64,000 bases of DNA from Limnohabitans sp. MORI2 (GTDB lineage Bacteria > Pseudomonadota > Gammaproteobacteria > Burkholderiales > Burkholderiaceae_C): assembly GCF_027925025.1 (NCBI RefSeq), contig NZ_AP027058.1:496001-560000 (forward strand), given 5' to 3'. Below, piece after piece: positions 1 to 64,000 of this stretch. Made by a program: the position numbers and the translations under genes. The notes beneath the pieces are model-generated. The model made no database searches, was not told the origin of the DNA, and saw only the letters and a program-made list of their open reading frames with translations. The number at the start of each line of letters is the position of its first letter. Position 1 is the stretch's first letter.

Positions 1-67
1 AAAGTTCTTCCTGCTGGCGCCGATTGAAGGCGAACCCCGCTATTTCTATGGGGTAAAGGCGGTTCTT

Positions 68-463
68 ATGGGAAATGAAATTCAACCGAAAGTACCTCAG
101 CCAGCGCTAGCTCGGCCTGAGGTGGCTGTCATGGCGATGGGCTCTAAAGCGCCTGTGGGTACAACGCCGTCTGAACATCCCAAAGACAAAGAAGTGCCAA
201 GCATTCCTAAGCCTGTCATCAAATTTGATGAAGAGCACGCACGCAAGAATTTAGAAGAGGCACTGCAAAAGCTCAATGACATGATGAAAGACAGCGGTCG
301 CATGTTGAGCTTCACGATGGACGTCAAGTTAGGTCGTCCCATCGTCTTCGTCAAAAACATGGCCAATGGCGAAGTGGTGCGCCAAATCCCCAATGAAGTG
401 GTGGTGCGTGTTGCACATGGCATTGAAGATTTCAAAGGCATGCTGCACAACGCGGCTGCTTAA
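68..463 (+). CDS. flaG: FlaG family flagellar protein
   Basis: A 131-residue protein of the FlaG family, which is associated with flagellin and filament-length control in polar flagella. The first ~45 residues are Pro/Ala-rich and disordered-looking. The conserved part runs from about residue 55 to the end, with a predicted amphipathic helix (LEEALQKLNDMM) followed by the beta-rich segment typical of FlaG (MDVKLGRPIVFVKN, RQIPNEVVVRV). An AAAGG lies 8 bases before the ATG. The reading frame stays open to the left edge of the window, so a longer N-terminus cannot be fully excluded, but the upstream residues do not look like FlaG. It precedes a flagellin gene in the same direction. Confidence 0.88.
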   Translation: MGNEIQPKVPQPALARPEVAVMAMGSKAPVGTTPSEHPKDKEVPSIPKPVIKFDEEHARKNLEEALQKLNDMMKDSGRMLSFTMDVKLGRPIVFVKNMANGEVVRQIPNEVVVRVAHGIEDFKGMLHNAAA

Positions 464-519
464 GCCATACGCCAAGTGGTGTATTGCCCATTTTTTACAA
501 AATTTTTTCAGAAAACCAC

Positions 520-546
520 TCAAGTAATTTCCCAGCATACCGAATC
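520..546 (+). promoter_or_regulatory. candidate sigma28 (FliA) promoter of flagellin 1
   Basis: TCAA, 15 bases, then ACCGAATC. The TAAA-N15-GCCGATAA consensus is matched in three of four -35 bases and in the CCGA core. It would put the transcript start about 60 bases before the flagellin ATG. This is the most degenerate of the sigma28-like sites assigned here to plus-strand genes. Confidence 0.42.
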
Positions 547-613
547 ACTGGCTATCAGGAAATGAAATTCTTGAAATCTTTAACCCTCTCTCTGGACTTT
601 TAGGAGAAACACC

Positions 614-2746
614 ATGTCCGTTATCAACACCAACGTCAAAGCATTGACAGCGCAAGCATCTATGAGCAATGTCGAGAAATTGACTGCAACGACCATGGAG
701 CGTCTCTCCACAGGTCTGCGCATCAACAGCGCCAAAGACGACGCTGCTGGCCTTGCTATCACCAACCGCATGACATCGCAAATCCGTGGTTACGCAGTTG
801 CCATCCGCAACTCTAACGACGGTATCTCGATGGCTCAAACCGCTGAAGGCGCGATGGGTCAAGTCACCAACATGCTGCAACGCATGCGTGAACTGTCTGT
901 GCAAGCTGCTACCGGTTCTGTGAACGACCAAGACCGCGTGTCGATCCAACAAGAAGTGGATCAACTCAAGGCCGAAATCGACAACGTCGCGAACAAGACC
1001 AACCACAACAACATCAAGTTGTTGGACGGCAGCGCCGGCAAGATCGTCTTGCAAACTGGCACCAACGCCAACGACACCATGAACATCGCTTTCGGTTCTG
1101 TGAAGACCAAAGACATCGGTATGGGCTCACGTGCTTCGTTGTCTTCTGTGGCAACAAACTATGACGCTGCCTCCACTGCTGCGCCAGCATTGGCCGATGG
1201 CGACCTGATCTTGAACGGCGTGGTGGTCGGTGCCTCTTTGGCCACTGACGACACCAAGTCTTTCGACAGCAATGCCTCTAGCGCGATTTCTAAAGCTGCT
1301 GCTATCAACCGCGTGTCTGCCCAAAGCGGCGTGACAGCCACTGTCAACCAAACGACCGTTCACGGTAGCGTGATGACTGCGGCCGCAACAACTGGCATCA
1401 CAGTCAAGATCAACGGTGTAGATACCGCTGCATTCGCCACATCGGATGATGCAGAACTCTCACGTGCTTCAGTTGTGACAGCGATCAACAACATTTCCGG
1501 TCAAACGGGTGTGAAAGCAATCAACACACACGACGACAGCAAAGGCGTGGTGTTGGTGGCGGAAGATGGTCGCAACATCACCATCACAACAACCACATCC
1601 GAAGCTGTGACAGGTTTGGCTGTGACTGGTAAGACTTACGAAGGTACTTATGAGTTGAACACTCAAGATGGTCGTGCCATCAATGTGTCTAGCAATGTGT
1701 CAGGTACCTTGTCTAACTCTGGTTTGAACTTTGGCAGCTTCAAAGCCGATACAGCTCAAGCAGTGACATTGACACGCGCTGGCCACACTGGCACAGCAGG
1801 CCCAGTCAGCGGTGACGCAGCAGGCGCCTTGAAAGGCAACACCTTGGTGATCAACGGTGTGGGTATCGATGCAGCCAATGCCAACGACGATCAAGCGTCT
1901 GTGGATGAGTCTGTGGTTGGTTCCTCTTCTAAATCAGCTAGCGCGATTGCAATCGCTGCAGCGATCAACAAGAAAACTGGCATGACTGGCGTGACAGCAA
2001 CTGCTGAAGCCAACACATTGCGCGGTTCTAGCTTTACGGCTGGCGTGGTGACCAACGTCAACTTGAACGGTGTTGACATTGCCATGAATTTGGGCGCTGA
2101 TTCCAAGCGTGACGATGTCTTGAATGCCTTGAATGCTTACCAAGGTCAAACTGGTGTGGTGGCCACTGCATGGGGTGACGGCATTACCTTGACTGCAGCC
2201 GATGGTCGTAACATCACGATTGACGTGGCCGGTGCAGGCGGTGCTGATGCCTTGGGTCTGACAGGTGTGGATGTCGGTGCAGTCGGTGACGGCACAGCTG
2301 CTGTGGCTTACTACTCGACCGTGAAACTGTCATCTGACAAAGCTTTCTCAGTTGAGAGCGGTTCTGAAGGCAACGACAACTTTGCCAACCTCGGTTTCCG
2401 TCGCGGCACGTTCGGTGGCTCAGACAACGCCCTCAAGATTGCTGACTTGGACGTGACCTCACAAGCGGGTGCCACCGAAGCCTTGAAGGCCATCGATGCA
2501 GCACTGACCACTGTGGCTGCTGACCAAGCCCGTGCCGGTGCCTTCCAAAACCGTTTGGAAGCCGTGGTGTCTAACTTGACTGAGTCGAACCAAAACATGT
2601 CTGCTTCTCGCAGCCGTATCTTGGACACAGACTACGCGACAGAAACCACCAACATGGCGCGTAACCAGATCATTTCGCAAGCTGCCACAGCGATGTTGGC
2701 GCAAGCGAACCAATCTTCCCAGTCTGTCTTGTCGCTCTTGAAGTAA
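614..2746 (+). CDS. fliC: Flagellin 1 with expanded Flagellin_IN central region
   Basis: Filament subunit of 710 residues. The N-terminal D0/D1 region (about 1-165) begins MSVINTNVKALTAQ and carries the canonical LSTGLRINSAKDDAAGLAI segment. The C-terminal D1/D0 region (about 620-710) ends in QANQSSQSVLSLLK. The middle ~450 residues are Thr/Ser/Ala-rich and contain several Flagellin_IN-type repeats, recognisable by recurring NGV, AAAIN and SGQTGVKA/TGVTAT motifs and by two DGRNITI copies. Most enterobacterial flagellins are near 500 residues, so the variable domain is enlarged. The start is supported by AGGAG 8 bases before the ATG. A strong terminator follows at once, so the gene is probably monocistronic. 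Confidence 0.96.
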   Translation: MSVINTNVKALTAQASMSNVEKLTATTMERLSTGLRINSAKDDAAGLAITNRMTSQIRGYAVAIRNSNDGISMAQTAEGAMGQVTNMLQRMRELSVQAATGSVNDQDRVSIQQEVDQLKAEIDNVANKTNHNNIKLLDGSAGKIVLQTGTNANDTMNIAFGSVKTKDIGMGSRASLSSVATNYDAASTAAPALADGDLILNGVVVGASLATDDTKSFDSNASSAISKAAAINRVSAQSGVTATVNQTTVHGSVMTAAATTGITVKINGVDTAAFATSDDAELSRASVVTAINNISGQTGVKAINTHDDSKGVVLVAEDGRNITITTTTSEAVTGLAVTGKTYEGTYELNTQDGRAINVSSNVSGTLSNSGLNFGSFKADTAQAVTLTRAGHTGTAGPVSGDAAGALKGNTLVINGVGIDAANANDDQASVDESVVGSSSKSASAIAIAAAINKKTGMTGVTATAEANTLRGSSFTAGVVTNVNLNGVDIAMNLGADSKRDDVLNALNAYQGQTGVVATAWGDGITLTAADGRNITIDVAGAGGADALGLTGVDVGAVGDGTAAVAYYSTVKLSSDKAFSVESGSEGNDNFANLGFRRGTFGGSDNALKIADLDVTSQAGATEALKAIDAALTTVAADQARAGAFQNRLEAVVSNLTESNQNMSASRSRILDTDYATETTNMARNQIISQAATAMLAQANQSSQSVLSLLK

Positions 2747-2783
2747 TCAAGAAGCGTATCCAGCCCAAGCGATTGGGCGTGAC

Positions 2784-2814
2784 AAAAAAAGCGAGCCCTG
2801 TGCTCGCTTTTTTT
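2784..2814 (+). terminator. Rho-independent terminator after flagellin 1
   Basis: A perfect inverted repeat (GCGAGC with GCTCGC around a CCTGT loop) is flanked by a run of seven A on the left and seven T on the right. The stem extends through the A/T runs, so it could work in both directions. Confidence 0.9.
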
Positions 2815-2829
2815 ATTTTCAAAATTCAC

Positions 2830-2856
2830 TAAAGCTCTGGCAACTCATGTCGATAT
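2830..2856 (+). promoter_or_regulatory. sigma28 (FliA) promoter of giant repeat protein 1
   Basis: TAAAGCTC, an 11-base spacer, then GTCGATAT. Against the classical TAAAGTTT-N11-GCCGATAA this matches 6 of 8 bases in each half with exact spacing. It lies between the flagellin terminator and the giant gene, with a leader of about 78 bases. This is the main evidence that the giant gene is a late flagellar gene. Confidence 0.75.
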
Positions 2857-2880
2857 GGAAGAGACGAAACCCTGCAAGGG

Positions 2881-2905
2881 CAGCATCTTGCTGAGCAAGA
2901 CGCTG
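2881..2905 (+). promoter_or_regulatory. Leader hairpin upstream of giant repeat protein 1
   Basis: CAGC-A-TCTTGC pairs with GCAAGA-C-GCTG around a three-base TGA loop: a ten-pair stem with one A/C mismatch. Outer GGG and CCC bases could extend it. It sits in the predicted 5' leader about 36 bases before the ATG, with no T-run after it, so it is more likely an mRNA stability or translation element than a terminator. Its function is unknown. Confidence 0.45.
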
Positions 2906-2940
2906 CTGTTGCCCCTCCATTAGTGAGAAAAGAGCACATC

Positions 2941-5900
2941 ATGGCCAACACAATTAATAACTTTAGTAATCCAGCTGTCACATTCCGCAATGTCACGGCG
3001 CCCGCTAAAGTCACTGCCACCACAGACATTTCTTTGTACACGGCCGACCAGATCAAAGCTTTGACGGCAGGAGAGGTGGCAGGGTTGACAGAAGACCAGG
3101 TGTCTTCTGTTGGCATTTCCGCCATGTCGGGCTTTACGGTGAAACAGCTCTCAGTCATGTCCGCTGCCAATGTCGCGGCGATGAGTGATGCCCAAGTGGC
3201 CGCCTTGAGCAACACCCAGCTTTCGGGTTTTGGCGCAACGCAAATGGGGGCGTTGACCTCGTCACAAATCAATTCATTCACGACGTCACAGCTCACGGCG
3301 CTCAAAGGCAACCAAATTGCATCTCTCAAGGCGAACCAAATCGGTAAGGTCGATAACGCGCAACTGAGTGCACTGACTTCTAGCCAAATTCAAGCCTTGA
3401 CCACAGATCAAATTGTCAATTTGATCGCCGATCAGTTGGGTGCTTTGGGGACTTCACAGATTGCAAGCTTCAAAGATTCTCAAATCAAAGCCATTGAAAC
3501 ACGCGACATCAATGGGTTGACAACAGACCAAGTGGTGGCCATGAGCTTGAACCACATCAAGTCTCTGAGTACAGGGCAGTTGCGTGCCATGAGCACCGAT
3601 CAAATTCAAGCCATTGAGAGCAAGGACTTCGTGGCCATGAGCGCAGCTCAGTTGGACGCGTTCACCTCCACTCAGTTGGCAGGCTTGACCAGCGCGCAGC
3701 TCAACGCGATGACCGTCACACAACTGGCGTCCCTTGATGACACACAAATTCAATCTTTGACAACGGCTCAGATTGCCAATTTGAATACCACCCAAGTTAG
3801 CCGTCTGAAGGCCAGCCAGGTTAATGCGCTGAGCAGTGCGCAGTTGACAGCCCTGACCAGCACTCAGCTGAAAGCCTTGAGCGTTACGGCCTTAGAGACG
3901 TTGGACAGTACCGACATGACGTCGCTCACGACCACGGAAGTGGCCGCATTGACCACGGCTCAAATCAAAGGTTTGAGCTCTAACTTTGTGGCGGGTTTGA
4001 GCACATCACAAATCCGTAACTTGACAACCGATCAAGTTCAAAACCTGTCTGCCTCTGCTTTGTCGGCGTTCACTGAAACCCAAATTCAAGCATTGAGCAC
4101 CAACCAGATACAGGCCATCACCATTACTCAACTTAAAGGGTTGACCCCTGATAAGTTTGGGCAGCTCAGCACATCACAGGTTGAAAAACTGACCAATGAT
4201 CAAGTGAAAAATTTGAGCGCGGCTCAGCTGAAATCCTTTACGACAACAGGCATCTCTAAGCTAACTTCTAGTCAAGTTGGCGTTTTGACAGCCACCCAAG
4301 TCAAAGGTTTGAGCACTGCAGCGTTGGCTGCCTTGACAACCACACAAGCTCCTGGTTTAGTCGATGCGCAATTGAAAGTCTTGAGTGAGGCGCAATTGCA
4401 GGCCATGAATTCAAGCACCGTGGGTGCTTTGACCACCTCGCAAATCAAGGTGTTGTCAACATCGCAAGTCAAGTCGCTCACGACTGCCGCGACGGCAGCT
4501 TTGACATCGAGCCAAGTCAATGCGCTGAGTACCTCACAAATCAAAGCCTTGTCTGGTGATCAAATTGCGGCGCTGTCTACCACGGCCATGCATAACCTCA
4601 GTACGACCAATTTGGCTGCGCTAACTACCGCACAAGTACAAGCCCTCACCACAACAGGTATTGGTCAGCTCGACACAACGCAGGTGAGAAAACTATCGAC
4701 GGACCAGCTCAAAGCAATGACGACCACGGCGTTGGCGTCCATGAGCGTTGTACAGTTAGGAGCCCTGACCACAGCGCAAGTGAAAGGGCTGACCGCTGAG
4801 GGCTTGAACGCTTTGAATTCCACCAAGCTGCAGGCTTTGGATACCAATCAAATTGCGGCACTGACGACAACCCAAGTCAATAGTTTGTCGAGTTCACAAA
4901 TTGCAGCACTGAGCTCCGATCAGGTTGCGGCCTTGACAACCGCCCAAATTACGGGGCTTGAGGCTTCTGACTTCGCAGCCATGACAACGGCTCAGGTTCA
5001 TGCGCTGACGACCGATCAGTTGGCTGCTATGGCAACGGATGACATCGCAGCTTTGAACTCTGCGCAAGTTGTTGCCATGAGCTCAACGCAACTTCGCGCT
5101 TTGAGTTTGGCCCACGTCAAAGCCTTGGCAGCTGATGAAATTGCAGGCTTGAATTCGACCCAGTTGCAGGCCTTGACCACCAACCAAGTGAAAGCCTTGT
5201 CGACCGAAGACATGGCAGCATTGAAAACTTCACAGATTGAAAAACTGACGACAGACCAAGTGGCTGTCATTTCAGCCGCCAACATTGCCGCATTGAGCAC
5301 CGCGCAAGTGGCGAAATTTGACACCAATCAAGTGGGAGCTCTGTCTAATGGTGCCGTAGGTGCCTTGACTGCTGGTCATGTGGATGCGTTGGCTGCCAAA
5401 GTGGCCAAGTTGGATACAACACAAATTCGCTACCTCAACACCTCTGCTGTTGCTTCGTTAGACACCACACAGATGGCCGCGTTGAGCACAGCACAAGTCA
5501 AAGCTTTGACGGTTGATCAAATCGCCTCGTTGACAACGACTGCAGCAGGCAGTTTGTCTACCAACCAATTGGCTGAGCTCGGGACCGATCAAATCAACGC
5601 CTTGACTGCCGATAGCATCAAGGCTCTGGGAACCAAAGTTGCTAACTTCTCCACCTCGCAAATCAAAGGTGTGAGCACAGCGGCGATTGCCAACTTAACC
5701 AGTACACAAACTCAGGCGTTGACCACCAGCTTGATGGCGGCACTGACGACAGATCAAATCAGCGCATTCTCGACTGCGAATGTGCGTGCGATGGACACCA
5801 ACCAAATCCAGACCTTGAGCAAAGACCAAGTTTTGGCATTGGGTAGTGCACAGTTGCAAGCGTTGACAACATCACAAGTGGCCAAGATCAACACAGATCG

Positions 5901-8900
5901 CGTGGCTGCGATGCGTACTTCGCAACTGCAAGCGTTGGGGACCAGCGCCCTGGCTGGCATGACCACAGATCAGGTGGCCGCATTGACAACCGCACAGGTG
6001 GCTAGCTTGTCGACGGGGGCAGTGGCAGGACTTAACACCAATCAAGTGAACCACTTGACCAGCACTCAAGTGGCTGCGCTGAGTACCGATCAAGTACGTG
6101 CCATGGAAACTGCGGATGTGGCTGTTTTGAGTAGCACACAACTTGGTGCTCTGACCACGGCTCAGGTTGCCAGTTTGGCAACTGATCAGGTGGCTGCACT
6201 GAACTCTTCTGAGGTTGCAGGTTTGACCACAGCGAGTATGCGCACACTCAGCAGCAGTCAGCTGCAAGCCATGACGACTGCGGCGCTCAATGCACTGAAC
6301 TCGACACAAGTGGGTGGTTTGTCGACCAGCCAAATTCAGTTACTGACCACATCACAGGTGGCTGCATTGAATACAGCGGTTGTGCATGGGCTCAGCACCA
6401 CCTTGGTCAAGGCGATGGAGACTGCGGATGTTGCATCGCTGAATACAGACCAAATTACTGCGATGACTACCGATCAGGTGGTCGCCTTGACCACGGGGCA
6501 AATTCAATCGCTGACGACGGCGCAGTTGCAAGCTTTTGATCAAGCGAAGTTGCAAGCACTCAGCACAGCCCAAGTGGTGGCGTTGACGACCGATCAAGTG
6601 AAAGGTTTGACCACTACACAAGTGGGACAGCTGACGACAGACAGTGTCAAAGCGTTGACCACGGATCAAGTCTCTGCCTTGACCGAAGCGCAAATTGCTA
6701 AGCTCACCACCAACAGCATTGCTGAATTGCGTACGGCACAAATAGCAGCCCTGAGCACCGCACAAATTGCGGCCATGACGACTACCCAAGTGGCTCAATT
6801 GACCACAGCCAGCGCATCCACGCTGAGTGCTGAACAAGTGTTTGCGTTCACCACCGATCAAATCAAAAAATTGAGCACAAGTGCGACGGCAGCTCTGACT
6901 GTCACTAGTGTTGCTGCCATGGGGACTGGTCAATTGGCAGCATTGACCACTGATCAAATTCGTGCGCTCGAGACAGAAGACTTTGCCCGTTTGGATGATG
7001 CGCAAGTTGGGGCGCTGACCACAGCGCAAGTGGCGAAGCTAGAAGATGGTGACATTCAAGCCTTGGATGATCGCTTAGATAAATTCAGCACAAGCCAGGT
7101 GCAGGCGTTGACGACAGCGCATGTGGCGGTTCTGAGTTCTGACCAAGTCACTGGTTTCAGCACGGCACAACTCAATGCACTGTCCACTGAGCAATTGGTG
7201 AAAGTGTCTACATCAGCAGTGGCTCGTTTGACCACGACACAAGTTGCATCTCTGAGTTCCACCTTGCTACCAGCATTGACAACAACCCAAGTGGGTGCAA
7301 TGTCAACCAATGCGATTCGTGCCATTACTACTTCTCAAGTGACGGACTTGTTGGCGGCTCAAATCAACGCCATGACGACTTCTGGTGTCGCGAGCTTGAC
7401 CACTTCTCAGCTAGAGAAATTGAGCACCACACAGGTGGCTGGCTTGTCGAGCGACACAGTCAGGGCAATGACCACCACACAGTTGCAAGCATTCACCTCT
7501 ACGCAAGTAGCTAAGTTGGATACTTCGGTCATCGCGAACCTGAAGACCAGCCAAGTGACAGCACTCAAGACAGACCAAGTGGCTGCCTTGACAACAAACC
7601 AAGTGATCGCATTGACTACAACAGCTGTCTCTAAGTTTGACACGACACAGTTGACAGCACTGACCACCACACAAGTGCCCAAGCTTTCAAGTGATCAGGT
7701 GAAGAATTTGAGTACTGCCCAGGTGGCGGCTTTGACGACATCGCAGACCGCTGCTGTCAATACGGACGCAGTGGCGGCAATGTCTACTGCGCAAATCAAT
7801 GCCTTGACTACATCTCAAATTGCTGCGCTCAGTACCAACCAAGTGGTGGCATTGACCACCGAGCAGGTTGCTAGCATGAAGACTGAGCAAGTGGCAGCGT
7901 TGACCACCGATGGGGTGGTGGCGCTGGAGAATGCGGACATTGATGCTTTGACCACAAGTCAAGTTCGTGCGTTGACCACCTCACAAGTGTTGCAAGGCTT
8001 GTCTACCAGCGATGTGGCTCGCTTGACCACGACTCAGTTGGCAGCAATGCGCGGCAATCAAATCGCGGCGATGAGCACCGATCAAATTGCCAAGATGACC
8101 ACCGATCAAGTCAGCCATTTGACCTATGACCAAGTGGCGGCGTTGACGACATCGCAAGTGGCCAATATGGAAACAGCCGACATTGCCAAGTTGAGCGCAT
8201 CGCAAGCCGCAGCGCTTTCTACTGCGCAAATGCAGGCAATCACCACCACACAAATTGACAAGTTGGATACGTCTGTTGTTGCAGGTCTGACTAGCACGCA
8301 GCTTGCAGCCCTGAGCACCAGCCAAGTCGCGAAGTTCAGCACTGGGCAAATTGGTGCGTTGACCACCGCCCTGGTACGTGACTTGAGCACTGATCAAGTG
8401 GCAAACCTGACCACAGATCAATTACGTGCGCTAGACACAACACAGGTACAAGCGCTTGAAACCGCAGATTTGGCTGCGTTGAGTTCAACCAAAGTGAATG
8501 CTTTGAGCACTGGGCAAATTGGCGCGTTGACCACAGCACAAGCCGTGGCCTTGACCACCACGCAAATGGCTAATTTGTCGACTGGCAACTTGGCTGCTCT
8601 CAGCACTGCTGCTGTCAGTCAGTTGTTACAAGCACAAGTGGAAGCGCTGACATCAACGCAAATCAGCAAGCTCACAACTGGGCAAATCAAAGCGTTGACG
8701 ACGGGTAACGTGGCGGCATTGAGCACCACGCAAATTGCTGGCTTTGATACGACCAACCAGATTCAAGCGATCACCACAGCACAAGTGGCGGCCTTGTCGT
8801 CTGATCAAATTGTGGGCCTGAGCACTAACCAGATCCAAGTCATCAGCACGGCGCAGATCCAAGCGATGAATGTGGATCAAGTCTCCAAGTTGACAACGGG

Positions 8901-10242
8901 TCAAGTTGAGAAGCTCAATAGCTCACAATTACGTGCATTGAGCACCACAAATGTGGCTGGTTTGAGTTCTGACCAGGTCAACGCCCTGAGTTCAACGAAT
9001 TTGAACTTGCTGGAAACTGCACAAATAGCGGCCATCTCAGCAGCAGTGGTTGCTGCGTTGGATACGTCTAAGTTGGCTGCATTGAACACGACACAGATTG
9101 GAGCACTCTCTGCGGATCAGCTGAATGCCTTTACGACCGACGAAGTTGCTGCATTGACCACGGGGCAGATCAGAGCGCTGAGCTCATCGCAAATTCAAGC
9201 GTTGACCTCTAGCGGCGTTGCTGCATTGACCTCAGATCAAGTTCAAGCTTTGACCACCTCGCAAGTGGCGAATTTGACAAACAACACGGTGGCTTCGCTG
9301 ACGTCTGATCAAGTGAACTATTTGACAACCACACAAGTTCAGCATTTGTCTGATCCAGTGATTGCAGCCTTGAATACGACCCAAGTCTCTAACTTGGATA
9401 CTGCGCTGCTGCATGCGTTGACCACAACACAAGTTCGTGCATTGACCTCCACTTCTGTGACGAATTTGAGTACGGACCAAGTGGTGGCGTTGCGTACAGA
9501 CCAAATCGCTGCCTTGGATGTGGTGGATGTCACAGCCATGTCTACTGATCAGGTTGGCGCACTGACCACAGATCAAGTGGCCGCCTTGACCTTTGCTATG
9601 GTCAAAGCCATCAGCACAGATCAAGTGACTGCCTTGACCACCAGTATCAATGCCATGACTCAAATCAAGGCATTGACATCGGCTCAGACAGCGGCGTTGA
9701 CAACGGATCAGGTAGCTGCATTGACGACTTCTCAAGTCCAAGATTTGACGACTGTCTCTGCACAAGCCTTGACCACGGACCAAGTGGCTGCTTTGACGAC
9801 CGATCAAATCACTAAGCTGAGTACAACAAATATCAGGGCTATGTCTGATACGCAGTTGACGGCGTTGACCTCTGATCAGGTGGCCAAACTGACAGTTGAT
9901 CAAATCAAAGCTTTGGAGGGGGCAGATATTGCAGCCTTCGCAACGGATGAGATTGCTGCTTTGTCGACTGATCAAATGCGCGCCCTGACGACTGCGTTGG
10001 TTGCAGCTTTGACGACCGATCAAGTGGCGATCATCGATACAACTCAGTTGCGAAGCTTGACTTCAACTCAGGTGAGAGCCTTGACGACCGACCAAGTGAC
10101 AAACTTGACGACCGATCAAGTCAGCAGTTTGACGACTTCACAGTTGGCATCACTGACTAGCGCTCAGGTAGGGGCTTTGACAACGACGCAGATTAGTTCG
10201 TTGACTGCAACTCAGCTGTACGGTTTGATTAGTAGGGCTTGA
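2941..10242 (+). CDS. Giant octapeptide-repeat protein 1 (2433 aa), flagellar-regulon surface protein candidate
   Basis: I do not recognise a named family. The first 33 residues are non-repetitive (MANTINNFSN... ending TTDISLY) with no Sec signal, lipobox or membrane segment. The remaining 2400 residues form about 300 tandem degenerate units of eight residues, consensus [TS]T[DSAT]Q[VIL]xA[LM], continuing to the last residues. Hydrophobic residues sit at unit positions 5 and 8, Thr/Ser at 1-2 and Gln at 4. Occasional units replace Gln with Asp and are acidic (ETRDINGL, ESKDFVAM). Cys and Trp are absent from the stretches I read. A few units are 7 or 9 residues long. The ATG at 2941 is preferred over an upstream GTG because AAAGAG lies 6 bases before it and the N-terminus aligns with the paralogue at 23401-29541. 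A sigma28 site precedes it. Export through the flagellar or a type I route is conjecture. The Thr/Ser density makes it a possible target of the adjacent O-glycosyltransferases. Confidence 0.85.
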   Translation: MANTINNFSNPAVTFRNVTAPAKVTATTDISLYTADQIKALTAGEVAGLTEDQVSSVGISAMSGFTVKQLSVMSAANVAAMSDAQVAALSNTQLSGFGATQMGALTSSQINSFTTSQLTALKGNQIASLKANQIGKVDNAQLSALTSSQIQALTTDQIVNLIADQLGALGTSQIASFKDSQIKAIETRDINGLTTDQVVAMSLNHIKSLSTGQLRAMSTDQIQAIESKDFVAMSAAQLDAFTSTQLAGLTSAQLNAMTVTQLASLDDTQIQSLTTAQIANLNTTQVSRLKASQVNALSSAQLTALTSTQLKALSVTALETLDSTDMTSLTTTEVAALTTAQIKGLSSNFVAGLSTSQIRNLTTDQVQNLSASALSAFTETQIQALSTNQIQAITITQLKGLTPDKFGQLSTSQVEKLTNDQVKNLSAAQLKSFTTTGISKLTSSQVGVLTATQVKGLSTAALAALTTTQAPGLVDAQLKVLSEAQLQAMNSSTVGALTTSQIKVLSTSQVKSLTTAATAALTSSQVNALSTSQIKALSGDQIAALSTTAMHNLSTTNLAALTTAQVQALTTTGIGQLDTTQVRKLSTDQLKAMTTTALASMSVVQLGALTTAQVKGLTAEGLNALNSTKLQALDTNQIAALTTTQVNSLSSSQIAALSSDQVAALTTAQITGLEASDFAAMTTAQVHALTTDQLAAMATDDIAALNSAQVVAMSSTQLRALSLAHVKALAADEIAGLNSTQLQALTTNQVKALSTEDMAALKTSQIEKLTTDQVAVISAANIAALSTAQVAKFDTNQVGALSNGAVGALTAGHVDALAAKVAKLDTTQIRYLNTSAVASLDTTQMAALSTAQVKALTVDQIASLTTTAAGSLSTNQLAELGTDQINALTADSIKALGTKVANFSTSQIKGVSTAAIANLTSTQTQALTTSLMAALTTDQISAFSTANVRAMDTNQIQTLSKDQVLALGSAQLQALTTSQVAKINTDRVAAMRTSQLQALGTSALAGMTTDQVAALTTAQVASLSTGAVAGLNTNQVNHLTSTQVAALSTDQVRAMETADVAVLSSTQLGALTTAQVASLATDQVAALNSSEVAGLTTASMRTLSSSQLQAMTTAALNALNSTQVGGLSTSQIQLLTTSQVAALNTAVVHGLSTTLVKAMETADVASLNTDQITAMTTDQVVALTTGQIQSLTTAQLQAFDQAKLQALSTAQVVALTTDQVKGLTTTQVGQLTTDSVKALTTDQVSALTEAQIAKLTTNSIAELRTAQIAALSTAQIAAMTTTQVAQLTTASASTLSAEQVFAFTTDQIKKLSTSATAALTVTSVAAMGTGQLAALTTDQIRALETEDFARLDDAQVGALTTAQVAKLEDGDIQALDDRLDKFSTSQVQALTTAHVAVLSSDQVTGFSTAQLNALSTEQLVKVSTSAVARLTTTQVASLSSTLLPALTTTQVGAMSTNAIRAITTSQVTDLLAAQINAMTTSGVASLTTSQLEKLSTTQVAGLSSDTVRAMTTTQLQAFTSTQVAKLDTSVIANLKTSQVTALKTDQVAALTTNQVIALTTTAVSKFDTTQLTALTTTQVPKLSSDQVKNLSTAQVAALTTSQTAAVNTDAVAAMSTAQINALTTSQIAALSTNQVVALTTEQVASMKTEQVAALTTDGVVALENADIDALTTSQVRALTTSQVLQGLSTSDVARLTTTQLAAMRGNQIAAMSTDQIAKMTTDQVSHLTYDQVAALTTSQVANMETADIAKLSASQAAALSTAQMQAITTTQIDKLDTSVVAGLTSTQLAALSTSQVAKFSTGQIGALTTALVRDLSTDQVANLTTDQLRALDTTQVQALETADLAALSSTKVNALSTGQIGALTTAQAVALTTTQMANLSTGNLAALSTAAVSQLLQAQVEALTSTQISKLTTGQIKALTTGNVAALSTTQIAGFDTTNQIQAITTAQVAALSSDQIVGLSTNQIQVISTAQIQAMNVDQVSKLTTGQVEKLNSSQLRALSTTNVAGLSSDQVNALSSTNLNLLETAQIAAISAAVVAALDTSKLAALNTTQIGALSADQLNAFTTDEVAALTTGQIRALSSSQIQALTSSGVAALTSDQVQALTTSQVANLTNNTVASLTSDQVNYLTTTQVQHLSDPVIAALNTTQVSNLDTALLHALTTTQVRALTSTSVTNLSTDQVVALRTDQIAALDVVDVTAMSTDQVGALTTDQVAALTFAMVKAISTDQVTALTTSINAMTQIKALTSAQTAALTTDQVAALTTSQVQDLTTVSAQALTTDQVAALTTDQITKLSTTNIRAMSDTQLTALTSDQVAKLTVDQIKALEGADIAAFATDEIAALSTDQMRALTTALVAALTTDQVAIIDTTQLRSLTSTQVRALTTDQVTNLTTDQVSSLTTSQLASLTSAQVGALTTTQISSLTATQLYGLISRA
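3040..10239 (+). repeat. Tandem 24-bp coding repeat array (about 300 units)
   Basis: Each unit encodes one octapeptide (typical: TTDQVAAL). At DNA level the units are strongly diverged with mixed synonymous codons (accacc, acgacg, acaacc for the Thr pair; gatcaa, gaccaa, gatcag for Asp-Gln). The array therefore looks old and maintained by protein-level selection rather than by recent slippage. Confidence 0.9.
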
Positions 10243-10252
10243 GATGACTGTG

Positions 10253-10283
10253 TGATTGGCGGCTATTTAAACGCCGTCAATCA
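10253..10283. terminator. Hairpin between convergent genes
   Basis: TGATTGGCGGC pairs with GCCGTCAATCA (11 pairs, one G-T) around a nine-base A/T-rich loop. It lies in the 42-base gap between the stop of giant repeat gene 1 and the stop of the minus-strand methyltransferase gene. There is no clear T-run, so it is either a weak bidirectional terminator or a 3'-end stabilising structure. Confidence 0.55.
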
Positions 10284-10284
10284 C

Positions 10285-11013
10285 TCAGCATAGTAGTTCT
10301 CGATTGAATAGAAATATGTTTTCGCCTTTATGAACAAAGTCGAATTCATATTGAGCGATAGCCTTAAAGAAGTTTTTAGATGATCCTGAGAACGGAAGCA
10401 TCCAGTCGTGCAGTTCGATGATTAACAGTGGGAACTCTCGCATCCAAGATGTGTCACCTTCAAACAAACTCTCTTCACCTCCTTCGATGTCAATTTTGAA
10501 CATCATAGGTTTCATGTGTTTAGTTTTTTGAAGGATGGTTTTCGGTGAAATCGCAGAAACTTTCACGCTTTCAGAGTTCGCCTGATCCTTTTTGCGTGTC
10601 CTAAACCCCCAGTCTGAATGTCCAGGATCCTCTAGATAAAGGTCACCATCTTGTCCAGCAATCGCTCCGTGGAAAATATGAACAGCTTCGTACGGCTGAG
10701 TGTTCAAGGTTAGAAGGCTTACATTCTCACGATCTGGTTCAATCGCATAAACATATGAGTTGTTGTAAATTTCTAAAAAATAGACAGCTGATGCACCTAT
10801 GTTTGCGCCAGCATCAATGATCAGACCTTGCTGATTTTGCGTGTGCTCATGGAAGTACTCCACAAAACGTTTTCCTTGGGGCCAATGAGCAATGTTGTAG
10901 TCTGAGTTTTGAAAAATTTGTTTAACGACGCCCTTGTCTCCAAGGCTTTGATTTCGGTATGAGAACCTAATGGGCTTATTTCCAAAACTAACTTCTAGCG
11001 CGGCAAGTTTCAT
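10285..11013 (-). CDS. FkbM family SAM-dependent methyltransferase
   Basis: A 242-residue FkbM-type methyltransferase; the family commonly O-methylates sugars or other hydroxyls. Visible signatures are the SAM-binding loop IIDAGANIGASAVYF (around residue 65), the acidic AIEPD after strand 2, and the family hallmark FKIDIEGGE. It is the last gene of a seven-gene minus-strand operon of glycosyltransferases, separated from the next by 18 bases. It probably methylates a glycan built by those enzymes. The DNA is visibly richer in A/T than the flagellar genes around the island, suggesting separate acquisition. Confidence 0.85.
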   Translation of the reverse strand: MKLAALEVSFGNKPIRFSYRNQSLGDKGVVKQIFQNSDYNIAHWPQGKRFVEYFHEHTQNQQGLIIDAGANIGASAVYFLEIYNNSYVYAIEPDRENVSLLTLNTQPYEAVHIFHGAIAGQDGDLYLEDPGHSDWGFRTRKKDQANSESVKVSAISPKTILQKTKHMKPMMFKIDIEGGEESLFEGDTSWMREFPLLIIELHDWMLPFSGSSKNFFKAIAQYEFDFVHKGENIFLFNRELLC

Positions 11014-11031
11014 AGTATTTATTTTTGTAAA

Positions 11032-11700
11032 TTAAGCTGATGTATGGGTGTAGTCAATGTCAGTTTTTTCAATGTCGCTGTAGGAAGGAATTTGAGCGCC
11101 TAACATGGGTGTGGTGCAGTACCAATTGTCCGTGCGTTGTAGCTTTTTCCATGTTTGGTCGATTGCAAATTTGTGATAAATCACACTTCGTGGAGAAGCT
11201 GCTCTGAATTTTTCCATTCCAATGATCGAGTCCATGCAGTTAATCATCAACTGTTTTACATACCGACGTCGCACGATATAGCCTGAAGTTGTGGCAGATT
11301 CAAATACTTGATTCACTTTATACATCCCGATTTCGGCGTTGGTAGGCATTGGAACCAACTTTGTTCCACCTAGTAAAAATACATCGAGATCAGAAAATTT
11401 CTTTAGTGTGTAGTCAATCGTTTGCTCGGTAGTTTCTCTTGTGTCGCGAAAGTTGAAGTCATCCTCAAAGATGCAGCACCATTCATTCTCAGTTTCCGTC
11501 ATAAATTTAGTCATGGCGAGCAAATGCGACTTGGCGCATCCTAAGCCTCCAAAATCTTGATCTTCGATTGCACGAATCCACTCAAATGTATTGAGTGCAA
11601 AGCCTTGCGTATCAGTGTTGGCAACAAACAGTGCTCGACGATCCTCGCGTGCATCTAAACTGATAAGGTAGCAACTAGCATTTGTGAAGCTAAAAGTCAT
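11032..11700 (-). CDS. Glycosyltransferase family 25 protein
   Basis: A 222-residue GT25-like enzyme (the LPS glycosyltransferase / procollagen galactosyltransferase fold family). It starts with the typical first strand SCYLISLDAREDRR, and has GGLGCAKSHL and the metal-binding CIFEDDF motif at about residues 75-85. The ATG at 11700 is chosen over an upstream TTG because GGAAA lies 6 bases before it. It follows the next GT25 gene by 13 bases and is co-directional. The A/T content is high. The donor and acceptor cannot be read from sequence. Confidence 0.78.
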   Translation of the reverse strand: MTFSFTNASCYLISLDAREDRRALFVANTDTQGFALNTFEWIRAIEDQDFGGLGCAKSHLLAMTKFMTETENEWCCIFEDDFNFRDTRETTEQTIDYTLKKFSDLDVFLLGGTKLVPMPTNAEIGMYKVNQVFESATTSGYIVRRRYVKQLMINCMDSIIGMEKFRAASPRSVIYHKFAIDQTWKKLQRTDNWYCTTPMLGAQIPSYSDIEKTDIDYTHTSA

Positions 11701-11713
11701 GATGATTTCCAAT

Positions 11714-12532
11714 TTATTTCTGAATAAAACTTTGCGAAAACGTGCCGCTTAATATCGTAGAAAATGCCTTAGCTTCATCGGTAAAGTCGCCTTCTCGTAT
11801 TAGGGTTAAATTTTTCTCTATGTGATCCGACTTCCCACCCATCCAAATAAGTTTTCTAAATGAATGCCACACCAGTTCCGTATAGGCATGCTCTTTTGTT
11901 TGGATGTTTGAGTCTTCAGATTCAGATGAAAGTGAAGTTAAGAATGGGAACGCTACAAAAGCTTTGAGTTTCCTAGTCTGAACCAATGCACGGTACGTCA
12001 GGTCAATTGGTGTATCTAGTTGTTGCATGGCATTCAACATCGATGCAACTTTGCTGATGGAATTTTTGTTAACAATGTACGCTGCGGTACTGGCAAAGTT
12101 CATTTCGCAAAGATCGAGAATGCGCAGTTGATCATTTTTAAGGCAGCTTTGTTTGAGTTGAAATAAATCCAACATGGTTGCTGCATTCGGTACGCAGATG
12201 TCCGTATAGAGCAGGTCCCATTCGAACTCTGGAGTAGTAATAATTTTTTCAATAACGGTTTGCGTTTTGTTGCAAAGCACGATGTCATCTTCAACAATAA
12301 ACAGATGGTCTTTGTTATTGATGTTTTGATTCATCAACTCGCGATGACTTAAGAAGCAGCCCTTTGCGCCGTTGGAGAGTTGCCCTTGAATGTTGTTTGC
12401 TTCAACATACTTTTTGTCAAGAGCTTCAAACCGATGAAGTGGCCAGTTCAGAGTGTTGTGTTGAGCAAAGTTTTTCTCGAGCTGAGCACGCTTTTCTGTT
12501 TCAGATGCGAGGTTGATGTAGTAGCAGTCCAT
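11714..12532 (-). CDS. Glycosyltransferase family 25 protein
   Basis: A 272-residue GT25 enzyme, a diverged paralogue of its downstream neighbour. It opens with CYYINLASETEKRAQL. GAKGCFLSHRELM matches the GT25 GxxGCxxSH motif, and LFIVEDDIVL carries the metal/donor-binding acidic triad. The C-terminal third is less conserved. It lies 7 bases after the fucosyltransferase-like gene in the same operon. Two GT25 genes in tandem suggest successive sugar additions to one glycan. The A/T-rich composition is shared with its neighbour. Confidence 0.82.
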   Translation of the reverse strand: MDCYYINLASETEKRAQLEKNFAQHNTLNWPLHRFEALDKKYVEANNIQGQLSNGAKGCFLSHRELMNQNINNKDHLFIVEDDIVLCNKTQTVIEKIITTPEFEWDLLYTDICVPNAATMLDLFQLKQSCLKNDQLRILDLCEMNFASTAAYIVNKNSISKVASMLNAMQQLDTPIDLTYRALVQTRKLKAFVAFPFLTSLSSESEDSNIQTKEHAYTELVWHSFRKLIWMGGKSDHIEKNLTLIREGDFTDEAKAFSTILSGTFSQSFIQK

Positions 12533-12539
12533 AGGGGTC

Positions 12540-13700
12540 TCACATTTGCAAGATCAAACGATCTGAGTAGTGCATGATCTCGTTGCCAAGTAAGAAGCTA
12601 AACCCGTTTGGCCAGCGTTTCATATTGGCAATGGCAAGCGATACGTTGGATTCTTTGTTGCCAATGAAGTAATCGCATTTCAACGCAATCAGCGCATCAA
12701 TCAACACCTCTTGTCCAGCTTTGTGGCCATCGTTCGTAGACAGATGTACGCCAATTTGCGAGCTGGTTCTTTCTGATGGTGTGAAGAGGACACGCTCACC
12801 GTATTTGATTTGGAAGTACTCCAAAATTTGCACAGCATCGGTCATTAAAAAGATGCCAATGCCAGGGTTGAGCTCCAGCATGCGATCTATGAATCCAAAG
12901 TAATGTGCATTGGTTTTTTGCAAGCCTGGTGATTCATGAATCTTGTCAGAGCCGCGCATGTGCACGGCTATCCAGTTGCGCTGAGCCATGTGGCGCTGGT
13001 AGAAGTCATCTGCTTTGGCTTGCATGGCATCGGTCGGTTGGATGAATTTTTCAAACAAGAGTTTGTAAATGTCATCTTCAGACAGGCCAAAGTAACAAGA
13101 CTTTTCTGAAATCCAAGGCTTGATGGAAGTGAGTGATGTATAAAAATCACTCACCAAAATAGGTTCTGTGCGACTCAAAAAATATTGAGCGGATTGCTTG
13201 GAGTATTCACCAGAAAATATTTGTCTATTTTCTGTATAGATGTTTTGGCCATGCCACTTCGGCGGATAAATGCCGTCTTCAGTGCACAACTTTTCTAAGT
13301 CTGGATTCTCGAAGCCTTGAAAAAACTCGCTGATGCTGTTGCGTGTGTTTTCAAGCCTGAAAATGCAGTTCGTTCCCCAAAGCGGAATTGGCGTGCGATG
13401 CGTTAATTCCGCCACCAACAGTTGTGACAGAAGGTGATGGACTTCACTCCAAAATCCATGCCCCCAAGCTTTGATGATCAGATATTTTCCGGGATCAACG
13501 GATGCATGAGGTAGTTCACAGGCGCGAAAGTTTTCTGGAAAACCGTACGCCATTTCGAACTCGCGCTCAATCTGCTGTTTGTAGTCCACATCCTCAGGAT
13601 GTGCCGCCAAGTATTCACGCGCATAGATCTCTGCCAAGGGCGCATTGCCTTGGCGGATGATGTTCTGAATTTCAATTTTTCGGGCGATGACGTCAGACAT
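12540..13700 (-). CDS. Putative fucosyltransferase-like (NodZ/O-FucT superfamily) protein
   Basis: A 386-residue protein. The C-terminal half carries IAVHMRGSDK, matching the H-x-R-x-(G/T)-D-K donor-binding motif of NodZ/FUT8-type and related fucosyltransferases. Later come IFLMTDA and YFIGNKESNVSLAI, which fit the other conserved segments of that superfamily. The N-terminal 60 residues are helical and resemble a TPR-like start (APLAEIYAREYLAAHPED). No signal peptide or membrane helix is seen, so it probably acts in the cytoplasm. It sits between the GT41 and GT25 genes with 7- and 11-base gaps. The assignment is by motif only; a GT-B enzyme with another sugar is possible. Confidence 0.6.
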   Translation of the reverse strand: MSDVIARKIEIQNIIRQGNAPLAEIYAREYLAAHPEDVDYKQQIEREFEMAYGFPENFRACELPHASVDPGKYLIIKAWGHGFWSEVHHLLSQLLVAELTHRTPIPLWGTNCIFRLENTRNSISEFFQGFENPDLEKLCTEDGIYPPKWHGQNIYTENRQIFSGEYSKQSAQYFLSRTEPILVSDFYTSLTSIKPWISEKSCYFGLSEDDIYKLLFEKFIQPTDAMQAKADDFYQRHMAQRNWIAVHMRGSDKIHESPGLQKTNAHYFGFIDRMLELNPGIGIFLMTDAVQILEYFQIKYGERVLFTPSERTSSQIGVHLSTNDGHKAGQEVLIDALIALKCDYFIGNKESNVSLAIANMKRWPNGFSFLLGNEIMHYSDRLILQM

Positions 13701-13711
13701 GGTCGAACAAA

Positions 13712-15949
13712 TTAAATTTCAAGCAGCAAAGCCTCAAGCGCCCGTGCCTGATGTGCAGGTGTATGTGGCCACTCTTGGCGGTCCAAAATGCCTTGCAGCT
13801 TGCGCTTGGCTGCTTCGCGTTCGTCAGCATGGGTTGCCAAGCGCAATGCCTTGTCGTGGTATTCCTCAAAGCTGGTGCAGGTGAGCTCGCTCATGCCGAT
13901 GTCGTGCAGCAGGCTGGCGGCCACTCGCGAAGAGAAGCTCCCGCCACACAACGTCACAACTGGCAAGCCTGAACGCAAGGCATCACCCGCCGTGGTGTGG
14001 CCGTTGTAGGGGTAGGTGTCAATGAAGACATCGGCCAAGCGATAGCGTGCCAAGTGGTCTTCGACGCGTGGGAGACGTGAAGCAAAAATGATGCGTTCAG
14101 GATCGATGCCATGATCACGTGCACTTTGTGCCAAATTTTTGTGAGCACCTTCGTTGAGTTTCATCAACCACAGCACGCTTCCTGGGACTTCTTTTAATAA
14201 ATCCATCCAAACTTTGAACAGAGGCGGATTGATTTTGTAGTCGTGGTTGAAGCTGCAAAACACAATGCCTTCGTCTGGTAAACCAAAGTCAGATCGTTTG
14301 GGAGTGTCAGGTGATGGCACCACCGTATCGTCACGCGGTAAGTAGCAATGCGGCAGGGTGAGAATTTTTTCTTGATAGTGCTTTTCAAACTCAGGCGGAA
14401 TGATGCGCGGGTCAGAAATCAAATAATCAATGTATGGCAAGCCCAAGGTGCCTGGAAAACCTAGATAGGTGACTTGGGTTGGCGCAGGGCGATACGCCAA
14501 GATGTCGAGACGAGTGCCTTCGGTGTGACCCGACAGCTCGACCACCACATCAATTTCCATCGCCCGCATGAGTTTGGCCACCTCAATGCTAGGCATGGTG
14601 TTGCAGTCGATGTAATGGTCGAAAGCGCATCGGTAACGACGCCACAAATCGCTGTCGTCGCCAACGCCCGTAAAGAAGCCTGTTAATTCAAATTTACTCT
14701 TGTCAAACTGCTCAATCAGGCCAATCAGCAAATAGCCGACGGGATGAATGCGGAAATCGGCCGACATGAATGCGACACGTTTTTTGCGATGTTGGTATTT
14801 TTCACCGGTCCACAAAGGTGTTGAAGAGGCTTTGTATTTGTCAGCTGCATACAACTCAGCACATTTGCGAATGGTGGCTGCATCATCCGTGATAGACATG
14901 ATGGTCAGCGGGCCGCAGGTGAGTTTGCCGGCATGAATGCCTGCGATGATGCGGGCTTTGGCTCCCTCGAAGTCGGTCCAGTCACAATTGCTCATGCGAG
15001 CACCCATCAGATGCCCTTCGCCATAGGCATAGTCAGGTGCAACTTGTAATGCGTGAGCAAACGCACGCGTGGCCAATGTGTATTGCTTGTACTGACCCAA
15101 CAATTGGCCTTGGCCTTCTAAGGCGCGCACATGGTTGGGTTCAATCTCTGTCGCAGCTGTCAAAGTCAACAGTGCATCGTGGTGACGGTTGATGCCTTGC
15201 AACAACGCGGCTTTGTTGGTGTAGGCCTCCATGTAGTGGGGGTCGACATCAATCGCTTGGTCGTACGCAACGATGGCATCTTCCGCCAGGCCTAAGTCAT
15301 GCAAGGTCTTGGCTTTGGCGAAAAAGCCAAGCGGCAAATGTGGTGCCGCTTGTGTGGCGCGATCAAAGTAGCCCAAGGCTTCTTTGGTTTTTCCGAGGTG
15401 AGAGCACGACACACCCAGCGAATACAGCGTCATGAAGTTGTTGCTGTCAATGGCCAATGCTTGTTGCAAAAGGGCTTCTGCTTGTGCATGTTGTCCAGTG
15501 CCTTGCAGTCCGATGGCTTGCGAGTTGAGTGCAGCTGCTTCAGGGTTGCTGCTGCTCATTGGGTTGGTGCCATTTTGAGAGAGTCGCAACGTTTCCAAAT
15601 GAGCCTGCGCGCCCGTGAGGCGCGGGTCCAGCTTGAGAGATTTGTTGACGGCCTGAGTCGCTTCTGGGATGCGATTCAAGTGATACAAAATCACCGACAG
15701 CGCGAGATGTGCCTGCGCAAAGTTAGGCGATGCCTTGACCGCTTTTTGCATATGTGGGAGCGCTTGCTCATATCGACCACGGCTCGACTCAATCGCTCCT
15801 AGCGAATAAAGCGCAGCTGCATTCTTCGCATCGAGCTTGAGTGCTTGTTCAAACAACGTTTGCGCGGCGTCTAACTCGCCTGCATGTTGGTGTGCAAGAG
15901 CCTCATTGATGAGGGTCTGAATCGATTTTTTTGGCGCTTTGGTAGTCAT
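13712..15949 (-). CDS. TPR-containing O-GlcNAc-transferase-like (GT41) protein 1
   Basis: A 745-residue cytoplasmic enzyme candidate that would add a sugar to Ser/Thr of proteins. The N-terminal ~330 residues are TPRs (for example ALYSLGAIESSRGRYEQAL, NFAQAHLALSVIL). The C-terminal ~370 residues are a GT41 catalytic domain: SADFRIHPVGYL with the key His, GHTEGTRLDILAYRPAP, CSFNHDYKINP with the UDP-contacting Lys, and DTYPYNGHTTAGDAL with the HTT donor loop. All key elements seen in eukaryotic OGT are intact. The start at 15949 is preferred: the alternative at 15991 overlaps the upstream gene, and the TPRs begin after 15949. It is the best candidate for the flagellin or giant-repeat-protein O-glycosyltransferase. 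Confidence 0.88.
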   Translation of the reverse strand: MTTKAPKKSIQTLINEALAHQHAGELDAAQTLFEQALKLDAKNAAALYSLGAIESSRGRYEQALPHMQKAVKASPNFAQAHLALSVILYHLNRIPEATQAVNKSLKLDPRLTGAQAHLETLRLSQNGTNPMSSSNPEAAALNSQAIGLQGTGQHAQAEALLQQALAIDSNNFMTLYSLGVSCSHLGKTKEALGYFDRATQAAPHLPLGFFAKAKTLHDLGLAEDAIVAYDQAIDVDPHYMEAYTNKAALLQGINRHHDALLTLTAATEIEPNHVRALEGQGQLLGQYKQYTLATRAFAHALQVAPDYAYGEGHLMGARMSNCDWTDFEGAKARIIAGIHAGKLTCGPLTIMSITDDAATIRKCAELYAADKYKASSTPLWTGEKYQHRKKRVAFMSADFRIHPVGYLLIGLIEQFDKSKFELTGFFTGVGDDSDLWRRYRCAFDHYIDCNTMPSIEVAKLMRAMEIDVVVELSGHTEGTRLDILAYRPAPTQVTYLGFPGTLGLPYIDYLISDPRIIPPEFEKHYQEKILTLPHCYLPRDDTVVPSPDTPKRSDFGLPDEGIVFCSFNHDYKINPPLFKVWMDLLKEVPGSVLWLMKLNEGAHKNLAQSARDHGIDPERIIFASRLPRVEDHLARYRLADVFIDTYPYNGHTTAGDALRSGLPVVTLCGGSFSSRVAASLLHDIGMSELTCTSFEEYHDKALRLATHADEREAAKRKLQGILDRQEWPHTPAHQARALEALLLEI

Positions 15950-15968
15950 ATGCGGTGTTTCGCTTTGG

Positions 15969-16763
15969 TTATACCCAGTCAATCGGCACATGCTGGCCGG
16001 CTGAGGCTAAAAGTTGTTGACGTTTCACACGTAAATCGAGGTTAGGTGCAGGCCATTTTTTGTAGATAGACAAGTAATCCGTCACAGTTTGCATGCCATT
16101 GCTTTGGCTGTTCCCGCCACGACGGTCGTGCTGGTTGACATAGTCTTTGTAGACCATGGCGCCGGTGATGTTGGCGTGCACAAAGGGGGTGTCGCTGGCA
16201 ACGTTGAGCAAAAAGTCCCAGTCGTCCAAGCTTGAAAGGTGGGGGTCTTGCAACCGACCATGCACAGCCTCACGGGGAAAAATTACGCTGTGATTCAGGA
16301 TGAAATTCTTGACGTACAACGCGTTGAAGTCAGCATTTGCTACTGAGAAGGCTTGCCCTGGTTGAGGGGGGAGGTCTGGTTGAGAGCGATCTTCTTGAAT
16401 GACGCAGTAGTTGGTGTAAATCACCGAGCCTGGGTTATCCAAGGTTGTCAAAAAAGCACGTTCTAAATAATCAATGCTGAACGCATCATCATCATCTAAG
16501 AAGATCACGTATTTCCCACGCGCCATGGAAAGACCTACGTTTCGACTCAGTGCAGGCCCAAGTTTGCCGATTCGTTTGCAAAAACTGTCTTGCTCACGCA
16601 GGTTTTGGCTGATCACATGCATGGTGGCTGCATCCACTGTGTCAGCCACCACAATCATTTCGTGATCTGTGAAGGTATTGGCGCAGACCGATTGCATGGC
16701 ACGCGCAAGCAACCGTGGTCGCTCATGCGTTGCGATGATGATGCTGAAATAAGGCGGCTTCAT
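15969..16763 (-). CDS. Glycosyltransferase family 2 protein
   Basis: A 264-residue GT-A glycosyltransferase. The classic start FSIIIATHERPRLLARAMQSV is followed by the metal-binding FLDDDDAF at about residue 85 and by LSSLDDWDFLL, the acceptor-side ED/DD motif. The start at 16763 gives an ATGA overlap with the stop of the upstream TPR-GT9 gene, implying translational coupling; the longer reading inside that gene is not needed. No membrane segments. It probably extends the glycan. Confidence 0.85.
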   Translation of the reverse strand: MKPPYFSIIIATHERPRLLARAMQSVCANTFTDHEMIVVADTVDAATMHVISQNLREQDSFCKRIGKLGPALSRNVGLSMARGKYVIFLDDDDAFSIDYLERAFLTTLDNPGSVIYTNYCVIQEDRSQPDLPPQPGQAFSVANADFNALYVKNFILNHSVIFPREAVHGRLQDPHLSSLDDWDFLLNVASDTPFVHANITGAMVYKDYVNQHDRRGGNSQSNGMQTVTDYLSIYKKWPAPNLDLRVKRQQLLASAGQHVPIDWV

Positions 16764-18265
16764 GCGTTGAACCGATCCGTGAGTTCTCGCGCCAATGCTT
16801 CCACGACGGGGAGCCATGCTTTGGGTTCAGGTTGTCGAAAGAGTTGCACGCTGGGATACCAGGGGGAATCTGTGCGGTCGAGTAACCAACGGAAATCAGG
16901 GGCAAACGGCAACATAACCCAAGTGGGTATTCCTAGCGCACTGGTGAGATGGGCGACGGAGGTGTCGACTGTGATCACGACATCCAGTTCGCTGGCTAGG
17001 CCAGCTGTTTCATTGAAAGAGGTGAGTGCGGGGCGCCAATCATGCAAATTCGACCACAGACGTAAGCGCGCCTCGTCATAGGGGCGAATCTCTGTTTGCA
17101 AAATGTGGAAATCCATGTCCATCGCCAACAGTGGCGACAGTTGGTCCAGCGTCATGCTCCGGTTGTGATCGTTCACATGTGTGGTGCTGCCTGACCAGCT
17201 GATGCCAATTTGTGGACGAGACCGTTGAGGGACCCGTTGTCGCCATGCCTGACGGACGACGGCATCCGCTTTCAAGTAGCTGGGCGTGGCTGGAATGGTG
17301 TCAAGTTGCGTCTCGAAAATGCGAGGCAAGCTCATCAGGGTGATGTGGCAATCATGCGCAGGCAAGGTGTCTGCTGTTTGGCGTGAAGACACCACTTGTA
17401 AGGCTGGATGCATGCTGCTGAGTAACTCGATCAGTGCAGGCTCGACAGAAAGAATCACATGGATTCCGCGCTGCTGCAGCAGCAATGCGTATCGCGCAAA
17501 TTGAATTTGATCACCTAGGCCTTGCTCAGGGCAAATCAACAAGCGTTGGCCTGTGATGTCTTGCACACCATCCCACAGTGGCGTTCGCATGGGGACTGTG
17601 GGGTTGTTTAAAAAGTTGCTTGTTTGAAAGCGTTTTTCATAACACTGCCAGCCCTCTTTGAATGAGCCGCTGAGCAACAAGTCAAACGATAGGTTGTATT
17701 CGTACTCGGGGTTGTCGGGGTTGAGGGCCATCGCCTTGCGCAAATCAGCCATGCTTTCATCGATCTGGAGTAGTGCACGGTGGGCATTGCTGCGAGCCAT
17801 GTAGGCCGATGTGACCGTTGGATCAAGCTTGATGGCTTGATTGGCAGCTTGAATCGCCAGTAAGAATTTTTCTTGCTGCACCAAAACTTGGGCTTGTCTT
17901 GCATGCGAGAGTGCTTTTTTCGGACGCAACGCGATGGCCGCGCTGATGCTCAAAAATGCATCGTCAAACATGTGCATCTTGGCTTGTACGTCAGACAGGT
18001 TTTCAAACGCATCGGCGAAGTCGATCTTGATTTGCAGTGCAGCACAGTAGCAATCGATGGCTTTGAGGTATTGCTGCTCTTGGTGGTGCGCGACGCCTTT
18101 GCAGTAATAAAACTGAGCATCGTCTGGAAATTCGTCTAAGGCGAGGCCATACCAATGGGCCGCATCCTCAAAATTTTCGGATTGCATCAATGCCGCGCCT
18201 TGGCGTAGCAAGGCCTCCCGCGTTGCAGCGGGCGTCGAGGACGGGCGAACTTGCGATGTGCTCAT
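16760..18265 (-). CDS. TPR protein with GT9-like glycosyltransferase domain
   Basis: A 501-residue protein, first gene of the minus-strand glycosylation operon. Residues ~1-230 are TPRs (AHWYGLALDEFPDDAQFYYCKGVA, ADAFENLSDVQAKM). The C-terminal ~270 residues resemble GT9 heptosyltransferases: LLICPEQGLGDQIQFARYA (donor-domain glycine-rich entry), QIGISWSGS, and DVVITVDTSVAHLTSALG, the hallmark D-T-S-x-A-H-L. Such TPR-GT9 fusions recur in flagellin-modification islands. The start at 18265 is chosen because a sigma54-type site at 18309-18324 would start the transcript just upstream; no good Shine-Dalgarno sequence is visible for either candidate start. Confidence 0.78.
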   Translation of the reverse strand: MSTSQVRPSSTPAATREALLRQGAALMQSENFEDAAHWYGLALDEFPDDAQFYYCKGVAHHQEQQYLKAIDCYCAALQIKIDFADAFENLSDVQAKMHMFDDAFLSISAAIALRPKKALSHARQAQVLVQQEKFLLAIQAANQAIKLDPTVTSAYMARSNAHRALLQIDESMADLRKAMALNPDNPEYEYNLSFDLLLSGSFKEGWQCYEKRFQTSNFLNNPTVPMRTPLWDGVQDITGQRLLICPEQGLGDQIQFARYALLLQQRGIHVILSVEPALIELLSSMHPALQVVSSRQTADTLPAHDCHITLMSLPRIFETQLDTIPATPSYLKADAVVRQAWRQRVPQRSRPQIGISWSGSTTHVNDHNRSMTLDQLSPLLAMDMDFHILQTEIRPYDEARLRLWSNLHDWRPALTSFNETAGLASELDVVITVDTSVAHLTSALGIPTWVMLPFAPDFRWLLDRTDSPWYPSVQLFRQPEPKAWLPVVEALARELTDRFNA

Positions 18266-18308
18266 GACTGTTTTTTTGACACTGAAAACCATAAAACAAT
18301 GGCTGATA

Positions 18309-18324
18309 CGCAATATGTAAGCCA
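18309..18324 (-). promoter_or_regulatory. Candidate sigma54 promoter of the glycosyltransferase operon
   Basis: Read on the minus strand: TGGCTTACATATTGCG, with the invariant GG and GC exactly ten bases apart and TGGC plus TTGC cores. The middle ACG is not conserved. It predicts a transcript start near 18297, about 30 bases before the chosen start codon. It diverges from the plus-strand sigma54 site 47 bases away. Confidence 0.55.
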
Positions 18325-18370
18325 AGTTTTTCCGTCAGCTGAGGGTGTCAAGTAAAGCGGCAAAGCTAGT

Positions 18371-18386
18371 TGGCACAGAAATCGCT
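18371..18386 (+). promoter_or_regulatory. sigma54 promoter of the small TPR gene and second GT41 gene
   Basis: TGGCACAGAAATCGCT: TGGCAC then GC with the exact ten-base GG-to-GC spacing. Predicted start near 18397, about 30 bases before the ATG at 18428. A CGGCAA box (18358-18363) lies just upstream. Confidence 0.8.
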
Positions 18387-18427
18387 TGGTGTTCCCTAAC
18401 TTAATTTGCACAACCAGGAGTTTTCAG

Positions 18428-18892
18428 ATGACCCTTATCCAAGAATTGATGAACCAAAGCGCAACCGGCAGCTTGCTGCAAGGTGGCAACATCAAGCGAT
18501 TCAGCCCTTTGGAAATCCGCGAAACCATTCAAACCTTGGTGGCGACTGAACAGATCGAAACAGCCTATGCCTTGGGTGAAGCGGGCCTGGCTATTTACCC
18601 TTCCAGCGAAGACATGCTCGCCATTTGTGGCTTGCTCGCTGTGATGCGCCAAGACTGGCCAGCTGCCGTAGAGCTGCTGCAAGACTTGGTCGAATTGCAG
18701 GGCGCCAATATTCAACCGTTCACTTATGTGATGTTGGTTCGCGCATTGCGCTGCAACTTGGACCCCGCAGGTGCATTGAAGATGGCTAACCAAGGCTTGC
18801 ATTTTTACCCTGGTCAATTGGAGTTGGAAGCTGAACGTCTCGCTCTGGACGAGTTCGCCGGTCTCATGGCCACTTCAGCCCACACCCACTAA
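18428..18892 (+). CDS. Small TPR-like protein, possible flagellar export chaperone
   Basis: A 154-residue helical protein. It shows two or three TPR-like helical pairs (ETAYALGEAGLAIYPSSEDM, DWPAAVELLQDLVELQG, PAGALKMANQGLHFYPGQ) and no signal peptide or membrane segment. The architecture resembles small TPR chaperones of type III systems (LcrH/HrpB1-like in size), but no family can be named with certainty. The start is set by AGGAG 7 bases before the ATG. A sigma54 promoter lies directly upstream. It may bind flagellin or a giant repeat protein before export, or help the GT41 enzyme encoded next; both are inferences. Confidence 0.7.
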   Translation: MTLIQELMNQSATGSLLQGGNIKRFSPLEIRETIQTLVATEQIETAYALGEAGLAIYPSSEDMLAICGLLAVMRQDWPAAVELLQDLVELQGANIQPFTYVMLVRALRCNLDPAGALKMANQGLHFYPGQLELEAERLALDEFAGLMATSAHTH

Positions 18893-18894
18893 AG

Positions 18895-18921
18895 CGGCAA
18901 CTTTTGCCGCTATGGCGGCAA
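18895..18921 (+). promoter_or_regulatory. Three CGGCAA/TTGCCG boxes between the TPR and GT41 genes
   Basis: CGGCAA at 18895, TTGCCG at 18904 and CGGCAA at 18916. The first two form a perfect 8-base hairpin (AGCGGCAA / TTGCCGCT, CTT loop), so an attenuating hairpin is an alternative. The same hexamer occurs five times upstream of flagellin 2 and once beside the 18371 promoter, so enhancer-protein binding is preferred. Confidence 0.5.
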
Positions 18922-18946
18922 AGTTTTGCCATGGCTTGCCATTTTT

Positions 18947-20722
18947 ATGGACCTTGAAGAAATCAGTCAGTTGGGCTTAGACCAAGTCATCCAATTGGCT
19001 GAGCATTTTCAAACCACAGGGCGCACCGCAGATGCGATTGCGCTCTATGGTCTATGGAACCAACACAGTGAGTCGAATGATCGACACATTGGTTGGTTCA
19101 ACCAAGGTGTCATGCAGCTCAATGCGGGCGACATCGAAGGTGCAGAGCAGGCTTACCGTGAAAGTTTGAATTTATTCCCGGGCTTTGCGCAGGCACGCAT
19201 CAACCTTGGCCTATTGCTTGAGCGCAAGGGTCAACATGACGATGCCATGCTGCAGTGGAGTCAAGTGGCTGCATCGGGCTACTTGCAAGGTTCAGCGAAT
19301 CTCGACTTGCAAGCTTTGGCGCTCAACCACATTGGGCGTCTGCAAGAGCAACTCAAGCATTACGACCTAGCTGAAAACGCGCTCACGCAAAGCTTGCAGC
19401 TCAAAGCCAGACAAGCCGATGCCTTGCAACATTGGGTGCATCTGCGCAGCAAACAATGCAAATGGCCCGCCATGCAAGCGTTGCCCGGCGTGCCGGTGAA
19501 TTTGATGCTCACGCACACCTCGCCACTGGCCATGTTGGCTTTGCATGACGACCCTGCCTTGCAACTCATGGCAGCACAAGCGTTCGTTCAACGCAAATTT
19601 AATTTACCGACCCATCGCCTTTGCGTTCATGCACCTTATGCACATGAACGCATTCGGATTGGCTATTTATCGGGTGACTTATGTACCCATGCGGTTGGTC
19701 TGTTGATGGCTGAATTGCTGGAAGCCCATGATCGAGATCGGTTCGAGGTGTACGCCTTTGACTACAGTCCTGAAGATGGCAGCGAATACCGTCAACGGTT
19801 GAAGCAGGCGTTTGATCATGTGGTGGATATTCGCGCTTTAGATGACACGCAAGCTGCTGCTGAAATTGCATTCGCAGAAATTGATGTACTGATTGATTTG
19901 CACGGCCTGAGTTCTGGCGCACGGCCAGGCATTTTGGCCATGCAGCCAGCACCTTTGCAGGGAACATACCTTGGCTTCATCGGCACCACAACCTTGCCAT
20001 GGTTGCAGTTTGTGGTGACCGATCGATTCACTTTCCCTGAGTCGCTCATTCCATTTTTCTCGGAAAAACCGCTTTATGTGGAGGGGAGCTTTTTACCTCT
20101 TCACCACACCCCCACAGCCGAGTGTCGCGAAACCCGATCAGATTTGGGTTTGCCACAAGACGCCTTTGTGATGGTGTGCTTCAACAATGTCTATAAATTC
20201 AATCCACAGATGTTTGCCACATGGATGAACATCTTGAAACGTGTGGACGATGCCGTTCTGTGGCTGCTCGATGACAATCCCAGCGCCACCCGTGAGCTGA
20301 AAAAGCACATCGCAGCGCATGGCATTGAACTCGAGCGTGTGGTGTTCACCCAGCGAACCTCACATGTGCAATACCGTACACGCATGCAATTGGCGGATGT
20401 CTTTTTAGACACCACACCGTACAACTCAGGCTCCACAGCCAGAGATGTCATTGACAGCGGTTTGCCGATGGTCACCCTGAGTGGACGTACGTGCGTGTCA
20501 CGCATGGCGGGGAGCTTGTTGCATGCGGCAGGCTTAGATGATTTGATCACCTATAGCCATGCAGATTACGAGAATTTGGTGGTCGATTTGGCGCACGACC
20601 GTACGCGCCTAGCGTCTTATCGACAGCAATTGCTCCAAGGCGTGGCAGCGCGACTTGATGCACCTAAAAAGCTGGTCAAAAGCCTAGAGGCTCAGTTGCT
20701 GCAAATGGTCAAGACCCTTTAA
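18947..20722 (+). CDS. TPR-containing O-GlcNAc-transferase-like (GT41) protein 2
   Basis: A 591-residue second GT41-type protein. Residues ~1-185 hold TPRs (DIEGAEQAYRESLNLFPGFAQA, YDLAENALTQSLQLKARQADA). The catalytic part begins at IRIGYLSGDLCTHAVGLLMAE (His retained) and continues through ARPGILAMQPAPLQGTYLGF, CFNNVYKFNP (Lys retained) and DTTPYNSGSTARDVI. In that last loop the usual HTT is replaced by GST, unlike protein 1, so substrate or activity may differ. The ATG at 18947 is the first in frame; there is no strong ribosome site. It is probably co-transcribed with the small TPR gene from the sigma54 promoter. Confidence 0.83.
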   Translation: MDLEEISQLGLDQVIQLAEHFQTTGRTADAIALYGLWNQHSESNDRHIGWFNQGVMQLNAGDIEGAEQAYRESLNLFPGFAQARINLGLLLERKGQHDDAMLQWSQVAASGYLQGSANLDLQALALNHIGRLQEQLKHYDLAENALTQSLQLKARQADALQHWVHLRSKQCKWPAMQALPGVPVNLMLTHTSPLAMLALHDDPALQLMAAQAFVQRKFNLPTHRLCVHAPYAHERIRIGYLSGDLCTHAVGLLMAELLEAHDRDRFEVYAFDYSPEDGSEYRQRLKQAFDHVVDIRALDDTQAAAEIAFAEIDVLIDLHGLSSGARPGILAMQPAPLQGTYLGFIGTTTLPWLQFVVTDRFTFPESLIPFFSEKPLYVEGSFLPLHHTPTAECRETRSDLGLPQDAFVMVCFNNVYKFNPQMFATWMNILKRVDDAVLWLLDDNPSATRELKKHIAAHGIELERVVFTQRTSHVQYRTRMQLADVFLDTTPYNSGSTARDVIDSGLPMVTLSGRTCVSRMAGSLLHAAGLDDLITYSHADYENLVVDLAHDRTRLASYRQQLLQGVAARLDAPKKLVKSLEAQLLQMVKTL

Positions 20723-20735
20723 TAAGGGGGAAGCC

Positions 20736-20762
20736 TTTAGTTTGAGCATCAGCATCCGATAC
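20736..20762 (+). promoter_or_regulatory. sigma28 (FliA) promoter of the metalloprotease gene
   Basis: TTTAGTTT, an 11-base spacer, then TCCGATAC: six of eight matches in each half to TAAAGTTT-N11-GCCGATAA with exact spacing. It lies directly after the GT41 gene and before the M10 protease gene. Confidence 0.65.
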
Positions 20763-20781
20763 AAGAAAGTCCACTTTCTTG
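20762..20781 (+). promoter_or_regulatory. Perfect 9-base palindrome after the sigma28 site
   Basis: CAAGAAAGT and ACTTTCTTG separated by CC. It overlaps the expected transcript start of the protease gene, so it could be an operator. It could also be a weak terminator for the upstream GT41 gene, although no T-run follows. Confidence 0.4.
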
Positions 20782-20833
20782 TTTGAGTTGCTGCGTGTCA
20801 CTTTCGGTTTCCTTCACATCTGGTTTGTCCCCC

Positions 20834-23353
20834 ATGCAAAGCATGGCGTTGGGCAGTGCCACGGCTGTGACGGTCACGCAGGCCATGATGGCCAAAAATG
20901 CCTCACCCGTGGTCGTGCAAGACAGCTTGGCCAATGTGCAAGCCAATGTGGCCGGTTTACAAAAGTTGGCAGCGAGTGGCAAGCTCAGTGGCTTCAGCTT
21001 GTCTGAAGCCAACCCTGTGGTGAGTTTGAGCGCTTCACAACTCAACAGCAGCGCAGCGTTGCTGACGAAATTCAATACATCGGGCATAGCGGTGGCGGTG
21101 CAAGACACGGCAGCCAATCTGACACGTTCGTCAGCCAAGCTTTCGCCTGAAATGCAGGTGCGAGTGCAAGACACCTCGACACGCATGATGGCCAGTTTGA
21201 GCGCTTTAGAGTCATTGGCGGCGAGTCAAAAGTTGGATGCCGTGAGTCTGACCGATAGCCCCAGTCGGCTGACATTCAAAGTCAGTCAGTGGACGGGCAC
21301 GAGCGTTTTGCGCCCGCTGCTCAATGTGGCCGTGGATGTGCTGGATACTGCGGCGAATGTGGCTGGCACCAGCTTGGCGCAGGCTGATCGAGTGACAGTC
21401 AAAGACTCGGTCTCGGCAGTGTTGCGCAACTTTGAAGCCTTGCGTAGCAAAGCGGCCAGTGGTGAGCTCGATGCAGTGGTGTTAACTGACAAAAAACCAG
21501 CGCTCACCTTAACGGCCGCGCAATACCTTGGCAGCGAAGCATTGCGTGCCAAATTACAAGGCGTGAACTACACCATCAAAGATACGGCGCAAGCCATTGC
21601 TGACAACGCTCAGGCTTTGAGTGGGTTAGCGGTGACGGTGGTTGACACTGTGGCTCAAGTGCAAGCCAACATCGACGCTTTACAAAGTTTTGCAGCGGGG
21701 GGGAAGTTGACGGGTGTGAAGTTCACAGACAGCAGTCAACCCGTCCTGTCGCTGACAGTGACACAAGCGAAAGGAATTGGTGCGATTGCTGGCGTTGGTA
21801 TCAAACTGACAGATACAGCCGCCAATATTCAAAACAATTTTGATGCATTGGTGGCCAATAAAAAAATCACGGCCATTCAGTTGACAGATACGGCACGCCC
21901 TGTTTTGCAGCTGAGTGAAGCGCAGTACAAAAAGGGTAGCGCCTTGCTCGCCAAGGTGTCAGGTGCTGCGGTTGCGGTTCAATTCAATGGCAATTACAAC
22001 GATTACAAAATCAAAGCCAACACGGACGGCACGTATTCAGTCGGAAACGCCAAATACAAAGGGGTGAACATCTTTGCATTTCGGGACACCAGTACCTTTG
22101 CGGATACTGGGGACGCCAATATCAATGCCATGCTGCTAGGTGGAACGCCTTATTGGTGGCGTGATAGTGCTAACTCGCTCACGACCTCAGATGTGCAAGT
22201 CAAGGCCGGTGTCTATGCCTTAGGCGAGGGGAGTAGCCGCCAAACGTTCACCTATAGTTTTTTACAAAAAGCCAACGTGGCAGGGACTGAGGATGGCGTG
22301 GGTTTCCAATCCATGAGTGCCACTCAACGTCAGGCTGTCCGTGATGCCTTTACCTATCTCTCGAGCATCATTCCGGTCACGTTTGAGGAGTCCAATCAAG
22401 CGGGCCAAGCAGACATCAACTTTGGCACCAACGACCAATCGGCCAGAAGTAGCTCAGGCTATGCGAATGTCCCCAACGGCAGTGGTGACCACGGGGTGTA
22501 TCTCCTGCTCGACAACGGAGCGGGAAATTTAAACGGTAATATGACGCAGGGGACTTATGGATGGCAAACCCTGATTCATGAAATTGGTCACACACTAGGT
22601 CTTAAACATCCCGGCAACTACAACGCCAGCGGCGGTGGTTCACCTGGGCCATTTCTGAGTAAGGCCTTGGATACCCGCTTGTACACCTTGATGTCTTACA
22701 ACAACCCTGTTGGAAGCATGTTGGTGAGTAGCAAGCGGACAGGCAATGGGTTGGTCAACTACACAGGCACCACGGTCAATCCCAGCACTTACATGATGTT
22801 TGATATGGCCGCCCTGCAGTATTTGTACGGTGTAGGCGATGGCGTGGGCGCTGAGAAATACCAAGTCAGTTCGTTCACTGCCGATTGGACGGGAATGCAG
22901 ACCTTGTGGATGCCAACCGCGGGTGAAATCGACGCCTCTGCAGTGAGCAATGCCAACATCATTGATTTGCGTGCAGGCGCTTTCAGCTCTATCAATGTCA
23001 TTCCTAAAAGCATCACGGATAGTTTTCCAGCCTCATTGAAAAATACGGCCACCTATATTGGGTTGAACAACGTAGGTTTGGCGTATGGCAGTCAAGTCAC
23101 ACAAGTCAAGGGCGGAAGCAGTGACGATGTGTTCTACACCAGCAACCTGTCGGATGCCACGATAGATGGGGGCGCAGGCGAGAACGACACGGTTTATTTG
23201 GCGGGTACGGCTGCCGACTGGGTCATTCGTAACAACAGTTATGTGAATGACAACTTGCATCGCACCGTGCGCTTGACGAACGTGGAAATCGTCAAGTACT
23301 ACAACGCCGACACGGCATCGATCACGCATTCACGCCTCGATCTCGAGGTTTAA
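20834..23353 (+). CDS. Secreted M10 (serralysin-like) metalloprotease with N-terminal VxDTAANV repeats
   Basis: About 839 residues. The first ~370 consist of five to seven diverged repeats of 40-70 residues (V-x-DTAANV-x-N...ALxxLAAxGKLxxVxLTDxxP), a repeat common in type I-secreted RTX-type proteins. A peptidase domain follows with HEIGHTLGLKHPG at about residue 582 (three Zn-binding His and the catalytic Glu) and the Met-turn LMSYNN near 620. The C-terminus has only remnants of calcium-binding RTX motifs (VKGGSSDDVFY, TIDGGAGENDTV) followed by a typical type I tail region. The start is uncertain: a TTG at 20783 is the longest reading, but it would leave a ~14-base leader; the ATGs at 20834 and 20843 are preferred, without a clear ribosome site. 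A sigma28 promoter ties it to late flagellar genes. No type I transporter is in the window. Confidence 0.83.
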   Translation: MQSMALGSATAVTVTQAMMAKNASPVVVQDSLANVQANVAGLQKLAASGKLSGFSLSEANPVVSLSASQLNSSAALLTKFNTSGIAVAVQDTAANLTRSSAKLSPEMQVRVQDTSTRMMASLSALESLAASQKLDAVSLTDSPSRLTFKVSQWTGTSVLRPLLNVAVDVLDTAANVAGTSLAQADRVTVKDSVSAVLRNFEALRSKAASGELDAVVLTDKKPALTLTAAQYLGSEALRAKLQGVNYTIKDTAQAIADNAQALSGLAVTVVDTVAQVQANIDALQSFAAGGKLTGVKFTDSSQPVLSLTVTQAKGIGAIAGVGIKLTDTAANIQNNFDALVANKKITAIQLTDTARPVLQLSEAQYKKGSALLAKVSGAAVAVQFNGNYNDYKIKANTDGTYSVGNAKYKGVNIFAFRDTSTFADTGDANINAMLLGGTPYWWRDSANSLTTSDVQVKAGVYALGEGSSRQTFTYSFLQKANVAGTEDGVGFQSMSATQRQAVRDAFTYLSSIIPVTFEESNQAGQADINFGTNDQSARSSSGYANVPNGSGDHGVYLLLDNGAGNLNGNMTQGTYGWQTLIHEIGHTLGLKHPGNYNASGGGSPGPFLSKALDTRLYTLMSYNNPVGSMLVSSKRTGNGLVNYTGTTVNPSTYMMFDMAALQYLYGVGDGVGAEKYQVSSFTADWTGMQTLWMPTAGEIDASAVSNANIIDLRAGAFSSINVIPKSITDSFPASLKNTATYIGLNNVGLAYGSQVTQVKGGSSDDVFYTSNLSDATIDGGAGENDTVYLAGTAADWVIRNNSYVNDNLHRTVRLTNVEIVKYYNADTASITHSRLDLEV

Positions 23354-23368
23354 CTCCTCTGCAATGAC

Positions 23369-23402
23369 AAACAAAAGTCGATGAATTCGGCTTTTGTTTT
23401 TT
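23369..23402. terminator. Bidirectional terminator between protease and giant repeat gene 2
   Basis: AACAAAAG-T-CGA pairs with TTCG-G-CTTTTGTT, twelve pairs with one G-T, with T-runs on both strands. It separates convergent genes. Confidence 0.8.
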
Positions 23403-26400
23403 ACAACCCGAGTGCCGCGCGTTGTTCGCTGCTCATGGCTGCAAGCTGTGTGCTGCCAAATGCGGCGGCCTGTTGGGCATTGAACGCTGACAGTTGCGAT
23501 GTGCTGAAGGCCACCACTTGTGACGTGAGCATATTGGAGAGGTTCTCCACTGGAATGGCGGGTACTTGCCAATTGGCAATGGCCGAGATTTGATCGGTGG
23601 TGAGTGCCTGCATCTGACGCGTGCTGAACGCGGCAATTTCGGTGGTCGTGAGGTTAGAGATTTGATCCGAGCTGAAGGCCGGTATTTGACTGTATTGGAA
23701 GCCTCGGATTTGACCGGTCGACATGGCTGCCAATTGCTCGGTGGTGATGGCTGCAATCTGCGTCGATGACAAGGCTTTCAAGGAGCCTGTTGCAATGGCC
23801 TGCGCTTGAGCGACTGTCATGACGCCGATTTGATCGGCGGTCAGCGCACCAATCTGATGGCTGTTGAGTGTGCCAATGTCGGTGGACTCTAGAGCTTCAA
23901 ATTGATCTGTGGTCAAGGCTGCAATTTGCTCAGTGCGCAGCGTGCTGACTTGGTCGCTGGTGAGCGACACGATTTGATCTGACGTGAGCGAACGCAAAGC
24001 CGTCGTACTGATGGCAGGAATGTCTGCGGAATCGATGGCACTGATTTGCGAGGTTGTTAACGAGGGCAGTTGAGCCGCCGTGAGTGCGCCAATTTGCAAG
24101 CTGGACATGGCCGCCATGTTGTCGTTGCTCAAAGCAGACAGCAGGGTGCCTGAGACGCTGGCAATTTGTGCTGTGCTGAAAGCTGCGATCTGTGTTACAT
24201 CAAAGTTCGCGAATTGGCTGGTGGTCATCGCGTTGAGTGTGGTCGTGCTGAGCACGCTCACCGCAGAGGTACGAATGGCGCTGACCAAGCTGCTTGGCAA
24301 GACGCCTAACTGATCGGCACTGAAGGCGCCGATTTGTGTGGCGTTGAGGCCAGCCACATCGGCAGACTCCAAGGCTTGGATTTGCTCGGAACCAAAGGCG
24401 CTGAGTTGTGCCGTCGACATGCCCGCAATTTGCTGGCTGGTCATGGCTGCAATTTCGCTGGAGGTCAGGCTGGCAACTTGTTGTGTGCCCAACAAGGCCA
24501 CCTGTGCCACCGACAGCGATTGAATCTGGGTAGTGCCCATATTGGGCAGTTGATCGGTGGTCAAGCTGGTGAGCTGGGTGGTGGTCAGGTTGCGCAGTTG
24601 CGAGGTGGTCAACGCCGCGACTTGGTCGGTCGTCATCCCAGTCAGCTGCGAAGTGGTAATGCTTTGAATCTGATCGCTGGTCAATGCGGCGACTTGAGTG
24701 GTCGTCAAACTGGCAAGCTTCGAGTTGGGCAGTGCTGACAACGCAGTGGTGCTCAAGTTTTGGACTTGAGACACAGTCAAGGCGGCCAATTGATCTGAGG
24801 TGAATGCATTGGTCTGCGTGGTGCTCAGCGCTCCCAACTGGTCGTTGCTCAGGTGTGAAACTTGTGATGTCGTCAAGGCTGCCAATTGGGCCGTAGCCAG
24901 CAAAGGCATTTGCGTTGTCGTCAATGCTGCCATTTGTGTGGTGCTGAACAATGGCATATCGGACACATTGAGCGCTGACAAGTTGCTGCTGTTGAGTGCT
25001 CCCACCTGCGTGGTTGTCAATGCCACCAATTGGTCGTTGGTCAAGGCATTGAATTGAGTGGTACTCATTACATTCAATTTGCTGACATCCCACGCCGCCA
25101 CTTGTGTGGTGGTCAAGGTTTGCAGCTGATCGGTGGTCAGCGCTTGAACTTGTGAGGTGTTCAGGCTGTTGAGCTGGCTCGAAGTGAGCACCGTCAATTG
25201 GCTGTCATGCAAGAGTGCGACCTTGGTGGTCGACAGGCTGGCCAGTTGTGTGGTGTTCAACCCCGCCACTTGTGTGCTTGGCAACGTTTGGAACTGGGCT
25301 GTGCTCAATGCATTGATCTGCGCTGTGGTCATGGCTGAGACCTGAGTGGTGCTCAGGCTTGCAAGCTGCTCTTCACGCAAAGCGGGTACGTCTTGGGTCT
25401 CGATGGCCACTACTTGTGCCGTGGTCAAGGCTTGAGTTTGGTCGGTGCTGAGCGCGGCAATTTGGTCGCTGAGCAAAGCCGACACATTGGCCGAGGTGAT
25501 GGCCCGTACTTGCGCTGTGCTGAGCGCACCCAATTGTTCGTTGGTGAGTGCTGATGCCAAAGTGGTGCTGAGGCCCTTGACCAAGTCCGTGGTGAGGTTT
25601 TCAACCTGCTCGGTCTTGAGTGTGATCAACTGTGTTGTGCTGAGCGCATTGAACTGTGCGGTCGTCAAAGCATTGATTTGCTCACTGGCTAGCCCGCGTA
25701 GCTGTGTGGATGCAAATGCACCGACTTGCGCTGAGGTGAGGGCGCGCATTTGTGCCGTGCTGATGGCTGGCAGTTGGTCTGTGGTCAGTGCTTTGACTTG
25801 CTGTGTGGTGAGTACTGCCACATCATTGGTTTCGATGGCGGCAATTTGGTCTGTACTCAGCGAAGCGATTTGGTCTGTGAAGAGCGAGCTGATCTGCGTG
25901 CCAGTCAAATCGGCAATTTGGCTGGTCTGCAAAGCTGAAATCTGGTTGGTGCTCATGGCCACCAAATCACGTGTCTCAATGGCTTGCAGTTGTGCACTGG
26001 TCAGATTTTGAATCTGGTCATTGGTGACGGCGGCCATTTGCTGAGCCGTCAGGGCAATGATGTCACGTGTTTCAAGTGCTGCAAATTGCGTGGTGTCAAA
26101 CCAAGTCACTTGGTCAGTGCTCAGGCCTTGTACCTGTGTTTCGGTCAGTGCCACGATTTGAGCTGTGGTGAGCGCTCCGACTTGCCCCGAACTCAAAGCG
26201 GAGAGCACATCTGCACGAATGGCTTGAACATAACTGGTGCCCAAGGTGCTTAATTGATCATTTGTCAACTCTTGAATTTGGGCTGACGTGAGTGCGCCAA
26301 ACGCACTACTACTGATGGCTGCAATTTGTGCAGTTGAAATGGTGCTGATGTTTTCAACGGCGATGCTAGCGAACTGGGCACCAGAGAGCACGGCCAGTTG

Positions 26401-29400
26401 GTTGGTGGTCAGGGCCGCCAACTGATCGCTGGACATGATGTTGATTTGGCGGCTGACCAAGCCGGAAATGTCTGCTGTTTCGATGGCTGCAATTTGAGAG
26501 GTGTCCAGTGCTGTGATCTGGGCATTGGTCAAACTGCCGATTTGCGTGCGTTTGAGACCTGCAATTTGCGATGTGGTCATGGCGGCCACTTGGTCAGCAC
26601 TGAAAGCGGTAATTTGGGTGTTGAGCATGGCGCTCAAGTCATTTGTCTCTAGCGCGGTTACTTGCTCGGTCGATAGCACAGAAATTTGTGCGCCCGAGAG
26701 GCTTTGAACTTGTCGACTGTTCAAGGCGGCCACTTGGGATGTGTTGAGTGCACCGATTTGGTCTAGACCCATGACGCCGACTTGGTTATAGGTCAGTGCC
26801 GTGATTTGCGTGGTCGTCAAGGCGTTGACTTGGTCCGTCGTCAAGGCGTTGAGCTGACCAGGACTTAGCAGGGCCACATCACGGTTTTCCAATGCAGGCA
26901 CCTGTTCGGTGGTCAACGATTGAATTTGCGCGGTACTCAATACCTTGATCTGATTGCCGGTGAGTGCGGCGACTTGCGCTGTGGTGAGGTTATTCACTTG
27001 CGCAGTCGTCAATGCAGTAATGCCAGTGGCTGTGATGGCCTGGAGCTGTCTGGTGGTCAATGCCGCAACTTGATCAGTGCTCAGGCTACTGATCTGTGCG
27101 TTCGTCAGAACACTGATGGCCTTGGGGGTCAGTGCCTGAATTTGATCCGTGGTCAATGCCGCAAGCGTGCTGGTGGTCAAGCGACTCACCTGATAGTGGG
27201 TGAGCGCTGGTAATTGTGAGGTGGTCAGGGCTTGAACTTGCGTGTCGTCCCAAGCAGCGATGTCTTGCGTTTCAATGGCTGCAATTTGCTTAGGCGTGAG
27301 TGCGGCCACTTGATCAGTTGTCATGGCCGAAAACTGCTGTGTTGTTAGTGCAGTGATTTGATTGGCATTCAATGTCATCAAATCATCTGTTTCCAAAGCC
27401 GTGATTTGCTCGGTGGTCAGGCTTGCAATTTGGCCCACCGTGATCGCCTTCACCTGTTGGGTGGTCAACGCCGCGATATTGGTGGTGTTCAATGCAGCGA
27501 TGTCTTGGTTTTCAAACGCAGCAATCTGAGTCGCCGTTAAAGAGGAAACTTGCTCGCTGGTGAGCGCTGCCGCTTGGTCGGTGGACAATGCAATCAGTTG
27601 TTCTCGGGTCAGGCTGCGCACGTCTTGTGAATCAATCGCTGCGACCTGCGTGGTTGAGAGCGCGGCAATTTGAGCCGTACTCAGTGCAGCCAGTTGCAAA
27701 CCATTCAGCGCGGCCATTTGCGAATCATCCAAACCAGCTAAAGCATCGGTTGTCAACGCGGTGAGCTGAGTCGGTTTTAAATTGGCCACTTGTGTGCCAA
27801 GGGCGGTCACTTGACTGTCGCTGAGCGCAGCCATTTGATTGTTGCTGAGGTAAGGCACTTGCTGTGCCGTCAGCGCTGCTATTTGCGTGGTGGTCAGTGC
27901 CGCCACATTTTGCGTGGGGATCGCGCCCACTTGCGAGGGCTTGAGCGCAGACACTTGGTCAGCCGTCAGGCCTTGCGCTTGGCTGGTGCTGAATGCAGTC
28001 AACTGGCGTGATGTGAGGGCCGTGATTTCGCTAGCAGAAATAGCGGCAATTTGTGTGTTGCTGAGTGCCCCGATCTGTGTTGTTGAAATTTGAGCCAGCT
28101 GTGCTGCAGCCAATGCGTTGAGTTGCGAGGTGGTTAACCCAGCCACTGCCGATGAGGTGATGGCGCTGATCAAGCTCGATTTGAGCGTGGCAAAGGTACT
28201 GGCGCCTATCGCGCCTACCTGTGAGCTACTGAGCGCACTGACTTGTGCTGCGCTGAGCGCTTGCAATTGATCACTGCTGATGGCCGCAGCTTGTGTGGTG
28301 CTCAAAGCTTGAATAGCCGATGTGCTGAGTTTTGTGATTTGGGCCTTGTTTAACGCATTGATTTGCGCTGTCGTCATGGCATGAATTTGTGTCGTGGTGA
28401 ACGAATCAAATTCACTGCTTCGCACGGCAGCTAAGTCTGCAGTTTCAAGTGCGAAAACTTGTGTGGTGCTCAATGCTGCGAGTTGGGCCCCTGTGAATCC
28501 ACTCAGCTGCGTGGTGCTCAATGTTTCAATTTGGTCCGTGTCTAATCCTGCCAAATCACGCGTTTCTATGGCGGCAATTTGCTTGGCGGTCAGGCCTTGG
28601 ATCAAGTCTGTGCCAAGGGCCGAGAGCTGACCGCTGGTCATGGCTTGAATTTGTGCGGGTTTGAGCGCAGAGAGCTGAGCCAATGAGAGCGACTGAATTT
28701 GTGCATCACTCATGGCGGCAATGCCATCGGTGCTCAACGCCATCAATTGGAAAGCGCGCATATTGCTGAGTTGCGCTGTGGTCATGCCCGCAATTTGATT
28801 GGCACTGAATGCGGCAATTTGCTTGGTCGACAGTGCCACCAAGTCTGCCGTTTCAATGGCTGCGACTTGCGTGCTGCTCAGTGCATTGAGCTGGCTGCTA
28901 GAGAAAGCCGCTAATTGGGTGACATTCAATGCCACCATTTGTGCGGTGGTTAAGCCAGCTAAATCACGGGTTTCAATGGCTTTGATTTGTGAAGCCTTCA
29001 TGCCGGCGATCTGCGCTGTTCCCAGAGCCGCCAACTGGGTATCAATCAAACCAATGATTTGATTGGTGGTCAGTGCTTGAATTTGGCTGGTTGTTAGGTT
29101 TTGAAGTACCCCTGTACTGACAGAACCCATACGTTGACTATTAAATGCAGATACTTGTGATGCTCTCAAGCCCGAGAGTTGGGTAGACGTTAGGGCATTG
29201 ACCTGTGTGGAGGTTAAGGCGCTGATTTGACTGGGGCGCAGGCTATTGAGCTGATCTGCGCTGAGTGCGGCAATTTGTGAGGTGGTCAGCGTCGCTAGGT
29301 TGCTGTTATTGAGTCCTTGAATTTGTTTAGCAGTCAGTCCAGCCAGTGCGCTAGTGGTGATGGCGGCTGCCTGTGTTCCTGTGAGTCCACTGATTTGACT

Positions 29401-29541
29401 TACTGTTAACGCAGCAATTTGCGTTGAGCTGTAGCCAGAAATGTCGGTGGTGGTGCCAAACGCGGGGGCGCTCATTTGCACGCTGGCATAGGCATAGTTG
29501 CCTAGCGAGTTGCTGAGAGAAGAATTGATACCGTTTGACAT
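23401..29541 (-). CDS. Giant octapeptide-repeat protein 2 (2046 aa), paralogue of protein 1
   Basis: Same architecture as the 2433-residue protein: a 37-residue unique N-terminus ending TTDISGY, then about 251 eight-residue units ([TS]TxQ[VIL]xAL) up to the end (SSEQRAALGL). The first ~27 units align one-for-one with protein 1 without any gap: the irregular unit with SA in the middle is number 4 in both, and the acidic ETRD unit is number 20 in both. This implies a conserved N-terminal domain of about 240 residues and free divergence afterwards. Acidic units ([ILM]E[TS]xD) are more frequent here than in protein 1. No signal peptide. The ATG lacks an obvious Shine-Dalgarno sequence but aligns with the paralogue. 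Function unknown; a secreted, possibly glycosylated surface or filament-associated protein is the working inference. Confidence 0.83.
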   Translation of the reverse strand: MSNGINSSLSNSLGNYAYASVQMSAPAFGTTTDISGYSSTQIAALTVSQISGLTGTQAAAITTSALAGLTAKQIQGLNNSNLATLTTSQIAALSADQLNSLRPSQISALTSTQVNALTSTQLSGLRASQVSAFNSQRMGSVSTGVLQNLTTSQIQALTTNQIIGLIDTQLAALGTAQIAGMKASQIKAIETRDLAGLTTAQMVALNVTQLAAFSSSQLNALSSTQVAAIETADLVALSTKQIAAFSANQIAGMTTAQLSNMRAFQLMALSTDGIAAMSDAQIQSLSLAQLSALKPAQIQAMTSGQLSALGTDLIQGLTAKQIAAIETRDLAGLDTDQIETLSTTQLSGFTGAQLAALSTTQVFALETADLAAVRSSEFDSFTTTQIHAMTTAQINALNKAQITKLSTSAIQALSTTQAAAISSDQLQALSAAQVSALSSSQVGAIGASTFATLKSSLISAITSSAVAGLTTSQLNALAAAQLAQISTTQIGALSNTQIAAISASEITALTSRQLTAFSTSQAQGLTADQVSALKPSQVGAIPTQNVAALTTTQIAALTAQQVPYLSNNQMAALSDSQVTALGTQVANLKPTQLTALTTDALAGLDDSQMAALNGLQLAALSTAQIAALSTTQVAAIDSQDVRSLTREQLIALSTDQAAALTSEQVSSLTATQIAAFENQDIAALNTTNIAALTTQQVKAITVGQIASLTTEQITALETDDLMTLNANQITALTTQQFSAMTTDQVAALTPKQIAAIETQDIAAWDDTQVQALTTSQLPALTHYQVSRLTTSTLAALTTDQIQALTPKAISVLTNAQISSLSTDQVAALTTRQLQAITATGITALTTAQVNNLTTAQVAALTGNQIKVLSTAQIQSLTTEQVPALENRDVALLSPGQLNALTTDQVNALTTTQITALTYNQVGVMGLDQIGALNTSQVAALNSRQVQSLSGAQISVLSTEQVTALETNDLSAMLNTQITAFSADQVAAMTTSQIAGLKRTQIGSLTNAQITALDTSQIAAIETADISGLVSRQINIMSSDQLAALTTNQLAVLSGAQFASIAVENISTISTAQIAAISSSAFGALTSAQIQELTNDQLSTLGTSYVQAIRADVLSALSSGQVGALTTAQIVALTETQVQGLSTDQVTWFDTTQFAALETRDIIALTAQQMAAVTNDQIQNLTSAQLQAIETRDLVAMSTNQISALQTSQIADLTGTQISSLFTDQIASLSTDQIAAIETNDVAVLTTQQVKALTTDQLPAISTAQMRALTSAQVGAFASTQLRGLASEQINALTTAQFNALSTTQLITLKTEQVENLTTDLVKGLSTTLASALTNEQLGALSTAQVRAITSANVSALLSDQIAALSTDQTQALTTAQVVAIETQDVPALREEQLASLSTTQVSAMTTAQINALSTAQFQTLPSTQVAGLNTTQLASLSTTKVALLHDSQLTVLTSSQLNSLNTSQVQALTTDQLQTLTTTQVAAWDVSKLNVMSTTQFNALTNDQLVALTTTQVGALNSSNLSALNVSDMPLFSTTQMAALTTTQMPLLATAQLAALTTSQVSHLSNDQLGALSTTQTNAFTSDQLAALTVSQVQNLSTTALSALPNSKLASLTTTQVAALTSDQIQSITTSQLTGMTTDQVAALTTSQLRNLTTTQLTSLTTDQLPNMGTTQIQSLSVAQVALLGTQQVASLTSSEIAAMTSQQIAGMSTAQLSAFGSEQIQALESADVAGLNATQIGAFSADQLGVLPSSLVSAIRTSAVSVLSTTTLNAMTTSQFANFDVTQIAAFSTAQIASVSGTLLSALSNDNMAAMSSLQIGALTAAQLPSLTTSQISAIDSADIPAISTTALRSLTSDQIVSLTSDQVSTLRTEQIAALTTDQFEALESTDIGTLNSHQIGALTADQIGVMTVAQAQAIATGSLKALSSTQIAAITTEQLAAMSTGQIRGFQYSQIPAFSSDQISNLTTTEIAAFSTRQMQALTTDQISAIANWQVPAIPVENLSNMLTSQVVAFSTSQLSAFNAQQAAAFGSTQLAAMSSEQRAALGL
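23404..29430 (-). repeat. Tandem 24-bp coding repeat array (about 251 units)
   Basis: Degenerate octapeptide-coding units as in the first array. Higher-order structure is visible near the N-terminus. Units 20 and 37 are both ETRDLAGL and units 25 and 42 both start ETADL. This is a 17-unit (136-residue, about 408 bp) spacing and suggests an old segmental duplication. Confidence 0.88.
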
Positions 29542-29604
29542 AAAGGAACGAACTTATAAAAGTGTTGTGTTGAGTACTCGACACCTTCATGCAAGATTCA
29601 CGCC

Positions 29605-29632
29605 GACTCGGCGAGTATTTGCTGATACTTTT
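29605..29632 (-). promoter_or_regulatory. Weak sigma28-like site upstream of giant repeat protein 2
   Basis: On the minus strand: AAAAGTAT, 12 bases, GCCGAGTC. The AAAG and GCCGA cores fit sigma28, but the spacer is one base longer than the preferred 11. It would give a leader of about 57 bases. Confidence 0.35.
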
Positions 29633-29658
29633 AAAAAACACGATTTGTTCCTAAAAAA

Positions 29659-29704
29659 CGGCAAATCATTGCCGTTTTGCCGCCATTTCCTTGCCGCTTT
29701 GCCG
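29659..29704 (+). promoter_or_regulatory. Cluster of five CGGCAA/TTGCCG boxes upstream of flagellin 2
   Basis: CGGCAA at 29659 and TTGCCG at 29669, 29677, 29691 and 29699. The first pair forms a palindrome with a four-base centre; the others are direct copies 8-14 bases apart. The cluster ends about 65 bases before the sigma54 -24 element, the expected position for an NtrC-family activator. Caulobacter FlbD ftr elements and Vibrio FlrC sites have similar cores, as I recall them. The activator at 34229 is the likely binder. Confidence 0.6.
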
Positions 29705-29769
29705 CTTTAGTACTTGCCACTTAGGGTAAATATTTCTTTTAGAACCCCTCAAGTTGTCGGAAAACAAGT

Positions 29770-29785
29770 TGGCACGGTATCTGCT
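29770..29785 (+). promoter_or_regulatory. sigma54 promoter of flagellin 2
   Basis: TGGCACGGTATCTGCT: TGGCACG then GC with the exact ten-base spacing. Predicted start near 29796, 36 bases before the ATG. Confidence 0.88.
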
Positions 29786-29831
29786 TAACTCGTTGGAAAT
29801 TTGATTGACCCGTATCGGGCAGGAGAAAAAC

Positions 29832-32800
29832 ATGGCAGTTATCAATACCAACGTCAAAGCATTGTTCTCACAGGCAGCCTTGCGCTCGACTGAGAGAAGC
29901 CAGTCCGTGGCTATGCAGCAATTGTCGACAGGCAAACGCATCAATTCGGCACGCGATGACGCTGCAGGTATGGCCATCGCCACGCGCATGACGCATCAAA
30001 TCCGCAGCTTGAATCAAGCGGTGCGCAACGCAGGCGACGCGATCACACTGATTCAAACCGCTGAAGGCGCGACCAATGAGATCACAGACATGATGCAACG
30101 CATGCGTGAGTTGGCGATTCAAGCGGTCAACGACACCAATGACAACGCACAACGTTCTTATCTTGATTTGGAGTTTCAACAACTCAAACAAGAAATCGTG
30201 CACATCTCTGAAAGTACGGAGTGGAACGGCTTCCCTGTGCTCAACGGTACAGCGGGTGAGCGTGTGGGCGAAATGCCTGTCTATAAAACGACAGCGACCA
30301 GCGAATTCTCGACCAAGTATGTCAACCCAACCACTGAACGGAAAATTTCTGGCACAGGCGTCGGTGAAACACAACGCATTGTGTTCTCAGGCACCGGTGC
30401 TGGTTTGAATGTGACAGGCTCAGACAAGTCGATTTCGATCGATGGCGTGACTGTTCCTGTGACAAAAACCGATTTGGGTGAAGCTTTGGTGGAAATTCGT
30501 GATGCGTTGAAGCAAAGCGATCGTTTCTCGAAGTCTTCCGGCCGCGATGTCTCGATTGACGCAGCCAACAACACATTGGTCATCAAATACACCAGCTCAG
30601 ACAAAGATGTCTCAGAGGTGGATGTGACGATGTCTGCTGCGCTCGGCAGCACATTGTCTGCCACTGTCGCAGCACAAACAGCGCCTGATCAGGCGGTGGT
30701 GGCTGCCAGCGAGGAATTCATGGACGGCCAAGGTGAGTTTTTGCGCAGCGGTGCATTGACCATTGATTGGACGCCCAATAACTTGGATGCCACGCAAAAC
30801 AAACTGACCGCCACCTTCTTGACCAGCGATGGCAAAACCATCCAAATGACGGGTGAGTTGGGTGATCCAGACGGCTCAACCGTCACGTTTACCAAAAACC
30901 AAGGCCTCAACGGTCAGGTGATCTCCAATGACATGGTGTATACCTTCCGTGACAGCGAAGGCAACGCGGTTGACATCACTGATCGTCCGCTATCGATGGA
31001 AGTCAATGTGGCTGGCGGTATCCCCGCTCTCAAAGCTGGCGACTTGCTGATCAATGGCATTGATGTCGGTCCCTCATTTGCGGAAGACGATGCGCTATCG
31101 CCCCCTAACAACGCTGCAGGCAGTGCGATTGCCAAAGCCGCTGCGATCAACCGTAAAGCAGTGAGCACCACACAGTCTGTGGGTGAGTCACAAACATTGA
31201 CATTCATGGGTACGCCCAAAACTGGCACCATCACCGTCGGTGGTGTGTCGGTTCAATTGAATGAATCTGTGCACACGACACCAGTTCAAGCCGCGGCTGC
31301 CATTGCTGCTGCATTGCGCGCCAGCCCTTTGTATGACGCAGGGACAGGCCGCACCGTGACTTACAACGCAGGCAGTGGCACCATCGGTATCAATTACTCT
31401 GTCAACGAAGGTGATGTGGCTGACACCCCAGTCAACGCAGGCACCACAGGTTTGGTCGCTACCGTGGACACCACCGTCGAACACCAAACCACCGTACAAG
31501 GCACAGGCGTGTTTGCTAAGGTCAACGAGAACATCGTGACCGGTCGCGCTATGTCGTCCACCAATGTGGTCAAAGGTGTTGTGTTCATCAACGGCTACGC
31601 CAGCGCTGACATCACCACCGTGCTTAACAATCCGCGTGAAACACGTGCGAACGTGGTACGTGCGATCAACTTGATCAGCGATAAAACAGGTGTCAAAGCG
31701 ATTGACACAGGGTTTGATAACCAGGGCGTGACTTTGGTAGCCGCCGATGGCCGCAACATTGAAGTTCGCTTTGAAACCGATTTCAACGCCAATTTGTTTG
31801 GCGAAAGCATTGGTATGCGTCAAGGTGTTCAAGCAGGTACCTATTCGCTTGAATCTAAGATTGAAGCACCTGTGATTTTGACTTCTTCCGCCATTGGTGA
31901 CATTGGTCGATCAGGTCTGATTGCTGGCAACTTCACCAAAAACCAATCGGTCTTCAACACCAGTGAGCGCGCTCCCGTGGTGGCCACACAAGCACAAGTG
32001 GAAAGTGTCAAATTCTCTACAGGCGGCGGCGCAGCTGTGGCCGATGAGTTGTTCAGCCTCACCATCAACGGTGTGGAGTTCACGCACAAAGCGGTGGGCG
32101 GTGAAACACCTGCACAAATTCGCAATTCTTTGATTTCCAAAATCAAAGACGTGGGTGTCACAGCGACAGCGGGCAATTCCACCGATGAGTTGTTGTTGAC
32201 CGCAGATGTGCCTGGTATTGCTTATTCATTGAAAGTGTCAAGCACCAGCGCAGCAGGTGCTGTCACCAATGACAATGTTTACGGTGTCACCAAGGCCAAC
32301 ATCCCTGCAGATGTCAAACCCTTGGGTTTGAACGACCTCGTGATCAACGGCGTGAAAATTCGCGCCACCACCACAGCGGATGACAAGTTCTCCAACACGG
32401 TTCCTACCAGCAGCGATAAAACTGCGAGCGCCATTGCGATTGCAGCTGCGATTAACTCGCAATCTGCAGAAACTGGTGTGCGTGCTTATGCCAACCCAGT
32501 CGTTAGCAAAGGTGCCGTCACCACGGTATTGCCACAGCCTCTCAAAGGTCCGCAATCCTTGTTCGTCAACGGTACAGAAGTGACCGTCGAACTCGATCCC
32601 ATGGATACCGCTTTGCAGCGTCGCACCAAAGTGGTGGAAGCGATCAACCAACGTGTGGGTCAGCACGGTGTCACCGCGTCTGACAACGGCTATGGCGTGA
32701 GCTTGGCCAGCGATGGTCGAAACATGTCTGTCTGGTTTGACTCCAGCGTGGACAGTTTGAGCGCCGCGAGTTTTGGTCTGGAAAAAGGTGGTTCAGTGGC

Positions 32801-33830
32801 GCAAGTGTCACAAATCTCCTTCAGCGGCAGCGGTGCAGACTTGGGCGATCAGTTGAGCATCAAGCTCAATGGCAAAACCATCACAACAGCAGGTGGCGCA
32901 ACAACGTTGGCTGAAGTCGCTGAGCAAATGAAAACAGCCATTGGCAATTCTGGCTTGAAGAACATTGGTGTTTCACTGGTGGGCAATGCGTTGCAACTCA
33001 CATCTAAAGTGCCAGGCACCGGTTTCACCTTGACAGGTGCTTCGGTGACGCCCGCTGACTCTAATTTGAGCATGAAGCTGGAAACCCTGACACCCAACGG
33101 TACGGGTGACAACGATGTCACAGGTATCTTGTTTGCCACGGAAAAGTCCACGACAGCTACAACGCTCTATGGCACGGTGCGCATGGTGTCAGATCCGGCC
33201 TTGTTGCCAAACTTGCCATCGCCTGTGGGTGCACCACCGTCAGACAAAATGGCTTTGCTCAAAGCATCTGGCAAACCCTTCACCATCTCTGTGGGTGATG
33301 ACGGCTTTGGTAAGAACAGCAACTTCGCAGCCATGGGCTTTGAAGTGGGCACATTCGGCGGCCAATCAAGCGCGGCCATGGATCCTCCACGTGTTGGTCG
33401 TTTGGCCTTCCAAGTGGGTGCTACTGCCAACCAAATGATCACCATCGATTTGGCTGACTTTGGTAAGAACGGCTCCATCACGAGCCAGATTACCGGTGAC
33501 GTCGATTTGAACGTTGAGCAACGCACAGCGCGCATCAACACCCGCGAAGGTGCCACTGCCGTGTTGACCATGTTGGATGACTCCATGGACAAGATCAACG
33601 CCACCCGTGCCACCATGGGTGCGATCATGAACCGCTTGGATCATGTGATCAACAACTTGACCAATGTGTCGATGAACTTGTCTGCCTCTCGCAGCCAGAT
33701 CGAAGACGCGGACTACGCCAAAGCGTCGACCGACTTGGCCAAGACGCAAATCATGCAGCAAGCCGCGACGGCCGTGCTGGCGCAAGCCAACACCAGCCAA
33801 CAGTCGGTGCTCAAACTCTTGGGTGGTTAA
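29832..33830 (+). CDS. fliC: Flagellin 2, giant (1332 aa)
   Basis: A flagellin more than twice the usual length. The N-terminal D0/D1 (about 1-150) starts MAVINTNVKALFSQAALRS and has LSTGKRINSARDDAAGMAI. The C-terminal region (about 1215-1332) ends ANTSQQSVLKLLGG. The ~1060-residue middle is made of repeated Flagellin_IN-like modules (recurring NG-V, AAAIN, TGVKA/TGVRA, VAADGRNI/LASDGRNM). It also holds longer VxFSGxGxxL modules, seen as IVFSGTGAGL and ISFSGSGADL. Start set by AGGAG 6 bases before the ATG at 29832. Unlike flagellin 1 it has a sigma54 promoter with an upstream enhancer-like cluster. Two flagellins under different sigma factors suggest spatially or temporally distinct filament segments. 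Confidence 0.94.
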   Translation: MAVINTNVKALFSQAALRSTERSQSVAMQQLSTGKRINSARDDAAGMAIATRMTHQIRSLNQAVRNAGDAITLIQTAEGATNEITDMMQRMRELAIQAVNDTNDNAQRSYLDLEFQQLKQEIVHISESTEWNGFPVLNGTAGERVGEMPVYKTTATSEFSTKYVNPTTERKISGTGVGETQRIVFSGTGAGLNVTGSDKSISIDGVTVPVTKTDLGEALVEIRDALKQSDRFSKSSGRDVSIDAANNTLVIKYTSSDKDVSEVDVTMSAALGSTLSATVAAQTAPDQAVVAASEEFMDGQGEFLRSGALTIDWTPNNLDATQNKLTATFLTSDGKTIQMTGELGDPDGSTVTFTKNQGLNGQVISNDMVYTFRDSEGNAVDITDRPLSMEVNVAGGIPALKAGDLLINGIDVGPSFAEDDALSPPNNAAGSAIAKAAAINRKAVSTTQSVGESQTLTFMGTPKTGTITVGGVSVQLNESVHTTPVQAAAAIAAALRASPLYDAGTGRTVTYNAGSGTIGINYSVNEGDVADTPVNAGTTGLVATVDTTVEHQTTVQGTGVFAKVNENIVTGRAMSSTNVVKGVVFINGYASADITTVLNNPRETRANVVRAINLISDKTGVKAIDTGFDNQGVTLVAADGRNIEVRFETDFNANLFGESIGMRQGVQAGTYSLESKIEAPVILTSSAIGDIGRSGLIAGNFTKNQSVFNTSERAPVVATQAQVESVKFSTGGGAAVADELFSLTINGVEFTHKAVGGETPAQIRNSLISKIKDVGVTATAGNSTDELLLTADVPGIAYSLKVSSTSAAGAVTNDNVYGVTKANIPADVKPLGLNDLVINGVKIRATTTADDKFSNTVPTSSDKTASAIAIAAAINSQSAETGVRAYANPVVSKGAVTTVLPQPLKGPQSLFVNGTEVTVELDPMDTALQRRTKVVEAINQRVGQHGVTASDNGYGVSLASDGRNMSVWFDSSVDSLSAASFGLEKGGSVAQVSQISFSGSGADLGDQLSIKLNGKTITTAGGATTLAEVAEQMKTAIGNSGLKNIGVSLVGNALQLTSKVPGTGFTLTGASVTPADSNLSMKLETLTPNGTGDNDVTGILFATEKSTTATTLYGTVRMVSDPALLPNLPSPVGAPPSDKMALLKASGKPFTISVGDDGFGKNSNFAAMGFEVGTFGGQSSAAMDPPRVGRLAFQVGATANQMITIDLADFGKNGSITSQITGDVDLNVEQRTARINTREGATAVLTMLDDSMDKINATRATMGAIMNRLDHVINNLTNVSMNLSASRSQIEDADYAKASTDLAKTQIMQQAATAVLAQANTSQQSVLKLLGG

Positions 33831-33851
33831 TCACCACCTTTGAGTTAATGC

Positions 33852-34163
33852 ATGAAAGCTGAGCAAGGCGCTGTGCCATCATCCTCTCAACCTCCAAAAG
33901 GCCCCAATTGTTGGGAGTGCCGCTATATGGCGGTGACTTGGGATGTGCGCATGCCTTATGGCTGCAAACTCATGGGGTTTCGTTCGAAAGTCGTTCCTTC
34001 CTTGGAGGTGCTGCGCACGGACGGGCGTTTTTGTGGCGGTTTTTCGCCTAAACCTGGCAAGCCTGACACCCAAAAAGCCTCTAAAAAGCCTGTCGGTAAC
34101 TCGTCGCAACGTCGAGAAACTGACCGTCCTAGGCTCATTACGCATATAAATTTAATTACATAG
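33852..34163 (+). CDS. Small Cys4 protein of unknown function
   Basis: A 103-residue protein in the gap between flagellin 2 and the sigma54 activator. Residues ~20-65 hold C-W-E-C, a third Cys in YGCKLMG and a fourth in RFCGGF. The spacing suggests a zinc or iron-sulfur site. The C-terminal 35 residues are basic and low complexity. No family is recognised. It starts 21 bases after flagellin 2 and probably shares its transcript. It may be a small regulator or chaperone, but nothing in the sequence proves that. Confidence 0.6.
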   Translation: MKAEQGAVPSSSQPPKGPNCWECRYMAVTWDVRMPYGCKLMGFRSKVVPSLEVLRTDGRFCGGFSPKPGKPDTQKASKKPVGNSSQRRETDRPRLITHINLIT

Positions 34164-34177
34164 GTTACAAAAATACC

Positions 34178-34193
34178 TGGCACGGCCTTTGCA
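34178..34193 (+). promoter_or_regulatory. sigma54 promoter of the activator-fliE operon
   Basis: TGGCACGGCCTTTGCA: near-perfect TGGCACG-N4-TTGCA with the exact GG-N10-GC spacing. Predicted start near 34204, 25 bases before the GTG start. Confidence 0.9.
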
Positions 34194-34228
34194 TAACAGT
34201 CTTACCTTTATTTCGGACTGTACTCAAA

Positions 34229-35689
34229 GTGAATGCTTCTTCTGTCAACGTAATTCATGCCGTGTGGTTGGACCCATTTAGTCCAATCGATGCCGCAGAT
34301 CGCGCCCAGCTGGATGCCGCAGGTATCAGTCTGGAAACCGTTTCCACCTTGGGCGACCTCACGCTGGCCTTGCGCCGTGCACATGTGTTGGTCATTCGCT
34401 TGGGCGATAGCGCCGAGCTGCTCCAAGAAGTTCAAACCCTCATTGCCCAACTTGGTCACACCGTGCCTGTGTTGTGCCGCGTGGATCGCCGCCGCATGGA
34501 AGTGGCCGTCGACGCGATGCGCTTGGGTGCTTTGCATGTGTTGTCGTCAGACGAGTGGTCTGCCGAAGCTTGGCAAGCTGCTGTGAAAGGTTTGAACGCC
34601 CCTGAACTCAAAACCAAGAGCTATGTGTTTGTGGACCCCACCAGCCAACACTTGTTGGCATTGGCCCAACGCGTGGCACAAACCGATGTGACCGCTTTGT
34701 TGGTCGGCCCCACAGGCGCTGGTAAAGAGGTGTTGGCCCGTGTGTTGCACGAGTCTTCACCTCGCGCCAAGGCGCCGTTTGTGGCGCTCAACTGCGCGGC
34801 GATGCCAGAGCACTTGATCGAAGACATGTTGTTCGGTCACGAGAAGGGCGCCTTCACAGGTGCTTTGAAAGAGCACAAAGGTTTGTTTGAACAAGCCCAC
34901 GGCGGCACCATCTTCTTGGACGAAATTGGCGAGATGCCCATGAACTTGCAAGCCAAGTTGTTGCGCGTCCTGCAAGAGAAAAAGCTCAACCGCTTGGGCG
35001 GCGAAGCCACCATCGACCTCGATGTGCGTGTGATTGCTGCGACCAACAAAGATTTGAAGCTGGCGATTGAGCAACGCGAATTCCGCGAAGACTTGTATTT
35101 CCGCATCAGCACTTTCCGCTTGCGTATTCAACCTCTCAAAGATCGTCCAGGTGACATCGTGCCCTTGGTGGCGCAATCTTTGGCGCGTCATGTCAAAGGC
35201 GGTCTGCCTTTCACCGTCACGCCCGAAGCACAAGTGATGTTGCAAAACTACCCATGGCCTGGCAACGTGCGCGAACTTGAAAACGTGGTGCAACGCGCCG
35301 TGGTGTTGAGCGGTGGCCGCACCATCAGCCCAGCGCACTTGATGTTCGATGATGCACAAATGGATGAGCAAGCGATGCCTTCTATGCATGCCGCATTGCC
35401 ACCTATGGCGATGGAAACACCAGCGACGGCAGAGCAGCTTGCAACACCTGTGATGCCAGCGCCTGCATATGCCGCAGCGCCCATGGCACCGATTGCGCCG
35501 ATTGAAACGGCTCCCGTGAATTTAGACAGCGCCGTCAAAGCCAGTGAATTGCAAGTCATCATGGCCGCCATTCAAAGCACCGACAGCCGCATGGAGGCCG
35601 CTGCCAAGTTGGGCATTAGCCCACGCACCTTGCGCTACAAGCTGGCGCAAATGCGCACCCGTGGTATGACTGAAGGAGTCTCAGCATGA
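34229..35689 (+). CDS. Sigma54-dependent flagellar transcriptional activator (FlrC/FlbD/FlgR class)
   Basis: A 486-residue NtrC-family enhancer-binding protein. Residues 1-120 resemble a receiver fold. Where the phosphoacceptor Asp is expected, strand 3 reads VLVIRLGDS, and the DD acidic pocket is not recognisable, so it may act without phosphorylation. Residues ~130-370 are the AAA+ domain with Walker A GPTGAGKE, the sigma54-contact loop GAFTGA (about 207-212), FLDEIGEMP and WPGNVREL. A Pro/Ala/Met-rich linker leads to a Fis-type HTH (AAKLGISPRTLRYKL) at about 460-480. It starts at GTG. The stop overlaps fliE by ATGA. Its own sigma54 promoter places it at class II. It is expected to drive the sigma54 flagellar promoters in this window. 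Confidence 0.87.
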   Translation: MNASSVNVIHAVWLDPFSPIDAADRAQLDAAGISLETVSTLGDLTLALRRAHVLVIRLGDSAELLQEVQTLIAQLGHTVPVLCRVDRRRMEVAVDAMRLGALHVLSSDEWSAEAWQAAVKGLNAPELKTKSYVFVDPTSQHLLALAQRVAQTDVTALLVGPTGAGKEVLARVLHESSPRAKAPFVALNCAAMPEHLIEDMLFGHEKGAFTGALKEHKGLFEQAHGGTIFLDEIGEMPMNLQAKLLRVLQEKKLNRLGGEATIDLDVRVIAATNKDLKLAIEQREFREDLYFRISTFRLRIQPLKDRPGDIVPLVAQSLARHVKGGLPFTVTPEAQVMLQNYPWPGNVRELENVVQRAVVLSGGRTISPAHLMFDDAQMDEQAMPSMHAALPPMAMETPATAEQLATPVMPAPAYAAAPMAPIAPIETAPVNLDSAVKASELQVIMAAIQSTDSRMEAAAKLGISPRTLRYKLAQMRTRGMTEGVSA

Positions 35690-36030
35690 TTGATCGCATC
35701 TCCAACGCCAATATTCAATCCATGATTGAAACCCTGCGTGCGCATCAAACGCAAGCAGCGGGTGTGAACTCACCAGCGGGCGAAGCTAGCACCTCCAAGG
35801 TTCAAGGACAACCCGATTTTTTCAAAGCCGTTCAAAACGCTTTGGACAAAGTCAACGACGCAGACATCAAGGCCGATGCGCTGCAAGAAGCCTATGACCG
35901 TGGCGAAGAAGTACCGCTCACCGAAGTCGTGTTGAGCATGCAGAAATCGTCATTGGCGTTTGAAGCCACCTTGCAAGTACGCAACAAAGTGATGAAAGCG
36001 TACGAAGAAATCATGAACATGCCTGTGTGA
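35686..36030 (+). CDS. fliE: Flagellar hook-basal body protein FliE
   Basis: A 114-residue rod/MS-ring junction protein. The conserved C-terminal half has FFKAVQNALDKVNDADIKADALQEAYDRGE, LTEVVLSMQKSSLAFEATLQVRNKVMKAYEEIMNMPV. The latter is the classic FliE ending. It overlaps the activator by ATGA and precedes fliF by 20 bases, so it is translationally coupled in the same operon. Exported by the flagellar type III apparatus without a cleavable signal. Confidence 0.94.
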   Translation: MIDRISNANIQSMIETLRAHQTQAAGVNSPAGEASTSKVQGQPDFFKAVQNALDKVNDADIKADALQEAYDRGEEVPLTEVVLSMQKSSLAFEATLQVRNKVMKAYEEIMNMPV

Positions 36031-36050
36031 TGCTGGATTGAAAGACTGAT

Positions 36051-38273
36051 ATGGCAACCGATACCTTAAACATGAACGCCGTGGGCTTACCCGTGGCCAC
36101 CGGTGTGGACAACACCAGTGCCGCCAACACCAACACGGCCACAGCGGGCAACGCTTCTCGCATGCCCGCATGGATCAACGCCCAAGAGGGGCCAGGCGCT
36201 GCCGTCATGGATGTGCTGCGCCAGCCCACCGTGCGCAAGGCGTTGCCATTCATTGTGATTTTCATGCTGCTGGTCTCAGTGGCTGTGTTTTTCACATCGC
36301 TCAAGCCTACGCCTTACCGTCCCTTGGTGTTGATGCTCAGCGACGCTGACAAGCAACAAGCCATCGAAGCCTTGAAGGCCGCTGAGTTCAAGCCTGAAGT
36401 GGATGTCAACACCGGTCAAATTTCGGTGCCTACATCACGTTTCCAAGAGGCCCGCATGCTGTTGGCTTCTAAAGGCTTGCCTCGCACGGAAGCCTCTGGC
36501 ATGGACAACCTCAAAGACATGCCAGCCATGACGACCAGCCAGTTCATGGAACAAGTTCGCTACAACAACGCGATGGAGCAAGAGCTGGCGCGCAGCATTG
36601 TGCAAATCGGTGGCATCAAATCTGCCCGCGTGCATTTGGCCGCGCCCAAGCAAAGCGTGTTTGTGCGCGACCGCGCACCGACCAAGGCTTCTGTGGTGAT
36701 CACACGTTTGCCTGGTCGCACCATCTCTTCCGCGAACGTGCAAGCCATCATCCAATTGGTGGCTTCGAGCGTGCCTTACCTCGCACCTGAAAACGTGTCG
36801 GTGGTGGACAACTTTGGTAGCTTGATGAATGACATGTTGACGGAAGCCCCGTTGGGTTTGACCGCACAGCAGTTGACGCACAAGCAGCAGATGGAAGACC
36901 TCTATCGCACCCGCTTGATTCAGTTGCTGGCCCCCATCGTGGGCGAGAGCAATGTGACCGCACAGGTGAGCATGACTTTGGATTTCACCCAAACCGAAGT
37001 CACCAACGAAGAATTTGACGCACAAGACAAGGGCCCTAAGACCCGTTCTGAACTGTTTGTCGAAGACCGCAACACATTCCGTGACGCGATTGGTATTCCT
37101 GGCGCGTTGTCTAACACCCCTCCAGCGCCTACCAACCCACAAGCCACCACGCAAACCAACGCCGACCCCCTGAAGGGTGTGAGCGAAAAGGGCGTGCAAG
37201 TGACAGCCCGTAGCACCAAAAACTACGAACTCGATCGTGCGGTGCGCCACACCAAAGGCGCCATGGGCACGATCACCAAGATTGGTGTGGGTGTGTTGAT
37301 CAACGAACGTCCTTTGCCCCCAGGTGCCAAGGTCGAGAAAAACCCCGATGGTTCGACGCCTACGTCTGTGCCTTACACCCCTGAAGAAATCGAGCGCTTG
37401 AACCAATTGGTCAAAGGTGCTGTGGGTTTCAACAACGACCGTGGTGACGTGGTCACTGTGGTGGGCACCAAGTTTGAACCTCAGTACGACCCTACCGTGA
37501 TTCCATGGTGGCGCGATGAAAACTACCAAGTGATGGTGAACGCCGGCGTGGTGGGTGGCATCTTCTTGCTCATCCTCCTGACTGTGGTCCGTCCGATGGT
37601 GCGCCGCTTGTTGTCACCCGAGATTGATCCCAAAGCCCTGGCCGCCGCCGCCGCTGATGCAGCGACCACGCAAGCCCAGATGGCGATTGATGTGGCCACG
37701 GCGGAAAACGCCGCCGCACAAGCCGCCGCTGCCTATGCCAAGAAAGCACACGACGACGAAATGCTGCGAATTTCTGATGAAGCCATGCGTGCCGCAGAAG
37801 AGTCCGTGCGTTTGTCTCAAGAAGCCAAATACGCAGCCGAGCAAGCCCGTTTGGCTGCCGAGGCGAAGGCCGCTGCTGAAGCGCAAGCCCTTGAAGAAGA
37901 GCGTCAGCGTCAAGCCGCCTTGTTGGCTGACGAACAAGCCCGTGCCGCTGACTTGGCTGAACGCGTGGCTCAAGCCGAGCGTGAAGCTGCAGAACGTTTG
38001 GCCGCCGAGGAAGCTGCCCGTCTTGCCCAAGAACAGGCCGCTGCGGCAGCCGCCGAAAGCGAATCTGGTGAAGCCATCGAAATCGAAGAAGGTGAAACAT
38101 TGGAAGAAGTCAAGGCCCGTATGGCCAGCATGAAGCCCAAGAAACAATCGATTTCTGCGGACTTGCTCAACACGGCTAATTCGTATGACGATAAAGTGGC
38201 GTTGATTCGCATGATCATGGCTGAAGACTCCACCCGTGTGGCAGGCGTCTTGAAGAGCTTGATCGAGAAGTAA
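36051..38273 (+). CDS. fliF: Flagellar MS-ring protein FliF with long Ala/Glu-rich cytoplasmic linker
   Basis: A 740-residue MS-ring subunit; enterobacterial FliF is about 550. TM1 is near residues 66-88 (LPFIVIFMLLVSVAVFF). The periplasmic ring-building motifs follow (VRYNNAMEQELARSI, RVHLAAPKQSVFVRDR, ASVVITRLPG), then TM2 near 495-516 (GIFLLILLTVVRPMV). After TM2 an Ala/Glu/Gln-rich coiled-coil linker of about 150 residues is inserted before the FliG-binding tail (about 674-740, EIEEGETLEEVKARM, LLNTANSYDDKVALIRMI). The TM2-plus-tail arrangement is duplicated in a separate small gene at 40862-41575. Confidence 0.96.
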   Translation: MATDTLNMNAVGLPVATGVDNTSAANTNTATAGNASRMPAWINAQEGPGAAVMDVLRQPTVRKALPFIVIFMLLVSVAVFFTSLKPTPYRPLVLMLSDADKQQAIEALKAAEFKPEVDVNTGQISVPTSRFQEARMLLASKGLPRTEASGMDNLKDMPAMTTSQFMEQVRYNNAMEQELARSIVQIGGIKSARVHLAAPKQSVFVRDRAPTKASVVITRLPGRTISSANVQAIIQLVASSVPYLAPENVSVVDNFGSLMNDMLTEAPLGLTAQQLTHKQQMEDLYRTRLIQLLAPIVGESNVTAQVSMTLDFTQTEVTNEEFDAQDKGPKTRSELFVEDRNTFRDAIGIPGALSNTPPAPTNPQATTQTNADPLKGVSEKGVQVTARSTKNYELDRAVRHTKGAMGTITKIGVGVLINERPLPPGAKVEKNPDGSTPTSVPYTPEEIERLNQLVKGAVGFNNDRGDVVTVVGTKFEPQYDPTVIPWWRDENYQVMVNAGVVGGIFLLILLTVVRPMVRRLLSPEIDPKALAAAAADAATTQAQMAIDVATAENAAAQAAAAYAKKAHDDEMLRISDEAMRAAEESVRLSQEAKYAAEQARLAAEAKAAAEAQALEEERQRQAALLADEQARAADLAERVAQAEREAAERLAAEEAARLAQEQAAAAAAESESGEAIEIEEGETLEEVKARMASMKPKKQSISADLLNTANSYDDKVALIRMIMAEDSTRVAGVLKSLIEK

Positions 38274-38294
38274 TTAAGAGTGAGGAATTGAATC

Positions 38295-39329
38295 ATGGCT
38301 GACGACACCATTGTGATGACCGACAAGCTGCGAGCCGAGCTCGCAGGCATTACCAGCACGCAACGTGCAGCTGTTTTGATGCTGTTGTTGGGCGAAGAGC
38401 AAGCAGCAGAAATCATCAAATACCTGAGCCCTAAAGAGGTACAAGCACTCGGCGCTGCGATGGTGCAAGTGGCTAACTTCTCACAAGAAGCAGTCAACTA
38501 TGTGCTCGATGAGTTTGTGGACCATTTGAAGAAACAAAACAACGTCAGCATTGGCGGCGCCGACTATGTGGAGCGCGTCATGCGTTTGGCATTGGGTGAC
38601 GACAAAGCGGCCTCTGTGCTCGGACGCATCATGCCTGGTCAAGGCACCAAGGGCTTGGATATCTTGTCTTGGATGGATGCCCGTGGCATTGCCGACATGA
38701 TTCGTGGTGAGCACCCTCAAGTGGTGGCCATCATCTTGTCCTTGCTTGAGAGTGAAGTGGCCGCTGATGTGTTGACATACCTGTCACCCGACACGCGCGC
38801 TGAGGTGATTCAGCGTGTGGCCAGTTTGGATACGGTGCAACCTTCGGCGATGGCCGAACTCGAAGCCATCATGAAGCAGCAGTTCTCTAAGAACGCGTCG
38901 GCGCAATCCTCCAGTTTTGGTGGCGTGCAAGCGGCCGCCAAGATCATGAACATGACCAAGACCGCTTTGGAAAACAGCATCATGAGCGGCTTGAACGAGA
39001 TCGACCCCGAGTTGATGCTCAAGATTCAAGACAATATGTTCACGTTCGAGAACTTGGTCAGTGTCGACAACAAGGGTATTCAAGTGCTCATGCGTGCGGT
39101 GGAGCCAGACTTGTTGATGATGGCTTTGAAAAATGCCAGCGAAGAATGCCAAGCGCGTTTCTTCGACAACATGTCCGAACGTGCGCGCGGTATGTTCCGC
39201 GACGACATGGAAGCCAAAGGCCCACAACGCATGGCTGACGTGGAAGACGCGCAAAAGCAAATCATGCGCAAGGCGCGTAAGTTGTCCGATTCGGGCGAAT
39301 TGATCTTGGGTGGCGCAGACTTTGTTTAA
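38295..39329 (+). CDS. fliG: Flagellar motor switch protein FliG
   Basis: A 344-residue switch protein linking the FliF tail to FliM and the stator. All three domains are present. The N-terminal FliF-binding domain has RAAVLMLLLGEEQAAEIIKYL; the middle domain has the invariant EHPQ (GEHPQVVAIILS). The C-terminal torque domain carries the charged helix FDNMSERARGMFRDDME. Length matches the family. It lies 21 bases after fliF and its end overlaps the fliH start by 20 bases. Confidence 0.97.
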   Translation: MADDTIVMTDKLRAELAGITSTQRAAVLMLLLGEEQAAEIIKYLSPKEVQALGAAMVQVANFSQEAVNYVLDEFVDHLKKQNNVSIGGADYVERVMRLALGDDKAASVLGRIMPGQGTKGLDILSWMDARGIADMIRGEHPQVVAIILSLLESEVAADVLTYLSPDTRAEVIQRVASLDTVQPSAMAELEAIMKQQFSKNASAQSSSFGGVQAAAKIMNMTKTALENSIMSGLNEIDPELMLKIQDNMFTFENLVSVDNKGIQVLMRAVEPDLLMMALKNASEECQARFFDNMSERARGMFRDDMEAKGPQRMADVEDAQKQIMRKARKLSDSGELILGGADFV

Positions 39330-40878
39330 TCAACCGCACTCCGCTCGGGCTGCTGTGCCATGGCAGTCCCATGTCGGCCTCGCTCAAAAGCTGTGTGATC
39401 GTGGATACACCACGACCAGTTGGACAGATGAGGCGCCGGCAGACTTTGCTGATATGGGGCTTCCCCCCAAGAGCAGCGGCTTTTCTGCGGCGCATTACCA
39501 GCCGGTCAAGCAATCTTTGAGCAAGCAGGCCCAAGCATCCTTGGCGCTGTTCGAGCGCGAATATCGAAATGAGGCGTCGGTTGATGCGAATCCGGCCGAG
39601 GTTCAAACGCAAGAGGACCCCAACGCCCATTTACCTTTTGTGTTTGATGACTATGCCGCCACACGCAAATCCAAACTGCGCGTGCAGTTGACACCCAGTG
39701 TGTTGCAACGTGCATTGGCACATGCGGAATTGGCGGAAACTTTGGTGGTCAGCCCCATCACCACAGATGACAAGGCAGCCGACCCCATCGTCATCCATCC
39801 GGATGTGCCCGATGAGCAAGAAGAACCCTCAGCGCTCGAACTGCTCACGGATGCGTCATCCGTGTCTGTTCAAGCCGATGCTTTGAGTCCCGAGCCTATT
39901 CAAGACATTGCCCCTGCCGAGGAGGTGATGGCTGAACCAGAACCAGAGCCAGAGCCACAACTGCCCATGGTGGCGGGCGGCATCTCGCCTGAAGAAGTCG
40001 CACAGCGTGAAGCAGAGCAATATGCCAAAGGCTTGGCCCAAGCTCGTGAAGAGGCTGCCGCTGAATTGGCTGAAGCCGTGCGTGTCGCCACTGAAGAAGC
40101 CATGGCTAAAGGTATCACGCAAGGTCAAGAAGAAGGCTTTGCACAGGGCCGAGAAGAGGGGTTTGCCGAAGGTCTAGCGCAGGGCCAACAAGAAGGTCAT
40201 GCCCAAGGTCTGGAAGAGGGTAAAGCACAAGGCTTTGCAGAAGGCAAGGATGTCGGTGCGTCTGAGTCAGAGACTAAGGTACGTGAGGAAGTTGCTGATG
40301 AAATGGCAGCGCAACGTGTGGTGTTTGAAAACGCAGCACACGCCTTGCATGAGCTGATCGCAGATCCTCAGAAATTCTTCGATCCACTCAAGCGCTTGGC
40401 CATGCATATTGCAGAGCAAGTTGTGCTGGGTGAGTTGAAAACTTCAAGTCAAGCCATCTCGCGCTTGGTGCAGCGTTGTTTGGATGAACTCGATCACCCC
40501 GTGCATGGTGCGGTGGTGTTGGAACTCAATCCGCAAGATAAAGCGCTGCTTCAGGCACAGGATGCCGAGTTGATCAAGGGCATGCGTTTGGAAGCCATGC
40601 ATGACATGCAACGCGGCAGTGTGCGCGTGTTTGCCAATGACACCGTGATTGAGGATTTGGTCGCACAGCGTTTAAGCGGGTTGGCCAAAGCCTTGTTGTC
40701 TGATGTCGAGGCTTGGCGTGATCAATCGGTGCTGATGAAGCCTGAGCCTGTTCAAGCTGATTCGTCAGACGTGGAATTGGGCGAGGCCCAATCCACACCA
40801 GCGCAGATGACAGAACAAGTGACAACAGAAAATGTGACCACAGAAGAAGTGGTGGAGGACGATGATGTTCATTCCTGA
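39310..40878 (+). CDS. fliH: Flagellar assembly protein FliH, N-terminally extended
   Basis: A 522-residue regulator of the FliI ATPase; the usual length is near 230, so roughly 250 acidic, Pro/Glu-rich residues precede the conserved part. The diagnostic GxxxG glycine repeat spans about 266-315 (QGREEGFAEGLAQGQQEGHA and flanking copies). The C-terminal ~190 residues match FliH (PLKRLAMHIAEQVVLGEL, VRVFANDTVIEDLVAQRL). The start is a GTG inside the fliG end, implying coupling. The extension is low complexity and could be unstructured. Confidence 0.88.
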   Translation: MAQTLFNQPHSARAAVPWQSHVGLAQKLCDRGYTTTSWTDEAPADFADMGLPPKSSGFSAAHYQPVKQSLSKQAQASLALFEREYRNEASVDANPAEVQTQEDPNAHLPFVFDDYAATRKSKLRVQLTPSVLQRALAHAELAETLVVSPITTDDKAADPIVIHPDVPDEQEEPSALELLTDASSVSVQADALSPEPIQDIAPAEEVMAEPEPEPEPQLPMVAGGISPEEVAQREAEQYAKGLAQAREEAAAELAEAVRVATEEAMAKGITQGQEEGFAQGREEGFAEGLAQGQQEGHAQGLEEGKAQGFAEGKDVGASESETKVREEVADEMAAQRVVFENAAHALHELIADPQKFFDPLKRLAMHIAEQVVLGELKTSSQAISRLVQRCLDELDHPVHGAVVLELNPQDKALLQAQDAELIKGMRLEAMHDMQRGSVRVFANDTVIEDLVAQRLSGLAKALLSDVEAWRDQSVLMKPEPVQADSSDVELGEAQSTPAQMTEQVTTENVTTEEVVEDDDVHS

Positions 40879-41575
40879 CGTAATCAATACCCTGCTGATG
40901 GGGCTCATTTTCATGGTGGTCATTGTGACCATCATTCGTCCGTTCATCCTGAATTTGGTGGGAGATCCTGTTTCTAACAGTGATTTGCAACGCGCAGCCA
41001 TTGATGCAGTCGAGCGCGAGATGATGCGCAAGGCCGAGTTGTTTGAGGCGCAACGCGCTGAGAAAATCAAGTATCAAATGATGTTGCTCGAAAAGCCTGA
41101 GAAGCCCAAACCTAAGCCAGTGGTCGAACCCGAGCCAGAAGAAATTCCTGAACCAGTAGCGCAAGTGCCGGAGCCTGTACAAGAAGTCACGCCAGAACCC
41201 GTGGTCGAAGAGCCACCCGTGGCCGAAGAGACACCGCCCGAGCCAGAGGTTGTGCCAGAAGTCGAACCAGTGCCAGAAGCTGTGGAAGAAGCGCCTGTTG
41301 AGGTGGTGGCCGAAGCCGCCACCGAGGAGCCCGCCGAAGCTGAGGAGCCCGTGGCTGAAGGTGAAATTGAAATTCGCGAAGGTGAGACCTTGGCTGAAAT
41401 CAAAGAGCGCATCCGCAAAGAACAACAAAAAGCGAAGAAGCCTGCGATTCCGCCGGAGTTGCTCAACACCGCCAACAGCTACGAAGACAAGGTGGGTGTC
41501 GTGCGCATGGTGGTGCAAGCCGACCAAAACCGTGTGGCTGCCGTCATTCGCAGCATGATTCAAGTGAACAAATAA
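40862..41575 (+). CDS. FliF-tail-like membrane protein (duplicated FliF TM2 plus FliG-binding tail)
   Basis: A 237-residue protein not part of the standard fli operon. Residues 8-28 form a membrane segment (LLMGLIFMVVIVTIIRPFIL) that resembles FliF TM2 (LLILLTVVRPMV), including the RP pair. A Pro/Glu/Val-rich linker of about 90 residues follows. Residues 167-237 then match the FliF C-terminal tail closely: EIREGETLAEIKERI against EIEEGETLEEVKARM, and LLNTANSYEDKVGVVRMV against LLNTANSYDDKVALIRMI. It overlaps the fliH end by 17 bases and precedes fliI by 3. Inference: it binds FliG and either joins or competes with FliF at the MS-ring/C-ring interface. I know of no described homologue. Confidence 0.82.
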   Translation: MMFIPDVINTLLMGLIFMVVIVTIIRPFILNLVGDPVSNSDLQRAAIDAVEREMMRKAELFEAQRAEKIKYQMMLLEKPEKPKPKPVVEPEPEEIPEPVAQVPEPVQEVTPEPVVEEPPVAEETPPEPEVVPEVEPVPEAVEEAPVEVVAEAATEEPAEAEEPVAEGEIEIREGETLAEIKERIRKEQQKAKKPAIPPELLNTANSYEDKVGVVRMVVQADQNRVAAVIRSMIQVNK

Positions 41576-41578
41576 CAC

Positions 41579-42898
41579 ATGCTCGACTTTGCTCAAGAAG
41601 TTCAAACCGCGTTGCCCAAACTGCGCACACCAGAGCCGCAACGCAGCGGTACATTGGTGCGCTTGGTGGGCCTGACTTTAGAAACGCGCGGCATCATGGC
41701 CCCTTTGGGGGCTTGCTGCGAAGTGATTGGTCAGCAAGGCCACCGTGTCGAGGCAGAAGTGGTGGGCTTCAACGACAAAACGCTTTACCTGATGCCTTTC
41801 ACCGATCCGGTCGGCGTGGGCCCAGGTGACACCGTGCGTGTGATGAGCAACTCAGGCCAAGTGAGTTTGGGCAATGAATTGCTCGGTCGTGTGCTGGATG
41901 GTCGTGGCGTGCCGATTGATGGCAAGCCTATGCCTCATTTGCCCGACCAGCTCAGCTTGTTAGGCTGCCCGCTCAACCCCATGGAGCGCGGCCCGATTGA
42001 AGAAATTTTGGATGTGGGTGTCAAGGCCATCAACGGTGCTTTGACGATTGGCCGCGGTCAACGTATTGGTCTGGTGGCTGGCTCTGGTGTGGGTAAGAGT
42101 GTGCTCTTGGGCATGCTCACGCGCTTTACCAAAGCCGACATCGTGGTGATTGGTTTGATTGGCGAACGTGGCCGTGAGGTACAGGCTTTTATTCACGAAT
42201 CTTTGGGTGAAGAAGGTTTGGCCAAGTCGGTGGTGATTGCCGCGCCCGCCAACGTGTCGCCTGTGCTGCGCCTCAAAGCCACGCACATGACGCACGTGAT
42301 TGCTGAATACTTCCGCGACCAAGGCAAAAACGTCTTGATGCTGTGCGACAGCTTGACCCGTGTGGCCCATGCGCAGCGCGAAATTGGTTTGGCCATTGGC
42401 GAGCCACCTACCGCCAAAGGTTACCCACCTTCGGTGTTTGCTTTGTTGCCTAACCTCATTGAGCGTGGTGGTGTGGGTCGCCATGGCCATGGTTCCATCA
42501 CTTCGATTTACACCGTGCTCGCCGAAGGCGATGACGGCAACGACCCTATCGTGGACATTGCACGTGCGTCGCTTGACGGGCAAGTGATGTTGTCACGCCG
42601 CTTGGCTGACCAAGCGCATTACCCTGCGATTGATTTGAACGGTTCAATTTCGCGTGTGATGCAAATCTTGGTCAATTCGGACGAGTTGAAGCAGTCCAAC
42701 AAGTTGCGCCGCTTGTGGTCTGTCTACCAACAAAACGCTGATCTTGTGCAAGTGGGCGCGTATGAATCGGGTTCCAACCCCGAGTTGGATGAAGCCATTC
42801 GCATTCGTGAACAAATGGTCGACTTCTTGCGCCAAGACATGGACAAGGGCGAAGACTACGCCATGACTCGTAGCCGCTTGAGCCAAATGCTGTCATGA
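41579..42898 (+). CDS. fliI: Flagellum-specific ATP synthase FliI
   Basis: A 439-residue type III export ATPase. Walker A is GSGVGKS at about 168-174, followed by VVIGLIGERGREVQAF, the Walker B region VLMLCDSLTRVAHAQREIGLA and GEPPTAKGYPPSVFALLPNL, all typical of FliI. Its length matches the family. It is located 3 bases after the FliF-tail-like gene and overlaps fliJ by ATGA. It works with FliH and FliJ at the export gate. Confidence 0.97.
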   Translation: MLDFAQEVQTALPKLRTPEPQRSGTLVRLVGLTLETRGIMAPLGACCEVIGQQGHRVEAEVVGFNDKTLYLMPFTDPVGVGPGDTVRVMSNSGQVSLGNELLGRVLDGRGVPIDGKPMPHLPDQLSLLGCPLNPMERGPIEEILDVGVKAINGALTIGRGQRIGLVAGSGVGKSVLLGMLTRFTKADIVVIGLIGERGREVQAFIHESLGEEGLAKSVVIAAPANVSPVLRLKATHMTHVIAEYFRDQGKNVLMLCDSLTRVAHAQREIGLAIGEPPTAKGYPPSVFALLPNLIERGGVGRHGHGSITSIYTVLAEGDDGNDPIVDIARASLDGQVMLSRRLADQAHYPAIDLNGSISRVMQILVNSDELKQSNKLRRLWSVYQQNADLVQVGAYESGSNPELDEAIRIREQMVDFLRQDMDKGEDYAMTRSRLSQMLS

Positions 42899-43335
42899 AG
42901 CCCCGTGCCGCATGGCCCGTGTTGGCCAAAAAAGCCAAAGAGAAATGCGATGAAGCGTTCGCAGAACTCAAAAAAGCACGCGACCGTGTGACGCACTTGG
43001 AGCAAAGCCGCGAACGCATGGAGTTGCTGTATGCCGACTATGTGGTGCGCAGCAAAGAGGCGGAGAGTCGTCCACACAGCATGGCAGAGACCTTGAACTT
43101 TCGCGGCTTCATGCAACAACTCCAGGCCTTGATCAGTCGTGTGAACATTGACATGAATGAAGCCCAACACGCTGTTGAGGTCAAACGTTTAGCGCTCAAG
43201 GCCGCTGAGCAAAAGCGCATTCAGATGGATACCTTGGTTGAACAAGACTTGAAGGCGGTTCGCGAATATCACCGCAAGCGAGAGCAAAAAGAGATGGATG
43301 CCGCGGGCGTCACGCTCTACAACCTCAAGCACTAA
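42895..43335 (+). CDS. fliJ: Flagellar export protein FliJ
   Basis: A 146-residue coiled-coil protein. It is highly charged and helical throughout, with the FliJ pattern of two long helices (KCDEAFAELKKARDRVTHLEQ, KRLALKAAEQKRIQMDTLVEQ) and a C-terminal YHRKREQKEMDA. It overlaps the fliI stop. It is the last gene of the first flagellar operon; the genes expected next (fliK, L, M, N) are absent. Confidence 0.92.
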   Translation: MKPRAAWPVLAKKAKEKCDEAFAELKKARDRVTHLEQSRERMELLYADYVVRSKEAESRPHSMAETLNFRGFMQQLQALISRVNIDMNEAQHAVEVKRLALKAAEQKRIQMDTLVEQDLKAVREYHRKREQKEMDAAGVTLYNLKH

Positions 43336-43338
43336 ATT

Positions 43339-44118
43339 TTAGGCGTGCACCCAACCTGCCTGAAGCCAATGCCAGTAGTTGGGTTTGAAGGCCCAGGGCA
43401 TCCAAGTGGTTTGTGTCTCCGGCGAAAAGACATGACTGGTCAAGTGGTCCTGCCAAACATCTTTGGCCCCGACGGTGGCCAATAGCTTCTGAGAAAAAGC
43501 TGGCACCAAGCCTTGCTTGGCTGCGACATGATGGCTCCACACATTCAAGCCTGCAGGCAACAAGCGGCCATCGGTTGGACCTGACAACACATCATGCAGG
43601 CTGCCCCAGTGGCGACCTTTGAGGATTGTCTTGATGACGCCTAACTCGCGTTCGACACGGACTTCATCACGTACACGATAGCGGTGTTGACCCAGCACAT
43701 TGTCAAACCAGATGCAGGCATTCGGATGTTCTTGCAAGATCTCGGGTAGGCGAAGCAGAGCATCTTCTCGGTGGTGCGTGATGGTGATGCCTTGTGCTGA
43801 GAGCGCAGTGCCATGCCGCCAGTTGAACAGCCATGCAGCCAAGGGGTCAATGTCGTAGGCATCGATCTTTTGGAAGCGCGTCAGCCAGCTCGGCGGCATC
43901 ATCCAACCCGCGCTGCCGCCGATCAACACCAGATGATCAGATTTGGGGTCGATGGATGCAAAAAACTGCGCGATCAATTGCACAGTGGGCTGCCAGCGTT
44001 TGTGCGAATAGTGGGCGTGCACATGCCAGTTGAGACCCCCAGTGCCTCCGGCGTGAATCAAGTCACGCATGAATCCCAATGCATTTGACGCAAGGGCGGG
44101 AACTTTGAGTTGTCGCAT
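43339..44118 (-). CDS. Methyltransferase-like protein inverted inside the flagellar cluster
   Basis: A 259-residue protein on the opposite strand between fliJ and fliO. A Rossmann-like segment (LVLIGGSAGWMMPPSWL, then AYDIDPLAAWLFNWRHG) suggests SAM binding, and CIWFDNVLGQHRY follows. The rest is not recognised. The start at 44118 avoids overlapping the fliO sigma54 promoter; a longer reading to 44166 would run into it. Its stop lies 3 bases from the fliJ stop. It occupies the place of fliKLMN and may have entered with a rearrangement. Confidence 0.6.
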   Translation of the reverse strand: MRQLKVPALASNALGFMRDLIHAGGTGGLNWHVHAHYSHKRWQPTVQLIAQFFASIDPKSDHLVLIGGSAGWMMPPSWLTRFQKIDAYDIDPLAAWLFNWRHGTALSAQGITITHHREDALLRLPEILQEHPNACIWFDNVLGQHRYRVRDEVRVERELGVIKTILKGRHWGSLHDVLSGPTDGRLLPAGLNVWSHHVAAKQGLVPAFSQKLLATVGAKDVWQDHLTSHVFSPETQTTWMPWAFKPNYWHWLQAGWVHA

Positions 44119-44143
44119 GAACTGACTATACCGCCCACAAAGC

Positions 44144-44159
44144 TGGCACGTGGCTTGCA
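44144..44159 (+). promoter_or_regulatory. sigma54 promoter of the fliOPQR-flhB operon
   Basis: TGGCACGTGGCTTGCA: TGGCACG-N4-TTGCA, exact GG-N10-GC spacing. Predicted start near 44170, about 50 bases before the fliO ATG. Confidence 0.88.
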
Positions 44160-44221
44160 ACACCACAGCAGATAGGCACGTCCAGTGTCAAAAAACCGTC
44201 ATCGCGCACAGGAAAAACATC

Positions 44222-44494
44222 ATGCAAAGTTTCGATTGGGGTCAATTCATCGCCAGCACCTTCAGTGTGTTGTTACTGCTCGTGGGCGCATTGTGGTGGG
44301 TCAAGCGAAGCCGTGGCTTTGCAACCCACGGCGGTGAAGAAAAACGCATTCAGGTGTTGGAGGCCTTGCCTTTGAGCTTGAAGCACAAGATGGTGCTCAT
44401 TCAAGTCGACAACCAGATGGTGTTGACCAGTGTCAGTCCGGCAGAAGTGAAAACACTGCATGCGTGGACGCAGGAGCCAAGTCATGCTGCGTAA
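44222..44494 (+). CDS. fliO: Flagellar biosynthesis protein FliO
   Basis: A 90-residue export-gate assembly protein. One N-terminal membrane helix (FIASTFSVLLLLVGALWWVK) is followed by the FliO cytoplasmic core (IQVLEALPLSLKHKMVLIQVDNQMVL). Start at 44222 with AGGAAA upstream. It overlaps fliP by 11 bases. Confidence 0.9.
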   Translation: MQSFDWGQFIASTFSVLLLLVGALWWVKRSRGFATHGGEEKRIQVLEALPLSLKHKMVLIQVDNQMVLTSVSPAEVKTLHAWTQEPSHAA

Positions 44495-45251
44495 GCCCAT
44501 CACCAAAAAAATTCTTTACGTCATCTTGGGCTTGCTCTTGCTGGCGTTGACTTCATTGCCCATGATGGCGCATGCGCAAGGCATACCGTTGGTCAATGTG
44601 AGCGGTGGCAAGGGTGGCCAGCAATACAGCATGAGCCTGCAATTGCTGGGGTTGATGACAACGCTCACGCTGTTGCCATCCATGCTGCTGATGATGACGT
44701 CGTTTGTGCGCATCATCATCGTGCTATCAATCTTGCGTCAGGCCATCGGCACTGCCCAAACACCACCCAATACCGTGTTGGTGGGTTTGGCACTGTTCCT
44801 TACCTTTTTCATCATGTCGCCCGTGTTTGAAACGGTCTACAAAGAAGCGGTGGGTCCTTATATGAATGGCAACCTCGACTTTGACAAAGCCTTGATCAAA
44901 GCCGAAGTGCCTGTGCGTGACTTCATGACCAAGCAAACACGCGAAGACGACATCGCCATGTTCATGCAAATCGCCAACCGCCGCGAGTTGGATGACGCCA
45001 CACAAGTGCCTTTCACGACACTGATGCCTGCATTCATCACGTCTGAAATCAAGAGTGCTTTCACGATTGGTTTCTTGATTTACATCCCGTTTGTGGTGAT
45101 TGACTTGATCGTCGCCAGCGTGTTGATGTCGATGGGCATGATGATGTTGTCGCCCATGATTATTTCAATGCCGATCAAGCTCATGTTGTTCGTGCTGATT
45201 GACGGTTGGACGCTGTTGATGGCGTCTCTGGCCAACAGCTTTGTTTTCTAA
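44484..45251 (+). CDS. fliP: Flagellar export gate protein FliP
   Basis: A 255-residue polytopic export-gate subunit with an N-terminal cleavable signal (LGLLLLALTSLPMMAHAQG), as in FliP. Motifs: MLLMMTSFVRIIIVLSILRQA, ALFLTFFIMSP, MFMQIANR, FTIGFLIYIPFVVIDLIVAS. The start at 44484 is set by AGGAG 7 bases upstream; an earlier ATG at 44460 lacks one. Confidence 0.96.
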   Translation: MLRKPITKKILYVILGLLLLALTSLPMMAHAQGIPLVNVSGGKGGQQYSMSLQLLGLMTTLTLLPSMLLMMTSFVRIIIVLSILRQAIGTAQTPPNTVLVGLALFLTFFIMSPVFETVYKEAVGPYMNGNLDFDKALIKAEVPVRDFMTKQTREDDIAMFMQIANRRELDDATQVPFTTLMPAFITSEIKSAFTIGFLIYIPFVVIDLIVASVLMSMGMMMLSPMIISMPIKLMLFVLIDGWTLLMASLANSFVF

Positions 45252-45262
45252 GGAGTGCCATC

Positions 45263-45532
45263 ATGGATAGCGCAGCAGTTGTAGATTTGGCCCGCCAAGC
45301 CCTGTGGATGACGATGATCATCTCGGGCCCCTTGTTGGCAGTGGGTTTGATTGTGGGTTTGGTGGTTGGTATTTTTCAGGCCGCTACGTCGATCAACGAA
45401 CAAACCTTGAGTTTCATTCCGAAAATTTTGGCGGTGGGTTTGACCATGTCACTCGCTGGTGGTTGGATGATCAACACCATGGTGGATTACACCAAGAGCA
45501 TCTTCACCCGCATTCCAAGCCTGTTCATGTAA
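45263..45532 (+). CDS. fliQ: Flagellar export gate protein FliQ
   Basis: An 89-residue protein with two membrane helices (ALWMTMIISGPLLAVGLIVG and LAVGLTMSLAGGWMI) separated by the conserved QAATSINEQTLSFIPKI. The ATG at 45263 is preceded by AAGGAG. The length matches the family exactly. Confidence 0.96.
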   Translation: MDSAAVVDLARQALWMTMIISGPLLAVGLIVGLVVGIFQAATSINEQTLSFIPKILAVGLTMSLAGGWMINTMVDYTKSIFTRIPSLFM

Positions 45533-45545
45533 CTCGCGATTTGTC

Positions 45546-46313
45546 ATGAACGCCTCACTCATTGAAATCCTAGACAAGTTTTTGGTCGTCATCTGGCCAA
45601 TGCTTCGCTTGTCTGCGTTTTTGGCGTTCACGTCTATTTTTTCGATTCGTGCCGTGAACATGCGCATCCGCATTTCACTGGCGTTTGCGATGTCATTTTT
45701 TGTCACGCAATACATTGAAATTCCAAAGATTGATCCCGTTACCGCCGATGGCTTGATGGAAATTGCCCGTCAAATTCTGATTGGTTTGACATTGGGCTTG
45801 GTCTTTCAAGTCGCCTCGGCTGCATTGGTGGTGGCAGGGCAGGCAATTTCGGGCTCCATGGGCTTGTCGATGGCCAACATGGTCGACCCGAATATGGGGA
45901 GCGTGCCGGTTCTGTCGCAGCTCTTCAATGTCATGGGTACCTTGGTGTTCTTAGGGATGGGTGGCCACTTGATTGTGTTTGGCTTGGTCATCGAATCATT
46001 CAAACTGTTGCCGATTGGGCAGCCGTTTTTTAGTCAGGACATGCTGGGCAAGATGATCAACTGGAGCTCCATGATGTTCTTGGGCGCGCTGTTGATCGCA
46101 TTGCCTGTGATGATGACGCTGCTGTTTATCAACATCGGTTTAGGTTTCGTGGCACGCGCTGCACCTAGTTTGAATATTTTCACGGTAGGTTTCCCCGCGC
46201 TGATTTTGATGGGGTTTTTGGTGCTGATCTTTTCCATGGGCAGCAATGTGGCCCGCATGGATTGGGTATGGACGCAAGCATTCATGACGTTGCGTTCGTA
46301 TTTAGGAGGCTGA
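45546..46313 (+). CDS. fliR: Flagellar export gate protein FliR
   Basis: A 255-residue polytopic gate subunit with about six membrane segments. Typical FliR stretches are QILIGLTLGLVFQVASAALVV, GSMGLSMANMVDPN and ARAAPSLNIFTVGFPALI. It lies 13 bases after fliQ and one base before flhB. Confidence 0.96.
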   Translation: MNASLIEILDKFLVVIWPMLRLSAFLAFTSIFSIRAVNMRIRISLAFAMSFFVTQYIEIPKIDPVTADGLMEIARQILIGLTLGLVFQVASAALVVAGQAISGSMGLSMANMVDPNMGSVPVLSQLFNVMGTLVFLGMGGHLIVFGLVIESFKLLPIGQPFFSQDMLGKMINWSSMMFLGALLIALPVMMTLLFINIGLGFVARAAPSLNIFTVGFPALILMGFLVLIFSMGSNVARMDWVWTQAFMTLRSYLGG

Positions 46314-46314
46314 A

Positions 46315-47463
46315 ATGTCGGAAGAAAGCAGCCAAGATAAAACCGAAGAACCGACGGCGCAGCGGTTGAAGAAAGCCCGTGAAGACGGGCAGATTGCACG
46401 TTCGCAAGAATTAGCGCCTGCGGCCATGATGGTGATTGCCACCTTGTTTTTCAGCATGATGGGGCAGTACTTGTTCAACAGCATGAGCAATCTGTTCAAG
46501 CATCAGCTGCAGTTTGATCGACGCATCACGGACAAAGCAGAGTTATTGCCTGCAATTTTTGGTAGTTCGATGGTGGACGGTTTTCTCATTGTGTTGCCAT
46601 TGATGGCCGTGCTCTATGTGATTGCTGTGTTGTCCACCACTTTGGCGGGTGGATTCATTTTTTCACCCCAACTCATCATGCCTAAGTTCAGCAAGCTCAA
46701 CCCGATGACGGGTTTGGCGCGCATGTTTGGCAAAGATGCACTCGTGAACCTCGGTAAAGCGGTGTTGAAGTTTTTGTTGGTGGGGGCCATTTTGTTGGTG
46801 TCAGTCATGAATAACCTCAATGACTTGACCCATATTTCACAGATGGATTTGAATGTCGCCATCAAGTTGGCTGGCACCATCATTGTTGACTCGTGTTTGT
46901 GGCTCAGTTTGGGTCTTGTTTTGGTGGCTTTGGTGGATGTGCCACTGCAACGTCATCAACTCAATGAGAAGCTGAAGATGACCAAGCAAGAGGTCAAAGA
47001 TGAGATGAAGAACTCAGAAGGTAACCCTGAGGTCAAAGGTCAAATTCGACGTCGTCAGCACGAAATCTTGAACAACAAGATGATGAGCAAGGTGAAGGAT
47101 GCCGACGTGGTCATCACCAACCCCACACACTTTGCTGTGGCCTTGTCCTACGATCCCATGGGTGACGGTGCGCCACTGTTGGTGGCCAAGGGCGAGGACG
47201 GCTTAGCAGCACGTATTCGTGAGGAAGCCAAAGAGCACAACGTTTATATTTTTGAGGCGCCTTTGCTGGCTCGCGCCTTATACTTCACGACCAAGCTGGA
47301 TCATCCGATTCCAGAGGCGCTGTACCACGCTGTTGCGCAGGTCATTGCCTATGTGTTCAGCCTGAACCAGTCTTATGGTCGTGGCCAGGAAGTGGTCAAA
47401 CCATCGCCCACCATTCCAGACGAAATGAAGTTCGACTCGAATGGTGTTTTGATGAATTCTTAA
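46315..47463 (+). CDS. flhB: Flagellar export switch protein FlhB
   Basis: A 382-residue substrate-specificity switch. The N-terminus SQDKTEEPTAQRLKKAREDGQ is canonical, then come four membrane helices and the cytoplasmic domain with the autocleavage motif NPTH at residues 269-272. The ATG is preceded by GGAGG. flhA and the flhF/flhG genes that often follow are not in the window. Confidence 0.97.
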   Translation: MSEESSQDKTEEPTAQRLKKAREDGQIARSQELAPAAMMVIATLFFSMMGQYLFNSMSNLFKHQLQFDRRITDKAELLPAIFGSSMVDGFLIVLPLMAVLYVIAVLSTTLAGGFIFSPQLIMPKFSKLNPMTGLARMFGKDALVNLGKAVLKFLLVGAILLVSVMNNLNDLTHISQMDLNVAIKLAGTIIVDSCLWLSLGLVLVALVDVPLQRHQLNEKLKMTKQEVKDEMKNSEGNPEVKGQIRRRQHEILNNKMMSKVKDADVVITNPTHFAVALSYDPMGDGAPLLVAKGEDGLAARIREEAKEHNVYIFEAPLLARALYFTTKLDHPIPEALYHAVAQVIAYVFSLNQSYGRGQEVVKPSPTIPDEMKFDSNGVLMNS

Positions 47464-47483
47464 GACCTGAAGTTTGAGCCCGC

Positions 47484-49046
47484 ATGACAGACATTTACCA
47501 AAGCCCCGGCGATCGGTTGCGATTTGAAATACTGCTGAAGTCATTGACTGAGGGCAGTATCAATCTTGCCGTGCTGAGCGACCATGACATGGTGCTCGAT
47601 TACTACGGTAAATTGTTTGAAGAACGCTTGCGCTCCAAAGGCGAGAGTCACATTGAGTGGTGCAGCTCGACGAACTCTGAACAGTTGGTCAATAAGTTCA
47701 ACGAAATCTTGTCCGAGATCACCCTCGATCAGGCCTTAGAAAAAGACAAGAAGCACGCTCCACGACGCTTTTTGTTGTTCCGCGATTCCATCTTGATGCA
47801 AGATTTTGAATTGCAATTGCTGGCCCGTTTAGTGAACGGTTTTCCTGCAGGCAATATCAGCGTCATCTTGTTGATCAACAGTGTTGGCAACTACCAAAGC
47901 AAAGTGGACGCATTTGGTAAAAACTTGGTGAAGTGGGAAGTTGAGACAGAAGCAGGTGAAGCCAAACAAAAATTGACAGATTGGGTTGCCTCAGAGCCCG
48001 AACCAGAGCCACAGCAAATTGAGCCTACGTTTCATGCCGAGCCTCCCACATTGAGTGATGAGGTGGTACCTGTTTCTAAGTTGCTCAATATCCCCGCCAA
48101 AACAGCATGGCGTGTGCCAGGTTTTGGCAAAAAAGAAGAGCCCAAGCTCGTCCCAGAGCCACTGCCAGCATTTGTTCCGCCTGTCGTTGAACCTCAGGTG
48201 ACGCCCCCAGCGCCAACGCCTGCCGTTGCCGCACTGCCTGATACAGGCACATCGCGTGAGCCCAGTTTGCAAGCGGCGAGTTTGCCGCCAGCTCCCTCGG
48301 ATGCGGAGTTGTTCAAGCCCGCACCTCGAAAGTCTTATGCAGGCTGGATCCTGCTGGTTGTGTTGGTCTCGCTTGCCACCTCGGGTTTGATGTACAAAGA
48401 TTTGGTGAGCCAAGAGCTGGAGTCGTTGAAAAAATACATGCTCAAAGGTACGCCAGCCGTGCCTGCGCCCGAAGAGGCGGCCAGCGCAGCCGCTGCCGCT
48501 TCTGCAGCAAGCGCCGAAGCTTTGGCCGCGGCTGAGTTGGCAGCATCGATGGCACAAGAAGCTGCTCGTGTGGCCAGTCAAGCTCAAGAGGTGGCGTCTG
48601 CTGCGAGTGCAGCAGCTTCTGAGGCTGTTGCACCTGTGGCATCTGCAGCGGTAGAGCCTGTGAAGGCAGCGTCCTCAGATAGCACGACCAAAGCAAAAGC
48701 TGAAAAAGAAGTGAAGGCAGATCAATCAGCCAATAAGGGCAAGACTGAAGCCAATTCAGATGATGCATGGGTCGATCAACTGACGCCGAATGCCTATGTG
48801 GTGCAGCTCGCAGCCATGGATACCCAAGAGGAAATGCGCAGTTTCCAAAAAAGCAATGCGGTGTATGCCAAGGCCCGCATTTTGCGCGCCAAGCACAAAG
48901 ACACCGGTAAGCGCTATTACATTTTGGTCGCAGGACCTTTTGAAAACAAATCTCAAGCCGATGCTTTTATGCAATCCAGTCCTTTGCTCAGCAAGGGGTG
49001 GTTGCGTAGCAGCAAATCGATGAAAAGCCAATTTACGAAACCTTGA
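47484..49046 (+). CDS. SPOR-domain membrane protein with degenerate ATPase-like N-terminus (DamX-like layout)
   Basis: A 520-residue protein. Residues ~1-165 resemble the ATPase-like part of DamX/GspA proteins (FEILLKSLTEGSINLAVLSD, RRFLLFRDSILMQDFELQLL, ISVILLINSV) but no Walker A is visible. A Pro-rich stretch precedes a single membrane helix near 285-305 (GWILLVVLVSLATSGLMY). An Ala/Val-rich periplasmic linker leads to a C-terminal SPOR domain (AYVVQLAAMDTQEEMRSFQ, YYILVAGPFENKSQADAFM) that should bind denuded septal or polar peptidoglycan. It follows flhB by 20 bases. A role in placing the flagellum at the cell wall is possible. Confidence 0.75.
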   Translation: MTDIYQSPGDRLRFEILLKSLTEGSINLAVLSDHDMVLDYYGKLFEERLRSKGESHIEWCSSTNSEQLVNKFNEILSEITLDQALEKDKKHAPRRFLLFRDSILMQDFELQLLARLVNGFPAGNISVILLINSVGNYQSKVDAFGKNLVKWEVETEAGEAKQKLTDWVASEPEPEPQQIEPTFHAEPPTLSDEVVPVSKLLNIPAKTAWRVPGFGKKEEPKLVPEPLPAFVPPVVEPQVTPPAPTPAVAALPDTGTSREPSLQAASLPPAPSDAELFKPAPRKSYAGWILLVVLVSLATSGLMYKDLVSQELESLKKYMLKGTPAVPAPEEAASAAAAASAASAEALAAAELAASMAQEAARVASQAQEVASAASAAASEAVAPVASAAVEPVKAASSDSTTKAKAEKEVKADQSANKGKTEANSDDAWVDQLTPNAYVVQLAAMDTQEEMRSFQKSNAVYAKARILRAKHKDTGKRYYILVAGPFENKSQADAFMQSSPLLSKGWLRSSKSMKSQFTKP

Positions 49047-49068
49047 GGTCCAAGGCAAGGAATGATGC

Positions 49069-49518
49069 ATGAGCCAAGAACACGAACAGCCCAAATCTGA
49101 ACCAGTGCCGGTCTCTGATGAGATTCGCCCTGAGGCTGCCCCTTTTGAGCCAGGCTATCAGCCCGAAACCTTGCCACAAATCTCAGTGCCTGATTTGCCG
49201 GAAGACGCGCAGGGTTTGAGCGCCGAAGCATTGGCCCAAGTGCCAACTTTGACCGAGTTGGTGGACGGCGAATCTGTTGAGCAGGTGAAGGAAGCCGACA
49301 AGCCCGAGACGTCAGAGCCAAGCCCAGCGCAGCAAGATTCTGCGGTTGAAACGCTGGCTAGTGAGGAAACGTTAGCTGCGCCTATTCAAGACACGCCACC
49401 TCAGGCCGATACATGGGGGGAAGAGCTGCACGCACGCATGGGCAAGCTCACAGATGATATTCATACGCTCAATGCTCGGCTGGACCGACTTGAAGAGCGA
49501 AGTAAAACAAAGGTTTAA
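49069..49518 (+). CDS. Acidic low-complexity protein of unknown function
   Basis: A 149-residue Glu/Pro/Gln-rich protein, probably unstructured apart from a C-terminal helix (MGKLTDDIHTLNARLDRLEERS) that may form a short coiled coil. No domain recognised. It lies between the SPOR gene (22-base gap) and the next membrane protein (2-base gap), so all three are probably one operon. The coiled-coil end could pair with the following protein. Confidence 0.6.
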   Translation: MSQEHEQPKSEPVPVSDEIRPEAAPFEPGYQPETLPQISVPDLPEDAQGLSAEALAQVPTLTELVDGESVEQVKEADKPETSEPSPAQQDSAVETLASEETLAAPIQDTPPQADTWGEELHARMGKLTDDIHTLNARLDRLEERSKTKV

Positions 49519-49520
49519 CT

Positions 49521-50828
49521 ATGGCTGATGAACAAACAACGAGCACCGATGCGGCACAAGAAGCTGCAGAAGCCATCGTGGATGTCGAGGCAACAGCCGA
49601 GCGCCTGACCGAAATTGCTTCGCAATCCTTGGATACCAACGAAGTGGCTCGTCAAATTGAAGAGCTCACCTCGGTCGTGTTGGACTCCGCAGAGGTCTCC
49701 ACACGTTCTGCTTCTATTGCGGCCGATGTCAGCGCCACCATGCGCGCTGTGGTGTCAAAAATTCAAGAAAACAACCGTCGCAATGTGATGCATTCACGCA
49801 TCATGCTAGGGGCGTTTTGTGCTTGTTTGCTCATCGCCATGGGTATCTTCTTTGCCATCACCATGAAGATGACCAAGTCCATCAAAGAGCTCGACACCAT
49901 GGTGTATGCCATGGCCAAGCGTGTGATCGAGGTGGACGCTAGCCTGACGGCGATCGGAAAGACAAATTCCGACTTCTCAGAAATCACAGAGAAGCAAGAG
50001 GAAGTTATCACCACCCAAACCCAAGTGGCCAAACGATTGGAAGAACTCGGTAAGAGCTTGGCCGCTATGCCAACGGTGGTCGCAACCGAGGCCAACAAGT
50101 CAAGCGATTTGAAGTTCAAAGACATGCAAAAGCAACTCAGCACCATGGAGAGCAAGCTGCAGTCTTTCGATGGCAAGTTGCAAACGGTGGCTGAAAAAGC
50201 CATGGCGCGTGTGCAACCTGCACCCCCGCCTGCACCTGTTGCTGCGCAAGGACCCAGCACGCAAGTGCTGTTGACGGAGATTCAAAAGCTCAAGTCTGAT
50301 TTAAATGCGGCCATGCAAAACCGCGAGCGTGTGCAATCGGCGGCAGAAGTCACCGCTTTGAAAAATATCGATAAAAACTTAGAGAAAGCTGCCATCGTGG
50401 CAGGTGAGGCTCAAAAGGCCGCCGACAAGGCTGCACTGGCAGCCAAGGCCTCTGCCCAATCTGAGAAAGCGGCCGCCGACGCGCAGCGTGCAGCATTAGA
50501 AGCGCAGCGTTCTGCAGCGGCTTCAGAGAAGGCTGCAGCTGCTGAGCGCATTGCGCAACAGAGGGCTGCTGCAGAACGAGCTGTCGCCATGCGTATGCAG
50601 CCTGAAAAGCCTGTGAAATCTGCAGAGCAGATTGCTGAAGAAAAAGCTGCTGCTGAAAGAGCTGCTGCGGTTCGCGCAGCTAAGGCTGCCTCAGAAAAAG
50701 CGGCTGCTGATCGTGCCGCTGCCGCTGCTGAGCGTGCTGCTGCAGAAAAAGCCAAGGCTGCTGCAGCCGCGGCAGCTGCTGCGCCAGTGCGGGAGAAGCC
50801 AATTCAGTACCCACGCGTGCCTGATTGA
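49521..50828 (+). CDS. Single-pass membrane protein with coiled coil and Ala-rich tail
   Basis: A 435-residue protein. It has an N-terminal cytoplasmic helix region, one membrane segment near residues 95-117 (IMLGAFCACLLIAMGIFFAI) and a long helical region (about 125-240). A striking Ala/Glu/Lys/Arg tail (about 270-420) repeats AAAERAA-type heptads, predicted as a long single helix or coiled coil. No family recognised; the layout resembles scaffold or tether proteins. A terminator follows at once. Confidence 0.62.
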   Translation: MADEQTTSTDAAQEAAEAIVDVEATAERLTEIASQSLDTNEVARQIEELTSVVLDSAEVSTRSASIAADVSATMRAVVSKIQENNRRNVMHSRIMLGAFCACLLIAMGIFFAITMKMTKSIKELDTMVYAMAKRVIEVDASLTAIGKTNSDFSEITEKQEEVITTQTQVAKRLEELGKSLAAMPTVVATEANKSSDLKFKDMQKQLSTMESKLQSFDGKLQTVAEKAMARVQPAPPPAPVAAQGPSTQVLLTEIQKLKSDLNAAMQNRERVQSAAEVTALKNIDKNLEKAAIVAGEAQKAADKAALAAKASAQSEKAAADAQRAALEAQRSAAASEKAAAAERIAQQRAAAERAVAMRMQPEKPVKSAEQIAEEKAAAERAAAVRAAKAASEKAAADRAAAAAERAAAEKAKAAAAAAAAAPVREKPIQYPRVPD

Positions 50829-50853
50829 TTCATTCAAGCTTCTCGGTCCCAAT

Positions 50854-50882
50854 AAAAAGGCGCCTCTACAGGCGCCTTTTTT
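50854..50882. terminator. Terminator between convergent operons
   Basis: AAAAAGGCGCC pairs with GGCGCCTTTTT around TCTACA. A/T runs on both sides make it bidirectional, ending both the SPOR operon and the minus-strand genes. Confidence 0.92.
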
Positions 50883-50896
50883 CGTCTTTAGTTGGG

Positions 50897-52522
50897 TTAC
50901 TGGCGGGTCATTGCAAAGCTTGTGGCTGATGTCAATGGCCAATCGCTGAACACGGCAGGTAAGTCGCTCAGATCTTCCTTGAGCAACGCATTGGCTTCGA
51001 CGGTGTCGATCAAGTCTGACAAATGCAGGGTCTGAGTTTCGCTCACACGACGCATGATGTGGCGTGGCGTGAAATCGTGAGGTGTTTTCAGCCCCGAGGC
51101 TTCCATCAATTCTTGCAAAGCTTCTAGGGTGTGCGCATGGAAATTGTGCACGCGCTCAGCCTTGCTAGGCACTACCAACGCCAGTTGGCGAGTTGGGTCT
51201 TGGGTGGTGACGCCAGTGGGGCAATTGCCACTGTGACAGGTTTGGGCTTGAATGCAACCCAGTGCGAACATGAATCCACGCGCACTGTTGCACCAATCGG
51301 CACCTAATGCCAAGGCGCGCGCCATGTCAAACGCGCTCACGATTTTTCCGCTCGCGCCCACACGAATGCTGTCACGCAGTCCAGCGCCTACCAAGGTGTT
51401 GTGTACCAACCGTAAGCCCTCTTGTAGCGGCATGCCCATGTGGTCTGAGAACTCCAGAGGCGCTGCACCTGTGCCACCTTCGGCACCATCGACCACGATG
51501 AAGTCGGGGCGTGTTCCTGTTTCCAACATGGCCTTGACAATCGCAAACCATTCCCAAGGATGGCCAATGCACAGCTTAAAGCCCACGGGCTTGCCTTCGC
51601 TCAACGTGCGCAATTGCTCAATGAATGTCATCAACTCAAGCGGGCTGCTAAAGCTGCTATGGGCGGCTGGAGAGACGCAATCTTCGCCCACTTGAACGCC
51701 ACGCGCTTCTGCAATTTCTTCCGTCACCTTAGGGCCAGGCAGCACACCACCGTGCCCAGGTTTGGCGCCTTGGCTGAGTTTGATTTCCACCATTTTGACT
51801 TGGGGGGAGCGCACGTTTTCCACAAAACGTTCGGGGCTGAAGTGGCCGTGCTCGTCGCGGCATCCAAAGTAGCCAGAGCCAATTTCCCAAATTAGGTCTC
51901 CGCCGTGTGTGCGGTGGTGGCGAGAGATAGAGCCTTCACCCGTGTCGTGTGCAAAACCACCGAGCTTGGCGCCTAAGTTCAATGCTTGAATCGCATTTGC
52001 GCTCAAGGCGCCAAAACTCATGGCCGAAACGTTGAATAGGCTGATGTCATAAGGTTGGGTGCAGTCTTTGCCACCGACCTTCACGCGAAAGTCATGGCCA
52101 GCCAAATGCGTGGGCGCAATTGAGTGGTTGATCCATTCGTAGCCAATGGCACGCACATCAAGCTGTGTACCAAAGGGGCGTTTGTCAGATTGTCCTTTGG
52201 CACGCGTGTACACCAAGGTCCGCTGGGCGCGAGAAAAAGGCGACGCTTCTGTTTCCGACTCTAAAAAGTATTGGCGAATTTCGGGGCGAATGGTCTCAAG
52301 CATGAAGCGCAAGTGCCCAATGATGGGGTAATTGCGCAAAATCGCATGGTGCGATTGCTGCAAGTCGTACACACCCACGCCGCACAGGCATAAAAAGATC
52401 AGGGGCCACCAGCCGCTGAGGCCCATCACGCCTGCCCCTAACAGAGAGACCAGCAATAAAAAAACCGATGCAATGAACGCTGTGTAGCGCACCGGATAAA
52501 TCTGATTGAGTTTGTCCAGCAT
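50897..52522 (-). CDS. FMN-binding glutamate-synthase-family membrane protein
   Basis: A 541-residue protein. It has two N-terminal membrane helices (FIASVFLLLVSLLGAGVMGL, PLIFLCLCGVGVY) and a glutamate synthase FMN/[3Fe-4S] domain. Diagnostic stretches are VSAMSFGALSANAI, GAKPGHGGVLPG, DFIVVDGAEGGTGAAP and the cluster-binding ALGCIQAQTCHSGNCPTGV. It lacks the glutamine amidotransferase domain, so it is not complete GltB; the substrate is unknown. The ATG at 52522 is set by AAGGAG upstream; a longer TTG reading is less likely. Confidence 0.85.
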   Translation of the reverse strand: MLDKLNQIYPVRYTAFIASVFLLLVSLLGAGVMGLSGWWPLIFLCLCGVGVYDLQQSHHAILRNYPIIGHLRFMLETIRPEIRQYFLESETEASPFSRAQRTLVYTRAKGQSDKRPFGTQLDVRAIGYEWINHSIAPTHLAGHDFRVKVGGKDCTQPYDISLFNVSAMSFGALSANAIQALNLGAKLGGFAHDTGEGSISRHHRTHGGDLIWEIGSGYFGCRDEHGHFSPERFVENVRSPQVKMVEIKLSQGAKPGHGGVLPGPKVTEEIAEARGVQVGEDCVSPAAHSSFSSPLELMTFIEQLRTLSEGKPVGFKLCIGHPWEWFAIVKAMLETGTRPDFIVVDGAEGGTGAAPLEFSDHMGMPLQEGLRLVHNTLVGAGLRDSIRVGASGKIVSAFDMARALALGADWCNSARGFMFALGCIQAQTCHSGNCPTGVTTQDPTRQLALVVPSKAERVHNFHAHTLEALQELMEASGLKTPHDFTPRHIMRRVSETQTLHLSDLIDTVEANALLKEDLSDLPAVFSDWPLTSATSFAMTRQ

Positions 52523-52546
52523 GCGCAACGCTCCTTGATGAGGTGT

Positions 52547-53122
52547 TTAAAGTTTGGCCTTGAGTTTGGCTGAAAGTTTGGTTTGAGCCAGCGCCGAGAC
52601 TTCCGCTCGCAAGCGTGCCGAGGTGAGTTGTTGGTCTGCGGCTTGTTGCACGTCGGTGAGGTGCGACAAAATCGTGCCGCGCAGACTGAGCAATTCTTGA
52701 TCGAGTTTTTGCAAACGCTCTTGCAGCTCGCGTTGCAGTGCCATTCGCTCTGTCAGCAAGTTCACTTCAGCCGCAATGGTTCGCCAGGTTTGTGTCAAGT
52801 CATCACTGGGCGGAACGCGCAATTGCTCAAACAACTCATCGATCAGCGGGTCAAAAACAGCAGAGGTATCGGGTTGTGATGTGTCTGGTGTTTCCGTCAA
52901 CGTGGGGATGTTGTCGGGGACTGCTGGTTGTTGCGGGTAATGGGCTTGGGGCGCGGGTTGTGCTGCCGCAGCAGTGCGTTGTTGTACTGGCTGCGGTGCT
53001 TGCATGGGCGCGACGGCCTGCTGAGCATGTGACTGCAAGATCGCATTGACTTGCCCCCACCCGTCTTCAGGCGTGTACTGTTTGAGTCCTTTGAAGGACA
53101 GGAATTGTGGTTCGGAGCTCAT
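52547..53122 (-). CDS. Coiled-coil partner of the ParA-like ATPase
   Basis: A 191-residue protein. The N-terminal 25 residues (FLSFKGLKQYTPEDGWGQVNAIL) look ordered and could be a binding module. A Gln/Pro/Ala-rich linker follows, then a C-terminal coiled coil (MALQRELQERLQKLDQELLSL to the end). It overlaps the ParA-like gene by ATGA, so the two are translationally coupled. Pairs of this kind include adaptor proteins that recruit ParA/MinD ATPases to poles; the family itself is not recognised. Confidence 0.6.
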   Translation of the reverse strand: MSSEPQFLSFKGLKQYTPEDGWGQVNAILQSHAQQAVAPMQAPQPVQQRTAAAAQPAPQAHYPQQPAVPDNIPTLTETPDTSQPDTSAVFDPLIDELFEQLRVPPSDDLTQTWRTIAAEVNLLTERMALQRELQERLQKLDQELLSLRGTILSHLTDVQQAADQQLTSARLRAEVSALAQTKLSAKLKAKL

Positions 53123-54078
53123 TTATTCATGACACCCATGGACATGCGTTTGAGAAATTGAGGAATCCCCATGGATGCAATTTGCGTGCTTGGTGAGGCA
53201 CTCGTCTGAGGCGCCGATTGATTGGACATGTCCTCTGGACGAACTTTTTGCATGCGGTGACGCCCCAAGATGGAGTACTGACTCGACAGCGTAGCTGAAT
53301 TAGACAACAAATTGTTGCGTTTGACTCCTTCGGTGGCAACTTTAGATGTGCTAAAAGAGCGATTGGCTGGAATATTGACACGCGTGCTGGTTGTTTGTCG
53401 CATGCCTTGGGCCGATTGGCGCATTTCACGCGCTGCACACACGGCTTTACCGAACTCGTTGAACGATTGGCCACAGTTATCTTGTAGGTCCATCAAATAG
53501 CCGCGTTCAAACATCTCACGCGCTGATTGGGCCTCTAACACTGGAGGGGCAAGCATGAAGCTGACGGGGAAGCGTTGCTTTGAGAAAACATCGCTCTGTA
53601 ACTGTTCAGGTTGCACGCGGGTTGGGCACACCAACAACGTGGGTGGGGTATGAATGGCTGAGTCAAAGACCCAGCGATGCCGGCTCAAAAAGCCTGCCGT
53701 GGCCGCCAACTCAATTTCTGAAACCGAAGTGGGGACGATGATCAAGTCGTACTCAAACATCAGTTCGCCTGCAATGGAGTCGGTCCAAGTTAAGTCACAA
53801 ATGACCACCTCGGAGCTGCTGGCGGCGCGACGCAAATGCAGGCGTGCATCCAAGATAGGTCGGTTGCCGCCTTGATCCAGAGGCAGTACATGGTGCTGAA
53901 CCACCACGCCGATATTGGGTGCGCGGGTTAACCAAGTGCTGGAGGAGCCGTGTGTGTCAAAGTCGATCAGGGTGACGGTTTGGCCCTGACGGCGCAAATA
54001 AGCCGCTAAGTTGGCAGAAACCGTGCTTTTGCCTACGCCACCTTTTTGACTGGTGACCAAAATTTTGAATGTTGACAT
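53119..54078 (-). CDS. ParA/MinD-family ATPase
   Basis: A 319-residue P-loop ATPase. The deviant Walker A is KGGVGKST at about residues 13-20, the A' motif is TLIDFDTHGSSSTW, and DLIIVPTS follows. The last ~100 residues are Ser/Thr/Arg-rich and not conserved, an unusual tail. There is no ParB gene or visible parS site, so chromosome partition is less likely than positioning of a polar or septal cargo. The nearby flagellar and SPOR genes make a flagellum or chemoreceptor placement role plausible, but that is inferred from neighbourhood only. Confidence 0.78.
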   Translation of the reverse strand: MSTFKILVTSQKGGVGKSTVSANLAAYLRRQGQTVTLIDFDTHGSSSTWLTRAPNIGVVVQHHVLPLDQGGNRPILDARLHLRRAASSSEVVICDLTWTDSIAGELMFEYDLIIVPTSVSEIELAATAGFLSRHRWVFDSAIHTPPTLLVCPTRVQPEQLQSDVFSKQRFPVSFMLAPPVLEAQSAREMFERGYLMDLQDNCGQSFNEFGKAVCAAREMRQSAQGMRQTTSTRVNIPANRSFSTSKVATEGVKRNNLLSNSATLSSQYSILGRHRMQKVRPEDMSNQSAPQTSASPSTQIASMGIPQFLKRMSMGVMNK

Positions 54079-54413
54079 CTTTCACCTCCAAGCGACTGAC
54101 GGGCAGCGCTCTCTTTTTGTTTTAAATTGCCAAAATTGACAACGGGGAATGGAATTTACCCCTCTGTCGGAACTTAGGCAATTTGAAAATTAGTAACAAA
54201 AAGAGGGGGTTGAACCGCTTTTTACCTTTATTTGAATACTTTTAATTTATCTTCGATTAAATAAAGAATCGAAATTAAGAAAATTACTTAAGTTGTTGAT
54301 TTTCAAAAGAATTTAATAAAGTGTCAAAAAAAACAACACTTTTGCCATTGAAAAGCTGTGAGCGGTCGATCCGTTAAAATCTAAGGGTCAATTTTTACAA
54401 CCTGAAACTTCTC
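54079..54413. other. A/T-rich intergenic region between divergent parA-like and pal genes
   Basis: 335 bases without a credible gene, much richer in A/T than its surroundings. It must hold the promoters for both divergent units. TAAAAT at 54375-54380 is a plausible -10 for pal, but TTGAAA at 54348 is 21 bases away, too far for a standard -35. A palindrome is listed separately. No tRNA, repeat array or riboswitch is recognised. Confidence 0.6.
54252..54273. promoter_or_regulatory. 7-base inverted repeat, possible operator
   Basis: TTCGATT and AATCGAA separated by eight A/T-rich bases, in the middle of the divergent intergenic region. The size and spacing suit a dimeric regulator site, but no regulator is identified. 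Confidence 0.35.
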
Positions 54414-54902
54414 ATGTCCAAACGTCTCATTGCTCTCTTGTCTATCGTGTCTGTTGCTCTCTTGTCTGCATGTAGCTCAACCAAACTCGACAATGTGTCT
54501 GATGCCAAAGCATCTTCTTCTGTCGCAGCTGTTGTAGCAGACCATTTGAACCCCAACAGCGCCATTTCTAAAGAGCGCAGCGTTTACTTTGGCTTCGATC
54601 AGTTCGACATCAAGGCAGACCAAGCTGGCGTGGTTGAGCGTCAAGGCAAGTACTTGGCAGCTAACGCTGCGCTGAAAGTTCGCATCGAAGGCAATGCTGA
54701 CGAGCGCGGTGGCCGCGAATACAACTTGGCTTTGGGCCAAAAGCGTGCTGAAGCTGTGGCGCGTGGTTTGAAGGCTTATGGTGTGAAAGACGGCCAAGTT
54801 GAGCCTGTGAGCTTTGGCAGCGAAAAGCCAAAAGCTGAAGGCCATGACGAAGCTGCATGGGCCCAAAACCGCCGCGCAGATGTGGCTTACACGGGTAAGT
54901 GA
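54414..54902 (+). CDS. pal: Peptidoglycan-associated lipoprotein Pal
   Basis: A 162-residue outer-membrane lipoprotein of the Tol-Pal system. The signal peptide ends in the lipobox LSAC with the acylated Cys at residue 20. The OmpA-like peptidoglycan-binding domain follows (VYFGFDQFDIK, RIEGNADERGGREYNLALGQ, AWAQNRRADV). The tol genes usually placed just upstream are absent. Confidence 0.95.
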   Translation: MSKRLIALLSIVSVALLSACSSTKLDNVSDAKASSSVAAVVADHLNPNSAISKERSVYFGFDQFDIKADQAGVVERQGKYLAANAALKVRIEGNADERGGREYNLALGQKRAEAVARGLKAYGVKDGQVEPVSFGSEKPKAEGHDEAAWAQNRRADVAYTGK

Positions 54903-54926
54903 TTTCCGGATTTATCGCTGCGGTTG

Positions 54927-55832
54927 ATGCAACTTAACAGCGAAATCGTGACAACACCACCGAGGGCTTCGGCCACGGTGGTGTTGTTACGTGATGAGCC
55001 CCAAAAAGGTCTACAGGTCTTTTTGCTACGCCGCCATACAGCCTCGGCTGTGTTGGGCGGCGTTTATGTTTTTCCGGGTGGCAAATTGGATGAGGCGGAT
55101 TGCACCCCCGATCTGCATCGCTACTTAGATGCCTCACCGCAGGCCCTGCACCACACATTGGGTGAGCCTGATTTGCCTGTGCACACCGCGGTAGGTTTGT
55201 ATGTGGCCGCTGTGCGTGAAGTACTCGAGGAGTGTGGTGTGTTGTATGCTCGTGTAGGTACGACCGTCGCTTCGGCTCAAGATGTGCACGGTGCAACGCA
55301 ACGCCAGCAATGGCAGCATGCCCTGCATGGCGGGGCGTCATTCGCCAACGTGTTGCACAGCGCTGGTTTGTGCGTGGACACGCAGCAGTTGGCTCCGTGG
55401 TCACGTTGGATCACGCCGATTCAACCCTCGGTGACCAATAAACGTTTTGACACCCGTTTTTTTATGGCGGTGTTGCCTGAGGGGCAGTACCCCATTCACG
55501 ACAACGTTGAGGCCATTGACAGCGTGTGGCACACGCCCATGGATGCGCTTCAACGCTATTGGGCAGGAGAGGTGCCGCTGGCGCCACCACAAATCATGAC
55601 TTTGGTGTCGCTTTTGCCGTATGCGCACACGCGCGAAGTCTTGGCCGCCGCCAAGGCGCAGACACCGCCTGTGGTCTTGCCTGAGGCCTTTGATGAAGAT
55701 GGTTTGCGCAATCTGTGTTACCCCGGTGACCCACGTCACTCGGTGGCTCAGCGTGCCATGCCCGGCCCGACGCGTTTGCGTTTTGTGGCGGGACGTTTTG
55801 AACCCATCGGTGGGTTTGAGGAATTTTTATGA
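54927..55832 (+). CDS. NUDIX hydrolase (NUDT7/19-like, CoA-diphosphatase type)
   Basis: A 301-residue protein with a split Nudix box. The first part is VYVFPGGKLDEADC and the second is AAVREVLEECGVLYAR, separated by an insertion of about 40 residues. This is the arrangement seen in NUDT19-type enzymes, which hydrolyse CoA and acyl-CoA derivatives. The ATG at 54927 is preferred to the preceding TTG. It overlaps fabI by ATGA, which fits a link with acyl metabolism. The substrate is not proven. Confidence 0.78.
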   Translation: MQLNSEIVTTPPRASATVVLLRDEPQKGLQVFLLRRHTASAVLGGVYVFPGGKLDEADCTPDLHRYLDASPQALHHTLGEPDLPVHTAVGLYVAAVREVLEECGVLYARVGTTVASAQDVHGATQRQQWQHALHGGASFANVLHSAGLCVDTQQLAPWSRWITPIQPSVTNKRFDTRFFMAVLPEGQYPIHDNVEAIDSVWHTPMDALQRYWAGEVPLAPPQIMTLVSLLPYAHTREVLAAAKAQTPPVVLPEAFDEDGLRNLCYPGDPRHSVAQRAMPGPTRLRFVAGRFEPIGGFEEFL

Positions 55833-56605
55833 ACCAGTTGTCCGCCTTTGATTTGCAAGGCAAAAAAGGTCTGGTGCTTGGCTTGGCCAATGAGCACAGC
55901 ATTGCATGGGGCTGTGCGCGTCAAGCACAGGCCATGGGGGCTGAGGTGGTGGCCTCATGTTTGAACGACAAAGCGCGTGCGTATGTCGAACCCTTTACGC
56001 AGCCTTTAGGCATGGACTTGCAAACCTGCAACATTGAAACACCTGAAGAACTGGAAAAACTGGTGGCCTATGCAGCCAACAAGTTAGGCCGTTTGGACTT
56101 TGTGATTCACTCCATTGCTTGGGCCCCTTTACAGGATTTGCATGGCCGTGTGATTGACAGCTCCAGCACTGGTTTTGCGCGTGCGATGGAAGTGTCGTGT
56201 CACTCGTTTGCCACGCTGGCGAAGCTGTGTGCGCCGCATATGAGGCAGGGCGGTAGCATGGTCACCATGTCTTATTTGGGGGCCGACGAGGCAGTGCCGC
56301 ACTACGGTTTGATGGGGCCTGTGAAAGCAGCACTTGAATCGCTGGTGCGTTACATGGCCTTGGAGTTGGGGTCGCAAGGCGTGCGTGTCCACGCGGTATC
56401 GCCTGGCCCTATCCTCACGCGCGCGGCTTCTGGCATTGAAGCGTTTGACACACTGATGCAAAACAACATTGCCAAAGCGCCCTTGGGTCGCTTGGTCACG
56501 CTCGAGGAAATTGCCAACCTCAGCACTTTCTTGTGCACCGATGCCGCCAGCGGCATGACGGGTCAAACCATTTATGTAGATGCCGGCAGCCACGCCGTGA
56601 ACTGA
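55829..56605 (+). CDS. fabI: Enoyl-[acyl-carrier-protein] reductase FabI
   Basis: A 258-residue short-chain-type reductase for the last step of fatty-acid elongation. The NAD-binding start GLVLGLANEHSIAWGCA is the FabI form of the Rossmann motif. VIHSIAWAP follows, and the catalytic Tyr-x6-Lys is present in HYGLMGPVK. SPGPILTRAASGI and GQTIYVDAGSH complete the signature. It is in an operon with the MaoC-Pta fusion and ackA, 9 bases before the former. Confidence 0.9.
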   Translation: MNQLSAFDLQGKKGLVLGLANEHSIAWGCARQAQAMGAEVVASCLNDKARAYVEPFTQPLGMDLQTCNIETPEELEKLVAYAANKLGRLDFVIHSIAWAPLQDLHGRVIDSSSTGFARAMEVSCHSFATLAKLCAPHMRQGGSMVTMSYLGADEAVPHYGLMGPVKAALESLVRYMALELGSQGVRVHAVSPGPILTRAASGIEAFDTLMQNNIAKAPLGRLVTLEEIANLSTFLCTDAASGMTGQTIYVDAGSHAVN

Positions 56606-56614
56606 AGAGCACAG

Positions 56615-58042
56615 ATGAACGACATCACCGAAACCACCAACGACCCCAACAACGAGTGGCTTGAAAATTACCCTTACAGCGACATCGTGGTGGGGCAAGT
56701 CGCACGCATGGTACGTACGCTCACAGTCGCGGATATCCAAGCATTTGCCGCAGTGTCGGGCGACACCAACCCCGCACATCTTGACCCTGAATATGCGAAC
56801 GCCACCTTATTTCATGGCGTGATCGGTCACGGCATGTGGGGCGGTTCGCTCATCAGTACGGTCTTGGGTACGGTGTTTCCGGGCCCCGGCACGATTTACT
56901 TGGAGCAAAACCTTCACTTCAGTCGTCCCGTGCGTGTGGGAGACACCCTGAACGTGACGGTGACTTGCACAGCCAAACACGACGACAAAAAAACAGTGGA
57001 GCTCGATTGCTCTTTGGTGAACCAAAAAGGCGAGCGTGTGTTGTACGGCGTGGCCAAAGTGATGGCTCCGACCGAAAAGCTGCGCATGCCGCGCATTCAC
57101 GCGCCGCACATCAGCTTGTTTGACCCAGAGCAACGCCATGCCAACTTGCTGGCGCTTGGCGCTGCACTTGAGCCTGTGCGCTGCGGTGTGGTGCATCCGT
57201 GCGATGCAGACTCTTTGCAAGGTGCGATGGATGCCCACCATGCCAAGCTGATTCAAGCAGTGCTCATTGCCCCTGAGAAAAAACTCCGCGCGGTCGCTGC
57301 CGATGCGGGTATTGATTTGACTGGCATAGAGGTGATTGATGTTGAGCACAGCCATGCAGCTGCCGAAGTGGCCGCACAAATGGCAGCTGACAAAAAGCTA
57401 GAAGCCTTGATGAAAGGCAGCTTGCACACAGACGAGCTGATTCATGCAGTCGTGTCTCAAAAAGGCTTGCGCACAGGTCGACGCATGTCACATGTGTTTC
57501 GCTTTGAAGCCCCGATGTACCCCAAACCGCTGTACATCACCGACGCAGCGCTCAACATCGCGCCCACTTTGTCCGAGAAGGCGGACATCGTTCAAAACGC
57601 AATTTTGTTTGCGCAAATCATGGGCGTGTCTCAGCCCAAGGTGGCTGTGTTGTCTGCCGTGGAAACCGTCAACCCCAGCATTCCCTCCACACTCGATGCC
57701 GCCGCCTTGTGCAAGATGGCCGATCGTGGGCAAATCAAAGGCGGCCTGTTGGATGGACCACTTGCGTTTGACAACGCTGTGTCTAGCCACGCCGCGCAAA
57801 TCAAACACATCGCTTCGGCGGTCGCAGGGGATGCCGACATCTTGATGGCGCCTGATTTGGAGTCCGGCAACATGATGGCCAAACAGTTGGAATACTTGGC
57901 AGGCGCCTCTGGCTCTGGTGTGGTGTTGGGTGCACGCGTGCCAATTGCGTTGACCAGTCGTGCGGACACGGCCACCACACGCAGCGCTTCGGCATTGTTG
58001 GCCAAGCTCATTGCCCATCACTACCGCACGCATCCCGCATGA
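56615..58042 (+). CDS. Bifunctional enoyl-CoA hydratase (MaoC) / phosphate acetyltransferase
   Basis: A 475-residue fusion. Residues ~20-150 are a MaoC hydratase-like domain with SGDTNPAHLDPEYA (the Asp/His hydratase motif), GVIGHGMWGGSLIS and RPVRVGDTL. Residues ~160-475 are a Pta-type acyltransferase (VSQKGLRTGRRMSHVFRF, KGGLLDGPLAFDNAVS, LAGASGSGVVLGARVPI). The second domain makes acetyl phosphate from acetyl-CoA. It overlaps ackA by ATGA, so both acetate-pathway steps are co-translated. Confidence 0.9.
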   Translation: MNDITETTNDPNNEWLENYPYSDIVVGQVARMVRTLTVADIQAFAAVSGDTNPAHLDPEYANATLFHGVIGHGMWGGSLISTVLGTVFPGPGTIYLEQNLHFSRPVRVGDTLNVTVTCTAKHDDKKTVELDCSLVNQKGERVLYGVAKVMAPTEKLRMPRIHAPHISLFDPEQRHANLLALGAALEPVRCGVVHPCDADSLQGAMDAHHAKLIQAVLIAPEKKLRAVAADAGIDLTGIEVIDVEHSHAAAEVAAQMAADKKLEALMKGSLHTDELIHAVVSQKGLRTGRRMSHVFRFEAPMYPKPLYITDAALNIAPTLSEKADIVQNAILFAQIMGVSQPKVAVLSAVETVNPSIPSTLDAAALCKMADRGQIKGGLLDGPLAFDNAVSSHAAQIKHIASAVAGDADILMAPDLESGNMMAKQLEYLAGASGSGVVLGARVPIALTSRADTATTRSASALLAKLIAHHYRTHPA

Positions 58043-59223
58043 GTATCTTGTCTGTCAACGCGGGCTCGTCGAGCCTCAAGTTTGCGCTGTACCCAATGGC
58101 AGGTGCGGGCATAGGTGAGGCTGAAGTCACAGGCAACATTGAGGGCTTAGAACCATCGGGTCAACCTCGTATCAGCTTTTGTGCGACAGGCGAAGCGAAA
58201 CAATCTGCCGACATTGCCGTGCAGCCTGCACAAGATGTCTTTGACGCTGCACTGCAGACGCTCAAGTCTTTACTGGCCTCACACTTTGCACATTTGCGCG
58301 TACAGGCCATCGCACACCGTGTGGTGCATGGGGGTGCGTACTACAGCAGCAGCGTGCGCGTCACGCCTGAGGTGATGGCGAAACTCGCCACACTCAACGC
58401 CCTCGCGCCCTTGCACCAACCGCACAACTTGGCCGGTATCAGCGCTTTTGCAGAGTCATTCCCCGATGTGCCACAGGTGGCCTGTTTTGACACCGCGTTT
58501 CATCGCACGTTGTCACCACTGGAGACCACTTTTGCCATTGATCGAAAACTGACCGAACAAGGCGTGCGTCGCTACGGTTTTCACGGCCTTTCCTACCAAT
58601 ACGTGAGTCAGGTGTTGCAACGCGAGGTGCCGCGCTCGCTCGGTCGTGTGGTGATGGCGCACCTAGGCAATGGTGCTAGCGTGTGTGCCACGACGGCTCA
58701 TCAAAGCCGAGCCACCACCATGGGCTTCTCTGCGCTAGATGGTTTGATGATGGGCACACGCAGTGGCGCGCTTGACCCCGGTGTGTTGCTGTATTTGATG
58801 GAACAGGGCTGGAGCCACGACGCCATTCAAAAATTACTCTACAAACAAAGTGGTTTGCTGGGGGTGTCGGGTGAGAGCGCTGATATGCGCACCTTGCGCG
58901 CCTCTAAATCTGAAGTGGCGTGCTTTGCCACCGATTTGTTTGCCCACCGTGTGGTGCGCGAAGTGGGTGCTTTGAGCGCCAGCATTGGCGGTTTGGACGT
59001 GCTTGCCTTCACGGGTGGCATTGGTGAGCATGATGCAGTCTTGCGCCAACAGGTTGGTGATGCACTGAACTACCTTGGTGTCCAAGTGGACAGCGCGCGC
59101 AACGCAAAAGCCGCAGGCGACAACGTGGCTTCGATTCATGCCGACAATAGTGCCGTTGAGGTCTGGGTGGTTCCCACCGACGAAGGCCGTGTGGCTGCAC
59201 AAGACGCACTCGCGTTTTTATAA
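58039..59223 (+). CDS. ackA: Acetate kinase
   Basis: A 394-residue acetate kinase, of normal length. Signatures are LSVNAGSSSLKFALY at the N-terminus, ACFDTAFHRTLSP, RRYGFHGLSYQYVS, MAHLGNGASVCA, GTRSGALDPGV and FTGGIGEHDAVLR. It converts acetyl phosphate and ADP to acetate and ATP, pairing with the preceding Pta domain. Confidence 0.96.
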   Translation: MSILSVNAGSSSLKFALYPMAGAGIGEAEVTGNIEGLEPSGQPRISFCATGEAKQSADIAVQPAQDVFDAALQTLKSLLASHFAHLRVQAIAHRVVHGGAYYSSSVRVTPEVMAKLATLNALAPLHQPHNLAGISAFAESFPDVPQVACFDTAFHRTLSPLETTFAIDRKLTEQGVRRYGFHGLSYQYVSQVLQREVPRSLGRVVMAHLGNGASVCATTAHQSRATTMGFSALDGLMMGTRSGALDPGVLLYLMEQGWSHDAIQKLLYKQSGLLGVSGESADMRTLRASKSEVACFATDLFAHRVVREVGALSASIGGLDVLAFTGGIGEHDAVLRQQVGDALNYLGVQVDSARNAKAAGDNVASIHADNSAVEVWVVPTDEGRVAAQDALAFL

Positions 59224-59242
59224 ATACATCTGAAAGTACGGC

Positions 59243-59716
59243 GTGAACATCAAAGACGCGATGAGTTGCTTCACCACAGGCGTGACTGTTGTGACCGCAC
59301 ACACCCAGGGACAAGACTGGGGCATGACTTGCAACTCATTCAATACCGTGTCGCTCGACCCCGCCATGGTGTTGTGGAGTGTGCGCAAAAGCTCACTCAG
59401 TCATGCGGCTTTTGTGAATGCCGGTGGCTACATGGTCAACGTGCTTGGTGCACAGCAAAAAGATTTGGCACTCAAGTTTGCACAAGGTTCGCAACACGAT
59501 CGATTCACAGAGCAAGCATTGGTGCGCGGCCTCAATCAGCATCCTCGTTTAGCGGGGGTCATTGCTTGGTTTGATTGCCGCATCGCCCAAGTGGTGTCGG
59601 CTGGTGATCATGACATTTTGATTGGCGAAGTGCTTGACTTTGGCGTGCAGGCTGGTCATGGGTTGGCCTATGCGCAGCGCAGTTTTGGTGTGCTTGCACC
59701 ACTAGAAGAAGATTAA
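59243..59716 (+). CDS. Flavin reductase-like FMN-binding protein
   Basis: A 157-residue protein of the HpaC/RutF-type flavin reductase family. It begins directly with DAMSCFTTGVTVVTAHTQGQ and continues with GMTCNSFNTVSLDPAMVLWSV and HDILIGEVLDF. These are the typical FMN-binding and fold-defining stretches. Starts at GTG. It lies 19 bases after ackA; there is no oxygenase nearby that would reveal its partner. Confidence 0.82.
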   Translation: MNIKDAMSCFTTGVTVVTAHTQGQDWGMTCNSFNTVSLDPAMVLWSVRKSSLSHAAFVNAGGYMVNVLGAQQKDLALKFAQGSQHDRFTEQALVRGLNQHPRLAGVIAWFDCRIAQVVSAGDHDILIGEVLDFGVQAGHGLAYAQRSFGVLAPLEED

Positions 59717-59722
59717 AGTCAG

Positions 59723-60637
59723 ATGGATATCTACATCGTTTGGGCATTCACGCTTGGCGCCATGTGTTCGGTTTCCTTGATCATCGGTGCTTTGCTTGGG
59801 ATTTACTTCAAGATGTCCAAACGCGTCGTTGGGCTGATGGCTGCTTTTGGTGCGGGCGCTTTGCTGTCTGCGTTGGCCATTGAGTTGGTGGCGCCTTCCA
59901 TCGATGCGTTCATGCACGCGAGCTCGCCCGAGATCAGGGTGAACGAGATTCGTAACTTCTTTCACTTGGTCGCAGGGGCTTTGGTAGGAGGCTTTCTTTT
60001 TGTGGCGCTCGATTGGGTGTTGATCGAGCACGGCGGCTATTTGCGCAAAACGGCCTCTCTGATTTCGAAAATCATGATGGAGCGAGCGCATTTGTCCCAG
60101 CAGCACACGCCACCCTTGCCCACGGCTCAAGAGCTCAAACAAAAGCACGATGCGCACGGCAATGCGGCGGTGGCTATTTGGTTGGGTAATTTGCTGGATG
60201 GGCTGCCCGAGAGTTTTGTGGTTGGCACAGTACTCATGGCCACGGTGGTGGCGCATGTCCAAGCAGGCACCCCAGTAGCCTTTTGGGATGTGCTGCCCTA
60301 TACCTTGTTGGCAGGCTTGTTTTTGTCTAACTTGCCTGAGGCCTTGTCGAGCTCGGCGCAAATGCGCATGCAGGGCATGAGCGTTCAACGCATTCTGGGG
60401 ATGTGGCTGTCTTTGGTGCTCATGACAGGCTTGAGCGCTGCGTTAGGCGCCGTGATGGGCGAGTGGGTACCGCATGCTTCCATGGTCTTTATTGAGGGTG
60501 TCGCTGCTGGCGCCATGCTCACCATGATTTGTGCGGCCATGTTGCCTGAGGCGGCCCACTTGGCCCCGCCCAACTGGGTAGGCTTAGCCACATTGGTCGG
60601 CTTTTTCTCAGCCTTGATGTTCAAGGTGCTCGAGTAA
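59723..60637 (+). CDS. ZIP-like membrane protein with atypical metal site
   Basis: A 304-residue protein with about eight membrane segments arranged as in the ZIP family. The segments corresponding to the ZIP metal-binding helices read GNLLDGLPESFVVG and FLSNLPEALSSSAQMR. The usual His residues (HNxxDG, HExPH) are replaced by Asn and Pro while the Glu remains. FIEGVAAGAMLTMICAAMLPEA closes the fold. Metal transport may therefore be altered or lost. Start 6 bases after the flavin reductase. Confidence 0.72.
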   Translation: MDIYIVWAFTLGAMCSVSLIIGALLGIYFKMSKRVVGLMAAFGAGALLSALAIELVAPSIDAFMHASSPEIRVNEIRNFFHLVAGALVGGFLFVALDWVLIEHGGYLRKTASLISKIMMERAHLSQQHTPPLPTAQELKQKHDAHGNAAVAIWLGNLLDGLPESFVVGTVLMATVVAHVQAGTPVAFWDVLPYTLLAGLFLSNLPEALSSSAQMRMQGMSVQRILGMWLSLVLMTGLSAALGAVMGEWVPHASMVFIEGVAAGAMLTMICAAMLPEAAHLAPPNWVGLATLVGFFSALMFKVLE

Positions 60638-60673
60638 GTGGCCTGCAAAATGGTTTACAATCTTGGCCTGTTC

Positions 60674-60750
60674 GGTGGTATAGCTCAGTTGGTTAGAGCG
60701 CAGCATTCATAATGCTGATGTCGCAGGTTCAAATCCCGCTACCACCACCA
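60674..60750 (+). tRNA. tRNA-Met (CAT anticodon, elongator type)
   Basis: A 77-base cloverleaf with encoded CCA. The acceptor stem is GGTGGTA with TACCACC, and the T arm is GCAGGTTCAAATCCCGC. The anticodon loop TTCATAA is closed by CAGCA/TGCTG, giving anticodon CAT. The paired G at position 1 argues against an initiator tRNA. A CAT tRNA modified to read Ile codons cannot be excluded from sequence. Confidence 0.93.
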
Positions 60751-60755
60751 AATTG

Positions 60756-60787
60756 AAAACCCCATCATGGCAACATGGTGGGGTTTT
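60756..60787 (+). terminator. Terminator after tRNA-Met
   Basis: AAAACCCCATCATG pairs with CATGGTGGGGTTTT around a GCAA tetraloop (14 pairs, one G-T), followed by T residues. It also lies at the end of the minus-strand MASE1-like gene and may serve both. Confidence 0.92.
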
Positions 60788-60788
60788 T

Positions 60789-61379
60789 TCATGGTTTATC
60801 TGCGGAAACACTTAGCAATTTATATAGCCGAACGAATAGGCTGGCTGTTGCTAAAACAAGGACTGTGCCTAGCCAGTCTCCTAACGCCATGACTGCTGTA
60901 CTGGAGACAAAGGTGTGAGTGTGACCGATCCAGTGATACCAAGTTTGATGCATCAGTGCATTCACGAGGGCAAACAAAACGGACACCTTTAAAAAGGTAC
61001 GACTCGTTAAATTGCTCAACTGGGTGTCAAGATGAAGCGACGTGATGCACAGGTATCGGGCCAGACATGGCGCTGCACCAGAGATGAGCCCAGTCACCAC
61101 ATTGAACACATGTGCATTGGGGTCACCAAAGCTGTAATTGATGGCGACCGAGCTGATGGCAATTCCCGCTGCGCCAGTGGTAGCCAGCACGAGCACAAAC
61201 AGCAAACGTAAGCCGCTGGGAATAAAAATCCAATTGGCACCGGGCGAGAACTCGAGCCAGTGGTTAAACCAGTAGCTATTGAGCTGAAAAGCGTAGAAAT
61301 AAGCAATCCCGCATGCCAGCACAAGCCATGCTTGCATGGCTAAGCTCACGCTGGGTGAGTCTGTTTGTGTACTTGTCAT
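60789..61379 (-). CDS. MASE1-like integral membrane protein
   Basis: A 196-residue protein with five or six membrane segments (AWLVLACGIAYFYAFQL, LLFVLVLATTGAAGIAI, VMALGDWLGTVLVLATASL). The WIFIPSGLRLL and GDWLGTVLVL stretches resemble the MASE1 sensory membrane domain. No kinase or GGDEF domain is attached. The assignment is tentative. There is no close operon partner: TerC lies 81 bases upstream. Confidence 0.6.
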   Translation of the reverse strand: MTSTQTDSPSVSLAMQAWLVLACGIAYFYAFQLNSYWFNHWLEFSPGANWIFIPSGLRLLFVLVLATTGAAGIAISSVAINYSFGDPNAHVFNVVTGLISGAAPCLARYLCITSLHLDTQLSNLTSRTFLKVSVLFALVNALMHQTWYHWIGHTHTFVSSTAVMALGDWLGTVLVLATASLFVRLYKLLSVSADKP

Positions 61380-61460
61380 GAAGGGGTTGATTTGTATTCA
61401 AATTCATGACGATTTTAGTGATAACAGGTGAGGGCTTGTCTATAGAGCTTTTGGTCTAGC

Positions 61461-62198
61461 TCAGGGCGTGCTTTGATGCAATTGCACCACCTTCTGTGCA
61501 CGCTTACGAAAGCGTATGTTGAGCATCTCAACAATGACCGAGAACGCCATGGCAAAGTAAATATAGCCCTTAGGAATGTGATGCCCCAAACCTTCGGCCA
61601 TCAGCACCACACCCACCACAACCAAGAAGGTGAGGGCCAGCATCTTGATGGAAGGATGGTTCGACACAAACCGACCAATGCCAGAGGCAAACGCCATCAT
61701 CAAACCAACAGAGGTAATCACGGCGGCAATCATGATGGCCACTTCATCCACCATGCCGACAGCCGTGATGATGGAGTCGAGTGAGAACACCAAGTCAATG
61801 ACCATGATTTGCAAGATGACTGAAGCCATGGTGTTTGCGACTGCACTGTTGCCGTGTTCTTCTTCGCCTTCCAATGATTGGTGAATTTCGCCCGTGCTTT
61901 TCCAAATTAGGAAGAGACCACCCAAAATCAAAATCAGGTCACGGCCAGAAATGTCTTGGCCAAAGACTGTGAACAACGGTGCTACCAAGCCCACGATGAC
62001 GGACAACAACAGCAACAAACCAATGCGCATGAACATGGCCATGAACAAACCGATGCGACGTGCCAGCTCACGTTTTTCAGGTGGCAGCTTGTCCACCAAG
62101 ATGGAAATAAAGATGATGTTGTCAATGCCCAGCACCAGCTCTAAGGCGGTGAGCGTGGCAAAAGCAATCCACGTTTGTGGGTCAGCCAAGAGTTCCAT
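61461..62198 (-). CDS. TerC family integral membrane protein
   Basis: A 245-residue TerC protein; the family is linked to metal (often Mn) export or membrane metal homeostasis. Hallmarks are ALELVLGIDNIIFISIL at the N-terminus and VIDLVFSLDSIITAVGM in the middle, each with the intramembrane Asp-containing motif. About seven membrane helices. The 77 bases upstream are too short for, and do not resemble, the manganese riboswitch often found before such genes. Confidence 0.9.
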   Translation of the reverse strand: MELLADPQTWIAFATLTALELVLGIDNIIFISILVDKLPPEKRELARRIGLFMAMFMRIGLLLLLSVIVGLVAPLFTVFGQDISGRDLILILGGLFLIWKSTGEIHQSLEGEEEHGNSAVANTMASVILQIMVIDLVFSLDSIITAVGMVDEVAIMIAAVITSVGLMMAFASGIGRFVSNHPSIKMLALTFLVVVGVVLMAEGLGHHIPKGYIYFAMAFSVIVEMLNIRFRKRAQKVVQLHQSTP

Positions 62199-62242
62199 GG
62201 GGTACTTTCTTATTCAGATGAGCCCCATGGTAGCGAGCGCAT

Positions 62243-62267
62243 AAAAGTCCACAAACTGTGGGCTTTT
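62243..62267 (-). terminator. Hairpin after the enoyl-CoA hydratase gene
   Basis: AAAAG-CCACA pairs with TGTGG-CTTTT (about ten pairs, one mismatch) between the enoyl-CoA hydratase stop and the TerC start. It is a probable Rho-independent terminator with a short T-run. Confidence 0.55.
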
Positions 62268-62275
62268 AGCTTGGC

Positions 62276-63055
62276 TTATTGGTTCTTGAAAGCAGCCGGG
62301 CGCTTGTTGACGAAGGCATCCATGCCTTCTTTTTGGTCGGCGGTGGCAAACAGCGCGTGGAACATGCGACGCTCAAACATCACGCCATCAGAGAGCGTGC
62401 CTTCAAAAGCACGGTTGACCGACTCTTTGGCGGCCATGGCAGCAATTTGCGAGAAGCTGCAAATGGCCAAGGCGGCGCCCAAAGTTTCTTCCATCAGTTT
62501 GTCCAGTGGCACCACGCGGCTGACCAAGCCTGAACGCTCGGCTTCGACCGCATCCATCATGCGACCGGTGAGCGCCATGTCCATCGCTTTGGATTTACCC
62601 ACCGCGCGTGGCAAACGCTGTGTACCACCTGCACCTGGGATGACGCCGAGTTTGATTTCGGGTTGGCCAAACTTGGCGTTGTCAGCGGCGATGATGAAGT
62701 CGCACATCATGGCCAGCTCGCAGCCACCGCCCAAGGCAAAGCCGCTCACGGCCGCGATGACGGGTTTGCGAATGGTGCGAATGGTTTCCCAGTCGCGGGT
62801 GATGTAGTCGTTCTTGTACACATCGGCAAAGCTGTAGGTGGCCATGGCGCCAATGTCGGCACCTGCGGCAAAGGCTTTCTCGCTGCCGGTGATGACCATG
62901 CAACCGATGGCTTCGTCAGCATCAAAGGCCTTGAGGGCTTGGCCCAGTTCAATCATCAGACCGGCGTTGAGCGCATTGAGCTGCTTAGGGCGGTGCAAGG
63001 TGATGACGCCCACTTTGTCGGCTTCGGTGTGGACGGTGATGAATTCGTAGCTCAT
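62276..63055 (-). CDS. Enoyl-CoA hydratase (crotonase family)
   Basis: A 259-residue crotonase of normal length. The oxyanion-hole segments are [12 protein letters not shown] and [17 protein letters not shown]. The catalytic Glu residues lie in GGGCEL and in [20 protein letters not shown]. This matches the short-chain enoyl-CoA hydratase pattern for beta-oxidation. It is monocistronic in appearance, with the M61 peptidase gene about 50 bases upstream. Confidence 0.92.
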
Positions 63056-63104
63056 GTGGTGGCTCCCAAAAATGTGAAATGTGTTTTGAAAATTCTTATC
63101 CCAA

Positions 63105-64000
63105 CTATAGGCCTAGCCAGCGGCCCACGAGTTTGGGGTTGTCCTGCATGAGACGCCAGGTGCTGTTGGTTTTGGTGTCGGGCAATGTGAGGCTCAAGCG
63201 CAGCAATTGGCGGTCACGACTGACGAGGGCAGTTACTTTTTTTGCACTGCCTGCGTACAGAGATAAGTCGTCGAGTTTTTTCAGTCGCCAAGCGGAGGGT
63301 GATTTGCCTGCTACCTCAACGCCCAACCATTCATCGCCAGGTGCAAAGCCCGCTTTGTGTGCTGCACCGCCGTTGAGCACGGTTTTGATTTGCACGCTGT
63401 GGTCTTCGGTCACGCGCAGGCCCAAGCGCTGCACCAGTTGCGCAGGCTCGTGCTTCACTTGCACGCCGTGTGCGGCAAGGAGTTTTTCTAACGGCAAGTC
63501 GCGTGTGCCGTGCACCCATGCTTTGAATTCAGCAGCCCACGAGCGGCTCGTGAGCTCTTTGAGCACGGTCAGCACATCGGCCTCGGTCATGGGGCCGTCG
63601 TGTTTTCCAGTGCAGCAACGTGCCCACAAGGCACGCATCACATCGTCCAGCGACACGCTGTGGTTTTTCACGCCATGCTGGCGCAGGCTTAGGTCTAGGC
63701 ACAAGGCCACCAGTGCGCCCTTGGTGTAGTAGCTCACGGTGAGGTTGGGGCTGTTGGCGTCTTGGCGGTAGTACTTGGTCCACGCCTCAAAGCTCGACTG
63801 CGCCACGCTGTGCACCTCACGTCCGGGCGTTTGCAACACTTGGTTGATAGTTTTGTTGAGCAGCTTCAGATACTGCGCATCATCAATCAGCCCAGCGCGA
63901 CGCAGCAGCAAGTCGTCATAGTAGCTGGTGAAGCCTTCAAAGAACCACAGCAGCTCGGTGTAGTTCTCTTGGCGGTAGTCGTAACGCGCAAACTCAGCAG
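63105..64000 (-). CDS. M61 family glycyl aminopeptidase, C-terminal part (runs off window)
   Basis: Partial: the frame is open through the right edge and the 298 residues present are the C-terminal half. The segment [15 protein letters not shown] carries the conserved EGFTxYY with the third zinc-ligand Glu. The HExxH lies beyond the window. A PDZ domain occupies roughly the last 100 residues ([21 protein letters not shown]). The combination M61 plus C-terminal PDZ is standard for this family of periplasmic or cytosolic peptidases. Confidence 0.88.

Follow-up and report, generated by a model that had tools for sequence, protein, structure and literature searches.

The window analysed here, 64,000 nucleotides from the genome of the freshwater bacterium Limnohabitans sp. 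MORI2 (NZ_AP027058.1, positions 496,001 to 560,000), encodes a giant octapeptide-repeat protein, ALT1, which by sequence is a member of the Pfam ALTTAQ family (PF20080). The full combination proposed for ALT1, that of a sigma28-controlled, O-glycosylated, extracellular alpha-solenoid, in which glycosylation, export and location are what we infer from neighbouring genes and from relatives, has in our judgement an even chance of being correct. The gene is found among flagellar genes and close to a paralog, ALT2:

68..463, + strand: FlaG (Pfam)
614..2746, + strand: flagellin 1, 710 aa (Pfam)
2784..2814, + strand: terminator-like hairpin, then U-rich sequence, between the flagellin gene and the ALT1 promoter (folding -16.6 kcal/mol, z -4.9)
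2830..2856, + strand: sigma28-like promoter of ALT1, TAAAGCTC-N11-GTCGATAT (motif scan; 10/12 core positions, score 12/16)
2941..10242, + strand: ALT1, 2,433-aa ALTTAQ octapeptide-repeat protein (ORF translation, PF20080 match, model of residues 1-320)
20783..23353, + strand: serralysin-related metalloprotease, below the NCBIfam cut-off, adjoining ALT2 (profile match)
23401..29541, - strand: ALT2, 2,046-aa paralog, 42% identical to the N-terminal 340 aa of ALT1 (profile search, alignment)
29832..33830, + strand: second flagellin, large (about 1,332 aa) and oriented divergently to ALT2 (identified by its terminal sequences)

The large flagellin is about twice the length of flagellin 1 and lies a few genes before genes read as fliE, fliF and fliG.

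ALT1 extends from an ATG at 2941 to a stop codon at 10242 and, beyond about 30 N-terminal residues, is composed of octapeptide units with the consensus [TS]-[TS]-x-Q-[VIL]-x-A-L. Self-identity of the protein is 0.336 at a lag of 8 residues versus 0.045-0.106 at lags 1 to 7, and multiples of 8 are the only lags that rise above the rest. Decoding returned 297 octamers, two of which (residues 17-24 and 25-32) are marginal, giving an array of about 295 units and confirming the roughly 300 degenerate octapeptides read from this ORF at the outset. Glutamine at position 4 and leucine at position 8 are conserved in 204 and 229 of the 297 units, respectively, and 292 of the units have distinct sequences, so the array has not been recently homogenised. 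The decoder met eight irregular places: an unscored octamer at residue 58 with the register kept, three 7-residue units (residues 818, 897 and 1376) and gains of 1, 1, 1 and 5 residues. Cysteine is absent from ALT1, as it is from all four ALTTAQ proteins of the genome.

The match of ALT1 to PF20080 reaches 1452.3 bits across 87 stretches (gathering cut-off, 26.4 bits), with no difference from the family in anything compared; the Pfam entry names no function. A sequence search of the PDB returned HeliScrew4 (9zem), a solved octapeptide-repeat protein, with an E-value of 1.3e-16 over 112 residues, a figure whose significance is inflated by the repeats, and leucine-rich-repeat proteins far behind. 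The sequence-only reading had held that the unit belonged to no described family, which fails because PF20080 exists and 9zem matches by sequence. HeliScrew4 shares eight-residue units (LTPEQIAAL type) with ALT1, a likeness of sequence, but is 120 aa long and often carries Pro-Glu where ALT1 carries Thr-x, and 9zem was absent among the matches listed in the structural comparison for the ALT1 model. Neither the name ALTTAQ nor HeliScrew was met in the literature searched, and the papers containing the string PF20080 were unrelated by title.

An AlphaFold2 model of residues 1-320 (pLDDT 92.1, pTM 0.80; five models, 90.6-92.1) contains one short helix per unit, mostly spanning unit positions 2 to 6 or 7, with Thr-1 near the helix N-cap, and no beta-strand of the kind a beta-solenoid adhesin would be built from. 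The prediction supports the earlier suggestion of short stacked helices with a threonine N-cap over a beta-solenoid. Each unit would thus be a single short helix that has Thr/Ser-1 as its cap and in which V/I/L-5 and L-8 are assumed to be buried, and the whole protein would be a very long, thin, cysteine-free alpha-solenoid, as predicted for residues 1-320 and extended by sequence to the rest. Helical superhelices of the armadillo/importin and mesothelin types, unlike ALT1, are built from longer, multi-helical units. The HEAT unit has about 40 residues (PMC11514114). A one-helix octapeptide would be an unusually small solenoid unit, and of interest for protein design.

For comparisons across the family, 71 loci were kept out of 409 encoding stretches detected in a single scan of named genomes, and a second set of 14 regions from nine genomes of the order and class was reached through PF20080. 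All family counts refer to related sequences rather than independent events. The family is uncommon, occurring in five of 150 genomes of the order and six of 370 of the class (the window genome counted in both) and, at E-values up to 0.001, in one of 14 control genomes, Caulobacter vibrioides. Genome content was compared between 42 ALTTAQ genomes, 32 of them picked from the 71 loci, and 37 others, these being genomes that happened to stand among the matches listed in the order and class scans.

The sigma28-type promoter proposed at 2830-2856 holds up: a site is present there, beginning 111 bases upstream of the start codon, and the motif recurs before the genes of beta- and gammaproteobacterial relatives and was unseen in the Alphaproteobacteria. 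In scoring against the sigma28 consensus, a site of at least 12/16 precedes 27 of 40 beta/gammaproteobacterial ALTTAQ genes; among flanking genes the figure is 10 of 301, and among shuffles 17 of 800. In the Alphaproteobacteria the same score was reached by none of 19 ALTTAQ genes versus 4 of 203 flanking genes. For this comparison the 71 loci were sorted by organism name into 37 beta/gamma, 21 alpha and 13 set aside (L016, L022, L034, L040, L041, L044, L050, L066, L067, L074, L075, L077 and L080), and ORFs were excluded if they were open at the 5' end, lacked a start, or had upstream DNA that was short, masked or duplicated. Set-aside loci with a start scored 9.5 (L041), 8.5 (L067), 8 (L074), 7.5 (L016) and 7 (L080) on a cruder 12-point scale. 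Five of the nine scorable starts in the second set reach 12; five further ORFs went unscored, three for an open 5' end and two because no start was found. Within the genome, scores out of 16 were 13.5 for ALT3 and 12 for ALT4, but 10.5 for ALT2, 10 for flagellin 1 and 11 for the large flagellin; the want of a good site before ALT2 and the low score of flagellin 1 speak against the reading. With the hairpin at 2784-2814 ahead of its promoter, ALT1 probably forms a separate transcription unit; a terminator scan listed no terminator at these positions.

The sigma factor itself, FliA, is encoded in the window genome (G000:C1:468578-469228), in 35 of the 42 ALTTAQ genomes and in 25 of the 37 without ALTTAQ; the seven FliA-less ALTTAQ genomes belong to Nitrospirillum (four loci) and Rhizobium (three loci) and are the alphaproteobacterial ones among those tested. 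All 10 genomes not picked by their likeness to ALT1, the window genome included, encode FliA (Fisher p 0.046). At locus L083, GT41 and ALTTAQ genes on one strand adjoin fliA on the other, the other neighbours being read as flagellar genes from their translations, and a flagellin gene occurs in the flanking DNA of 8 of the 71 loci. With an upstream motif and a FliA-encoding genome both found, ALT1 has the sequence hallmarks of the sigma28 regulon, and the promoter comparison suggests that FliA (sigma28) would drive it from a dedicated promoter, as one of the late genes of the flagellar regulon.

Between ALT1 and ALT2, among other glycosyltransferases and a methyltransferase, sit two GT41 genes:

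10285..13700, - strand: four genes, FkbM methyltransferase, two GT25 and an O-FucT match under Pfam's cut-off (Pfam)
13712..15991, - strand: TPR-GT41 (OGT-type) glycosyltransferase, candidate modifier (PF13844, 1.3e-71)
15969..16817, - strand: GT2 glycosyltransferase (Pfam)
16760..18325, - strand: TPR protein with a glycosyltransferase-9 match under Pfam's cut-off (Pfam)
18926..20722, + strand: second TPR-GT41 glycosyltransferase, candidate modifier (PF13844, 8e-72)

The genome holds two further GT41 genes outside this pair, and all 29 aligned GT41 proteins, the two from the window among them, share SxDxxxH, presumably the OGT catalytic histidine region. Of the 53 ALTTAQ ORFs that are closed at the 3' end and followed by 2.5 kb of DNA, 27 have a co-directional GT41 as one of the two genes that come after them, versus 4 of 402 other flanking genes, and 26 do not. 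GT41 was present in all 42 ALTTAQ genomes versus 13 of the 37 others, in all 10 genomes not picked by ALT1 likeness (window included; Fisher p 0.0002) and in two of the 14 controls (C. vibrioides and Synechococcus elongatus). In the second set, several regions of which end at contig ends, GT41 occurs in 4 of 14 (L083, L084, L088 and L095), directly downstream only in L095. Among 95 of 168 neighbours of the relatives, a mixed collection, GT2, epimerase and FkbM were among the commonest families. As a point against modification by GT41, a crude count that includes out-of-phase octamers showed no difference in the Thr/Ser share of the units between genes adjoining GT41 and the rest. This gene neighbourhood and genome co-occurrence of ALTTAQ and GT41, as read from sequence, are new here and suggest that a cytoplasmic OGT-type GT41, encoded just downstream in half of the relatives counted and in the same island in the window, would O-glycosylate the many Thr/Ser of ALT1. 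To our knowledge, few substrates of bacterial OGT-type enzymes have been described, and a giant Thr/Ser-rich protein encoded next to GT41 would be an obvious candidate.

The best-placed alternative, which we nonetheless regard as unlikely, is that ALT1 belongs to the flagellar regulon and is extracellular or surface-located but carries no glycans, the GT41 enzymes modifying flagellins or other proteins and the adjacency reflecting shared flagellar islands. The window enzymes could serve its two flagellins instead of ALT1, given that flagellins and glycosylation island occur together here, and GT41 lies directly downstream in just 1 of the 14 second-set regions. Caulobacter FlmG is a precedent for TPR-type cytoplasmic flagellin O-glycosyltransferases (PMC7591256); the role proposed for GT41 would be analogous, with a TPR-bearing enzyme modifying a flagellar protein before export, but the substrate of FlmG is flagellin whereas here it would be the solenoid ALT1. 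Against an exclusive role on flagellins, GT41 is directly downstream of ALTTAQ genes in loci, for example Rhizobium L051 and L071, Uliginosibacterium L053, and Pseudomonas L032 and L033, whose covered DNA holds no relative of flagellin 1; for some of these loci that DNA is short on one side.

The O-glycosylated solenoid would act outside the cell, a placement that draws on modules fused to relatives. One ALTTAQ protein (L066, 115-6075) begins with a filamentous-hemagglutinin-type TPS secretion domain followed by the repeats and another (L017) ends in RTX repeats, while EF-hand-like motifs occur in the tails of relatives from Scleromatobacter (L027, two genes), Duganella (L058) and a Burkholderiales MAG (L025), above the cut-off in one L027 tail only. 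A combined profile of the tails from ten loci, seven of them from Pseudomonas, matches the self-processing module of FrpC (6sjw, E 9e-51), which belongs to type-I-secreted RTX proteins (PMC7078468, PMC5233953). The module is C-terminal in these ten relatives and absent from ALT1, and at the position of the cleaved Asp-Pro of FrpC the relatives appear to have Ser-Pro (Thr-Pro in L038), by reading of the alignment start. The TPS, RTX and FrpC-like fusions indicate that the repeat is used extracellularly in at least some members, and from them we infer an extracellular place for ALT1 itself. Homologs of the serralysin-related protease also lie beside ALTTAQ genes in L013 (the ALT2 ortholog), L014 and L015; the window protease has 856 aa, the first 450 or so of which match nothing.

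Pfam searches of ALT1 found no Flagellin_N or Flagellin_C domain (E up to 1), no RTX nonapeptide repeats, no TPS domain and no recognisable export domain, and no signal peptide was visible on inspection by eye. Among the 25 commonest of 99 matched neighbour families, drawn from 95 of 168 neighbours, there was no exporter family. The initial proposal of a late flagellar secreted product is supported in its timing by the promoter comparison and, for secretion, indirectly by the extracellular modules of some relatives. GT41 enzymes are taken to be cytoplasmic. Together with the missing export domain and with several relatives whose repeats start at about residue 8 and come to within some 15 residues of the end (for example L020, L026 and L053), their location would suit a cytoplasmic scaffold or substrate sink organising glycosyltransferases or flagellar assembly; this alternative ranks next and is improbable, with the fused TPS, RTX and FrpC-like modules, the lack of cysteine in four of four paralogs and the neighbouring serralysin-type protease gene all speaking against it. 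As an extracellular protein, ALT1 would be an extended glycoprotein of the swimming cell, in the form of a coat or adhesive fibre associated with the surface or the flagellum; export by the flagellar type III system is a guess.

The genome, one contig of 2.65 Mb, has four ALTTAQ genes, with ALT3 (about 586 aa) near 1.343 Mb and ALT4 (1,454 aa) near 2.218 Mb in addition to the window pair. In ALT4 (L011, 5252-9616) the units are themselves arranged in a higher-order repeat, 17 units long (identity 0.30 at lag 136); this pattern, which ALT1 does not show, suggests that blocks were duplicated. A large repetitive protein, surface-type by eye (L010, 24-4499) and possibly starting outside the locus, converges on the 3' end of ALT3, and ALT2 matches PHROG 15773 (unknown function; E 3.5e-43), suggesting that phages may carry related repeats.

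Relative to orthologs in the closest named relative, Limnohabitans sp. Jir61 (L012 for ALT1), ALT1 aligns over 2,434 columns, 4 of them with gaps (2,433 versus 2,431 aa), at pN 0.253 and pS 0.745 (saturated), and ALT2 has 2,046 aa in both with zero gaps, pN 0.156 and pS 0.756 (saturated). Flagellin 1 and its L012 counterpart differ less (pN 0.062, pS 0.491), the sequence comparison indicating that the repeat genes evolve faster. Gln-4 is identical between orthologs in 85% of 265 ALT1 units and 98% of 214 ALT2 units fitting a pattern. The near-gapless alignments, saturated synonymous sites and Gln-4 identity show that selection maintains the pattern and, within this lineage, the array length as well. 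A molecular ruler or tape, in which unit number sets a length, would account for ortholog pairs differing by only 2 of 2,433 and 0 of 2,046 residues at such synonymous divergence, but is very improbable given the lengths of close relatives: four Pseudomonas ORFs with both ends closed measure, from stop to stop, 5,212, 5,237, 5,322 and 5,413 aa, and two from Nitrospirillum 3,117 and 3,477 aa. Length is not fixed across the family. Functionless runaway expansion, suggested by the repetitive, low-complexity composition of ALT1, deserves next to no credence because the Jir61 comparison contradicts slippage, with pN well below pS, alignments nearly gap-free and Gln-4 retained, and because promoters and partner genes recur across relatives.

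Beyond the window, it is a tentative proposal, somewhat more likely wrong than right, that ALTTAQ and GT41 together make up a flagellum-linked glycoprotein system, widespread but so far unrecognised, in which giant O-glycosylated alpha-solenoids of one-helix octapeptides, sigma28-timed in the Beta- and Gammaproteobacteria and recurring in the Alphaproteobacteria and Riflebacteria, would be placed on or around the swimming cell. For the ALTTAQ family this would provide a first testable function: expression with the flagellum, GT41 as the modifier and a place outside the cell.
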